A stretch of DNA of 59,564 nt from NCBI GenBank assembly GCA_037447655.1, contig JBBHKE010001946.1:1-59564 (forward strand), in the 5' to 3' direction. Each line of letters opens with the position of its first letter. Within the stretch, counting starts at the first letter, position 1. The notes beneath the pieces were generated by a model, which was not told where the DNA came from, made no database searches, and was given only the letters and a program-made list of their open reading frames with translations. This DNA is from Zygnema cylindricum. Its lineage: Eukaryota > Streptophyta > Zygnematophyceae > Zygnematales > Zygnemataceae. Below, in pieces: positions 1 to 59,564 of the stretch. Position numbers and translations under genes: made by a program.

Positions 1-315
1 GTGTTTTTTTGAGGAGGAAAGTTGAACAGTTTAAACAACATTTTGCAAAAGGAAGTTGTCTTTAACAAACTTCATTATGTACTCAGGTTTGCAAAGATGA
101 AACATATTACATTAGCTCGTGTTTTATAAAATTAAATTTGAATACATTTGAAAATTCATCATAACTTATACTCATAAATTTTGACAAGTGTGATGATGAG
201 AGCCCTATGAATGCAATTAACAACTGTTTGTACCATTTTTTTACATTATTATATTTTGTTCCAAAAAATTGGAAGGTATGTAGAAGCGTGGATTAACAGA
301 TGGATGGCGTTACAG

Positions 316-3300
316 GTCTTTTTATAACAACTATTTCAGTGGAAGCCTTCCATCGTCCATATGTCAATTGACGAACTTGCAGACGATGTAAGACTAACTT
401 ATACACTGAGCCAACTCCTCTAAAATGGGGTAGATTTTCTTCAAAAATGCTACTCTATGTCAAGAAATCCTTTGGCAATTTTCTCTTTCAAATTTGCTAT
501 TTTTTGTTGTGCATTAGTTCATGAATATCTACTATGTGGATAATTCTTAGTAGACAGTTTTTGCCCAATGTTAAACTCTTCCAAAGATTTTACAATTGAT
601 AACAATGCAAAGATAGTGGTGGAAGGCGTGAGGGAGATCGAGGGGTAGAGGGATAGGAAATGGGTGGGTGAGAAAAGGAGGGAGGGAGAGGGCAAAAGAG
701 AAGGGGAGAAGGGGACAAACCCCAACATTATAGTTAGTGTGGATGTAGTGTGGATGTGATAAAATCAGAACTCTATCCCCAACCCTATACCTCCCTATAC
801 AATCACTCTTAAAGGTTGCATGCAAATCGGTCCACCAACACAAAAGATAGTAGAGGTTGAAGATATTGTGGTTGGGTTTAGACCACAGCTCTACACCCAT
901 CCCCACATTTCCCCTCTCCCTCACAATCATATCTAGAGTTACATGCTTGCCCTCAACCACATGAGTGGAATGCAGTTTTAAACAATAGTTCATGTTCATT
1001 TTTCTTAAGTTGATTGTTTTGGCCCAAACAAATATACGTTAATAGAGGAAGGGGTGCTGATGGGGTGGATGACGTCATAGAAACTTTTGGTACAACCAGT
1101 TGAAAGGAAGCATTCCATCGTGCATCGGTCAAATGACAAAACTCGAGCAAATGTAAGATTTAATTCTACACAGTGGAGGGGAGGGGAGCGTTGGGGAAGG
1201 GGAGGACGAGATTGAGGGGAGGAGTAAGAAAAGGAGGCGGGGACTATGGCGAATGAAAGCGGAGAAGCAAATCGAGGGAGGGAAGGAAGGAAGGAAATCG
1301 GATAAGGCATGAGACAATGGGCAAAATAAGAATCAAACAAAATCAGGGATCAGACAATCAGAAAATCATGATCAATCAGAAGAAATGTTGGAAGTGGATG
1401 GGATTAAAGAGTAAACGAGGGCTCGACACATGGTGGTAGGGAGGGGATGGGAGGGGAGGCGAGAAGAGGTGGAAGTAAAAGAACGGATGACAGACAAAGG
1501 GAGAGGAAAGTGGAGGGGGACGACTAGAGTGATAAGAAGGGTGATATTTTGAATCTTTGTAAACAAAACGAGATGTTGGTTTGGGTTACCATACCTTGTG
1601 TTGTTTTCAAGGCATGAGCAAAATTCCAAATATAGAAAGAAGAAGTTTTCTTTATTCAATAAAGTTACAAAATATAATAGTGAAAGGTTAAAACACCAAA
1701 TAAACAAGAATTGATTGAACAAGATGTTTTGTTTCCATATTGCGCATGCATATATCGATTCAATGTTTCTGTCTTCTAGCAAAATATGGAATTGACATTT
1801 TGCAATAGCTTTTTTTATCACAATGTGAAAAATGCTCAAAATGTCGTACAAAAATGAATGGAAATTCAATAACACAAAAAGAAATAAAAAAATTGCATAA
1901 ACTCACCGAACATAGCTCATACTCATTTCTTCTTAGTTTTATATCCGGTACAAATAAACAAAAAGAATTCAGAAGGTGGGCGATTTGATGGAGTTGATGG
2001 CGTTACACTGATATATCTTGCAACTGATTGTCATAGATATTTAGAAAACAACCAGTTGAGTGGAAGCATTCCATCGTCCATCGGCCAACTGAAATCCCTC
2101 ATAAGATTGTAAGACAAAGTCCAACACAAAGCGAAATGCTATATCTAAAATGAGATAGAATTCTGTCCAAAGTAGTGCGTAATGGAATCAAATGTGTTAG
2201 CTTATTTTTTGTGTTTTATTTTTTGATTTTTAAAACCACTAATTGCTACAAATTTTATAATGTTTTCTAAAAAAAGCCTAAGCATAATGCTCAACTGTCT
2301 TAAATCATTTTTAATTAATAAATTATTTAACTTTACGTGAAGAAGGGCAGGAGGGGGGGGGGGGTAAAGGCGGAAGGGAGACCATCATTCCATAAAAATA
2401 GTTAATATGGTTGTGGAGCTTAAACATATTCCCTTTCCCCACCTCCCCCCGCCTCTTCTACATGGAAGCTTACTTTCACCCCTCTTTATGGGCTGGATAG
2501 AGTTACAAAGACGTAAATAACAACCAATTGAGTGGAAGCCTTCCAGATTCCATCGGTCAACTGACAAAACTCCACACCTTGTAAGACAGAATCCTAAGCA
2601 AAGCCAAATGTTATTTAAAAAATGAGATAAAATTTCCCCTAATATGGTGCTTAATGGTAATAAATGTGTCAGCTCAACTTTGATTTTTAAATTACTAATT
2701 GTTATGATTTTTATCATGTTCACAACATAAACTCCTAGCTGAATGTTCAACTGTCCTATAATTGTCAAAAATAATGAACAATATAACTCTATGCATGAGG
2801 AGAAGGGGAAAGAGATGGGAAAGTAAAGGTGGAGGAAAGATGACGCTCCCATTTGAATACTTTATATGGTTGGGGAGCCTAATACCAAAACCCATTTCGA
2901 TTCCCCACATCCCATACCTTCCCCATATAGAAGCTTACCCTCACCCCTTATTGATGGGTTGGATGACGTCACAGATCGTTAGATAACAACCAGTTCAGTG
3001 GAAGCATTCCATCGTCCATTGGTCAACTTCCGCACCTTTGGTTTTTGTAAGAAACGAAATATAACAACAAAACAGTATATATAGACATGTATAATAAACG
3101 AAGTTAAATAACACAGTTCCAAACATCGTGGGGGTGGGGGTGGGGGTGGGGGGTGGTGAGTGTGGGGCAGTGCTCATCTCTCTCTTTTACATTCACAATT
3201 TATGACTTAACTCTCCTTTTAGTTGCCATTTATTGATCTCATATGACTAGGTGTTTAAACAAAGAGCGGGTGAAAGAAATATATAGATGGTGAGCGTGTG

Positions 3301-6185
3301 AAATAGGGGATGGCTATACACGGAAAAGGAGGAAGAGAATGCCGTGAAGAAAGGACGGTAGGGTGATGGTAAAAATGGAAAGAGAGAGAGAAAGACGTGG
3401 TTAGAAGTGAGGGAGGCATATGCGATAAGAGTTGGGTGCAGTATGGTTAAAAGTGGGTCGAGAGAGTGTGGTGGTTAAGATACAGACGGAGTTTTAAGGG
3501 GGAGGGAAAGTTTGTGAAAGGATGAAAGAATAAGTAACATGAAGGGAGTGTTAGTAAAAGGGGAAGAAAAAATTGTGGCTATAAGAGGTAGAGATTGTGA
3601 AAGTAGCAGTAAAAAGGGAGGGAAAGACTAGCCGCTTGAGAGAACGGAGAGGGTTGAGAGTGACAAAGAGATGGAGTTGATATTAAAAGATGGGAGAGGG
3701 TCACGGTAAGAGGGGTTTGTGGAAATGATGGCAGAAAAGGGAGTAGTTGTAGCTCCGGGGGGGGGGAGAGGGTGGTTGTGGAAAAGAGAGAGAGTGAGAG
3801 AAGCTGGTCTTTATATAGGGACAGCGACATTTACGGTCAAAATGGAGGGGAAAGTGTTGTTCGAAAGGGGAGGAGGGCGAACAATGAAGGGTGTAGTGGC
3901 CAACAAAAAGTTGAAAGCTCGTCTCTGCCTCTCTTCTCCTCTCACCTTTACATAAAAATTCTCTAATCATTTTTTTTCGGCCTATTTTTATTTAAGAAGG
4001 AATGCGAAGAGACTGGAGTGAGTAATGGTAGGAAGAAAAAAATAATGGAAGGAAAGGAAAGGAAGAGGAGGAGAAATGAGATGAAAGGAGAGAGAGAAAG
4101 AGGGGACAAGAATGCAGGAGAGAGAAGCGGATTGAAAAAGTGAGGGAAGTGAGTGGAGGTGATAGAAAGGATAGGAGAGGAGGGAAGGGTTTGGAAGGAA
4201 GAGGAGGGCAAAGGGTTTTGAAAGTGAGGTTAAATTGAGGGAGGAAGAGAGCGGAGACGAGTGGGGGAAAAAAGAAGAAAAGGAAAAGCAAAGGAAGGAT
4301 GGGGACAGGATTCCTAATAAAGAGGTTAGAACTTTAAATGTCTTTAAAATAAAAAAAGAGAAGAAGTTAAAGATCAACTTTAAGGAAAGAACATCGATAG
4401 AGTTCCACGTTAGGCTCAAAGGTTTCAGCAATATAATAAAACATTATGTTTTTTTTTCAAAAGTTATTGTTAACAAAACTGAAACAAAATTAGAGTTGAG
4501 AAATTGAAGGACATCATGAATATGAATAGGCAAAAAAAAGAGCCAGATTTTGAAAATTTGTAAATACATATATCATAGGCTTCCCGCTAACTTTATTATA
4601 TTTTAAGAAAAGATACCAATAGACAATAAAAAGTTTAAAACACATAATAAATGAAGACAAAAATGTAATAAAAAAAATATTGTTTATACCAAAAAAAATA
4701 AAAAATAGTAAAACGAAGTTAACAACTCCAAATATGGAAACTAACGGGACGATAAGGCGCTTGTGGGAGGGTAAGGGGGGAGGTGGGATCACCCCCTCAC
4801 ACTCCCTCTCACAATTCCAACTTTAATACATATATAAATCTTTTGCATTTATTTTTATGTTTTTTATTAACGTTTTTACTTTTTTTTTTTGTCATTCGTT
4901 GTATTTCTTAGGGTCTTAAAAATGACAAGATTGTGCAAATCTAAATAATCATTTCAAGATAAAAAAAAGGATGACTTTGTCACGGTAAAAAATGAAATCC
5001 AAAAAACAATTATACCAAATGCCTTTATTTACTAAAAGTCCGTAAAAAAAAAATTGTTTTGAAGAGAAAAGACGAGAACCAAAAAGATCCCCCTCTTCTT
5101 TCCCTTTTGCCACCGCCCAACGTTTATTAAATATAAGGGTGTATAGAGAAAACAAAGAAAAAATTCCTTCTTTTACAAGCTACGTTTATATGAAAGAGTG
5201 TGAGAGTCCGAGCATAATCAAAATTCTAACTCCTTCTCCATTTCCATTGACGAATTTTGTGAACAGTTTTTTTCAGTTCAACTATTTCAGTGGGCCCCTT
5301 GTTCTAGCCACCGGCCGCGCTGACTGTGTTGGCTGCGTTGACTGTAACGGGTTTGAAGGAAACTGTCTGACTGCCTCGAGCATCCCATCGCGATGCGGCC
5401 CCAGCAACCAGCGAAGCAAGAGTGATTGCGAAGCATTCTGCAATGCCACGCAGGCTGGAGGGCCTTGTGGGGGAAACGGCATGTGCTCCAATAGCACAGA
5501 CGGGACAACACGGAAATGCGCTTGCAACCAAGGCTACACTGAGGCAGCAAGCAAATACACGTGCAAAGGTGCGAATGGTTTGCGCTAATTTGCCTACGTA
5601 AAATTGGATTGCCTTTTCACAGCAATAGAAATATGCACATTTTCCGGTGTTGTGGTCTCATGCCTCTCACAATTTCATTTTTGTAGTGAATATAAATTCA
5701 TGGAATTTCAAATCAAATGTTTTTTATTGTGTTCTAATATTTAAGAACTCTTATTAGATTGCACAATTTTTTTCACTATTTTTGGAAAGCTTTTTGATTT
5801 TTGGTACATGATGAAACCTGTAAAAAAAATCCTATAATTGATTTGTTTTGAAGCAACAGTTTTTACCCAAAAAAACGGGGTCTAAGGCTTTGACGAATAT
5901 GGTTTTTCGAACAATAAAGATTTGTTTTCTTTTCCAGTACTAAATCAACCACCTCCACTAAGTTCACCACGTTTTGGACCACCTCCATTGCTACCAACCC
6001 GCCCACCTCTTTCACCTCCTCCTTCACCACCGCTTAGATCACCTCCCCTTCCCCTTCCCCCTCCTCTTTCACCTCCCCGTTTACCTCCTCCTTCAAAATC
6101 CCCTCGCCCACCTCCTTCACCCCTTCGTTCACCTCTTCCACCACCTGCACTCAACCCAAAGCCTCCAATTCCTCCACCCGTATGA
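316..6185 (+). CDS. Gene A: LRR / EGF-like / proline-rich secreted protein, 5' end outside window
   Basis: Proposed exons: 316-387, 1081-1152, 2037-2108, 2509-2580, 2975-3046 (each exactly 72 bp and one LRR), 5267-5568 (last LRR plus Cys-rich EGF-like module) and 5938-6185 (proline-rich tail, TGA stop). All introns start GT, and exon phases agree, giving 303 codons including the stop in this window. The repeats read like NNQLSGSIPSSIGQL, the plant-type LRR consensus. The Cys-rich exon carries CNATQAGGPCGGNG and RKCACNQGY. The tail is rich in SPPP and LPPP, as in extensin-like wall proteins. There is no transmembrane or kinase segment before the stop, and the stop position is shared with gene B. 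Signal peptide and LRR cap should lie to the left. The acceptor of exon 2509-2580 is AA, not AG, so this copy may skip that repeat or be decaying. By inference it is a wall or matrix protein; the ligand is unknown. Confidence 0.75.
2037..2974 (+). repeat. Tandem exon-plus-intron LRR units
   Basis: The exons at 2037 and 2509 and their following introns (about 400 and 394 bp) are alike along their length. Both introns begin gtaagaca, continue with an AAATG...AAATGAGATA block, and end in a C-rich stretch, AAGCTTAC and a GGATG/GGATAG...TTACA or GTCACAG acceptor. A unit of about 0.47 kb carrying one 72-bp LRR exon has therefore been duplicated in tandem. Confidence 0.6.
2509..2580 (+). other. Gene A LRR exon with lost splice acceptor
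   Basis: In gene B the matching exon is preceded by gttacag. Here the site reads gttacaa, followed two bases later by a new AG at 2509-2510. Using that AG (exon from 2511) would shift the frame by two, while skipping all 72 bp keeps the frame. The encoded repeat itself is intact (LSGSLPDSIGQL). Confidence 0.6.
3130..3153 (+). other. G-quadruplex-type G-runs in intron of gene A
   Basis: Four runs of five or six G separated by single T, about 85 bp after an LRR exon. The matching place in gene B (about 47278) has only short G runs, so the tract expanded or arose after the duplication. Confidence 0.7.
3200..4330. repeat. Polypurine (GA-rich) intron tract of gene A, duplicated in gene B
   Basis: The coding strand of the intron between the last 72-bp exon and the EGF exon is strongly GA-rich for about 1.1 kb. 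The equivalent tract of gene B is 47290-48330. The base skew opens long Ser/Pro/Phe/Leu-rich frames on the minus strand, which I read as artefacts. Confidence 0.65.
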
Positions 6186-8160
6186 AGGTGAAGCTTAAAC
6201 AACAATGGAAGCTTTTATATTATAACCCTTCTTAATCATCTTACACTATATTGGAATGTAGCCACCAATCTGGGAAAAAAAACTTTTTTCCTCCAAAATT
6301 ATTTCATAAGAATAACTAGGCACAACCCAATCACTTGTTTGCAAAATGTTACAGTTTATGTTGAGCTCATTTTTGGGCTAATAGTTGTGAGATTTTCACG
6401 AAAAAAAAATCATCAGTAAAAAATTGACGGTTTTGAGAATCTGAATTAGAATAATTAAATTTGTTGATTTTGCAAATTTGCTTTCACCTTTTTGAATAAT
6501 GTGATGCATCTAATACAAGACAGAGAAATGAAAGGATTTTTTTTTTTAAAGTAGCACATGCATATAGGAGCAATGATTTGAAGTTTTTTTTTTAATCATC
6601 ATCATCATTAAATTTCGAACGTGTTATCATAATGTGATGCACCTTTTACACGCTAGAGAAGTAGTAAGGATTTTTAGAATTTAAGAAGGTATACTGTGGT
6701 ATAATTTTGCAAATCTTTGATAAATAACCATCAACATAAGCTCTGATAGTGTTGAAACCACTTTAAAAATGACAACCACAATGTTTGTATTACAACAAAG
6801 TTATTTTCTCGTTTGTTCTACATTTAAAAAGTGAAATCGATGACGAAACTAAAGTTTGTGAGCTTGACGTATCATCAATTAATAATATTAAAGGTGGACA
6901 CATTTAAATATTATGTAGCTAATTAAAACACTATGGCTATGCGTAAAGATCCCATCATATTGAGTGGATAACGTGACTTCCTCATTTTTCCCATCAATAA
7001 CAAACTTACTCTATTTGCCTTGCTATTAACGGTAGCTAACGTACAACTCTAAATTTTTCGTTTTTCCCAAACAAACAAAGGACCTATCACTTCATTATGT
7101 TTTGCTATTAAATTTGTAGTCACATTGAATGCCCCGTATTAACCTTTGATAACATTACCAAGACTCTTGATGTTTGGAAAAGCAGAGAAATCGCCTAATG
7201 TTTCATCTTCGATCAAATCTTTGAAAGTGAACGACTATGATTAACTGAAGGCTTGGGCCATACTTGAGTTTAAAATCCAAAAGAGGATAGTAGTGGATAC
7301 AAAGTTGGAGCAATAGAAAAACCTTACGAGATTGAGTCGTTCCCAAAAGGAGGGCTAAAAAGGAAATTTCATATAACTCAAATGACAATATAAGAAATCT
7401 TGGTTATGTCTCAAATTAGAGAAACGACACTATGACTGTTGAAGATTGCTCTTTCTTGAAATACATTAGGTGACAAAATGGAATGTTCAAAAGTATGGAA
7501 TGTGATTTGGCAAAAGGAGTATGATGCAATAACCCTAATCTTGATATTTGGTAATATAAAACCTTTGAGATTTTGTCTCCTTGAATTTTTGTGATGCCAA
7601 AAAAAATTGGCACTTCGTGACGCCTATCCTCTATTTTGCCTCTACATCTAAAACTAAAACTCAAAAACCATTTTTGATATGGTTATTATTTTTTCAATTG
7701 TCTATTGCACTTCTAACAATAATAACTGATGTAAACGGCAAAAATGTTCTAGTGTTTTTTAATGAAAGTCAATACAACATTTAGTCACTGTAATCGCCTA
7801 ATGAAAAATCATTCATAACTAGGTTGTTGAAAAAAATCTCCAATAGCTGACGTGACAAAAAAAAAATCTTGGTAATGTCGCAAATAAGGGAGACCTTTAT
7901 CATATCAAGAAGCCTACAAATATTTGCTTTTCTTTTTATGGGTTACACGTTTCTTGTTTTCTCATGTTAGTATACACGAATCTAAAGCTATTCAAATAAA
8001 ATCCAACTATTTTAGATAAATATTTTGATTGTGTACGTTTCTTAATCCAAGTGTAATTTCAAGGCAACACTACGTTTAATCAAAAACAAGTACATTGCAA
8101 AATATGTTGGTCATCAAGTTTAGGAGATGGAGAGGAAGAGGAAGAGGGAGAGGGAGGGAT
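6186..8160. repeat. 3' flank of gene A, also present behind gene B and at 40.7 kb
   Basis: Non-coding AT-rich sequence. It aligns in order with 50127-52380 behind gene B; its last 0.45 kb (from about 7700) also aligns with 40730-41180 and partly with 38910-39060. I see no coding potential; it marks the boundary of the duplicated gene module. Confidence 0.65.
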
Positions 8161-9740
8161 GGAGAGAGATAAAGAGAGACACACACAGAAAGGAGTATTC
8201 GATTTAGTATGGGAGGGTCGAGTGTCTGCCCATAGCATCGATCATCCCTCCCCACCATCACCACCCTACCCCGCTCCTCACCCCTATTTATCCTTGGGAA
8301 ATTTAAGGCCCCCATCCCACCCCCCCCTCTCCCTCCACCCGCCCTCCCCCTCTCCTATATTTAATGAGGTAGACAAAATTTTCCTCCCCCCTCTTCGGCC
8401 CCACCATCCACAAATATTTAGTGTGGTAGTCGAATATATTCCAAACATAACGAACGAGGCGGGGCCATCCCCTCCCCTTCCCTTCCCCCGCCACCCTTGC
8501 TCGCGTGTTTTCCCAAAATCTACTCAAAAAATTAACGTAAAAACTATGAGCCAATAGGAAAGGGTACCCAAAACAAAAAAAAACCCCAATAGTAACGCAA
8601 AATGGAGCATCCAATAAAAAAAAGTAACGCAAAATGGAGCATCCAATAAAAAATATATAAAGGGTGAAAAATGTCATAAAGATCTTAAGAAAATAAAAAG
8701 GTAGGGAAAGGGATTGGAATTGCAGCAAAAGAGCCCAATAGCACAATAAATGAGAAAAAAAAAGGAAAAAAAAAAAACAAAAACAAAAAACTTGAATAAA
8801 TCATAACAACCACATGGAAAGAAGGAAAACCAAATGAAAAAAATACTAAAATAAGACGTATATCTTAACACCTCCCCCCTCTTCCTCCCCCCGTCTCACC
8901 ATCAAAACTTTCAATTTTTCATTCCTTTTGCTGCCTTCAAAATCGCCCACCAACACTGCTCTTTTCTCCCTCTTTATCCCTCTCCCCCACTTATTTTTCC
9001 TATCCCAACACTCACCTTTGCCCTCGCCCCTGTTCCCACCATCCACTCTCCCACTCTTGTAACTTCCCCTCCTATATATTCTCATGTATTTTTGTTTTTT
9101 TTAAAGAGCATCTCTCTCCTCCTCATCCACATCCCATCCCTCCATTCTTCCCTAGCCCATCGGGTACCTCCTCCCACTGTATTTCCCTCTCCTATCCCCT
9201 TCCTCTCTCCCCTCCTTTTATCCCTAATTTTTTTTTATTTATGAAACGCATTCCCCATCCCGTTGACTCCCCAATTGTTACCCAATGGACCACACAACAA
9301 CCTCCTACCACCTCCCTCAACCCCTCGTTCTTCCCGCCACTCTTCTCCTCCCCTACCTTACCTGTCCCTCTTCCCCTCAATCAACCTTCTCTCTTCCATC
9401 TTTTCCCGCTCACTCTTCCACTCCCACTTACCCTCCATTTCTTCCTCCTCCATTCCCTCTCTCTTCCCTACTTTTGCTACACCCTCTCCTTTCCCGCTTA
9501 CATCCCTTTCAACCTCCCTCTTCCCCTCCTTCCTCACACCATCTCCTCTCCTTTGACACCAATACCCACATCCCGGCGCTTTCCTACATCCCTATGCACC
9601 ACCCTAAGGTGGGTGGTCTCCACTATTCCCCGTCATCTCCAACATTGAATCTCCATTACTACTCTATTTCCATACCATTTCAATCCCATAAGTGTCCACA
9701 CTATAAGTATGTCCACGAGATACCATAAAGGTTGACCTCA
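8100..9740. repeat. Low-complexity GA and CT tracts
   Basis: 8120-8190 is (GGA)n-like, 8230-8520 and 8870-9720 are polypyrimidine with many CCT and TCC. A 32-bp unit (agtaacgcaaaatggagcat...) occurs twice in tandem at 8591-8653. Open frames here are Pro/Ser/Leu-only products of base skew; I call no gene. Confidence 0.6.
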
Positions 9741-10900
9741 TGTGTATGCCCAATTTCTTTGGGCTTGGTGTATCCGTTTAACCATTTTAACCCTTTGGGA
9801 GGCAATCCTCAAGTGATATGTCCTTCGATGAGGACATGTCCCCCGATTCCTATTCAGTTAATGTCCTTTTATTGAAGACTATGGTCGCTAATTGTTGGCG
9901 CCGCCAATGTGTACTTATGATCCCCCTAAACTTGTGTTTGGTGTCGAATATTACCTAAGGTTCTCCCTTTCATGTTTCCCCTAAAACTTGAATGTCCTTT
10001 GAAGGATTGAAGATAAACAAATGAACAATAGATACACTACATATATATTCCTCCTACACTCAATACGCTAATAAAACGTCTAAGTACAAAGCACTCCTTA
10101 CTCCAATCTAATTTACACCTCCAAAAATATACTAAATGCTCACCTAAAGTTTACGAGCATCCGCAAACCCAAAAAGATTAAAAAACTACGTGGAACTATC
10201 ATAAAAATTTATAGGACCGACAATACCTACGTTTGTCGCATTCACTTCACAACGTAAGATCCGAATCTGATTGAACTGACAAAACCTATGCGACCGAATT
10301 TGACCAACACGGTGATGAATGGCGGACAATGGGCGAGGGCGTCGATAGATGCTCACGAAAGAAGGAATATATTCATGGTAATCCTACGTAGCATTTTGAA
10401 CCAAATGTCGATGTACATATTTGTAGAACATAATTTTGTCTCTTTGCTAATTAGTTAATTAGTGTAGATGGTTTTCAATATGACATACCTTGTTTATTCG
10501 GGTATACGCACAGTAGTTGTGTAGTTGTGTCAGGTAGCTAGCTGTACTGCCGTTATGCCTTTGTACATTTAGTAGGTGTTGCTTCAGTGTATGTATGTAG
10601 GACTTAGTCATTTTGAAGTTAGGAACAATTTGTATCAAAACGTGTATTCAGATTTTGGTAAGTTTATCTAGAATATCTCAAAGATCTCTGAACAAAATTA
10701 CTTTATATTTTTTATGTGTGTTCCTCCTGTTGTCATTTACATTTTAGTTCATTTGCAGAGTTGTTGCGTCTATGGTTTGTGAATTACCAACTCTTAAAGA
10801 TTTGCAAAGTTATTGCATCTCTAGTTTGTGAATTACCAACTGTTGAGGTTTTTGTTTTTTAGACAGATTTTTTGTGAAACTTACATGCTTGTTTTAGTTT
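9741..10900. other. No gene recognised; one short tandem repeat
   Basis: Only a two-copy imperfect tandem repeat of about 49 bp stands out at 10752-10848 (copies share ttgtgaattaccaact). It lies just before the Copia gag relic and may belong to that element's leader or LTR, but no LTR ends could be placed. Confidence 0.4.
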
Positions 10901-10904
10901 TGAG

Positions 10905-13370
10905 ATGACTACACTTCGATCGTTGTCGTCTTCAATACCATTATTTGTCTTAAAACAACACGTCACGGACCTACCTTCACGAATTCCAATGTTTGATGGA
11001 TGCAAATACTCATATAGGGCAGGTTTTATCAGGAATTACTTTGTATTAGTGAAGCTTTTTAATGTTGTTAATGAATTTATGGCAGAAAATGATGCCATAT
11101 GATCAAAAGTATGAGCAAGATCTTTATTTGATAAAAATAATGATCTCTACGGAGCTGCATATGTCCTACATTCAGGATACTAAAGCATAAGAAATTTGGG
11201 ATGCTTTGAAAAAGAAGTATTCAAGAGCTAATGCACAATATGATGTTATAATTGTTGGGTGATCTAGGAATAATAATATACAGGCAAAAAATATGGTATA
11301 GTATTGCAATAAGTTCAGACTTTTAATAGCAAAAATTGCATGCTCAGTGGGATTTTTTTCTGAGTATCATCAAGTTATGATTTTAGTTAAGGGGGTTCCT
11401 AATGAGTATGAAGGAGCCTCATATGAAAAAGTTGAATAAGACTAAGATTAATCTACCTACAGCTATAAAGTATGTTTTAGAGGAAAAAACAACTCAGGTG
11501 ACATCTAATTCTAGAAAGCAACCCTACAATGCTCAGTTTCATAAAGACAACAAATCTAGAAATAAATTATTACAATAATAATGGTAATTTGTTTGGATCT
11601 TGCCCGTTGAATATAAAACCATGTGAAACATGTTTTTATCGAAAGCGATGGAAAGCAAAAGTTGTGTTTACACCGAGGCCTCAAATCAAAGTTGCGTCTT
11701 TTTCTGCGGAAAAAGAGGAACCGATAAAAGAGATGGAGAAGATGGTCATTTGTTCAGATTTTGCCCTTTGATTATAAAAGCGTGTGAAACATGTTTTTTT
11801 TAAAAGGGATGGAAAGTAAAACCCATATTTACACCGAGGCCTCAAATCAAAACTATGGCTTTTTTGGGGGAAAAAGAGGAACTGGTGAAAGAGATTGAGA
11901 AGGATATACTCAGTTTCATAGAGATAACAAATCTAGAAAAAAATTAGTTCTATAAAAATGGTAATTTTTTCAGATCTTGCCCGTTGAATATAAAAGCGTG
12001 TGAAACATGTTTTTATCCAAAAGGATGGAAAGTAAAAGCTCCATTTACACCGAGGCCTCAAATCAAAGCTGCGGTTTTTTTTGCGGAAATAGAGGAACTA
12101 GTGAAGGAGATGGATAAGATGGAGATGGAAAAGATGGTCATTTGATCAGATCTTTCCCGTTGAATATAAAAGCGTGTGATACATGTTTTTATCGAAATGG
12201 ATAGAAAGTAAAAGCCCCATTTACACCGAGGCCTAAAATCAAAACTGTGGATTTTTGCAGAAAAATAGGAACCGGTGAAGGAGATATAGAAGAAGAAATC
12301 AGAGGTTGTGAGTTTCTCTAAAACTGATGACACCGAGTTTTCTTTGCTTTCGCCAAGATAATGGAGGGAGAGAAAAATCTCGGGTGGATTACGGATTACG
12401 GTAGTTCCTCACACATATGTTGGAACAAATCATATTACAAGGATATGCCACTTATCCTTACTTATCATAACTTTCATGTTTGTGGTGCTACTGGTGAATT
12501 AAATGCTAAAGGTAACATAGATTTGAATTGTGGAATAATGGGAAATTTGTAATTAGAACTTTGCATGACGTTTAATATGTTCCAAAACTTAAGAAAAATG
12601 TGTTTTCTACACAAGTTGCATAAAGTAAGGGACTTGATGTTCTTTAGAGCAAAGGCAAAAAAATAGTAAGAAAGGATGATAAAGAAGCCTTACTGAGAAC
12701 CAAAGACCCAAACATGTTGTATCAGATGGTCTTACTTAATAAAGCGGATTTTGAATACTCCATTGTCTTTTCTGAAAATGTTATGTGGCATAAAAGACTT
12801 GGCATGTGCATAATGACATATTGGAAACGATGGTTAAGACTAATATGATGAAAGGTGTTCCACTTAGTCAAAAAGAGTCCCATGTTTGTGATGGTTGTGC
12901 TCTCGAGAAGCTTCATAAGCTTCCCTTACCTCATTTTTCACATCACCGAGCAAAGGATCTTCTCGGCCTGATCTTCTCGGCCTTATCCACTGAGATAGTT
13001 GGGGATCCGCCAAAGTCCCTTCCCTTGGTGGCTGCAAATACATTGTCACCTTCACAAATAGCTACTCGCGTTTCAGACGAGTTTATTTCATGAATGAGAT
13101 GAGTGAGGTTTTCATGCATTTCAAGCATTACCGGATTTGGGCAGAGAAACTCCACTGGAACTCAATCCTTGTTTTGCGTTCTGACAACGGTGGAGAGTAT
13201 GTAACAAATGGTGGAGAGACAAATGTATTAATTGATTACTTGAAAAAAAAAGGAATTTCTCAAGAGTTTATTGTTCTGTACAATCTATAACAAAATGGTG
13301 TTGTTGAGAGACTCAATAGGGCTTTGACTGAGTGTGCTAAGTCTATGATGATCACTTTTCCAAAACATCA
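10905..13370 (+). pseudogene. Ty1/Copia relic (gag, protease, integrase remnants)
   Basis: Fragments in several frames follow the Copia order. At 10905-11100 a gag start contains FDGCKYSYRA and RNYFVLVKLFNVV. From 11100 a gag-like segment has EIWDALKKKYSRA. At 12361 a protease remnant reads WITDYGSSSHI, with the catalytic DSG changed to DYG. At 12780-12950 a GAG-pre-integrase piece has MWHKRLG and CDGCALEKLHKLPLPH. At 13090-13360 an integrase-core remnant has RSDNGGEY and, after a stop, QNGVVERLNR. Reverse transcriptase is missing. Many stops and frameshifts make it non-functional. No LTRs were found, so the ends are approximate. Confidence 0.8.
11525..12290 (+). repeat. Four-fold tandem duplication inside Copia gag relic
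   Basis: A block containing ttgcccgttgaatataaaa, a gtgtgaaacatgtttt segment and caccgaggcct recurs four times; the caccgaggcct anchor is at 11671, 11832, 12048 and 12224 (spacings 161, 216, 176). The translated block has a CPLNIKPCETC segment resembling a broken CCHC knuckle region. Unequal spacings point to later indels. Confidence 0.75.
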
Positions 13371-13479
13371 AATTCAGACGTTTCAAATTTGGTTATTTTT
13401 TGCCGTTAAAACGTTTTGCGCGGTATGTTTTTCCTCCGGAAAATGGTCAACTTGAAGCTTGCGTGCATGAAGTTTAAAT

Positions 13480-15345
13480 TCTTTTTCGATAAAATGAGCG
13501 GTTACTAATATGAATGAGGTTCTTTATATTTTCTTGGTTCGGAAATTGGTCCTAAATGCGACAAAAATATTGCTATCAATATTTTCTTTAAGTTTTGGTT
13601 GGATCAAACTACGAATATCTTTGGTGGAAGGTATAATGTATTTTTTTTACATTATTCACAAACGGGAGTAGTTGATCAATGTCAACCCTTTTGTTGGATG
13701 AAACACTAACATCAAATAATGCTTGACAAAATGCTTGAAATTTGGGAAAAAAAAAACAATAAGAAAATATCTTACAATTACTAACCAAGATCAATAAAAA
13801 AGGGTATTATCGAGACAATTTATTTTTATGGATAGACAAATCAAAAACAACAACATCACAAACAAATAATAATAAAAAATAAAAAAACGTACGAATATAA
13901 ATTTAAGATATGATAAGAATGAAAAGAAAATAGTGATGTAGCTCCAATGTATAAGTTATAATGACATACATATTAAACCCATCCTAAATTAAATTCAAAA
14001 TTAATCATACCTAAAATGTCGACTATTGAAACTGGTTGAAGTCCTTCGCAACACAAAAATGCCACCATTTTCACATTTTTTTTTCGATCACTCCCATTTG
14101 ACTTCGTTTTTGAAAGAAACTTACAAATAATTCCTCTTGAATTTATATATCTATTACCATTGGCATAGGTGGAGCTGCATCAATAGTTGTAGATGTAGAC
14201 ATGATTAAAAGTAGAAGCTAACAAGTATCCTATGAAAAAGTTGTTTTCCAGACACTACAAAGTCCAACCCAAATATTCAATCCAAACCAAATTAAGCACA
14301 GATACAAAACACCATACACACTGCCAATTCCCAAAATAAGAGCTCTTACATTCTATCAAAAAGTTGTCTTTCAGACACAACAAAGTCCACCATACACACT
14401 GCCAATTTCCAAAATTACACCTCTTATATTCTATCAAAAAGTTGTTTTTCATACACTACAAAGTCCAACCCTAAAGTCCAATCCACACCAAATTATGATG
14501 TTTAAATTCTTTGTCGATAAAATGAGCGGTTACTAACATGATTGATGTTTTTTTTATTTTCTTGGTCCGGAAATTGGTCGTAGATGCGACAAAAATATTG
14601 CTATCAATATTTTCTTTAAGTTTTGGTTGGATCAAACTACGAATATTTTTGGTGGAAGGTGTAATGTGTTTTTTAACTATATTCACAAACGGGAGTAGTT
14701 GATCAATATCAACGCTTTTGCTGGACGAAAGACCAACATCAAACAATGTTTCATAAAATGCTTGAAAACCTACGAAAAGAAAAATAAATTAGAAAATATC
14801 TTACAATTACTAACCATGCTCAATAAAAAAGGTTATTACCAATAAAATATCTTTTATTGGATATACAAATAAAAAACAGCAACATGACAAACAAATAATA
14901 ATAATAGTAAAAAAACGTGCGAATATATATTTAAGAATGATAAGAAATAATGATGTAGCTCCAATGTAAAAGTTAAAATGATATACATATTAAACCCATC
15001 CTAAATGAAATTCAAAATATATCATACCCAAACCGTCGACTATTTAGTATGGTCGAAGGCCTTCGCAAGAGAAGAATGCCACCATTTTCGCATTTTTTTT
15101 TCGATCACTCCCTTTCGCCTTTGTTTTGAAAGAAACTTACAAATAATTCCTCTTGAATTTGTTTTTCTATGACCACTAGCGTAGGTGGAGCTGCATAAAT
15201 AGTTGTAGAAGTAGACATGATTAAAAGCAAAAGCTAAAAAGTATCCTATTAAAAAGTTGTTTTTCAGACACTACAAAGTCCAACCCAAAGGTCTAATACA
15301 CACCAAATTAAGCACAGATACATAACACCATACACACCGCGAATT
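13480..15345 (-). pseudogene. hAT-like transposase fragment in two tandem copies
   Basis: Two direct copies about 1.02 kb apart (13480-14490 and 14500-15345). On the minus strand each starts MSTSTTI.AAPP, has a possible intron donor after QEELF, and further on encodes VDIDQLLPFVN and an STKNIRSLI-type segment; the 14.5 kb copy also reads VTAHFID. VTAHFID and the PSxK...I.LI spacing resemble the middle of hAT-superfamily transposases. No dimerisation domain or terminal repeats were found, and both copies have stops. The family call is tentative. Confidence 0.45.
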
Positions 15346-16350
15346 CCCAAAAATACAGCCTAATTGATCCACAAAACCACAAGACATACCATCTGGAAGT
15401 TTCCCAAAAATTGTCCTGAGATTATCAGTCCCAAAACTGAATACATAAATTTCTCTAAGTCCAAAACTTTATACACTGAGAGAGTGTCTACTGCTCACCA
15501 TCACCGTCAAATCAGATGTCTACAGCTGCAACTGTAGTGTACCATGATACGACATAGTACTAAATCTGTACGTCAATGTACCCATAGTACTTCCAGAACC
15601 TCAATTGCAACTTGCCGCAAAATAAAAAATAAACACTATTTCCTAATGTGGTTAACTTTAAACAATTGTTTTTCATATATTCACAAATACAAAATCGTAC
15701 ATCTAATGTTGTTGCTGCTTTGTCGGCATTGTTCACAAAAGTTTAGCCGACTGTGGTCATGCAGTACGAAACACCTGAGTACATACAGCAGATTTCGTCA
15801 CTTGTGGTCCTCGCTCGAATTGCGTCTGTTGACTCGATTCGTATTAACAATTCATACTTGCTTCCCTACAGGACATTTATAACATATTTGCGTCAAACTT
15901 CGTCCGTCCGATTATGCGAATTCACTTGTTTGATGTTTACGAGATGTATGTGGGTTTTCGAGCCATTCGAAGTACCTGCAAGGTCCTCAAGTGTTGACGT
16001 GTGTCCCTGTAAAATTACAATACACAATACACTACTGTTTTTTTCTATTGTAACACTATAAAAGGTAAGTGTTGCATCTAATTTCTAAGTCCTTAAGCTC
16101 CCCTTCGAGTCCCCTCTAACAAGGACAAAGCTTTCTAAATCCAACGCTCGCCTAAAGCTTTAGACTCAGTTACTTACTTAACCTAAAAGTTGCTCTAAAA
16201 AACTATTACTTAGATATACAAAATGCTTTAATTAGTATATCTACCATCATCCTTCGATTAATTAAATATCATATTTTATTAACTCTAGCAAGCACCTTCT
16301 CTCGAACAAAATGCAGGCTGACATCCATATATTTACTCTTAAAGTGGTGA
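15346..16350. other. No gene recognised
   Basis: AT-rich sequence with short open frames only (longest about 112 codons at 15544-15882, Ser/Arg/His-rich, no family resemblance). Nothing further can be supported. Confidence 0.4.
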
Positions 16351-16809
16351 TGTAAAAAGGACGGGATAACACAATGCACAGCGAACTATACCAAGGATCT
16401 CCATGTAGCAACAAAAAGAACACACCGCAAGAAGAGGTAAAGAGTGCACTTTATTACCCGAGAGAAGATTACAAAATTTAACGCAAGCTGCGAAGCTCTA
16501 CTCAAAGAGTCTACTCTACACTACGTTTGCTCCACTATTTAAACTTACTTCTGGCTAGTCAACCTATTATTGGAAAATTATACACATGGACCTTCACGGT
16601 CACCCGAGATCTATCCAAAATGTACTTCTAAAACAATATAGTTCAATCTACATTCTGCAGCGTTGCTATGTTGATCGGCTAAATTGCTACGCTACTCTAC
16701 TACGTTGCTACGCTGCAATGTTGCGCTGGTCTGGAATCGTAGCTGCGCTGCTTCACACTATAGCAGCCTAGTTCCTACCACTAAGTACTAACTATGTAAC
16801 CCTATTACA
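16351..16809 (-). mobile_element. Candidate LTR of a decayed retroelement (minus orientation)
   Basis: On the minus strand the block starts TGTAATAGGG and ends TTTTTACA, matching TG...CA and short inverted ends. It is preceded by a purine-rich AGTGGGAGGCAC, as expected of a polypurine tract. It holds a TTTAAATA box (16536-16543) and, 81 bp downstream, an AATAAA signal (16450-16455). This layout fits a U3-R-U5 LTR of 459 bp. The partner LTR was not found. Confidence 0.45.
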
Positions 16810-16849
16810 GTGCCTCCCACTAAGGATTCAACGTCCCGCTGAATCAACC

Positions 16850-17640
16850 TTACTCAGGGATACTGCATTTGTCGGAGTATCTTAGAAGTCTCCTTCGATA
16901 CTTCTCAAATTCGTGTTGCATGGTGTCGAGTTGATCTAGGAGATTCTCACATCGAGTCTCCAACAGCGCGATATGGTGGTTTGCCGCTGCTTAGCGCCTC
17001 TGAGTGATTTGCTCCCGAACGTGGTCCTCCACTTCCGTTGGTTCCGTAGCTGATACCTCGGGTGGCGGCGGAATGGATGCCAGTCACAGTGCTTCGGGTA
17101 CCGGAACCTCGAGAGCTTGGCATTCCTCAACCGTCAGTTAATCTTTTACCACTTCCTCTACTGGTTCCCATTGAGGTACCTTCCTTAATTTAAATGAAAT
17201 GTGTTTTTTTGCCGCTCAGGCCTGCTGTAACGCGTTTTTTCAGGCCAACTTGACTGCCCCATCTTCGTGTGTGACCTCCGCCTAAGAGATGATGTCGTGA
17301 AGGTGGACATCCCACGGATGATAATAGCGGTGTAACCCAAAAACATCTACCCTGTACTGATTGTGATCGTCCATCACCTCCACCAACGGCAGGGCATGGG
17401 GGTTTAGCTACAGATAACCCTTATGGTTGTTGCCTAGGTGCTTTGTCCTCATCGAATTTAAGGCTAGGTGTGATGGTACGTCGGCGCGAATATTGATAGG
17501 ATCCCTATGATTTCTGGTACGCCACTCTTCCGGCCACTCCAAAGGGTCCCAAAAAAATCGCTTTGCGTAGCTGAAGGTGAGATCCAAATGCTTGGTGTCG
17601 CTAGGGAGTGGGAAGAGATAATCAAAATTTCTTCCTATTT
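16850..17640 (-). pseudogene. Retroelement-associated ORF broken by stops in one frame
   Basis: The minus strand reads through about 264 codons in one frame without a frameshift but with seven internal stops before a final TAA at 16850-16852. Recognisable stretches include YAKRFFWDPLEWPEEW, NIRADVPSHLALNS and HRYYHPWDVHLHDIIS, and the end looks like a coiled coil (LLETRCENLLDQLDTMQHEF). Each internal stop is explained by one transition (CAG or CAA to TAG or TAA, CGA or TGG to TGA). It ends about 40 bp before the candidate LTR, so it is probably the last ORF of that element. I do not recognise the protein family. Confidence 0.45.
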
Positions 17641-17743
17641 TTCACTCTCCTCGCTTGTGTCCTCTCCACCCCCTTGAAGGAGAAACACATAATCACCGCT
17701 AGGGTACTATGCCGACGATCTACCATCTTCTTCGAGAGCACGA

Positions 17744-18784
17744 TGAAACTCTAAGACCTCCATAAGTCCTCAGAGTGGACAGCTTCCAAGAAGCCTCTAG
17801 GATAACTCTGACCCCTTTGTGTTTCAGTGAAAACAACTGCCTCCCTGGAAGACAAAAACTCTGACCACCTGCACCCTTGTGAAGGCAAAACTCCCTTGAG
17901 TCTATAGCAAAAAGATTATCTGAATTTGCTCCCCTGATTGGTAAGTTATGGAGGGTCAAAGTTGACCTTTTGTACAGAAGCTCTTTGGGAGAGAGGGTCC
18001 TATCTCCTAATTTTTCTAAGTCCTATCTCTCTCACAAACTCTATCTATTGATGTACGGAACCAATGAAGTTACGGTTCCGTACTCAAAAGTACAATTGCT
18101 GGTGTACTTTATGTACGAACATTGTACTGCATGGCCTAAATGTCGACATTGTCATATCCGAATTCAGTGCCAAAATCTCCGGAGATTCCACGATCCAACG
18201 TAATTTCGCCACTTGTCATCCGATGTGGCGATGGCCACAAACCGCCGAAATCTTCTTCCGCGATTTCGACGACAATCCCAGCCGTCCGATTAAATTCGGA
18301 TTTAATCGTAGCCGCGGTATTTGTTTCACTTACGAAACAAATGCGCGGTATTGATTTTTAGTCCGTATCGTAATCCGTACTTTATATATAACAGGATCTA
18401 TGTATCCCGTAATCTATTACAGTTAAATGATTTATCGTACGTATACATATTTAAATAAATATCAAACTATATACTATGTAACACTAATCCTAGATTTAAC
18501 GGCTAAGGCTACCGACTATTGAAGGTCTGCCGCCCGGAAGGTACAAGGATCAAATCCTATGGCCGGCATAATCTTTTATATAAATAAACCCCTAACTAAT
18601 ATAAATTTCCCATACACCTCTGGATAGCCTAGGTAGCCATGGCTCTAACTCCCTCTCCAATTTCTCAGTGACTGCGACAAGTTTGAGAGTTTGGAGAGAG
18701 AAGTTAGAGGTAGACTACCTCGGCTTCTTTCTATATTTCTATTTAGACCTAGAAAATACTAAAAATCGACCATTAATTTTTACA
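17744..18784 (-). repeat. 3' LTR of the minus-strand Copia
   Basis: 1041 bp, plus-strand ends TGAAACTC and TTTTTACA. It aligns throughout with 23134-24157. It contains GTAC-rich blocks, the ATTTGTTTC/GAAACAAAT hairpin (about 18320-18345) and a decayed form of the 43-nt hairpin at 18527-18569. Confidence 0.85.
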
Positions 18785-18797
18785 CTCCCCTTATTTT
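18785..18797 (-). promoter_or_regulatory. Polypurine tract of the minus-strand Copia
   Basis: Minus strand AAATAAGGGGAG lies immediately before the TGTAAAAATT start of the 3' LTR, the normal place for plus-strand DNA priming. Confidence 0.65.
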
Positions 18798-21700
18798 CTA
18801 GTCAATCTTTAATTTCAGACCGCACTTCTCCTTGCAAAAAATTAGCTTAGGGGAAGGCACTTGTTTGGTCATCATATCTGCTACCATCTCACTATCAAGT
18901 CTGTACTGTAAACTGATTATTTTGTTTTCTACTTTCTGTGTAACAAAGTTGAGTCTGATGTCCATGTGATTGGCTTTATAATGATGTTTAGGATTGGCAG
19001 AAATAGCGATTGCTGCCTGAGTGTCACAAAAAATTTTCTGCACACCACTCTTAAGGTGACCAAGCTCGCCAAGCAAAAACTTGACCCACATCAATTCTTT
19101 TACAGCAGAGCAAGAGGCCATATACTCAGCCTCCATGGTGGACTGAGCAATAACTTTTTGCTACTTGCTACTCCAACAGCAAGCCCATCACCCACATATA
19201 ATACATATCCAGAAGTGCATCTCCTCACCGGAGCATCACTATAACTGGCATCACTCCAAGTAGTGATGTTAGTATTCTCCCCACCCAAATGCAACCATAG
19301 ATCCCTAGTTCCTATCAAATATGGAAGGACTCTCTTAGCTGCCTCCGAATTCCTCTTAGTGGGAGCATTTAGACTTCTACTCAGCACTCCTACTGCTGCA
19401 GCTAAATCCGGCGGGGTACAATTCATAAAATAGATTAGACTTCCCACTACTTGTCTGTAAGGAGTAGTCTGCATGAACTTCTGTTCTTCAGGAAATAAAT
19501 CTTCGTCTAAGACTATGACTCCTTCTTTCTCACTCCACTCACTTCCCCTCTTCAACTCCATTGGAGTTGTACAACTATTAGATTTATCCATTTGAAATTT
19601 TTCAGGCATGTTCCCTATTGCTTCCTTTTGAGTTAGTCTTATAATTTTTCTTTTTCGGTCTCTTTCTACTTGAATTCCCAAAATATATTTTGCTTCCCCC
19701 ATATCCTTCATTTCAAATCTCCCCTTAAGATCGGTTTTCAATTTATTAATTTTTTCCATTGATTTACGTACACAAGCAAATCATCAACATAAATTACAAT
19801 AAATATAAAACCTTCCTCATCTTCGAAAACATAGATTGAGTGATCTGAGCTGATCCGAATATATCCCAGACCAGTAAGAAACTCATCAAGCTTCTTATTC
19901 CATTGTCGATGCGCATGTTTCAAACCATAAAGAGATTTAATCAGCCGGCATACCTTACTCTCCTCTCCTTCCTCCACAAAACCTTCGGGATGTCGCATGA
20001 AAATCTCCTCTTCCAATTCTCCATGCAAAAAGGCTGTCTTGATGTCCATCTGGTGCACTTCCATGTCTTCCGCTGCTGCTAAACTGAGAAGTATGCGGAC
20101 GGAGGGAAATCTGACCACCTGGGCAAAGGTTTCCTCGTAGTCAATTCCCTCTTTTTGTGTCAATCCCATTGCCACTAATCTGGCCTTGTAGCGCTCGATT
20201 GTGTTATCTGGGTTCAGTTTTAATTTGAAAACCCACTTACAACCGATTGGTTTTCGGTTAGGTGGACAATCCACTAGCTCCGAAGTCTCGGCTGCCATGA
20301 TTGAGGCCATCTCCTCATTGATGGCTGTCTTCCACCGGTTTCTTTCTGGACAAGTCATAGCCTCTCCATAAGTTTGAGGTTCATCTTGATGAGATAGTTT
20401 AGTTACCTTGTTATTAACCTGTTTTTCTTGCAGTATTTTGCTACTTCTCCTCCCCCCTTCAAAATTTGAGGCCGGAATAGATGGTTCTCGTGGATTCCTT
20501 CGAACAAACTCGGCTTCTCCCCTATCCCTTAATTCCGTATCAAATTCCACCACGTCTTCCGCTTCGGGTAGAGTTGTCACTAGAGTTTCCACAGCCGAGT
20601 CTTTTTCGGTCTGATTTGTACCTGCAAGAATGTCATCTTCTCTAAAACCTGGATAGTTAGGAATCTCAAAGTCATTAGAATTTTCTGACTCAAATCTGAT
20701 TTTTACTGACTTCGTATATTTGAAGGGATCCAGAGACTTTCCTTCATCCATAACTACTAGATGCTTTACTAAGATTATATCTTCCCTTTTTAGATCATAA
20801 ACTCTATATCCTTTAACATCTTCATCATATCCAAATAAGTATCCCGGTTTTCCTTTAGGATCTAGCTTCCAATTAGACCGATCTGGATCTACACTGAATA
20901 CTTGACTGCCGAAAACCTCTAAGTGAGATATGTCTAGTTTCCGGCCTGTCCATCTCTCATAAGGTGTTTGATCTTTTATAGCTGAAGTAAGAACTCTATT
21001 TTTGAGGTAATTAGCACAGTTCATTGCTTCTGCCCAAAACCTTTTTCCTATCTTCTTATCTGACAACATACTTCTATCACTATCACTTAGTGTTCTATTT
21101 AACCTTTCAGCTACCCCATTTTGTTCCGGGTTTTCCGGGACTGTCTTTAGGTGTTGGACCCCATCTTCCTCCAGAAAATCCTCAAATTGGTTAGAAGTAT
21201 ACTCTCCACCATTGTCACTCCTTACTCTCTTGATTGGAGTTTCATGGAGTTTTTCGCTCCATGCTTTATATTGTCTAAAACAATCATGAGTTTCGGACTT
21301 GTTTTTCAAAAAAAAAACTCGAGAATACCGAGACCAATCATCAGTGATAGTCATCATAAATCTTTTCACCCCCGGTGAGGGCAATTTAGCCGGTCCCCAA
21401 ATATCTGTGTGTACTAGATCTAGAATTTTTTCTCCCTTATAGGTGGCTGTTTTAGGAAAAGGTAATCTGTGTGTTTTACCTTGAGCACATCCACTACAAT
21501 CATTTATATAATCATTCTCACTAAACTTAATCCCTTCCACCACTCCTATCTTTTTCATTTCTTTTAACTTGTCTAGATTCACATGCCCAAGCCTCTTATG
21601 CCACATCATAATATCATGAACACCAGCATAATAAAGTTTCTTCTTTTCATTACTTAAAACTAGCCTAAACATCCCATGGCTACCTTTCTCAGCAATGAAA

Positions 21701-22356
21701 TAGACATCCTCCTCAAAGCTAGCAGTAAAGACTCCTTCCTTAGTGCTAGTAAAAAAACCCTTATCATCTAATACAGATGTAGAGATGAGGTTTTTGTTCA
21801 GCTCCAGAATAAACAATACATCGGAGAATGTTACTATGGATGTCTTTCCTTCTACTAACACTTTCAAATCTACCAATCCTACAATAGTAGTGGTGACTAT
21901 CCTCCCATCCCCGTACTCTATCTCTACGGTGGGAATCTTTCTTATCTTAGTGAACAGGTGCCTATCCTTACACATGTGCATGGAGGCACCTGAATCTACA
22001 ATCCAGCCTGCTTCACCTTTCAATCCACCGTAAGCACATTTCTGCCTTCGTGGAATTTCGACCTCGTTTTTCGCCTCCAACTCCTCATCCAAAAGGAGCT
22101 CATCGTCCTCGTCCTCGGATTCCGCCTCATGTACCTGTGTCACAAGGGCCTTTTTCTTTCCTCTCGGGGTACCACCGGTTTGCCCCTCTTTTAACCGAAG
22201 CTCGGTTATCTTAGTGCATTCTGCCATATAGTGCCCAGGTTTCTTATAAAAATGACAAAAACCTTTGGAGCCCTTGGTCCAAACTCGTCGGTCTGATTTT
22301 TCTGCTCCCTCCCCCCATAGTTTCCGACCGGTTTCCGGGAATCCTTGTTCCTCCAA
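18798..22356 (-). pseudogene. Copia pol: protease, integrase, reverse transcriptase, RNase H (frameshifted)
   Basis: The main frame, 22356-19738, runs 872 codons. In order: a zinc knuckle CHFYKKPGHYMAEC (the second Cys is Tyr), protease WIVDSGASMHMC, GAG-pre-integrase MWHKRLGH plus CSGCAQGKTH, integrase with HTDIWGP, RSDNGGEY and EQNGVAERLNR (D, D, E), then reverse transcriptase with KWVFKLKLNPD, MDIKTAFLHG and the YVDDLL catalytic motif. A frameshift near 19745 moves reading to 19759-19100, which holds the thumb region and SDASYSDAPVRRCTSGY of RNase H. A second shift near 19130 moves to 19136-18798 with MEAEYMA, CDTQAAI and HMDIRLNFV. Relative to active Copia only the knuckle change and two or three frameshifts are seen, so decay is moderate. 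Confidence 0.92.
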
Positions 22357-23069
22357 TCGGTGGAAGTTACAAAGGCTTGGCCACTCTTTCCTCCCCTTCG
22401 GATCTCAATCGTATTCTCCCAAACGAGAATCATTCCTACCACTGAGTTCCATATCCACCTTGAGTCCGGCAAGTCTTGCCCACGGTTGACTACGTTTTCG
22501 AACTCATCGGGTAACTTCATTAGTAAAGAGTTAACTTTTTCTTTTTCACTAAAAAATTTTCCGGCACTCTCTAGCTCCATACAGAGTGTAGCAAGCTCAT
22601 TGCAAAAATCCAACATCTTCCCCGTTTTGTATACATACTTCTTAACTTTCTGATCAGCCAACTGTTGTTGCTGAATCCTACCACTTCGGTACATCTCTAT
22701 GAGAGCCATCCAAAGATCGGATGCCCTTTCTACCTGCAAATGGGGACATGCAATTCCTTGAGTGAGATGGCGTAGGATGAAGTGCTTTGCCGCCATATTG
22801 TTGAAGTCCCAGGTTTCAGTATCATTCTCCTCGTTCCTCGGAATAGGTGACATGAATGTCGAACCAGTTGCTATTGGTGTGGTCGCCTCCTTCTCCTTTC
22901 CTTTGTCCACCACCTCTCCTTCTTTTGTTTCCTCCGTTGAAGGTGGATCCTCTTTTCTAGTGAATCTAATTCCTCCAAACCCTGGAGGAATTCCCAGACT
23001 TGATGGATGCCCCAACCGTCCACTCACTATCCCCCAAAACCTTTTTTCGCATAGAGCTCTTATCATCAT
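22206..23069 (-). pseudogene. Copia gag of the minus-strand element
   Basis: 287 codons overlapping the pol frame by about 150 bp. It contains the UBN2-type gag core (AAKHFILRHLTQGI, ASDLWMALIEMY, LLMKLPDEFENVV). The zinc knuckle lies in the other frame at the start of the pol reading frame, so a frameshift, by decay or programmed, separates gag from the rest. N-terminal codons near 23069 follow directly after the 5' leader. Confidence 0.85.
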
Positions 23070-23111
23070 ACATTCCTATTATATGAAGCTAGTTCCATTA
23101 AAGATTGGTAC

Positions 23112-23133
23112 CCTAGAGGGTGAGCCCTTAACC
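23112..23133 (-). promoter_or_regulatory. Primer-binding site, half-tRNA(iMet) type
   Basis: Directly inside the 5' LTR the minus strand reads GGTTAAGGGCTCACCCTC. The sister element at 37148 has GGTTATGGGCCCACCCTC, whose first 15 bases are complementary to the anticodon arm of plant initiator tRNA-Met. This copy has two differences from that match. Confidence 0.65.
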
Positions 23134-24157
23134 TGAAACTCTGAGACCTCCATAAGTCCTCAGAGTGGACAGCTTCCAAGATGCCTCTAGGATAACTCTG
23201 ACCCCTTTTTGTTTCAGTGAAAACAACTGCCTCCCTGGCAGACAAAAACTCTAACCACCTGCGCCCATGTGAAGTCAAGACTCCATTGAGTCTATAGCAA
23301 AAAGAATATCTGAATTTGCTCCACTGAGCAGTAAGTTATGGAGGGTCAAAGTTGCCCTTTTGTACACAAGCTCTTTGGGAGAGAGGGTCCTATCTCCTAA
23401 TTTTTCTAAGTCCTATCTCTCTCACAGTCTCTATCTACTGATGTACGGAACCAATCAGGTTACAGTTTCGTACTCAAAAGTACAACTCCCGGTGTACTTT
23501 ATGTACAAACATTGTACGACATAGCCTAAATGTGGACACATGTCATATCCGGATTCGGTGCCATAATCTTCGGAGATTCCACAATCCAACGTAATTCGCC
23601 ACGTGTCATCCGATGTGGCGATGGCCACAAACTGCCGAAATCGATTTGCGCGATCTCGGCGCCAATCACGGCCGTCCGATTAAATTCGGATTTAATCGTA
23701 GCCGTAATAAATACATGCGCGGTATTTGTTTCACTTACGAAACAAATGCGCGGTATTGATTTTTAGTCCGTACCGTAATCCGTACTTTATATATTACCGG
23801 ATCTATGTATCGCGTAATCTATAACAATTAAATGATTTATCGTACGTATACATATTTAAATAATTATCAAACTATATACTACGTAACATTAATTTTAGAC
23901 TTAATGGCTAAGGCTATCGGCTGTTAGCTGCATGCCGGCCGGCAGGTGCAAGGATCAAATCCTGTTGCCGGCATAATCCTTTTATATAAATAAACCCCTA
24001 ACAAATATAAATTTCCCGTAAACCTCTAGATAGCCTAGGTAGCCATGGCTCTAGCTCCCTCTCCAATTTCTCAGTGACTGCGACAAGTTTGAGAGTTTGG
24101 AGAGAGAAGTTAGAGGTAGACTGCCTCGGCTTCTTTCTATTTTTCTATTTAGACCTT
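23134..24157 (-). repeat. 5' LTR of the minus-strand Copia (main part)
   Basis: It starts TGAAACTC on the plus strand and follows the 3' LTR at high similarity. It contains CCACGTGTCATCC (a G-box core, about 23600), GTAC palindromes and a 43-nt hairpin at 23932-23974. The remaining LTR end (TTAATTTCTACA) is at 25351-25384, after a nested LTR. Confidence 0.85.
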
Positions 24158-25310
24158 TGTTAGATAGAAAAGAGTAGAGGCAGTCTGCCTCTGACTCTCT
24201 TCTCCAAGCCCCCACACTTGTCGTAGTCACTGAAGGCTGGAGAGGGAGCTAAAGCCATGGCTGCCTAAGCTTTCCAGAGAGACAGGAATAGATAAAAGGC
24301 ATGTTTACCAAAAATATATTTGACGGACCCAGGAATTGATCCTGGTACCTACCGTCCGTCAAACATCCAGTAGCCGTTAGCTCTAGCCGTTATGTCTAGA
24401 ACAGATATTACGATATATAGGGTTTAACAAATATTTAAACCGTTAAATGTAGATTAATCCGTTTAACGGCTAAATAGATACTTAGTACATAGAAACAGTT
24501 TAATTTAGTACGGAGTACGGAATGGGGGGCAGAACGGATACCGCGCATTTGTTTCGATAGCGAAACAAATACCGCGCGTCGAATTTCAGCGGCTAGGATT
24601 ATAGCCGGTTTTGATCGGACGGCTACGATAAGCGCCGCGATCACGGAAAAGGTACTTTTGGCGTTTTACGGTCTTTGTCACGTCAGGTGACACGTGGCGT
24701 GATAACATTGGACTACGGGAATTCCGGAGATTACAGGAACTAATCCTGATTTGACACGTGTCGACATTTTGGCCATGTCGTACAATGGTCGTACAGAAAG
24801 TACACCGGCACCTGTACTTTTCTGTACGACACAGTAATTTGATTGGTGCCGTACTTCAGTAGATAGAGTTTTAGAGAGGGTTTAGGACTTAGAAAATTTT
24901 GCGTAGGCAGCTGCCTCTCCCAGAGAGCACCCTATATAAATGGCAAACTTTGGCCAGCCATAACTATCAATTTACTTGACCATTTTCAGTGATTCTTTTT
25001 GCTGCGGACTCAGGGGAGTCCAAGCTACACAGGGGTGTAGTCGGTCAGAGTTTTTGTCTGCCAGGGTGGCTGTATTTCTAAGGGAAAGTCAAAGTGGGTG
25101 AATGTGTCCAAATCTCATATTCTAACTTTGCATTCTGTGGTGGAACTGAGCACACAGAAAGTGTTATTTCACAGGGGTGAATCAATATTGGGGTTCTGAC
25201 TGTCAAGGGGTCAGTCACTTGGGTTTATATTAACTTGAAGTCGGCACTATCTAGATTAGCTTCTTTTGGATCTGCATACTCTGAGGGCCAATGGAGGTCT
25301 CAGAGTTTCA
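24158..25310 (+). mobile_element. Inverted Copia LTR nested in the 5' LTR
   Basis: 1153 bp, starting TGTTAGATAG and ending AGAGTTTCA, in the opposite orientation to the host LTR and only moderately similar, so a sister subfamily. A TATATAAA box is at 24933-24940, downstream of ACACGTGG and GTAC-rich blocks, giving a plausible U3 promoter. There is no 5-bp target duplication. Instead it is flanked by two 40-bp direct copies (24117-24156 and 25311-25350, two differences). It has no internal region, so it is a solo LTR or a recombination product. Confidence 0.7.
24320..24362. other. Conserved LTR hairpin
   Basis: Arms ttgacggac and gtccgtcaa pair perfectly, with an inner 5-bp stem and 7-nt loop resembling a tRNA T-arm. 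The counterpart at 23932-23974 keeps the pairing with different bases, and 18527-18569 is a decayed version. Confidence 0.55.
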
Positions 25311-25563
25311 TAGACTGCCTCAGCTTCTTTCTATATTTCTATTTAGACCTAGAAAATACTAAAAATGGACCATTAATTTCTACACAGGACCTTCCTCTGT
25401 GTGAGAAGGAATCAGTGCTGCCACTACCTCCCTTCTTATTCGAGGAGGGACCTGTTTGGATCCGGAGATTCAAGACCCCGGAGGAGGCTAACCGGCTCAA
25501 TTTGTCAGTCCCAGTAGACAGGCTTCACCATGGTTCCTCAAAACTACGGAGGAGGAAAAGAAA

Positions 25564-27050
25564 ATGGGGGACATCCGGATCTTCACAGGTGATAACTCTG
25601 GGATTGCTTTCTCCGATTTCAAACTGCTCTAGAAATCTTTCGCACAATCCGAAATTAACAAATATAGGGGGAGATCCATACCATCGGATTACGAAAAAAC
25701 TCTTTTTCCAATGAGGGTCAATTATTTAGCCAAAGGGGCATTGGCGGATTATAAGGAACGTCAACCCTTGTTGATAGCCCCTACTATCAAAATATCAGAT
25801 CCAGACTTGGACGCTGATGTCCTTCAGGCAGCCGCAGAGTTCGCCTCCCCCGCTTTAGCTCCTATCAAAATCACGTTCACTATGGACATGAATTCACGTT
25901 CAGTATGGACATGATGTGCAGGCCCAAGGTAGGGCCTATGTAAATTATTTTCAAGGTTTACAAGTCGCCGAGGCCGCCACTCGGATGATTGCCAACCTCA
26001 CTCACTGTACAACTCTCTTGGACGCTTAGAGACTCTTTTATACAAAAAGGAACAAAAAAGCAATCAAGGAGTTAACCGATTTCCGATGTTTGAAGGATGA
26101 AACTCCTCAGACCCTGTTCAACCGCCTCTCCAGCCTCTGTCAGAAGACCAAACTGTCCACCATTGATACGCCATCAATGGCCACCAATTACTATGTGGTT
26201 GTTCGAAAATCATTCGGGCCAACAGGGCAGACAACTCTAGACAATTGGAGTGCCAATCACGCTATACACGACGAGAATCCTACGGCTCAAGAAATTTCAC
26301 TAGCGGCAATGAAGTTGTATGATCATTTTATGAACAGCGAGGCGAGAGAAAAGGTTGTTGCGGGAAAAGCAAGAGCCAACTTTGCAGGTTTTGCGGGGGA
26401 ATCACCTCTCAGCTAAGAGGATCATACTGAACTTCAAGCTTTGCGGAAGATTAAAGGGAAAGAGGAAGCTGAAACTAAAACCGAACTCGCAATGAGGGCA
26501 GATGAAAAAGTTTATCTTTACAATTGCCTGAACTGCAATCAAACTGGTCACGGGTGGAAAAGATGCCCCAGAAAACTCAACCCATAACTCCCGATTAAGA
26601 AAAAAGAGTTTGAGAATGAACGTGCAAAAACAACCCGGAGGCAGCAGGATCGTAAACTGGTCACGGGTGGAAAAGATGCCCCAGAAAACTCAGCCTATAA
26701 CTCCCGATTAAGAAAAAAGAGTTTGAGAATGAACGTGCAAAAACAACCCGGAGGCAGCAGGAACGTAAAGAAGGAGGCGGAGCAGGGGACCGCACGTCGG
26801 TCACTAGAGACAGCTATAAACCTACTCCTTGTTCTAAAACGACAAAAATGTCTCAATCCCAGTTGAGACAAATACAACTTCCTAAACTTGATGATGCTCA
26901 GATCTCAAATGAGCTAAGGGGGAAGTATACAACTGACGGGTCGAAATGTGAGGCTTGTGGTTTCATGGGGCACAAAGAGGGGCAATGTTTCCGAAAGAAC
27001 GGGGTCTCGAAAGAAATGCTGCAATACGCGCTGTTCATAAGCTAAGGGGA
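25564..27050 (+). pseudogene. Ty3/gypsy gag relic with CCHC knuckles
   Basis: From ATG 25564 the frame reads MGDIRIFTGDNSGIAFSDFKLL, cut to MGDIRIFTGDNSGIAF and a stop soon after where a Trp codon is likely. Further gag pieces follow, among them TLFNRLSSLCQKTKL and AIHDENPTAQEISLAAMKLYDHF. A knuckle CLNCNQTGHGWKRC lies at about 26522-26570, and a second Cys/His cluster CEACGFMGHKEGQC at about 26947-26990. A 113-bp tandem duplication shifts the frame between them. The order gag, protease, methyltransferase, RT, RNase H, integrase defines one decayed Ty3-type element. No 5' LTR is seen because the Copia sits directly upstream. Confidence 0.75.
26541..26766 (+). repeat. 113-bp tandem duplication in Ty3 gag
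   Basis: Two near-identical copies, 26541-26653 and 26654-26766, both starting aaactggtcacgggtggaaa. The length is not a multiple of three, so it changes the frame. Confidence 0.85.
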
Positions 27051-28080
27051 AACAACCGTTAATCCCCTGCCACTTCAACTTTTGTATCCACGGGAATGCC
27101 GATCTCTTAGTGAACCAAGGCCCAGTACAATGACGCAAGAAAAGATCATCCAGCAACAGAGCAGTCAATTGCACGCTTTGGCAGCAGAACAAGCTGCTCT
27201 CCGCGTGTGATCAAATGCTCGCACCCTCGACCTTTGATGGCAACTCAAAAACTGCAAAAACAAAAACAAGAACTGCTGCAAAAGATGGCTGAGCTGGAAC
27301 AGCAAACCACAGTGGGGGGTGATGACGATGACCTAATGGGATGGGATATGGAGCCTACAAATGCTCATCATGCTCGGACATTACTGTCCGGAGCGTGGAA
27401 CGTTAGAGTAAGAGACAGTCGTAGGCAACTGCGCCCTAGAAAAGGGACCAATAGCCGATGGAACGAGGGGACCACAACCATAAAACCACCGGTTCTTTAT
27501 CCTTCACACCCAGAGCGGTCCTCCTAAACAGTGACATTGGGCTGGGCCTAAAGCCAACTCATCCGCCTCCTCCATCTCCAAAGAAACATCCTCCTGGTTT
27601 GAAAGATTTTAAAAAACCCCAGTTGGAAAAAGATCCTTCAACCACTGAGACAGATCAAGAATGGTTTGACCGATACCTGGTTGAAAGACCAACCATCGAT
27701 CCTCCGATTACACCTCCAATAGGGAATTTTGACGAGGAAAGTGCAGAAGGAGGGGGGGGGGGAACAGGAGAAATCGGAAGATGACAATTCACCCATGTCA
27801 TCGCCCAAAGCTCTCCCTCCTTCCTCTAAGCCGGTAGTAATGTTAGTACGGCACTTGATGCCCTACGCTCTGACTCATGTCAAAACGCTAGCCTCCTCCC
27901 ACATTTTCCCCGAAGAAATACTCATACAAGCATTAGGGGAAGAGATTCACACCAAGAAAGAAAGGGTCGCGTTGGCATAACCACCCAAGACGAGTTTCAT
28001 GGCGGCAAAACCAAAAACTTCTATGGCCAATAGAGATTATAAGGCCCTATCAATTGCTCTTATTTTTAACATGACGGGAA
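27051..28080 (+). pseudogene. Ty3 linker region with coiled-coil and acidic segments
   Basis: Open pieces between gag and protease. At 27237-27310 a Gln/Lys/Leu-rich heptad stretch (KLQKQKQELLQKMAELEQQ) suggests a coiled coil, followed by an acidic GGDDDDLMGWD. Pro-rich pieces follow to 27784, then 27729-27980 (IFPEEILIQALGEEIH). These are probably parts of the gag-pol polyprotein; no family is recognised. Confidence 0.5.
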
Positions 28081-28104
28081 ATTTTAATTTTAATGGATAT
28101 GGCG

Positions 28105-28570
28105 AGTATGAGGATGCCGTAGTAAACACTGGAGCTCTTCGAATCTCATAACCACATTAGCATTACAACAAATGCCCGAGGAACTCCGGTCGAAAACCAG
28201 TCCAAGTCACATTTGCGTGAGTACAGTCAGCAATGGGAGCCAACCAGTCTACGCCATCATCAAGGCAATGGAAATCAAATTTGCTAATGACGCGGGCCAA
28301 TACGTACTTATTCCATTCCCCTTCCTAGTGGTGGAAGGTAAGCAGTTTGAAATTTTGCTGCGTATGGCTACCTGGACCAGGATGAACATGGAATTGAGCG
28401 TGTGGAAAGAACAAATTACAGTTTTAGACCCGGAGGACCCAAAGGGCACCAAAGTGGTGGTCCCTTGGATTTATGGAACCGGGCAAAAACAACTTTCCAT
28501 ATATCTAGATGTTATCCCGTATATTCTGCATCAACACCTTCAGAGTTGTTTGGAGACTCCACAAATATTG
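28105..28570 (+). pseudogene. Ty3 retropepsin-like protease relic
   Basis: VVNTGA at about 28119-28136 occupies the place of the aspartic protease DTGA motif; Asp is Asn here, a GAC to AAC change. After a one-base shift the frame 28145-28636 continues LITTLALQQMPEEL, VSTVSNGSQPVYAI and FLVVEGKQFEILL, which fits the flap and core of a retropepsin. With the catalytic Asp lost and the frame broken it cannot be active. Confidence 0.6.
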
Positions 28571-28682
28571 CTGACTCTATATAGCAATTCGATATATCCA
28601 AGTGGTGGGAAAAGAAGTATTATAATAAATTGGTAAAGATGGCCAGACTTTAGCTGGAAGTGGACAGAAGCTTTGCCGCCAT

Positions 28683-29760
28683 ATCGCACAAAATAGCAAA
28701 GGTTCTCCGGTCAAAACCTTTGACAGTTTCTTAAAAAGGGAACGACTTTGATGGACAAGTGGTGTCACTGGAGAGCTTGCCCTCGAACTCAAGATTCTAT
28801 CATTATTTTCTGTTTTCAATTTCGACCTGGAAGCCGTCTTGAAAGCAGGATACAAAGTAGAAACATACTCGCCAGTTGAGATTGACCTGGACACCCGTGC
28901 AATTAGCGAGTATAGACTACAGCATCTTCACCAACTTTACCCACAACAACTTCCAGTATCAACCATGTCTAACTCTCATCGCAGGCTACCTCAGAATGTG
29001 GACAACATTACAAATTCACATTTGGAAAAGCTGGGACAAGTAGATCAGGTGGTCGCTGGATGGCCATACCAAGGGTACTGGTTAGCAGGATAGGGCAGGG
29101 GACACCAAGATGTCGGTAGCATGACATTCTTCCATATGACGCGACTGATAATAGAGATATAGAAATGTCATGACACGCCAGTGGGGTATGTCCTGGAAAA
29201 TGTTCATCCCACATATGATAAAAGAAAACTGGTGGTTAGTAGCTGGAACCACGTAACTCAAGTTCTGGGAACTCCCATAGTTTTTGACGCATCTTAGATT
29301 GGATCAATAACCCACAGAGTTCGAGCTTATTGGACCAACTTGGTTCCTCTTCCAATAGTCCAACAGCTCTTGAAAACACTGGTTCCGGATCCTAACATCA
29401 TAGTTGAGCAAATACTCGTTCCAGGGCAAATGGCCATCTGTGACGAAAGCTGACCGAGCACCCTTCTTCAGTTGCAATCCTCTCGGGAATCCACGGAAAG
29501 CCCTACCAACCCTGGTATCATTCCCCAACAGCCATGCTTACTGGAAAGGTGCCCCAAGAATGATATTTGACAGCATAGCCGCAACGTGGACAACACCAAG
29601 AATTTAAGAATAGGAACGAGCAATGGGATTTTGATAGGGAACCACAGCACCACCAAGGGTCTCAGTCTCAAAATAATGCAGTTTGATCAAGCAAAGTATG
29701 GATTTGAATGCAATTTCTTGGGTGCTACAACATTCTTTGGCATTCTCCAGCCTACAATCT
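28683..29760 (+). pseudogene. Retrotransposon-encoded C5 cytosine DNA methyltransferase (decayed)
   Basis: Placed between protease and reverse transcriptase. In one frame to about 29430: motif I region LELKILSLFS (the glycine-rich part is altered), motif II SPVEID at about 28874, then YRLQHLHQLYPQQLP, motif IV VVAGWPYQGY at about 29048 (catalytic PCQ here PYQ), motif VI GYVLENV ending at 29204, and motif VIII THRVRAYWTNL at about 29310. After one frameshift near 29425: ADRAPFFSCN, RKALPTLVSFPNSHAY (target-recognition and motif IX region), ERAMGF, and the motif X-like segment MDLNAISWVLQ at 29698. The length fits a full catalytic domain. TAG stops at 29091, 29160 and 29295 each fit CAG to TAG. 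Known C5 methyltransferases transfer methyl from SAM to cytosine; this copy is inactive by sequence. Such domains in retrotransposons are reported from charophytes and dinoflagellates. A host pseudogene is unlikely because it sits in polyprotein position. Confidence 0.88.
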
Positions 29761-29764
29761 CTAA

Positions 29765-30060
29765 AGTCACAGACAATATACCTTCAAGCTCCACAATTGT
29801 TGGCCATGCAAGCTACTTTAAAACTTGAGGGGTGGAGAAAGGCAAGAAGAGGAAAAATCACAATATTACATTCAAAGATCACACAGAACCCAGGATTTTC
29901 CTCAGTGGGGGGGAGCGAATGCTCAAAACATAAAATTGTCAGTAGCACCGTTTTTGCATCTGAGCACAGCACCGTTTTTGCATCTGAGCACGGGGCAGAT
30001 CCATAGGTAGAGCTTAAATTCGACATCTCCCTCAGGGGTTGACCGGCGGAAGCATGGGCT
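29765..30060 (+). other. Spacer between methyltransferase and RT, small direct repeat
   Basis: Contains a 27-bp tandem duplication at about 29945-29998 (gcaccgtttttgcatctgag twice). Otherwise no domain is seen; probably part of the polyprotein linker. Confidence 0.4.
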
Positions 30061-30069
30061 GCAGTGGAA

Positions 30070-31000
30070 CCCAAAAAGATGGACTGGACTCTAAGGGAAA
30101 AGCTAGATCCACATCAAAAGGCTTGACTCTCCAAGCTGTTAGAGGAGAACGGGCACGTGTTGAATTGGTCTGACACATATATAAGAATCTATAAGGGGAC
30201 CCCTTTTTGGATAGATCTGACTGATAAGATGTTAACTGTTTAGCAGAAAGAGTATCCTCTCAGCTTGAAGGAGAAGGAGTTCATCACCGTAAAGGTGCAG
30301 ACTTTGGTGGACGTAGGGCTTAAACAGTAGAGTACTGGGCTATATGGGTTCGCCTCTTTAACACTGCTCCCGCCACAGAAAGACTCCTTCGGGAAAACTC
30401 TAGATTTTCAGATGTGTGGAGACTATCGAATGCTCAACACGGCAACTGTTTTCGATCGTTATCCAATGCCTACCCCAGAAGAGATCTTTGATTCTCTTCC
30501 TAGGGTCACCATTTATTCCACATTGGATATGAAGAATGGATTCCACCAGATTGCAATGGAGCCAAAGCACAGAGAGAGGACAGCTTTTTGGGAAGGGACC
30601 AGGTTGTATGAGTGGTTGTACAAGCCATTTGATTTCAAAAATGCACCTGCAAAATTCCAACAGGCTATGGACTAGGCCCTCTAGGGAATAGATTGTGCAC
30701 ATTGTTACATTGACGATGTATTCATTTTCTCTAAAACATTCGAAAAACACTTAGATCATATATAGATAGTTCTCCGACCTCTCCAAGCAGCGTGCTTAAA
30801 GTGCCATCTGAGGAAGGGAATCTTAGGGGTGCAAAAAATCAATTATCTGGGTCATGAGGTGACTTCAGGACAGTGGGTCCCCACATGGTTAAGAAGGCAG
30901 CGCTCGAAGCACTTCCACCCTGGCAGGAAATTTCTGCCCTCTGCACTTTCCTAGGTCTGGCCAACTATTACCAGAGGTTTATTCCCGCATTCAACAGCCA
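30070..31000 (+). pseudogene. Ty3 reverse transcriptase relic
   Basis: Largely one frame. MCGDYRMLN and DRYPMPTPEEIF at 30412-30490, IYSTLDMKNGFHQIAM, LYKPFDFKNAPAKFQQAMD, then after two TAG codons CYIDDVFIFS, the YxDD catalytic motif. YLGHEVT follows at about 30845. This order is typical of Ty3/gypsy RT and differs from Copia (YVDD). The stops inside QAMD-TAG-AL-TAG-GID fit CAG to TAG. Confidence 0.88.
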
Positions 31001-31149
31001 CGCCCAGCCATTGAATCAATTATTGCGAAAGGACCAAGAGTGGCACTAGGTAGAAGAACAGCAGATCGATTTTCAGTACTTGAAAGACTCCCTAAAGGAG
31101 CATCCGGTGCTCCGGACGCCTGGTCACCAACGACCTTTCCTCCTTTATA

Positions 31150-31510
31150 CTGATTGGAGCAGGTCGGATTGGGAGCAATGCTGGCACAATTCCATGATGC
31201 AGGGGCAAAATACGTAGTGGCTTACACCAGTCGGAGCAATAACAAGGCCAAAGGGAATTACAGCAGTTACCACGGGGAATTACTTGCCGCAGTATGGGCC
31301 ATACACCACTTCAGGCCTAACCTCTACGGAGTACATTTCACCCTTATTACGGACCACCAGCCCCTCAAATAAATAATGGAAAACAGTAAGTTGACTGGCA
31401 AGTTGGCCAGATGGGTTCTCATTTTGCCAGAATATGATTTCAACATCATTCACCGAGTTGCGGAGATTCATGGGAATGCAGACGGACTCAGCAAGAATCG
31501 AGACCCTTCC
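31150..31510 (+). pseudogene. Ty3 RNase H relic
   Basis: The frame from 31154 reads VGLGAMLAQFHD, YVVAYTSRSNNKAKGNYSSYHGELLAAVWAI and FTLITDHQPLK, the RNase H connection and active-site blocks of Ty3 elements, then LARWVLILPEYDFNIIHR and the GNADGLSKN end block after a stop. Confidence 0.85.
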
Positions 31511-31799
31511 ACCAGATCTCTTTTGGGGCTCGGCACAATGAAGAACCGGAGCTTAGCTTGGGACATATCAGGGCTTCTTTCGCCTTCATTTGACTGCCTT
31601 GTACTGAAAGAGAAGAGTTGACTTTTGCTGTCGGCGTCAAGGGCCATGCTCCCTTTGGAGCTGGCAGCAAGGATATTTGGAGTGACACCATTTTTCTCCA
31701 GTCCATCCAGAATGGTTTCCCTCTTCCTCACTTGGCCGGGAGTCATTTGTCTTGTGTTCTGACACGGATGGCGGCGTATGAATGGGACCAAAACATTCT

Positions 31800-32950
31800 T
31801 CTCATAAAATGGGCCGATAAGACAAGGAAAGTGGTCCCCCCTTCGGGAGATTGGGAACTCTCATTGATCGACTTCGCCAGCACTACGGTCACTTCGGACA
31901 AAAACGAACAACCTCACTCGTTACAGGGTCGTACTGCTAGCATGGGTTGCGCGCTTATGTCAACCATGAGGTGCAGACATGCCCTTCTTGTGACCGGGTG
32001 AATGCCGCCTTTGACAAGGAGGGTGGAACGGAACTTCATTCCCTCCCCATCCTGGGGATGTTTTACCGGTGGTCACTGGATCTCTTGGGACAACTCCCAA
32101 CCAGCCGGAGGGGAAACTGTTTTGTTTTGGTAATGATTGAACAATACTCCAAACGATTCAAACTCGTGATCCTTCCTTGAAAGGAGTCAAAAGCAATCGC
32201 GAACACATTGTTGTAAAGAGTGTTGTCCCAATTTGGAGCACTCGCAAAAGTTCTCACGGATCAGGGTTCCGAGTTTGCCGGAGAATTTTCTAACCTCCTT
32301 GAGAAGTGCCTCATTGACCACTGGTTTACCAGCCGAGACTACCCCTAAGCCGACGGTCTGGCTGAGAGGTGTGTACAGAGAGTGAAGCGGTCACTATGAA
32401 AATATGTAGTTGAAGAGTATTTGGGGGAAGGGGACAGACGGGTGCCTTGGATTGCCATGGGATACAAGTTTAGTAGGCAGGCCTCCCTCCACTCCTGTAG
32501 CCCTTACTTCATTCTCGTCGGGCGACATCCCATCCTACTAGGAGCTACCTCCGCTGAGGCGGTTGTGCTTCTACAAATGGACAACTAAAGGACTGTCGAG
32601 AAATTGATTACCAACCGGGCCAAAGTATGTCACCGGGAAATACCTTTGGCTATGGGAAATCTACAAGCTCTTTAGCATAGGGATCAGCTTTGGTATTCCC
32701 AACGCCAGAATGGAAATTATGTCCCACAGCAAAGGCGATTCTTACCTGGGTATTTTGTGTGTCGCATGCAATAGAAGAACGATACTTTGGACATTTCGGC
32801 CGGACAAGTGATACTGAAAGTAGTGGAGGTCTCTTAGAAAGGGGTTCTTAACTTGGAGGGGAAAGACGGCCGCAAAAGTAAAGAAAATCAGATCAATGTG
32901 GCTCCTTGCCACCTAAGAGGGCTATAATACGAACCCACTTTCCACCTAAC
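31800..32950 (+). pseudogene. Ty3 integrase relic
   Basis: An N-terminal zinc module HYGHFGQKR ... CPSCDR (H-x3-H, C-x2-C) lies at about 31883-32000. The core follows with WSLDLLGQLP (first Asp), VLTDQGSEFAG (second Asp) and ADGLAERCVQR (Glu), and then a C-terminal segment with ILVGRHPILLGA, DQLWYSQRQNG and CHLRGL, the place of the GPY/F-type tail. Several in-frame stops interrupt it, mostly at codons one transition from Gln, Arg or Trp. Confidence 0.85.
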
Positions 32951-32972
32951 TTATTTTGCATAACCACCCTCC

Positions 32973-33131
32973 TGTTCCTCTGCTTGCAATGGGTCCTCTA
33001 CGCCCGACCTTCTGTTAATGTGTGAACATTGTCACCAGGGGTGGCACCAAGGCCCCTTACCACTGAATTGGGAGCACCGCTCTCATCGCGCAATTCCGTG
33101 GTTTTGTGGGGATTGCGAATTTGGCTGCTAA
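32973..33131 (+). pseudogene. PHD-finger-like Cys/His module at the C-terminus of Ty3 pol
   Basis: In the same frame as the integrase tail, after TAA codons one transition from CAA, the protein reads CSSAC, then LLLMCEHCHQGWHQG, then PWFCGDC and a TAA at 33129-33131. Spacing (C-x3-C, C-x2-C, H, C-x2-C) and the WH and W-F-C-x2-C signatures fit a PHD zinc finger with seven of eight ligands; the Cys expected three residues after the His is Pro. PHD fingers bind histone H3 tails, so a targeting role like that of chromodomains in other Ty3 integrases is possible. This is inference. Confidence 0.55.
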
Positions 33132-33179
33132 TTTGTCTAATCCTCTTAGTCACACGTGAGTCAAAGGAGGGGGGGAATC

Positions 33180-34765
33180 TGAGGGGGGGTAGGGTGTACC
33201 TTTTTCTTTTTCACTCAATTCCTCATTATTACCTATGCATATCGTTGAGGGGGGGGAAAGGCAAAGATGGGCATTATCACGAGTCCGGGGAATCATCAGC
33301 ATTTGGGGTGGATGGCAGGTTTCTCATGCACACCTCATACGACATCTTACCTGAACCTCACGGTCCCAAGGCACGTTCTACAACTGTCAAGCTCGTGTGC
33401 ATCTTTGGCACATTTGCACTCCTAGGAGTTCCAAGGCCTCGTCCCACCATGTACAGACTCCAACATACGGAGAAGGGGGAGGACAAGCCTCCAGATCATA
33501 ACTTTGTATTTTCACCGTGGAGCACAACGCACTTGAGATCACCTTAAACGGAGGCCGAACAGCAGAGTTAGTCCGGTGCAAAGGTGGCGGCATCATTACA
33601 TGGCATCCGTTTTATGTAACTCTTGCGGAGGGGTACACTGTGGAACGGCACGCAGCCTTTGGGGTTGTCTCGTAGATCTTGCTGTCAGCTGTCGATAGGA
33701 AGTTAGTTCACGCCCAACTGACGGGCAGAGCATTTATGACACCGGGTCAAAGTTAAAATTTTCACTTCAATTCATAACTTTGTGGCTTACTAGTGTACCA
33801 TAGGGGGACCTTTGGTTGTCAATTGAGCCGGAGCCAGTCGCCTAACTTTTTTCCCTGAGTGTAGTACACACTTTTTTGTCTTTTGTTCGTACGATAACAA
33901 TTGCTGGTTGATGATTGTCTTATAGCATTGCTTTGACTTTGGAGGGTGCAATAGGAAAGACTTTGATTGTATAAGACAATTAGGGCCGAAGGAGACAGGT
34001 TGTTTTTTTAGTACTGTCTCTTGAGAAATCCCTCATAAAATATAATCAACCTTTTATGTTGGAGAATTGTTGCATTTTGTCGTTGACTCTATTTGCCATC
34101 TTTGTTTTGGATTGTCTATTGTGGAGACCGTAGCTCGGGTGGGTGGTTTGCACTATCCTCTATTTGGGCGGTTTGGACTTTTGTTGTTTGAAACTTAGAA
34201 GTGTCTTGTCAGATCTGTACGGCGAAACCAAGTGGTGAGGAAGACTCATACCTGTCTTCGAGGCCATTGGGAGAGTTTCTTTCTTTTGACTTTGGTCCTC
34301 GATGCACTGCGGGTTATGTTCGCTCGCTTCACCATTATTATTGACTTCTATCTTTATTTCCATTCTCTAGGGCAAGGTGATATTGTTTAATCTAAAAGAG
34401 GCAATTTATATTTGTTCCACATTTCTGCGTGGGAGCTATTTGGGTACTCTTGTGGTCATCTTTAGTTTCTGTCCGGAGTTCTTGTGGGCCGGATCGGACG
34501 AATATCATTTCCTTTCTATTCTCCGGAGAGTGGTCTGGGGTGTAGCATTTTGTAGGCTTTTGACGGATAAGCTAATATGAGGAAGGGTACGGGGTACCTT
34601 TTTCTTTTTCACTCAATTCCTCATTATTACCTATGCATATCCCTGAGGGGGAAAGATAGAGAAAGGCATTGTCACGGGTCCTGGGAATCATCAGCATTTT
34701 GGGGTGGATGGTAGGTTTCTCATGCACACTTTTTAGGACATCTTACTTGAACCTCACGGTCCCCA
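33180..34765 (+). repeat. Direct repeat, candidate Ty3 3' LTR start and second copy
   Basis: A purine tract AAAGGAGGGGGGGAATC precedes TGAGGGGGGGTAGGG at 33180, as expected where a polypurine tract meets an LTR. The next 185 bp (gtacctttttctttttcact...) recur at 34578-34765, 1398 bp away, with moderate divergence. Possible reading: an LTR of about 1.4 kb followed by the start of another. No CA end or target duplication could be fixed. 33132-34577 shows no convincing gene. Confidence 0.4.
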
Positions 34766-34779
34766 GGACCGCTTGACAA

Positions 34780-35842
34780 AGACTAATAAACAAAAGATGC
34801 CTTTCTAGCAGCAAAACAAAGAAGGAGTTCTTTTGAGTGAAAAGGAAGAAGATACCGAAGTGCTTTTATTCCCAGAGGAGTTTGTATACATGTCTAAAGC
34901 AGGTGAAGATTTATCATTTTCCGGATGGATCATGGATTCAGAAGCATCTGCTCATACGTGCAAAGATAAATAAATTTTTGTTTCTCTTTAAGAAATAGCA
35001 CCAACAAAAATTTATTGCGGTGATAGAACTAGTTAGATCTCTACAGCAAAAGGAAAAGTGATAATGCATGTGAATATAGGAAGTGATACATTAAAAAGAA
35101 TGCTAGAAAATGTGTTGTATGTTCCTAGCTTTACAAAGAATTTGTTTTCGACATCACTTGCAGCGAAAAGAGGATTTAAAATAATTATGGAAGGAAGTCA
35201 GCAGATTGTCAGTAAGAATGGTTAGACGTTTTTGGAAGGCATTCTAAGCGAAAACAACATGTTTAGGATTGTCATGGGAAATAACACTCAACATTTTGGA
35301 CTTACTATAGAGAGTTGTCTGACCATGAATTGTGGCATAAACGTTTTGGTTATACAAACTATGATAAACTTAATAAGATGTATAAGGACAAAGTGGTGGA
35401 TGGCTTAAAGTTTTCAGTCATATCAGATGCTTGTGATGGTTGTGCTCATGGAAAAATACATAAACTACCTTTTCCAAAGGACAAGGCCAGTATAGCAGAA
35501 AGAGTCCTAGGAGTAATTCACTCATATGTACGGGGACCCGCCAAAAAAGAGACTCAGTAAGAAAAAATATATGGTTAATTTTACAGATGATTGGTCTAAA
35601 TATAGCATGGTATATTTTATTCAAAACGAAGAAGAAGTTTTTTCAAAATTTAAAGAATTTAAAGCATTGGTGGAAAAACAACGAGGAGTATCAATATCAC
35701 AACTACGGACCAACAATGTAGGTGGATACATATCAAAGGAGTTTGTTGCATACTTGAAAGAACAAGGAATTCTTCACAGGCTAACTGTTCCCCATGAAAT
35801 TCTATGGGCTCCATTGCCACACAGAATTCGCAGGTCTTAAGG
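34780..35842 (+). pseudogene. Copia pol fragment (protease to integrase)
   Basis: GWIMDSEASAHTC at about 34925 is a protease site with DSG changed to DSE. VLYVPSFTKNLFSTSLA follows. GAG-pre-integrase ELWHKRFGYTNYDKL and CDGCAHGKIHKLPFP lie at 35315-35480, and the integrase part has YMVNFTDDWSKYSMVYFI, with RTNNVGGY where RSDNGGEY is expected. The fragment stops abruptly at a truncated LTR (35843). It resembles the 10.9 kb relic more than the 18-23 kb element. Confidence 0.8.
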
Positions 35843-36885
35843 AAGCTAATCTAGATAGTGCCGACTCCAACTTGATATAAACCCAAATGATTGACCCCTT
35901 GACAATCAGAACCTCATTAAAGCTTCACCCCTGAGAAGTAAGACTTTCTCTGTGCTCAGTTCCACCACAGAATGCAAAGTTAGAATATGAGATTTGGACA
36001 CATTCCCCCACTTTGACTTTCCCTTAGAAATGCAGCCACCCTGGCAGGCAAAAACTCTGACCGACTACACCCCTGTGTAGCCTGGACTCCCCTGAGTCCG
36101 CAGCAACAAAAATCACTGAATTTGGTCAACTGAATTGATAGTTATGGCTGGCCAAAGTTTGCCATTTATACAAGGTGCTCTCTGGGAGAGGCAGCTACCT
36201 ACCAGAAATATTCTAAGTCCTAAACCCCTCTCTAAACCCTATAGTACTGAGGTACGGACCAATCACATTACTGTATAGTACAAAAAGGTACAAATGCCGG
36301 TGTACCTTTTGTACGAACATCGTACGACATGGCTAATAAGTCAACAAATGTCCTATCCGGATTCGCTCTTGTATTCTCCGGAATTCCTGCCTCCAAATCT
36401 TATCTCTCCACGTGGCGCCAGGTCATGCCGCGTCAGAAAACGGTACCGTACAAGAAAGTACAAGTGCCGGAGTACTTTCTGTACGTACATTGTACGATGT
36501 CGCCATAGTGCGACATTTGTCACTCCCAGATTTGTTTTCCGCCGTTCCGGAAATTCCGTAATCCCGTACGATGTTGCCACGTGTCATCCGGAGTGGCGGC
36601 GTCTGCAAACTGCCAAATTTTCCTTTCCGCGATGTCGGCGCTTACCACGGCCGTCCGATTGATATAGGTATTAAATGCGAACCGTCGAAACAAATGTCCG
36701 TACTATTTGTTTCGTCCGGTACTAATAGTACAAACTGTTTCTATGTCCTATAGACCGTAATCTAGTTAAATGGGAAAACCTATGTTTATTTGTTTAAATA
36801 CATATCAAACCCTATGTCACTTAGCACAAGTCCTAGACTAAACGGTCAAGGCTAACGGCTACTGTGACGGACGGCAGGTTACTTA
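35843..36885 (-). repeat. Truncated Copia LTR, minus orientation
   Basis: It aligns in order with the reverse complement of 24158-25310 from gaagctaatctagatagtgcc onward; the terminal TGAAACTC end is missing. The U3 part carries two successive copies of a GTAC-rich block (36270-36440 and 36440-36600), each with an ACGTG element (ccacgtgg, ccacgtgtc). Confidence 0.7.
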
Positions 36886-36889
36886 GTAA

Positions 36890-37147
36890 TATTTAGGTAC
36901 CTCTCTCTAAGAGAGCTTGTAACTATACCGGTCATCCAGCCATAACTTACTGCTCAAGGGAGCAAATTTAGTGATTCCTTTTGCGTTTGACTCAAGGAAG
37001 TCTTTTCATCACACTTGTGAGGGTGGGCAGAATATTTGTGTGCCTGGGCGGCACTTATTCAGTGGGAAAGTAGAAGGGGCAAATATTATCCTAGAGGCTT
37101 TACATAGGCTGCTCATTCTGTGGGTAAATGGAGACCACATAATTTCA
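36890..37147 (+). repeat. 3' part of a Copia LTR, plus orientation
   Basis: It matches the reverse complement of the first 250 bp of 17744-18784 (ccataacttactgctcaagg...gactcaagg) and ends TTTCA right before a perfect primer-binding site. It is the remnant 5' LTR of the Copia that follows, and forms an inverted pair with 35843-36885. Confidence 0.7.
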
Positions 37148-37165
37148 GGTTATGGGCCCACCCTC
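37148..37165 (+). promoter_or_regulatory. Copia primer-binding site complementary to initiator tRNA-Met anticodon half
   Basis: GGTTATGGGCCCACC directly follows the LTR end. It is the exact complement of GGTGGGCCCATAACC, the anticodon stem-loop of plant tRNA-iMet. Pairing ends inside the anticodon loop, as in Drosophila copia, whose primer is a half-tRNA rather than the CCA end. Confidence 0.75.
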
Positions 37166-38567
37166 TAGGGTGCCCATATTTGATGGATCAGTCTTTCTGT
37201 ATTGGGAAATGATGATGGAGGAGAACTATTTGAGAAGCATTTATGGGGCATAGTGTCTAGACAAATTCGATGCCCACCTCCACCTAGGTTTGGAGGGACA
37301 CGTTTTTTCTGGCACCTCCGCCTCTACAGTTGGTAGAACAGCTGCCACCATCACCAAGGATGAAGATGAGGAAGGAGAGGAGATTGTAATTGAAGGAGAA
37401 AATGGAGGAGTTGCAACTCAAGTGAGACCATTGCCGAAGGGAATATCGGCAGCAACACCACCAAAAACGACGACAAGGGTTTAGACAGAAAGATAAGAGT
37501 ATGAAAAATGGAACTACAAAGACAAGGTTTCTAAGCTCTTAATTCTTAAATGAGTAGCAAAGGGCATTGCCATTCCCCTTGTGCATGTCAAATCTTCATC
37601 TCGGATTTGGATATCACTAGTTAACGAATATAAGAGTGGATCATTGCAGCAACAACAATTGGTCTAAAAATAAGATTGCGGCTTATACTTAAAAAGGAGG
37701 AAGTATGAATAATTATTGCAATGATTTAGGAGCATTATTTGGAGAGTAAGAGAGTGCTGGTAACTCATGGTCCGATAGACAAAAAGTGAACACATTGATG
37801 ATGAAACTACCAGAAGAGTATATGATATCATTAACCGATTGCACCACATGGGAGAAAGCAATTGGAATTGGGATGACACAATGTAAATGATTTTAGTGAA
37901 AGAAAGCAACATAGTGCTTAGGAGAGGGAGTCGAAGTGTTCAAGCATTGTCTGCAGGAGCTGATTGGCGGAAGGGTGATGAGGAGAGAGGGAAAGATCCC
38001 TATCGAAACTTTGGTGGAAGAGGACAAGGAGGTGACAGATTTGATAGACAGGGGAGAGGAACTTCTCGAGGAGGATTATGTCACTTATGCAAGAAGCCGG
38101 GACACTATATGGCAGATTGTGTCAAACTTGCGGATCTTCGACTGAAAGATGGTCAAGGAACCTCAAGGGATGGAGGAAATAAAAAGGCTTTCCTGAATCA
38201 AGTTCAGGATGAGTAAGTGGAAGGAAAAACTGGACCAGAAGAGGAGCTTGAGGAGCTTCTTTTTAATCCAAAAAAGAATGAAGAGCATGTGGACATTCCA
38301 CGGAGACAAAAGTGTGCTTTCGGAGGAAAGAGGGATCCACCCGAGGATGGTTGGATCATAAACTCAGGGGCTTCAATGCATATGTGCAAAGATAAGCGGT
38401 GGTTCACTAAACTGAGAAAGATCTCAACAGTTGAGATAGTGTACGGAGATGGTAGAGTAAAAACCACAAGTCTTGTTGGAACTGTTGACTTGAAGGTTCT
38501 AGTTGATGGAAAGGCCTCAATTGTAACACTCTCAGATGTTCTTTACATTCCACAGCTTAGCAAATAA
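37166..38567 (+). pseudogene. Copia gag and protease, sister of the 18-23 kb element
   Basis: Gag pieces are in several frames, with stops between 37240 and 37890. From 37887 an open frame carries the RGG-rich tail and a complete knuckle CHLCKKPGHYMADC. After one TAA (38214) the same frame runs 38217-38567 with VDIPRRQKCAFGG, the protease site GWIINSGASMHMC (DSG changed to NSG), VEIVYGDGRVKT and SDVLYIPQLSK. It follows the minus-strand element residue by residue at roughly 60 percent. It breaks off at 38567, before the integrase. Confidence 0.85.
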
Positions 38568-38569
38568 AA

Positions 38570-39918
38570 GTGTGGCCCTGAGGATGTTCGAACCCGGGTA
38601 TACTAAAGTCTTACCCAACCTAATCATTCTCCGATACTAGTTGATGAAAGAGTTCTGATAGCGACTCGAAGTGTCATGTTAATTTAAAAATTTATAATTT
38701 TTTAGCGCTCATTTAACGGGAAACGTACAAAATGCGCTATACGTAATTTTTTTTTGTTTTTATTGTATGGAAATGTAAGGATGAAATTTCATTGACGATT
38801 TTTTACGATTTGTTCAAAAGGTTCAATGCGTTCGTTATGTATAATTCGTCACGATTGAAGCGTTCGCACTAATCGTTATGAACAACTTTGGTAGAAGGTA
38901 ATACAAAATAATACAAAATTTCAATACAAAATTTTGTCAATGTAAACGCCAAATAAATAATCATTCATAACTAGGTTGTTGAAAAGAAACTCAAATAGCT
39001 CACGCGACAAAAGTGTTTCTTGGGAATGTCAAGACTATTATTTTGTGGTCTATTGCAATTTTCATGTACAACCATAGTTTGGACTAGAAAGTGCCCGGAT
39101 GGGTCTAAGCCATTAGAATTTTTCTATTTTTATTCATTTGTACTAGCAGATAATATATTTCCACGCACCAGTGTTCATACACTTTGGTATCGCCGTCAAG
39201 AAAATTAGTTGTAAGATCAGACACCATGGGAAGAGATAAGTCCGAGATGGAGAAATGATGCATTGGTTGGAGGTAACTCAACACGATTCTGGTTAGTATT
39301 TCTTTGAAACGAAAAAGTATTGAATGCACAAAGTCGGTTGTTAATAGAGCGACTAGTTGAAAGAGATGTATTTTTTCGCTTGGGAGAGTTTTTTTCCGGG
39401 TCGATAAGCCCCGACACACGGCACATGAGACAAGTATAAGATCAAGGTCTATTTTTAAAAGCATTTTATGAGAGCGTCTAAGCTTCGAAATTGTTGGTGG
39501 CATCGTAGTGGAAGCTTCGTCTTTAAGGACCATGAGTGGTAGCGGACACGTGTCGGGGCCACGTGGACGTCCACAAGAGGACACCACCCCTTAATGTTTT
39601 TCTTCAAGATATCCAAGGCAATTGAGTTTTTGATAAGTATTAAGGGCAGAGGCGTGAAAGCTTGGGCTATAACTCTCTTTAAGGTAGCCGTGCTAAAAAG
39701 AAAGTCTAACATGTTTTGATGTTTTTTTTACCATCATGAATAATATGAATATTACTAGGAAATATATCATTAAAAAATGAGACGTGTTTGCGCCAAATAT
39801 GCGCGTTGAAAGACAAACATGAATTGAGTTTCTGTTGAAGCTCAAATAATCATACAAGTTTCCCCAAATGTGGGGAATATAAAGAGCGAAAAAAATGTAA
39901 AATTCACTTGAAGCTCCG
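38570..39918. other. No confident gene; fragment of gene-family flank
   Basis: 38910-39060 matches the family 3' flank (cattcataactaggttgttgaa, as at 7812). A 160-codon minus-strand frame (39587-39105) has no recognised domain and I do not call it. Confidence 0.4.
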
Positions 39919-40332
39919 ATGGTAGCTCCAGGTTTCGTTACGTCAAAAAGTCTAGTACTCAAAGAAAAATTGCCATCCCCGTCAATTCTCTTCCCCCCTC
40001 TTCCTTCACGGCCTCCACCACACCCAACTCCTCGTGACCCCTCGCGTTACCCTCCTCTACCATCTCCACCTCGTCGTCATCCCCCTCTGACTCCTCGTCC
40101 ATCCTCACCTCCTGGTCTCACCCCTCCCCATGTTCCAACTCCTCCGACCCCCACTCCCTTTGTTCCTCCACCATCCCCACCTCTTCGTACACCCCCTCCT
40201 CCCTGTGTTCCTCCACCAACCCCACCTCATACCACCCCTCTTCCCTACATACCTCCACCATTCCCACCTCCTCGTCCCTCCCCACATCCCTCTCGTCCTT
40301 CACAACCCTCACCTCCTCGTCGTCCCACTTAG
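39919..40332 (+). pseudogene. Proline-rich (extensin-like) tail relic of the LRR gene family
   Basis: 138 codons, mostly Pro with Ser, Thr, His and Arg (PPSPPLRTPPPP, CVPPPTPPHTTP), ending TAG. It resembles the proline-rich last exons of genes A and B and lies about 0.4 kb before the third copy of the family 3' flank (40730-41180), where such an exon would be expected. No LRR or EGF exon was found upstream, so it is probably a broken copy. A simple CCT-rich repeat is the alternative. Confidence 0.4.
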
Positions 40333-40395
40333 TTCAAGCATTTAAAAGTCGGAGATAGAAACGACAAATTGAAGTTTTTGGAAAACCTAGAGGCG

Positions 40396-40700
40396 CAGGG
40401 AAAGGAGAAGATATTACCGAATGCAACATTGGTGGAAAACAACAAAAGTGGAGATGATGATAGTTGAAGGAGATTTAAGTATGGAACCATTTCAGTGGTC
40501 ACTTAAAATGTCGAATGTGGTTATGGATTTCAAGTCAACAAGATAGTAGTAAGTTTATTAGATTGTGTTCGGAAAAGAGAAGATAATTGTCGGATTCAAC
40601 ATTGGTGGAAAACGACAAAAGTGGAGATGATGATAGTTGAAGGAGATTTAAGTGTGGAACCATTTCAATGGTCACTTAAAATGTCGATTGTGGTTATGAT
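40396..40700. repeat. Direct repeat, period about 175 bp
   Basis: Two copies (about 40396-40525 and 40571-40700) share caacattggtggaaaac and gtggagatgatgatagttga with few differences. Confidence 0.8.
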
Positions 40701-40729
40701 GGACGTTTATAGAACAGTTTTTGACATGG

Positions 40730-41180
40730 CAATTGTTTTTAAGATACATTTATAACTTCTAACAGTAAATGGTTAATGAAAACGGCAAGAATGTTCTAGT
40801 GTACTTTTATGAAAATCAATACAAAATTTTACGTTATTGTAAAGAAACCCCATTAGCTCACGAGGCAATAAAATATTTATTGGCGATGTCACAAATAAGA
40901 AAGACCTTTACCATATCATGAACCCTAAGAGAGTTTGCTTGGAACTTTCTTTCCATGGGTTACACATTTCTTGTTTTTTCATGTTAGTAGACATGAATCT
41001 AATGTTATTCGAATAACCGCCAATAATTTTTTTTATGTATATATAATATTTATATATGTTTTTTTTTACTTATTATAATGTGTAAGTTTCTTAATCCAAG
41101 TATAATTTCAACGCAACACTAGGCTTTTTCAAAAACAGTTACATGGCGAAATACGTTGGCCATCAAGTTTGGGTAATGGG
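40730..41180. repeat. Third copy of the gene-family 3' flank
   Basis: It aligns in order with 7700-8130 and 51950-52380 (gttaatgaaaacgg, gggttacacatttcttg, tttcttaatccaagt). Confidence 0.7.
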
Positions 41181-41189
41181 TAGTGAGAT

Positions 41190-41730
41190 GGGGTTGTCTA
41201 CAACCGTCACAAATTACACCCAGTCTACATCCGTCACAACTAAAGTAACGTCTTACTTTCTTTACATCGGAATGCTTTGATAGTAGTACGGAAAATCTTC
41301 CTTAAAAAAAAGAGCAACAAGAATTAGTTTCGATTACATGGAAAAGTGCCCTTATACCCAGAATTTCGCTTTAATTTTTGGAATATATGTTAACTTTGCC
41401 CGAAACTTTTAAGTTGAATCAGAATTAAACAAAATTTGACCAAAAATCCTGAAAAATATAGAGTGCTTTTTATTATTGAACTCACATAACTCCAACTAGA
41501 CTCCTTTTTTTTCTTTAGTTCGATGGAAATCAAGGAATGGACATTACAGATACAAACGTATATCCAAATTACGATCGTACATTTCGAACCGCACAAACTT
41601 TATGTTTCGAACTAAAACTATAGTTACATATGTGAAAAGTCAGACGGGTTTCACGTAGTTGTTAACTATTTATGATTTTCCGTTCGGAAGGCAGTTCTGC
41701 TCACAGTCACCGACCATCGCGGAGTTTCGA
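41190..41730. repeat. Upstream module shared with 55670-56330
   Basis: Blocks such as caaccgtcaca/caatcgtcaca, agtagtacggaaaatcttcc/agtagtatggaaaatcttcc and tcgattacat recur in the same order at 55670-55850. It marks the 5' side of gene B and of the possible fourth gene copy. Confidence 0.5.
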
Positions 41731-41735
41731 AAGTA

Positions 41736-41942
41736 CACCGTGAATCGTTATTAGCCTTATGTAGTCTATATTGGCACCCTAAAATTTTGACATTGATATC
41801 TTAAATATAATAAATTACACTATTTAAGGACGTGGACCATAATCTGCCACGTCTCCTGGCACTAAATTAGAATGAATGACGCTATTTTTTTCTTTACTCT
41901 AATAAAGTAATAATTTCTATAGTCTAATAACGATTCAAGGTG
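41736..41942. mobile_element. MITE 1, TA-flanked, TIR CACCGTGAATCG
   Basis: 207 bp with inverted ends of 19 bp (one mismatch), flanked by TA on both sides. Internal gtggaccataatctgccacg is shared with MITE 4. TA target sites and short TIRs suggest Tc1/mariner-type mobilisation. Confidence 0.7.
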
Positions 41943-41944
41943 TA

Positions 41945-42170
41945 CATCTTGTATCGCTAATAGTGATTTTTTTTTGCCACTTAAAACATTTTTTCTCCCT
42001 ACAAGCTTGTCGGATTATGAACCTGACGGTTGCGATTGAAATCCAAGATTGAAATCCAAGATTCTCACTTTTCGATTGGCGGTCTTTATGCGAAAATGGG
42101 ACAAGTGTGTACAGATAATTTTTTTTGTAAGCGGAGAAAATGTTATCCACACTAATTGCAGTACACACTG
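41945..42170. mobile_element. MITE 2, sharing a TA with MITE 1
   Basis: Its start (catcttgtatcgctaatagtg, through ttgccacttaaaac) matches the inverted end of the 56338 element, and the internal gttgcgattgaaa block is also shared. The right end is less well preserved. Confidence 0.55.
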
Positions 42171-42213
42171 TAGGCCCAGATTCGGCCTCCCATTCGCGAG
42201 AATGGCGACACTA

Positions 42214-42428
42214 CACCGCCAATCGTTATTAGCGTGTATGTTTTTTTTACCGTATACGAATAATTAGCGTGGTTTACGCTAATTGGGAATTTGAAAATTT
42301 TCGAAGAAATCGTCTATTCTAAATAGGAATTAGGTTTTTTTTAAATAGTGTGGATAATTCTATTTGAGAATAAGAAAAAAAAAGCGGGACGGAATTAGCG
42401 TACACAACGCTAATAACGATTGGCGGTG
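42214..42428. mobile_element. MITE 3, TIR CACCGCCAATCGTTATTAG
   Basis: 215 bp, TA on both sides, near-perfect inverted ends. The internal sequence differs from MITEs 1 and 4. Confidence 0.75.
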
Positions 42429-42430
42429 TA

Positions 42431-42627
42431 CACCGCCAATCGCTATTAGAGTATATAACGCCAATTCGGTGCCCTTTTTTGAAAAAAAAAAACCTGAAAT
42501 ACAATTAATAACGCTATTTAAGTAGGTGGACCATAATCTGCCACGTCTCAGGTACTAAATTAGAATCAATAACGCTAAATTTTTTTTGACGCTATTTAAT
42601 CCTTGACTCTAATAGCGATTGGCGGTG
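42431..42627. mobile_element. MITE 4, abutting MITE 3 with one shared TA
   Basis: 197 bp with ends CACCGCCAATCGCTATTAG. The junction with MITE 3 makes a 40-bp near-perfect palindrome at 42410-42449. The internal part matches MITE 1. Confidence 0.75.
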
Positions 42628-42629
42628 TA

Positions 42630-44340
42630 CTGTATCTTGCCGCTCTAGGGTTTTGTACGTTTCCTCCGTACGGTATCAGATTGTTGACATCGTACTTTAA
42701 TGTAGAATTCAAACAAGTTTATATACGAATGGAAATTCGACCGAAAAGGTAAAGTTCAAGTGTTCAACACATTTTCGTAATTTCTGTTGTAATTCATTGT
42801 ACTTTCCGTATACTTCCCGTGTAGTGTAGTTTAGAAGTCACAGTATTCTCGCCCTAATAACGCCGTCACGCGAATCACGCTAAACCGTCAATCGAGCGAA
42901 ACCCCCACGTAGATATCATGCTTGTTAACTCGGCTTCGATGATTACGTGGCGTCATTGTTTGCCTTCGTGGAAATACACATGTGCCGATGCGATCCATCG
43001 ATTTACCGATATGCGTGACGTACGCGCACGTATCTCCGATGGAATATCTGCATTTGTGACACCTGTCTTCACCAGCTGCAATTGTCAACGGACCAGCGAT
43101 CACTTCGCCTACGAGACAACTGTGTCACTAATCAGTTTATGTTACGCTAGCCATTACAGTAGCATATAAGACAGCATTAACAACGGATTTCCGTTTAAAT
43201 TGGCATTTGTAATAAACTTTGGCAGTACGGCCTCACATAGCTCGCAAAGGACAAAAAATGTACACCAGCACGTCACAGTCCACTTCGCCAGCTTCCAGTT
43301 TTCCAAACACAAATGTACGGATGTTATTCAAACCGACAAATGTTAATTGTAATTGTAATGACATCTGTTTTGACCAATCAAACTAGATTAATCTAACCAT
43401 TAGTGCGTAAGAATATCTTCCGTCAAAGATTTTCTCGCGGCTTTCGGTGGCCAAAAACCCTAAAGACAAAACCCTGACGAAACGGTGGCCTCGCACATGG
43501 CATAAGCGACGTTTAACGGCGACACAATCGCGCGTTCATACCTCGTGTAGTCATACGATCGGGTCATAATGCCACGCGTAGTCACACGATCTCGCGTTCA
43601 TAGTGGATCTTTTTTCACTTGTCCACGCGCCGCAATGTTAAACGTTCAGTCCCTAAAAAATTTACGCATTGAAGTCACTTGTTGGCAAACTGAAGGTTTC
43701 GACCGATATGGTATCGATATGGTTCGAACGTATCCGATTCTGCGAAGCATAACATCCGACGGTAACCTTTGTAGAGTCAAATCAGTCTTTCAGCAAATAT
43801 TTTTTTTTGACAAAGAAAAAATGGTACGGCATTGTAAGAAACAGTACGGTCTTCAGTAAACCACAGCAATGTTTTCCCCTAGTGGAACCTCTCCCCTACG
43901 ACAAAATAAACAACGGGTCTCCGTAAGAATTGACATTTGTCATAAACTTTGGCAGTACGGCCTCACATAGCTCCGAAAGGACAAAAAAAAAGTACACCAA
44001 CACGTCACTAATCCACCTCTTAAGCATTTGAACGGCGTCGAAACAAACATGTACGGATGTCATTTTAACCGACAAATATAACTGGACAAATTACACGGAA
44101 AATTATATTTTGGGCGGTAAGCAAGACCGCACAAACCGACAAATAGAAGTGGACCGTTTTATGTGAATCGTACAAAAGTACAAACAGCTTCATTCTGTCC
44201 TTTTTAAGACATTTGAAGATTCGACGCAACGGATTGCTAAAGTCAAAGCCTTTCTCTTTCTACTAGAAGCGTCTTTAGAAGAAGAAACTGCCACGTGTCC
44301 GCGTCTTTTTTTTTCCAAAACCTTCTACTGTGGCGAGTTC
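42630..44340. other. 5' region of gene B with a direct repeat
   Basis: No gene recognised. Blocks 43180-43345 and 43910-44080 are direct copies (actttggcagtacggcctca), about 730 bp apart. They may carry regulatory duplications upstream of gene B. Confidence 0.5.
44291..44300. promoter_or_regulatory. G-box upstream of gene B
   Basis: ccacgtgtcc contains the CACGTG core bound by plant bZIP and bHLH factors and lies 50 bp before the proposed ATG. No clear TATA box was seen nearby. Confidence 0.4.
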
Positions 44341-44346
44341 TCAGCC

Positions 44347-47300
44347 ATGGCCGTCGCCATGACCATGATGAGCATCATACTGCTTTTCTTCCTCCACGTG
44401 GCACCCACCCTGGTTGCATCCATTCATGCAGGAGACGGTAAGCTCCCTCCCTCCCCGCTCACCCTTTCGCACAGCTCGTTCTCTCTGTCTACGTTCACAC
44501 GTGTGATTCGTCGCTCTGATTGGCTCGCGTGCGGCCCCTGTCGGTGCGGATGCTGCAGCGGCGGCGCTGTGGGCGATGCGGAAGGCCATCGTGAACAAGG
44601 AGAGATTCCCGCCGACCAGATGCGGCGGTCGTGTCACATGCACTCGTCCCGGTCGCGTGATTTATATGTGAGTGACAATCGCTGCGTGCACTCTCTGCTG
44701 CGATAAAAACGCACTCTATTTCGCACTGAAAACCGCACTAAATTTGTGCTCACGGGCTGGCTGGATTCTCTGCTGCGATAAAAACAAACTCTATTTCGCA
44801 CTGAAAACCGTACCGAAATTGTACTCACTGACTGGTTGGATTTTCTGCCGCGGTCAATGCGCACTCTATTTCGCACTGAAAAACGCACTAAATTTGTACT
44901 CACAGCCTGGTTGAATTCTCTGCTGCGATGCGCTTTCAGGGGATGCTTGGGCGCTGCCGAGGCTTAGGGGAGGGCTGGAGGGAGAGGAAAGGAAATGAAG
45001 GGGGGGGGGAGGTGCTGAAGGGGAAGGGAAGGGAAGGGCGTTTGCGTAAGAGGGAAACCAAGCACTGTTTTGACAACAGACGAGAGGGTTTTGCAAATAT
45101 CTCTTTTAGTATATAGGAGAGGAGAGTGGGCAGGGAGAAAGTGTAAAGGGGAGGTGGGAAAGGGGGTTGCTTAAGGGGACAACGTGGTAGGGAGGAGGGG
45201 GAGATGAGGGGAGGGAAATTTTAGGCTTGCTCGACAGAAAATAGGAGGGGGATGCAAATATCTAATTAGGAGTACTGAGAGAGGGGTGGGGGTGGGAGGA
45301 GTGAATGGAGAACTTCATTGACCCATGGGAAGGGGGTTTCAGTGGTATAAGTTGTGGGGGAGGAATAGAGGGACTCGTTGGTCGTGTAAAAAAATGTTAA
45401 CTACGATGAGGGGGGGGCGGGGGGCGGAAGGGTAGCGCGGGGTGGGGAGGAAAGGGATGATTGAATGAACTTATTCACCCACCAATCAGGGTGGTCCATA
45501 GGTGTAGGTCATGTGGGAGGAATAGAGGGAGTCGTTTTACAACTAATGAAAGGGGCAGGGGAAGAAGGACCACATTTGAAGATCATGCAAGGATTGATTT
45601 TTCTTACCAATGTTCACCAAAAAAAATACATATTTACAGCAAAAGCGTTCACATTACACAACATTGCATGACATTGACTCGACATTGAGAGACATTTAGG
45701 GAAAAATTTTGCGTTAAAAACGTCAAAACTATAATGTCTTTTCTCCTCTCTTCATTACTCTTCTATCTTTCCACATTCCTTCAATTGTTACTACATTCTA
45801 CCTTGGGAAACACGCGACGTGACATGCAACCAAATTGACATTAACATCGACAAGGAGAGAGGACACACATTGCAAAACCTAAGAAAACATTGGGGCATGC
45901 AGGGATTTAAGAAGCCTGGGACTCAAGGGGAGAATTGGGCCGGAGATCGGCAACCTCACAGCTCTACAACAGATGTGAGAGGACATTGGGGGAGGGATGT
46001 ACCGCATATCATATGAGAAAAATAAAATCAAAGCAAATGAATGCTGAATAAATATGTTAAAAACATCTTGACATACATTTTGACCTTTTGCTTCTTTTAT
46101 TTATTGTCTCCGGCTGTAAAATAAGAGGGGAACAGGTGGGAAAAATGAGGGAGTTATCATTTGTGACCGTTTGTTGTAAATGCACTCTTTGTGAGGTTTT
46201 GTATGATATGACTCCTTACGGAGATGGACAAAAGAATAGAAAGGCTTATGAGGGGAGTGGGGGTTACGATGGGGTACGAAGGTGTTTTAGGGGGGGTAGG
46301 GTAAACCGGGTGTTTTCGGGGAGAGGGGGTAAATGGCCCTTGCGGGGTGGAAATGGGTTGTTTTTTTGAGGAGGAATCTTGAATAATTTAAACAATATTT
46401 TGGAAAAGAAAGTTGTCTTTACCAAACCTCATTATGTACTCGGGTTTGCAAAGATGAAACAGTTTACTTTAGCTCGTGTTCATAATTTATTTCAATTCAA
46501 TTGAAACCTTTAACTCCATGTATGGGAAGAAGGATAAAGAGAGGGGAAGGTAAAGGCTGAAGGAAGACCGTCACTTCCATTACAATAGTTAATGTGGTTG
46601 GGGAGCTTGAACCCAATCCCTTTCCCCACCTTCCCTCGCCTCCCCCACATGGAAGCTTACTTTTACACCTCTTTATGGGCTGGATGGCGTTACAGACTCT
46701 TAAGTGATAACCAATTGAGTGGAAGCCTTCCAAATTCCATCGGTCAACTGACATATGTCTACTACTTGTAAGACAAAATCCTACACAGCCAAATGCTGGT
46801 TCTAGAATGAGATAAAATATTCCCTAAAATGGTGTTGAATGGTAATAAATGTGTTAGCTCAACTTTGATGTTTTGAAGTTACTGATTGTTATGGTTTCTA
46901 TCATGTTTCAACAAAAACTCTTAGAAGAATACAACTCCATGCACAAGGGAAGGGGAAATTGAAGGGAAGGTGAAAGCGGAGGAAAGACCGATGCTCCGGT
47001 TAGAGTAGTATGTAGTTGGGAGCTTGATACCAAAACCCATCCCGTTTCCCCACATCCCCCACCTCCCCCAAATGGAAGCTTACCCTCACCCCTCATAGAT
47101 GGGTTGGATGACGTCACAGATGGGTAGAGAACAACCAGTTAAGTGGACGCATTCCACCGTCCATCGATCTACTTCCGGAGCTTTCTTATTTGTAAGAATA
47201 AATGAAGTTTTACAACATAAAAGTATAAATATACATATATAAAAAACGAAGCTAATAACATAAAATTCCAAACATCATGGGAGTGGGGCGGTGCTCACCT

Positions 47301-50126
47301 CTCTCTTTATCTTTCACATTTTGTGATTTATCTCTCCTTTTAGTTGCCATAAAAAGTGAGCGGATGAAAGACAGAAATACATAGAGAGCTTTTGAAAGAG
47401 GGAATGAAGTTTCACGGAAAAGGAGGGAGAGAATGTCGTGAAGAGATAACTGGGTGATGGTAAAAATGGAAAGAGGGAGAGAAAGAGTCGTGGTCAGAAG
47501 GTAGGGAGGCATAGGCAATAAGAGGGGGTTGTAGGATGGTTAGAAGTGGGTCGAGAGTGTGGTGGTTAAGATAGAGACGGAGTTTTAATAGGGAGGGGGA
47601 AAGTTTGAGAAAGGATCAAAATAAAAGCATGAGAGAATGTAATTCATAGAGGAAGGATAAATCGTGGCTATAAGAGGGGGAGAGTGTGAATTTAGCGGTA
47701 AAAAGGGAGGGTAAGCCGCGACAGAGAATGGAGAGGGTAGAGAGTGACAAGGAGATAGAGTTGAGACCAGTTCCAAAAACAAAAAAGATGGGAGGAGAGG
47801 GTCACGGTTAGAGGGGTTTGACGAAATGATGGCAGAAAAGGGAGTAGTTGTAGTTGTGAGGACGAAGGAGAAAGTGGCTGTGAGAGGGTAGAGAGAAATA
47901 GGGAGAGTGAAAGAAGCTATTCTTTGTAAGGAAATCGCGAAAATTACGGTCAAAATGGAGGGGAGAGTGTTGTTCGAAAGGGGAGGAGGGCAAAAAATGA
48001 AGGATGTAGTGACCAACAAAAGGTTGAAAGTTCGTCTCTGCCTCTCTTCTCCTCTCACCTTTACATAAAACTTCTCTGATCATTTTTTTGGGCCTATTTT
48101 TATTCAAGGCGAATGCTTAGAGACTGGAGTGAGTAATGGTAGGAATAAGAAAAGAATGGAAGGAAAGGAAAGGAAGGGAGTGAATGAAGCGGATGGAAAA
48201 GGATGAAAGAAGAGGGAAGGGAAGGAAGAGGAGTGGGGATAAATGGAGGGAGGAATAGAACCGAGGTGAGAGGGGGGAAAGAGAAATAAAGGAAAAGCAA
48301 AGGAGGGGTGGGGACAGGATGCCTAGCAAAAAGGGTAGAACTTTGAATGTCTTATACAAAAAGAGAGAAGAAGGTAAAGACAAACTCAAAGAAAAAAAAA
48401 TCAATAGAGTTCCACGTTAAGTGCAAAGGTTTCAGCAATATATTAAAAAATCGGATTTTTTTTTTTTAAGTTCTTATTAACAAAATTGAAACAAAATTAG
48501 AGTTGAGAAATTGAAGGACATAATAAATGTCAATAGGTAGAAAACCGAGCCAGATTTTGAAAAATTGTAAATACTTATATCATAGGCTTCCCGTTAACTT
48601 TGTTATATTTTAAGAAAATATTCCAATAGATAATGAAACGTTTGTAACACATGATAAACGAAGACAAAAATGTAAAAATAAAATATAATCAATAAAAAAA
48701 CAAAACATAAATGAGTAAAACAACAAAAAATAGTCAATGTATACAACTATTAGGAAACCAAGATAACGACTCCAAATATGGAAACCAATGGGACGATAAG
48801 GCGCATGTGGAAGGGTAAAGGGGGAGGTGGGGTCAGCCCCTCTCACTCCCTCTCACATTTCCAATTTTACTACCTATTTAATTCTTCTTTCCAAATCTTT
48901 GTATTTTTTTTAATTTGTTGTTTATTAACGTTTTTACTCTTTTTTTTGTCATTTGCTGTATTTCTTAGGGTCTTTACATTGACGAGATTGTGCAAATCAA
49001 AATAATCGTTCGAAGAATTAAAAAGGATGATTTTGTCACGGTCAAGAAAGGAAGAGTGAATAAAATAATTTTTCCAAATGCCTTCATTTACTAAAATCCC
49101 GTAAATAATCCTTTCACGTGCTACATTCGATTTTAAGCGTGTGAGAGTCCAAGCATAATCAAAAGACTAACTCCTCCATTTCCATTGACGAATGTTGTGA
49201 ACAGTTATTTTTACAACAACTATTTCTCGGGGCCCCTTGAACTAGTCAACACACTACGTGACGACTACTACTGTCGCAGGTTTTACGGAAATTGTTTTTC
49301 TCCCTCGAGTATTCCATCCAGATGCCGCCCCATCCAGCGAAGCACGAGCGAGTGCGACGCATTCTGCAATGCCACGCAGGCTGGAGGGCCTTGTGGGGGA
49401 AACGGCATTTGCTCCGATAGCGCAGATGGGACGACACGGAAATGCGCTTGCAACCAAGGCTTCACCGATGCAGCAATCAAATACACTTGCAAATGTACGA
49501 TTTCTCGTGGCTATTTCAAACTGGATTGCCTTTTCAAAACAGTAGAAACATACACAATTTCTGGTGTTGTGGTCTCATGCCTCTCACACTTTCAGTTTTG
49601 TAGTGATGTATCCATGGAATTTCGAATAGACTACTATTTACTGTGTTCTAATATTTAAGAATTCTCATTAGATTGCATAAAAGTTTTCGCTATTTCTGGA
49701 AAGCTTTTTGATTTATGGAAACGGATGCAAGCAGTAAAATAAAACTTATAATTGATTTATTTTTGAGCAACAGTGTTTACCTAAAAAAAAGGGATCTTAG
49801 GCTTTGACAAATATGGTTTTTCCAACATTAAAGATTTGTTTTCTTTTCCAGTACTATCTCAACCACCTCCACTAAGTTCACCACGTTTTGGACCACCTCC
49901 ACTAAGTTCACCACGTTTTGGACCACCTCCATTGCTACCAACCCCATTACCTCGTTCACCTCCTCCTTCACCACCGCTTAGATCACCTCCCCCTCCCCGT
50001 CCCACTCTTTCACCTCCACGTTTACCTCCTCCGTCAAAATCCCCTATCCCACCTCTTTCACCCCTTCGTTCACCTCCTCCACCTCTTGCACTCAACCCAA
50101 TTCCTCCAATTCCTCCACCGATATAA
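44347..50126 (+). CDS. Gene B: complete secreted LRR / EGF-like / proline-rich protein
   Basis: Six exons: 44347-44437, 44559-44667, 46696-46767, 47120-47191, 49205-49494 and 49852-50126. All GT-AG, all phases match, total 909 bp = 302 residues plus TAA. Exon 1 is a signal peptide (SIILLFFLHVAPTLVASIHA). Exon 2 is the plant LRR N-terminal cap (ALWAMRKAIV, then RCGGRVTCTRPGRVIY with its Cys pair). Exons 3 and 4 are one LRR each (DNQLSGSLPNSIGQL; NNQLSGRIPPSIDLL). Exon 5 is a last LRR edge, NNYFSGPLEL, plus a Cys-rich EGF-like module (CNATQAGGPCGGNG, RKCACNQGF). Exon 6 is a Pro-rich tail (RSPPPPRPTLSPPR) expected to be hydroxylated and glycosylated. It has no membrane anchor, so it is probably extracellular and wall-bound, similar in plan to LRR-extensins but with an EGF-like insert. 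No gene name is known to me. Confidence 0.82.
44693..44930. repeat. 75-bp minisatellite, 3.2 copies, in intron 2 of gene B
   Basis: Units start at 44693, 44768, 44843 and 44918 (partial), each beginning ctctgctgcg or ttctgccgcg and containing actctatttcgcactgaaaa. The remaining intron to 46695 is GA-rich with no other feature. Confidence 0.9.
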
Positions 50127-50640
50127 AGGTGAAGTTTAAACAACAACGAAAACTTTTATATTATAACCCTTGTTAATCATCTTACACTTTATGGTCATGT
50201 AGCCACCAAAATCGGAAAAAATATATATATATATATATATATTTTTTTTTTACAAAAGCACTTCGTTTAAATAACCAGGTACAGCCCAATCATTTGTTTT
50301 CAAAATGTTGCAATCAAAAGTTGAGCTCATTTTTTGGCTAATAGTTCTGAGAATTAAATAAAATTTTCCACAACTAAAAAATTGACGGCTTGGAGAATCT
50401 GAATTAAAATAATGAAGTTGGTTGATTTTGCAAGTTTGCTTTCACCTTTTATAATAATGTGATGCATCTTATACAAGACAGAGAAATGAAAGGAATCAAT
50501 TTCTTAAAGTAGCACAAATACATGTGCCATGATTTTATACAATACTATTTCAATTGTCGTCACCTCAAACTTCAAACGTGTTATTGTAATGCTATGTATC
50601 TTACACATGCTGGAGAAGTAAGGAATTTGTATATTTTATT
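46357..50640. repeat. Segmental duplicate of 1-130 and 2310-6680
   Basis: Exons and introns of gene B align in order with gene A, including the polypurine intron. Relative to A, B lacks about 2.2 kb (A positions 130-2310) containing three LRR exons. Conserved introns imply a fairly recent duplication. Confidence 0.75.
50221..50242. repeat. (AT)11 microsatellite
   Basis: Pure AT dinucleotides followed by a T run, in the 3' flank of gene B; absent from the A copy. Confidence 0.9.
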
Positions 50641-50653
50641 AAGACACATTGTG

Positions 50654-50882
50654 TGTTGGATGGGCACGTATATGCCGGTCACCACGGGTTAGAATATGGT
50701 AGTATCCATACTCGAAGTTGCCCGTAATAAATGGGTACGGACCCGCCGGGCTCCACATCGAGTCGGTGGCACGGTGGTAGTGCGTTCGAGCTGAAGTGAA
50801 AGGTCCCAGGCTAGAGCCCTTGCCGACTCAATTTTCCCCAGTGTGGGACATGCCGAATCTCGGATTTCCAGGAAATCTAACA
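50654..50882. mobile_element. 229-bp insertion with TGTTGGAT/ATCTAACA ends and a tRNA-like core
   Basis: Present in the 3' flank of B but absent at the matching A site (about 6690). The ends are TGTTGGAT and ATCTAACA, near-perfect inverted repeats with TG...CA. Inside, 50760-50829 folds like a tRNA: acceptor arms GAGTCGG and CCGACTC, a D-arm GCAC-GGTGGTA-GTGC (A-box-like) and a B-box-like ggtcccaggctagagccc. This suits a small non-autonomous retroelement (SINE- or TRIM-like). No clear target duplication. Confidence 0.55.
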
Positions 50883-52560
50883 CTATGTAGTGATTTTGCA
50901 AAATTGATGAATAACCATTTACATTATCTCTGATAGTTTTAAAACTACTTTAAATATCATAACCACGATTTTGTATTACAACATAGGTGTTTTCTCGTTG
51001 GTTTTACATTTAAAAAGTGAAATTGATGATATGGTGACGAAACAAAAATTTGTTAACTCGACGTAACCTTGTCTATTGATCAACTAACAATATTAAGCGT
51101 GGATATATAAAAGTGTTATGTAGTTAATTAAAACACTATGGTTATGCGTATATATCTAATATCCCGTCATATTGACTGGATAACGTCTCATTTTGCCCAA
51201 ACAAAAAACAAGCCTGTTTCTCCATTTACCTTGTTATTTAGGCAGCTAACGTACAAATCTAAACTTATCAATTTTCCCATACAAACATAGGAAAAATCAC
51301 TTCATTATATTTTGCTAATAAATTTGTTGTCATATTGGCTGAAATTTAGCTCAGGCTTCATTTTTTTTAAGCCAACAAAAACACCTTATTATGAATGCCC
51401 CATATTAACCTTTGATGACATTGCCAATCTCATATGTTTGGAAAAGCAGGGAAATCGCCTAATGTCTCGTCTTCGACCAAGTCTTGAAAGTGAACGAAGC
51501 TTGGACCATATTTGAGTTCAAAATCGAAAAAAGGATAGTAGTGGACATAAAGATGTGGCGATATAAAAACCTTACGAGATAAAGTTGTTAAGGGGGCTGG
51601 AAATGAAAATTCTTATAACTCAAATGACGACTTGAGAATTCTTGGTTATGAAAACATAATTATATCAAGGACACAATGACTGTTGAAGATTGTTCTTTTT
51701 TTAAATACGTTAGTTGGCAAAATGGATATGTTTAAAAGCGTGGAACGTGATTCGGTAAAAGGAGTATAGTGGACGACAAATATTCTTAATATTCGAAAAT
51801 ATGAAACCTTTGAGATTTTTTCTTTTCAAAACCTTTTTAGTGCCAAGATTTTTTAGCACTTCGTGATGCCTTCTCTCTGTTTTGCCACTACATCTAAAGT
51901 GAAATCCAAGCAGTTCTTTTGAAATGGTTATTATTTTTAAGATATCTATTGAACTTATAATAGTAAATGGTTAATGAAAACGACAAGAATGTTCAATTGT
52001 TTTTTAGTGAAAGTAATGCGAAATATAAATCCCTAATAAAGAATCATTCATGACTAGGTTCATGAAAAGAAACTCCATTAGATCACAAGACAAAAATATA
52101 TTTCCCGGTAACATCACATATGAGAAATACCTTTGTCATGTCAAGAACCTTAACATTATTTGCCTTTCTTTTTATGGGTTACACGTTTCTTGTTTTCAAA
52201 TGTTGTTGTACTAAAAACCTAATGTTATTCGAATAAACTCTACATATTTCATTTACATAATTGATTTTTAACTCATTATAATGTGTGCGTTTCTTAATCC
52301 AAGTGTAATTTCAAAAAAACACTTACACTTAATAAAATACAGGTAAATGGAAAAATACTTTCGTCATCAAATTTGGGTAACAGAGAGGGAGAGAGAGAGG
52401 GAGAGGATAAAATATGGGGAGATAAAGGGAGGGTGGGAGGGCTAGAAAGAGAGGGAGAAAGAGAGAGAAATAAAGAAGAAGGGAGAAAGAGGGGGAGGGA
52501 GAAAAGGGATGAGGGAGGAAAAGAGGGAGGAAGAGGGAGGGAGAAAGACACGCCAACAAG
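50883..52560. repeat. 3' flank of gene B and terminal GA tract
   Basis: Continues the alignment to 6700-8165 and ends in a (GA)-rich tract at 52382-52550 that matches the one at 8120-8190. No gene. Confidence 0.65.
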
Positions 52561-55500
52561 TTTTTTGACGCTCTTAGAAAAAAAAAATAGATGTTTGAAA
52601 TAATAACTAGAGAAGCATTTTTCTATAAAATAAGGGAAGGAATTAAAAAAAATCCGTGCAAAATCTTAAGGTGTCACACAATAAAAAACAAAATAAAGTC
52701 AGGAATTAAATGAAGTGCGACGGACGGAAAACAAAAAAAAGTAAGTCTACGTATGCTCCGAAGAGGCGTCTATGACCTTAATCCACTATGAGTGGAGAGG
52801 CTAAGGATTCTGAAGTCAAGAGAAGACAAAAACTAAAATACGATACTGGTGTGAAAACAAAAAGTGCTCTACAGCGAAAAAAAAAACATCCTAGGAAACG
52901 TCATAAATGTGTGGCAAAAGGAAACAACAAATAGAATGCGTTCTTATAAGAATCAAGACAAAATTCTTGAAAACAAAAAAGATGCATAACAAAAGAAAAA
53001 TGAGAATCAAAGGATGTTGAAATAAAGATCACAAATTCCTAGTAGCACTTTCAACATTTTAAAGTAGTGGGGGCTGATGGATTGTTGATGCCCTTCAAAG
53101 CGTGGATGGTGGAGCATGTTGTCAAGAAAAGTAAGAACCTAATTTCGAAATTGGAAAAGGGAGGAAGGAGAAAATACGGTCCACGTCCAATTCGCGTTTG
53201 AAGTGATTCTTAATGTCAATACTTATGGTGCGTTTTTGATGAATGGGATTGCGAAAGAAGGTGAGGGTGTCTTAGGAATTCGCATGGATGGTTTGAGAAT
53301 GGTGAAGTCGACAATAAAAGAGCAAAGCAAAATGGTTATCCTCATCGTTTTGGTGAGGCCCATGTGTTCCACCGCGGTGATTGATAGGGCAACCAAGATT
53401 CCCTTGCGATAACAGCATGAGGAAGTGAAAAAAAGACTTTGAAGGTGGTTTTGTGAGTGTTCAAATCACCACCTCAATCCCAGTCCAAGTGGCTAAAAAG
53501 GGGAATGGTGGAGCCACCAAAAGATAGGAAAAAAATCTGAAATCCATGGATTCGTTCGCCGTTTGAAGGCAATAAATTGAGGGGAAAATGACAACTGGTT
53601 CCATTAGTTGACAACCACCAAAATGTAGGGGTTACAAAGATCCCTATCAAAATCGCTTATTAATGGAACGTATGTTATGATGCAACGTGCTAATTGTCAC
53701 AAGGTACATCATCATTTTTGAAAAGATTTGGTATGTCGCATGTCATTGCGTGACATCGTAGACGTACAGTTTTGCCGCCATGGCTGTACGACATGCCTTT
53801 GCGTAAACCTCTCCCGTCTGGCCGCCATGACTTCGCAGATTTTTCACCTTTGCATATTTTTCAACTTTGCGTGAAATGACATTGCAACCTCGAGACCCCT
53901 GCAAAAAAAAACCGTACAAGGTGCGTGCGGAAAAAAACGAATAGCTGATATGTTTTGGTGTTTCGTTTGTTCACTGTTTTCTGTGTAAGTCTATTTGTGT
54001 CTTTTACATTGTACAATGCCTCAAGTCCAATGCATGTTGTGGTTCAGTGAATTGTAGTAGGCATAAGCATGTTTATCCCCTAATATTTTTCGGTGTTTGC
54101 ACGTTTTTCGTGTACTCGAAACTTAGAAAAGGTGACGCATCAAAATGGTGGGAGGCAAGTTCTTTGCATTCGTTGAAGCTACAATACAGTATAGTGACAA
54201 AATGGCACGTACGACAAAGTGTGTATGAAGGTAGCACCACTCCAAGTGAATTCTTACGATATCCTCTAGGCGCCGCAACTTTGTTATTAAAATATAGGGA
54301 GTTGCGTCGCATCGATTTCAATGTGCTACAATACAATACCTATATCGGAATATTAAACAATTTTGCATGTACGGAATGATAAACAATTTCGCTCTATAAT
54401 ACTTTTACGGTTAACGATACATCAATATCTTTTGATTTAGACAAATACGATGCAAATTGTGTGCTATGGAACAAATAAATTAACAATACATCGGGAGAAC
54501 GCGCTACAACAAAACTGCATTCAATCACGTCACCTCACTTCCAATTCATTTCACCGCCCATTAAATAGAGTACAACGCTGATATCAGACACTCTTCACTT
54601 TTCGTAGAAAACAATACGTTTTACAACATTACAACGAAGTTGGTACAAACATAAATTAGGCAAGCGAGTTATTACAATGTTATATGATCCCACAAAGTTG
54701 AAGTTTAATGTGTCATTATACATGTTATTTTTCCATTAGAAAAACCTTTGACCATTTTCAACATTATATCAGTAAGCACAAGCCTACGTGGTACCACGGA
54801 AAATAAACCACGTATGTGAGAAGTACAATACTTAAAGTTGCTAGCACGACAGGTAGAATGTATGTCAACATGTTAATAAATGTGTTTGTACGAATGTTTT
54901 GCGAGGCTAGACAAGAGGCCTTAGTGGTTATCCCCATGTATTAAACTTTCGACATTTTTTTGTCTTTTTCCCCCAAAATTCAGTCCCTAACAAGGAAAAG
55001 TTTAGTTGTACGAAAAATTTAGTGAACCTCAATTCAATACTCTGAATGTACTCCACGTTTGTCGTCATGTGAACACATTTTGGCATTTTCCACCGAGCAA
55101 GAAAAACTAGCTCATCAAAAAACTTCATCAAAAATCTCCTCGCGGAGGGATCTCAACGAAAGTATCACCTAAGCAACGAATGAAAAACGATCCACGCACG
55201 TGCCACACGAGCGGGAAAATTTTAGGACGGGGGAGAGTCCTCGCTAATTTTCTCCCAGCACGTCACGTGCATGTACGGAAAAAATCTGGGGTCTCGGACC
55301 TCCACTTTGAATCATGGGTTCTTTGCAAAACTTTGTTGCGCACTCTCCTCTCCCCTCTCCCTCTCACGCTATAGCTTTTATCTCACACTTTTTAGAATGA
55401 GACACGACAATATTGGTATGAAATGAAAGACATCTAAAACATAATTCTTTTGACAATTCTTAGGTGTATTTTAATGGCAAGTCGAGTGAGAAAAGTCGAA

Positions 55501-55660
55501 AAAACGAAATCGGGAAACCATGGCAGAAAGTTTTTAAATCGTTGATGTCGAAATTGTTACAAATGAACATGACGTCACAATGTCACAAAACCCTAAACAT
55601 CTACAATGTCACATAAAACTATATGTTTAAAGTCGTCGCTTCTACGCTTTGCCAATTGTT
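52561..55660. other. No gene recognised
   Basis: AT-rich sequence. The longest open frames (53203-53412, 69 codons; 54047-54379, 110 codons) show no family resemblance, no clear codon bias and no neighbouring exon structure. Could hold diverged or non-coding sequence. Confidence 0.35.
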
Positions 55661-56029
55661 GGAAGTTTCTTAGTCGTCTTCAATCGTCACAAGTTGTACC
55701 CACGTCTACAACTGTCACATTCCAAAGTTCCGATTTCATTTTTGCACATTGGGACCCTCTTCAAAGTAGTATGGAAAATCTTCCGTAAAGTCCAAAATTA
55801 TTATTAAAAGTATCGATTACATAGGGACACCCCTATATATTGTTGAAGATAATAGGACGACCAAACTTTGGTAAGCAAAGGCACTATGCTAAACGACAAG
55901 CCTACCTTACGTGAAAATTGGACTAAAAATGACAGCACAATGAAAAGCAAAATCCTTGTTGGCAATCTTATAATTACCTTTCGGTCAAAGAAAACGCACT
56001 TGCCGAAACCGTTAAACGGACAAAGATAT

Positions 56030-56187
56030 GCTGACTGTACTAGTATAGATTGTACAGACGAAAAAGGTTGATTGTACTAGTGTAGGTTGTACAGAAGAAA
56101 CATGCTGACTGTACTAGTGTACATTGTACGAAAGGAACATGTTGATTGTACTAGTTGAGATTGTACGAAAGCAACATGGTGACTCTA
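56030..56187. repeat. 37-38-bp minisatellite, about 4 copies
   Basis: Copies alternate gctgactgtactagt and gttgattgtactagt starts, each ending in a ttgtac...acat block. Confidence 0.85.
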
Positions 56188-56337
56188 CATATAGGTTTGC
56201 CTTTGACCCTAAATAGATACTTCTATCACACGTACCCTGTGATAGTTGTAGTTTCCAAAGCTGTATCCTCAATGTACTTTTTGTCAAAAAATCATTTGCA
56301 AATTTGAATCTTCCAAAGATGCGTATGCACGAAACTA

Positions 56338-56552
56338 CACCGTGAATCGTTATTAGTGTTAATGCTTTTTGTCTCTTTAAACATATTTTATCCGTACACG
56401 TAAGTTGGTTTTATATCTGACAGTTGCGATTGAAAGGTGAGATTCTCAGCTTTGGATTGACTATCTCAAATTGAAAATAGGACAGGTGTACACAAAGAAA
56501 AAATGATTTAAGTGGCGAAAAATACTATTAACACTAACAATGATACATGGTG
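56338..56552. mobile_element. MITE 5, same TIR family as 41.7-42.6 kb
   Basis: 215 bp, flanked by TA. Ends CACCGTGAATCGTTATTAG and its imperfect inverse. Internal gttgcgattgaaa block is shared with MITE 2. Confidence 0.65.
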
Positions 56553-56922
56553 TACCGTACATATGTACGCATACCACTGAAACGGTCAATTTTGGGCCAA
56601 AAAATTTTGCGATTTGTCCCGCGAGTTCCGATATTTAGCCAATACATGTTGAACTGCCATATCGAAGGAAGATCGACACCTTGGCCGTACCTTAAAAATT
56701 CAGTACAATTTAAGGACTCGGTAATAATAATTTATAAACCGTGCAAAAGGCAGCCAAAGGCGGCTAGGGAGCTTCAAAATTTTCCTTTGTGCACACACGG
56801 TCACAAAGCTTTCACTGCGTATGTAAGGGAAAGGAAGAAAAAGTTTTTCCACAGTTTTCACAAGATTAAAAACCCTAATCGACACAGATCTTCATAAGAT
56901 TTTGCGACCGTGTGACGTGGCC

Positions 56923-57019
56923 ATGGCTACCACCACTTTCACCACGACGTTCTTGATCTAAACGTGCCTCGTGGCGATTTTAACGGGAGACTACATTAGA
57001 ACCATGCCGGATCCACAAA
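56923..57019 (+). pseudogene. Possible first exon of a fourth LRR gene copy, broken by a stop
   Basis: ATG at 56923 opens a hydrophobic signal-like start (MATTTFTTTFLI) that hits TAA after 12 codons; the frame resumes TCLVAILTGDYI and ends at a gtaag donor. Its length, 97 bp, leaves phase 1, the same as exon 1 of gene B, and the region upstream (55670-56330) matches the sequence upstream of gene B. No further exon is visible because a Copia element follows. Confidence 0.35.
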
Positions 57020-57451
57020 GTAAGTTTTCCCCTTGTTTGACTTTCATTTTACACTCTGTTTTTGTTGTGCACTTCAGGTTTTCATGTTAGGTTATTTGTG
57101 AAACGACGTCTCAGTTATGTTGAGCGTCGTAATATAATTTCATGATGTTACGCGTGGCGTGGCATGATTAGTTTAGTTTTATATAGTTTGGTTTTGGTTT
57201 TGCGTGCGTAGTACCTTAGTACCCTAGTGTTGTACGGCGGTATGTTTGTTTCGTACAGTACTGCGTACTTTATGTAGTTTCAGTTGTTGTTTGATTTGAT
57301 TGGTTCGCGCGCGTACTTTTGTACGACGTGTTTTTTTCCTGTACTTGTTGTTTCGTGAGAGAGAGTATTTAGGACTTAGTCGCCTGAGAGAAAATTATAT
57401 TTTGTAAGGGGAAAAAAGGGGAAGTTTAAAGTGGGGTAGGAGGATCCGATC
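57020..57451. other. Leader or LTR region of the right-edge Copia, boundaries unclear
   Basis: GTAC-rich stretch (gtacagtactgcgtac, gtacttttgtacgacg) like the U3 parts of the other Copia LTRs, and a purine-rich ggggaaaaaaggggaag shortly before gag. No LTR ends could be fixed because the partner LTR lies outside the window. Confidence 0.35.
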
Positions 57452-59564
57452 TTGAATACTTTTGAAGTTGCTTCAGATGGAGGGGTCGAGGATGACGATA
57501 TTTTGAGGGAGGCTCTTCGAAAGGGGAAGTTTGTGAGGGAGAACGACTCGGATCAAGAATATGAATCCGATGACAAGTTACCGATCCCTTCTATGCCGAG
57601 GAAGATCGTTCTCTTTAACGGATCTAACTACCAAATATGGAAGAAATATATCAAGGCGCAACACATTCTCCGTCACCTTTGGAAGATCGTGAATGGAGAA
57701 GAAAAGATGTCGATCGACGATCCGAAGGCTTGCCGCCTTTGGAAGAAAAAAAATCTTGCGGCCATCACTGGCCTCATGCAATCTTGCTCCGCTTCGGTGC
57801 ATGACCATTTCCTTACCCGAGATACGGCGCATGAGTGTTGGAAGGCGCTCGAAGGCCAATTTGAGAAGGGGCTCTAAAATAAAGGGCAATATGCCTACAC
57901 GGATTTTATCCAATTTAAGATAAAGTCTTATGAATCGATCGATGATGCAATCAAGCGATACAACATTATTGTGAAGCAACTCTTGAATAACGGTCGGATT
58001 ATTATCGAGGAGGACAAAGTGATCGGTCTCATCAATGCCCTACCCGACAATCGCTCTTATCTCAAGGAGATTCTTTGGGCACAAACAAATCCGAGTTACG
58101 AATTCATCGTGAATTATCTCAAAACCACCGAGAGAAACCGCGGAGGTCCTCCTAAAGCTTCGGCCTTGGGTGGATCTTTGAACACATCCTCCGAAGAACC
58201 CGCGGATCTAAATTTCTCCATGGGGGAAGAGGGGGGAGGGGAAGAGGAGGCGGATTTAGGGGAAGAGGAAGAAGCACCGAAAGGAGGGGAAATTTCCCCG
58301 GCCAATCAACTTTCCAAGATCAATCTACTATTACTTGCTTTCGACGCAATAAATCTGGTCATATGTCCTCCTCTTGCCCGGACAAGGAAAAAAAATGCCA
58401 CTATTGCGGGAAATGGGGACATATTAGTCCCCAATGTTACTCGAGATCTGACGTCGGCGGCGGCCGCGGCGGTTGCGGCGACGGCAACGGCAGATTTGGT
58501 GGACGTGGCGGCCGATTCGGCGGCAATGGACACTTCGTCGGGGAAAATGATGAAAGGGAAGAAGGTCCTATCACCAATTCCACGTTAAACATCACTAACG
58601 AATCTACGTCCTTTGAAACGCAAAACGACAAGGAGTGGATTATAGACTCCGGCGCTTCGCATCACGTATAAACAGACGGCACGCTTTTCGACGAAATGCG
58701 CGCTTTAACTGTACCTAAAAATATCACAGTCGCAAGTGGTCAAGTCATTTCTATTGGTACAGTTGGATCTGTACGACTTGACTTGATTTCGCTAGATCCA
58801 AATAGATCTGAGCGAATCTATAAGATCCAGCTATTAAATGTGCTTTATATTCCGAGCGGCTCAGCAATTCTTTTGAGCGTACCCTAAATCCAGAGATCTG
58901 GCGCGAGCGTATACGCTTTGGGAGACTCGACAATCAAAATCGTACGATCTGATGGAGTCACAATCGGTGAGGACGAAGTATTTGACGCATTTCATAGTCG
59001 TCTTTTGTGGAGGCGACCGAAATTCAAACGTAATGATTACGGCATCATAAGTCAGATCGCCGAAATTAAGGGAGATTTGACGTTATGGCATCATCGCATG
59101 TGCCATACGTCAGAACAAAATTTGAGACGTATGATCAAAGCCGGTTGCACGCGCGGCTTAGATCTGACCTCAGGAGAAAAAGTCAACGGTTGTGATGAAT
59201 GTAGTCAAGGGCGTCAGATCTGCAAACCCCACCCTAAAAAGGACGCAAATTTTCTGTCAACTCATCCACTTGAAAAGGTACACGTGGATTTATGCGGCGA
59301 TGTTAAACCTGAGAGTTTGGGAGGAAACAAATATATCATGGTTATTGTCGACGATTATTCAAGATTCACATGGGTTTATCTCCTCAAAAATAAATCCGAT
59401 GCATCCGCAAAATTTGAGGAGTGGCATGTTATGGCCGAAAGGCAATGTGAACGGAAATTAAAGGCGGTTCGATCCGATAATGGCGGGGAGTTCAAGGCAT
59501 TTGATCCGTATTGCAAGAAATGGGGGATCCGACAAGAATTTACGGCATCTTACTCACCGGAATC
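57452..59564 (+). pseudogene. Copia gag-protease-integrase, nearly intact, cut by window end
   Basis: Gag from 57452: FNGSNYQIWKKYIKAQHI and AHECWKALEGQFEKG (UBN2-type), one TAA at about 57876, then the same frame resumes with AYTDFIQFKIKSYESID and LINALPDNRSYLKEIL. Near 58150-58220 the reading frame shifts into an RGG-rich tail, a C-x5-GHMSSSC cluster and the knuckle CHYCGKWGHISPQC. Protease WIIDSGASHHV is followed by TAA, and LNVLYIPSGSA by TAA. From 58888 the frame is open to the window end: LWHHRMCHTSEQNLRRM, CDECSQGRQ, integrase VHVDLCGDVKPESLGG, VDDYSRFTWVYLL and RSDNGGEF. The stops are all TAA, each one transition from CAA. Reverse transcriptase should lie beyond the edge. Confidence 0.9.

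Follow-up and report, generated by a model that had tools for sequence, protein, structure and literature searches.

We conclude with high confidence that positions 28788 to 29740 of the window (the whole stretch of DNA analysed: 59,564 bases, 40.6% GC) carry the decayed DNMT3-class DNA methyltransferase (DNMT) domain of an old Ty3/gypsy copy, and that the copy belongs to a family with the anatomy set out here. Members of this family encode, over one or two reading frames, gag, protease, DNMT, reverse transcriptase (RT), RNase H, an integrase of the DDE type and a PHD-like finger, the coding part being set between split direct repeats in the order A-coding-B-A-B. The window copy itself is dead and its catalysis has been lost.

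Anatomy and decay of the window copy

The following features were assigned to the copy:

25386..34778, plus strand: Ty3/gypsy copy, its left end lost where a copia fragment adjoins
25488..27980, plus strand: gag region remnant (DNA similarity to L040 and L041)
28136..28420, plus strand: protease remnant (35 bits with a profile built from relatives)
28788..29740, plus strand: predicted DNMT3-class C5 DNA methyltransferase domain, broken (tblastn against P0001, alignments)
30127..30882, plus strand: broken reverse transcriptase that retains YIDD (30331-30672 matches RVT_1 of Pfam at E=3.1e-8)
30870..31528, plus strand: broken RNase H region split over two frames (P0001 tblastn and family profiles)
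31857..32924, plus strand: integrase, broken (P0001 tblastn and family profiles)
32964..33128, plus strand: PHD-like finger, degenerate (Pfam PF00628 E=5.4e-4, 20.4 bits against a cut-off of 24)
33176..33384, plus strand: repeat B1 (aligned with B2 over 197 columns at 86.8% identity)
33385..34567, plus strand: repeat A2 (aligned over 1189 columns, at 79.8% identity, with the A repeat 5' of the coding region in the C1374 relative)
34574..34778, plus strand: repeat B2, stopping at the element's CA terminus

An earlier note, made from the sequence alone, had described a gypsy element with a C5 methyltransferase between protease and RT and a PHD-like module. The methyltransferase blocks that it named were found in the window, in order and spread over two frames. 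The domain is flanked on the same strand by the protease remnant and by RT, which was matched downstream from 30346 with 141 bits (profile built from relatives). The order protease, RT, RNase H and integrase is that of the Ty3/gypsy superfamily, and relatives possess an RVE integrase. The PHD-like module does lie 3' of the integrase; it is degenerate in the window and common among relatives. In the profile check that the note had proposed, the first 233 DNMT residues, with X at three stops, matched PF00145 at E=6.7e-4 and 19.6 bits, short of the gathering cut-off of 22. Against the PDB the same residues reached DNMT3A at E=9.1e-5. A Pfam search with single open pieces of the window DNMT returned no DNMT match, and with the window's own DNMT letters as the protein query none of 255 candidates scored.

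The assignment of the domain draws on P0001, a JGI metagenome protein of 1494 aa with an open frame, which is collinear with the window by tblastn from the DNMT to the PHD-like tail at 33116. The P0001 DNMT domain matched 28788-29432 with 188 bits (43.7% identity over 215 residues) and continued in another frame from 29440 (96 bits, 29440-29784). As a control, 20 dinucleotide-preserving shuffles of 28600-29850 gave a best score of 23.1 bits. At the 5' side, DNA similarity to relatives starts at 25488 (L040) or 25547 (L041), and two CCHC-like knuckles, CLNCNQTGHGWKRC and CEACGFMGHKEGQC, were spotted by eye in the gag remnant. The gag region also contains a 113-bp tandem duplication (26541-26769, 97%) that is single copy in L040 and L041 by alignment.

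Decay is evident throughout. The homologous frames contain 30 stops (3+13+1+1+1+11) in 1454 codons and five frame changes; within the DNMT, three stops up to 29432 are followed by a frame change near 29435 and five more stops up to 29676. The catalytic cysteine of motif IV is replaced by tyrosine. Cysteine is present in 37 of the 37 family rows with a letter at this position (38 rows, one gap). It is likewise present in 24 of 24 rows from the same genome and related loci, leaving tyrosine confined to the window among 25 rows; three of the 24 repeat the same places, one is L028, and the loci were found via a DNMT profile, so that this count leans toward conserved copies.

Base changes in the window copy were polarised by three agreeing relatives, and part of them may therefore fall on the relatives' side. 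C-to-T changes affected 87 of 374 CG, 102 of 562 CHG and 170 of 1547 CHH sites, with T-to-C changes at 163 of 2351 sites (Fisher tests on C-to-T: CG versus CHH 5e-9, CHG versus CHH 2.6e-5, CG versus CHG 0.07). The corresponding C-to-T counts in L051 were 16/225, 15/351 and 34/1439, and L041 and L040 showed few such changes. The excess at CG and CHG suggests past methylation of the copy. CHG methylation is a mark of plant-kind host enzymes. The excess at CHG thus points to the host and does not show the self-methylation that the earlier note had entertained; past methylation of the window copy is explained as well by host enzymes. In sum, it is an inactivated remnant without present function that was probably once methylated.

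The surroundings are rich in other repeats. Copia LTR fragments lie at 24181-25385 and 35794-36414, in opposite orientation and 86% identical over 625 columns, placing the gypsy copy in a nest of copia pieces. A copia element whose LTRs share 90% identity, and whose pol piece of 888 aa is mostly open, occupies 17744-24156 on the minus strand, and copia-like gag, protease and integrase pieces run along the plus strand from 57440 to 59562 and past the window end. Additionally, 1-8153 and 46359-52406 form a segmental duplication in direct orientation, its pieces mostly 75-84% identical; near 5.2-6.2 kb and 49.1-50.1 kb it includes the Cys-rich and Pro-rich coding pieces of a gene-like stretch. 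A tandem array of period 75 (about three copies) is found at 44682-44929.

Relatives in the same genome and in sequence databases

The window's own genome (352.8 Mb, 2689 contigs) yielded at least 123 PF00145 matches scored from 782 candidates, 85 of them free of stops within the matched stretch as counted from the listing; part of these matches may be host genes. Sixteen places, 15 with open frames longer than 700 aa and one more, were taken as 9.9-kb loci and are thus a biased sample. Family profiles found protease, DNMT and RT in this order on one strand in all 16, in agreement with the order read in the window, and the PHD module in 12 of 12 loci whose integrase match passes profile position 230; the other four are cut or truncated within or before the integrase. 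Five further places of 3.2-3.5 kb each gave protease and DNMT in four, two of which also had RT. No RT was found within the 1.0-1.2 kb downstream of the DNMT in L030 and L032, and the family profiles found nothing in the 3.2-3.5 kb stretch of L036. Being picked by their DNMT, these loci cannot show how many relatives lack one. Seven places (L030, L031, L037, L040, L041, L050 and L051) are 77.8-78.8% identical to the window over 2.3-8.2 kb; L035, part of L041, is 77.4% identical and L045 67%, with other loci matching short stretches only.

Searches of protein databases returned 36 relatives by RT and 35 by DNMT, 69 different proteins altogether. Named hosts include Marchantia polymorpha, Closterium and Calypogeia fissa, and the spider Araneus appears among distant DNMT-free relatives. 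Two layouts were observed. The DNMT precedes RT in 15 of the 69 (P0001, P0002, P0005, P0014, P0016, P0019, P0020, P0022, P0037, P0045, P0050, P0054, P0058, P0067 and P0068), with P0017 a sixteenth in part, and it follows RNase H in eight (P0051, P0052, P0053, P0056, P0057, P0059, P0061 and P0069). The remaining DNMT-bearing proteins among the 69 are without RT. In quick trees, where the DNMT branch leading to the window is long, proteins of the second layout fall into a single starred clade by RT (8 rows) and likewise by DNMT (10 rows, P0062 and P0065 added). The window groups with P0001 and P0002 at 96, starred, in the RT tree and at 86, not starred, in the DNMT tree. RT and DNMT distances are correlated (r=0.82 over 21 rows; r=0.72 over 15 dereplicated rows; 0/9999 permutations each), as they are within the first layout alone (0.65, 9 rows, 23/9999 permutations).

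The PHD module was detected in 19 of the 30 proteins with at least 100 residues past the integrase match: 12 of 15 that bear a DNMT, seven whose sequence begins shortly ahead of RT, and none among the remaining eight. The DNMT-bearing exceptions are P0058 and P0067, which gave no PHD score, and P0017, whose integrase match is misplaced. We considered the PHD proteins without a DNMT as relatives lacking the domain, a reading weakened by L028, a contig deposited under a cyanobacterial metagenome-assembled genome (MAG). Here, a 1162-aa protease-DNMT frame is followed by one stop and a 1047-aa frame running from RT to PHD, the latter 93% identical to P0010; proteins that start at RT can therefore be second frames of DNMT elements. 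L028:1-9285, from a Synechococcales MAG, is itself a DNMT-bearing gypsy element, its two ends sharing an identical overlap of 127 bp, and is probably eukaryotic DNA binned with a bacterium.

No relatives were found when viral contigs were scanned with the window DNMT and RT pieces, and a scan with the DNMT alignment gave partial matches at 27 loci. A search of phage DNA gave no match, and a search of plasmid proteins returned three records with distant RT.

Enzyme class, split repeats and selection

The DNMT motifs stand in unrearranged order, LFSG-like, PCQ, ENV and RxR with the ERAMGF block last. A profile of five relatives scored DNMT3A at 80.7 bits among 55 rows, with the next class at 42.9 (4onj, a DRM), HaeIII at 38.0, a DNMT2-kind tRNA C38 methyltransferase at 37.9 and DRM2-named entries at 30.4; no DNMT1 or CMT entry was among the 55. 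The structure predicted for the P0002 DNMT (13 sequences, mean pLDDT 76.6, pTM 0.55) found its best fold match in the DNMT3A-DNMT3L entry 6f57 (E=1.1e-18), and the best 50 of 1617 fold matches were DNMT3 entries. By sequence profile and by the modelled fold of P0002, the domain thus appears nearest to DNMT3. Profile, motif order and predicted fold concur in an unrearranged DNMT3-class enzyme inside a gypsy Pol.

The repeats were read from young copies of a subfamily other than the window's. On contig C1344, A1 (85514-86444) precedes the coding part, which is followed by B1 (94737-94978), A2 (94981-95911) and B2 (95912-96154); A2 is 100% identical to A1 and B2 99.6% to B1, the ends are TG..CA, and a 4-bp target-site duplication, TTGG, is present. 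C829 shows the same A-coding-B-A-B order (A 99.2-99.7%, B 99.5%) with the 4-bp duplication AAGG, so that duplications were seen in both of the two copies with both flanks read. Copies on C1374 and C544, members of the window's subfamily, have the order A-coding-B, the outcome that recombination between B1 and B2 would be expected to leave; no duplication was seen there by eye. The window retains coding-B-A-B, its left A repeat having gone at the junction with the copia fragment, and an identity of just 86.8% between its B repeats indicates an old insertion. Paired full LTRs at both ends, as expected of Ty3/gypsy elements, were not found; the family has a DIRS-like repeat order, of which the window itself keeps B-A-B only. 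The A repeat occurs 5' of the relatives' coding regions, and we therefore no longer read 33176-34573 as a plain LTR.

Values of dN/dS for the DNMT ranged from 0.13 to 0.37 in nine non-identical pairs drawn from five copies of the window's subfamily (two identical to each other). These values, well below 1, are those of purifying selection on the DNMT. In the other set, seven of ten DNMT pairs had saturated dS (dN 0.11-0.16) and three pairs gave 0.18-0.33. Integrase pairs of L044, L046 and L048 gave 0.64-0.82 at dS 0.009-0.024 with few changes, which does not show strong selection.

Possible roles and known systems

A chance, one-time capture of a host DNMT gene or pseudogene between protease and RT, limited to the window copy, is exceedingly improbable. 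The window by itself could not have excluded a single capture, its single pieces having no Pfam match, but the same order recurs in all 16 long loci chosen from the genome and in the database proteins of the first layout (P0017 in part), and the RT and DNMT distances are correlated over the 21 rows. We also consider it very improbable that the element is a DIRS-type element with a tyrosine recombinase, or a DNA virus fragment. The repeat order is DIRS-like and DNMT3 also occurs in SymbioDIRS elements (PMC5890265, main text); against this stand the retropepsin-like protease, the RVE integrase of relatives and the 4-bp target-site duplications, DIRS elements being marked by a tyrosine recombinase and no such duplication.

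What the domain does for its element is a harder matter: why would a transposon keep, under selection, an enzyme of the sort by which transposons are silenced? One tentative possibility is that, in living copies, the DNMT made within Pol would methylate new cDNA or a fresh insertion, and that the PHD finger would aid by recognising a histone tail there. A CHG excess pointing to host enzymes weighs against such self-marking, as do the lack of methylation by the Klebsormidium gypsy DNMT in yeast, termed inconclusive by its authors, and, on few changes, the integrase dN/dS values of L044, L046 and L048. Alternatively, the DNMT may serve the element through RNA methylation, protection of cDNA from deamination, or a change in host chromatin that makes transposition tolerated, silencing of its own copies then being a side effect or absent. 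Such options are listed by the authors of PMC5890265, and dN/dS below 1 would hardly be expected of a domain whose sole effect is to silence its element; conversely, the family has conserved the catalytic and motif VI/VIII residues that characterise DNA methyltransferases, and SymbioDIRS-Dnmt3 domains methylate CG in yeast, as described in PMC5890265. We regard this second proposal, too, as possible and somewhat doubtful.

A broader reading seems plausible to us, if just short of probable: a gypsy clade of the green lineage, with liverworts, charophytes and further hosts, and characterised by a DDE integrase and split repeats, may, as it diversified over a long time, have kept a DNMT3 writer and a PHD reader in one polyprotein, where writer and reader would jointly mark the new copy or its target. 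Since the DNMT lies either before RT or after RNase H, it would have moved, or been gained twice, within this one clade. For dating the gain, extra characters come from the PHD module and from the alternative positions of the DNMT. More than 100 DNMT matches, with young copies bearing identical repeats and old dead ones, mean that one genome permits a comparison of young and old methylomes. The family's traits outweigh the window copy in interest: a PHD module, a DNMT in either of two positions, members in Marchantia and Closterium, and split repeats combined with duplications of the integrase type.

Members of DNMT3 embedded in LTR and DIRS elements have been described from streptophytes and dinoflagellates (PMC12344493). 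The Symbiodinium DIRS-type DNMT3 was the only type reported to produce CG methylation in yeast; the Klebsormidium gypsy DNMT gave none, a result termed inconclusive by its authors (PMC5890265, main text). SymbioDIRS-Dnmt3 resembles the present family in a DNMT3 within Pol and split repeats, and differs, by its description in PMC5890265, in a tyrosine recombinase and DIRS RT where a DDE-type integrase, protease and target-site duplications occur here.

Proteins from Marchantia polymorpha (P0019, P0022, P0050) and Closterium (P0014, P0020) share the DNMT before RT. Depending on the region, their identity to P0001 or to the window is 37-46%; they are named hypothetical or unnamed in databases, and P0017 and P0016 are imperfect copies. 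In chromoviruses, which are likewise gypsy elements, a chromodomain follows the integrase. The present family similarly bears a histone-reader-like module at the integrase C-terminus, but a PHD-like finger replaces the chromodomain, and a DNMT and split repeats are added. By title and abstract opening, no open-access paper was found on PHD-bearing DNMT gypsy elements or liverwort DNMT retrotransposons; at that depth we found no description of the PHD module, of members in Marchantia or of a DNMT placed after RNase H.

The closest known system is KnitGypsy-Dnmt3 of Klebsormidium nitens, whose Gypsy Pol carries DNMT3 with DIRS-like repeats and purifying selection (PMC5890265, main text). It shares with the family an unrearranged DNMT3-class domain in a gypsy Pol, the repeat order and the selection, the comparison being one of published descriptions; none of the 69 protein matches was named Klebsormidium. 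It differs in its host and, as far as the main text of PMC5890265 goes ('PHD' occurring 0 times), in the PHD-like module that lies 3' of the integrase here. Thus, the kind of element is known from KnitGypsy-Dnmt3, and the window copy is a further, dead representative.
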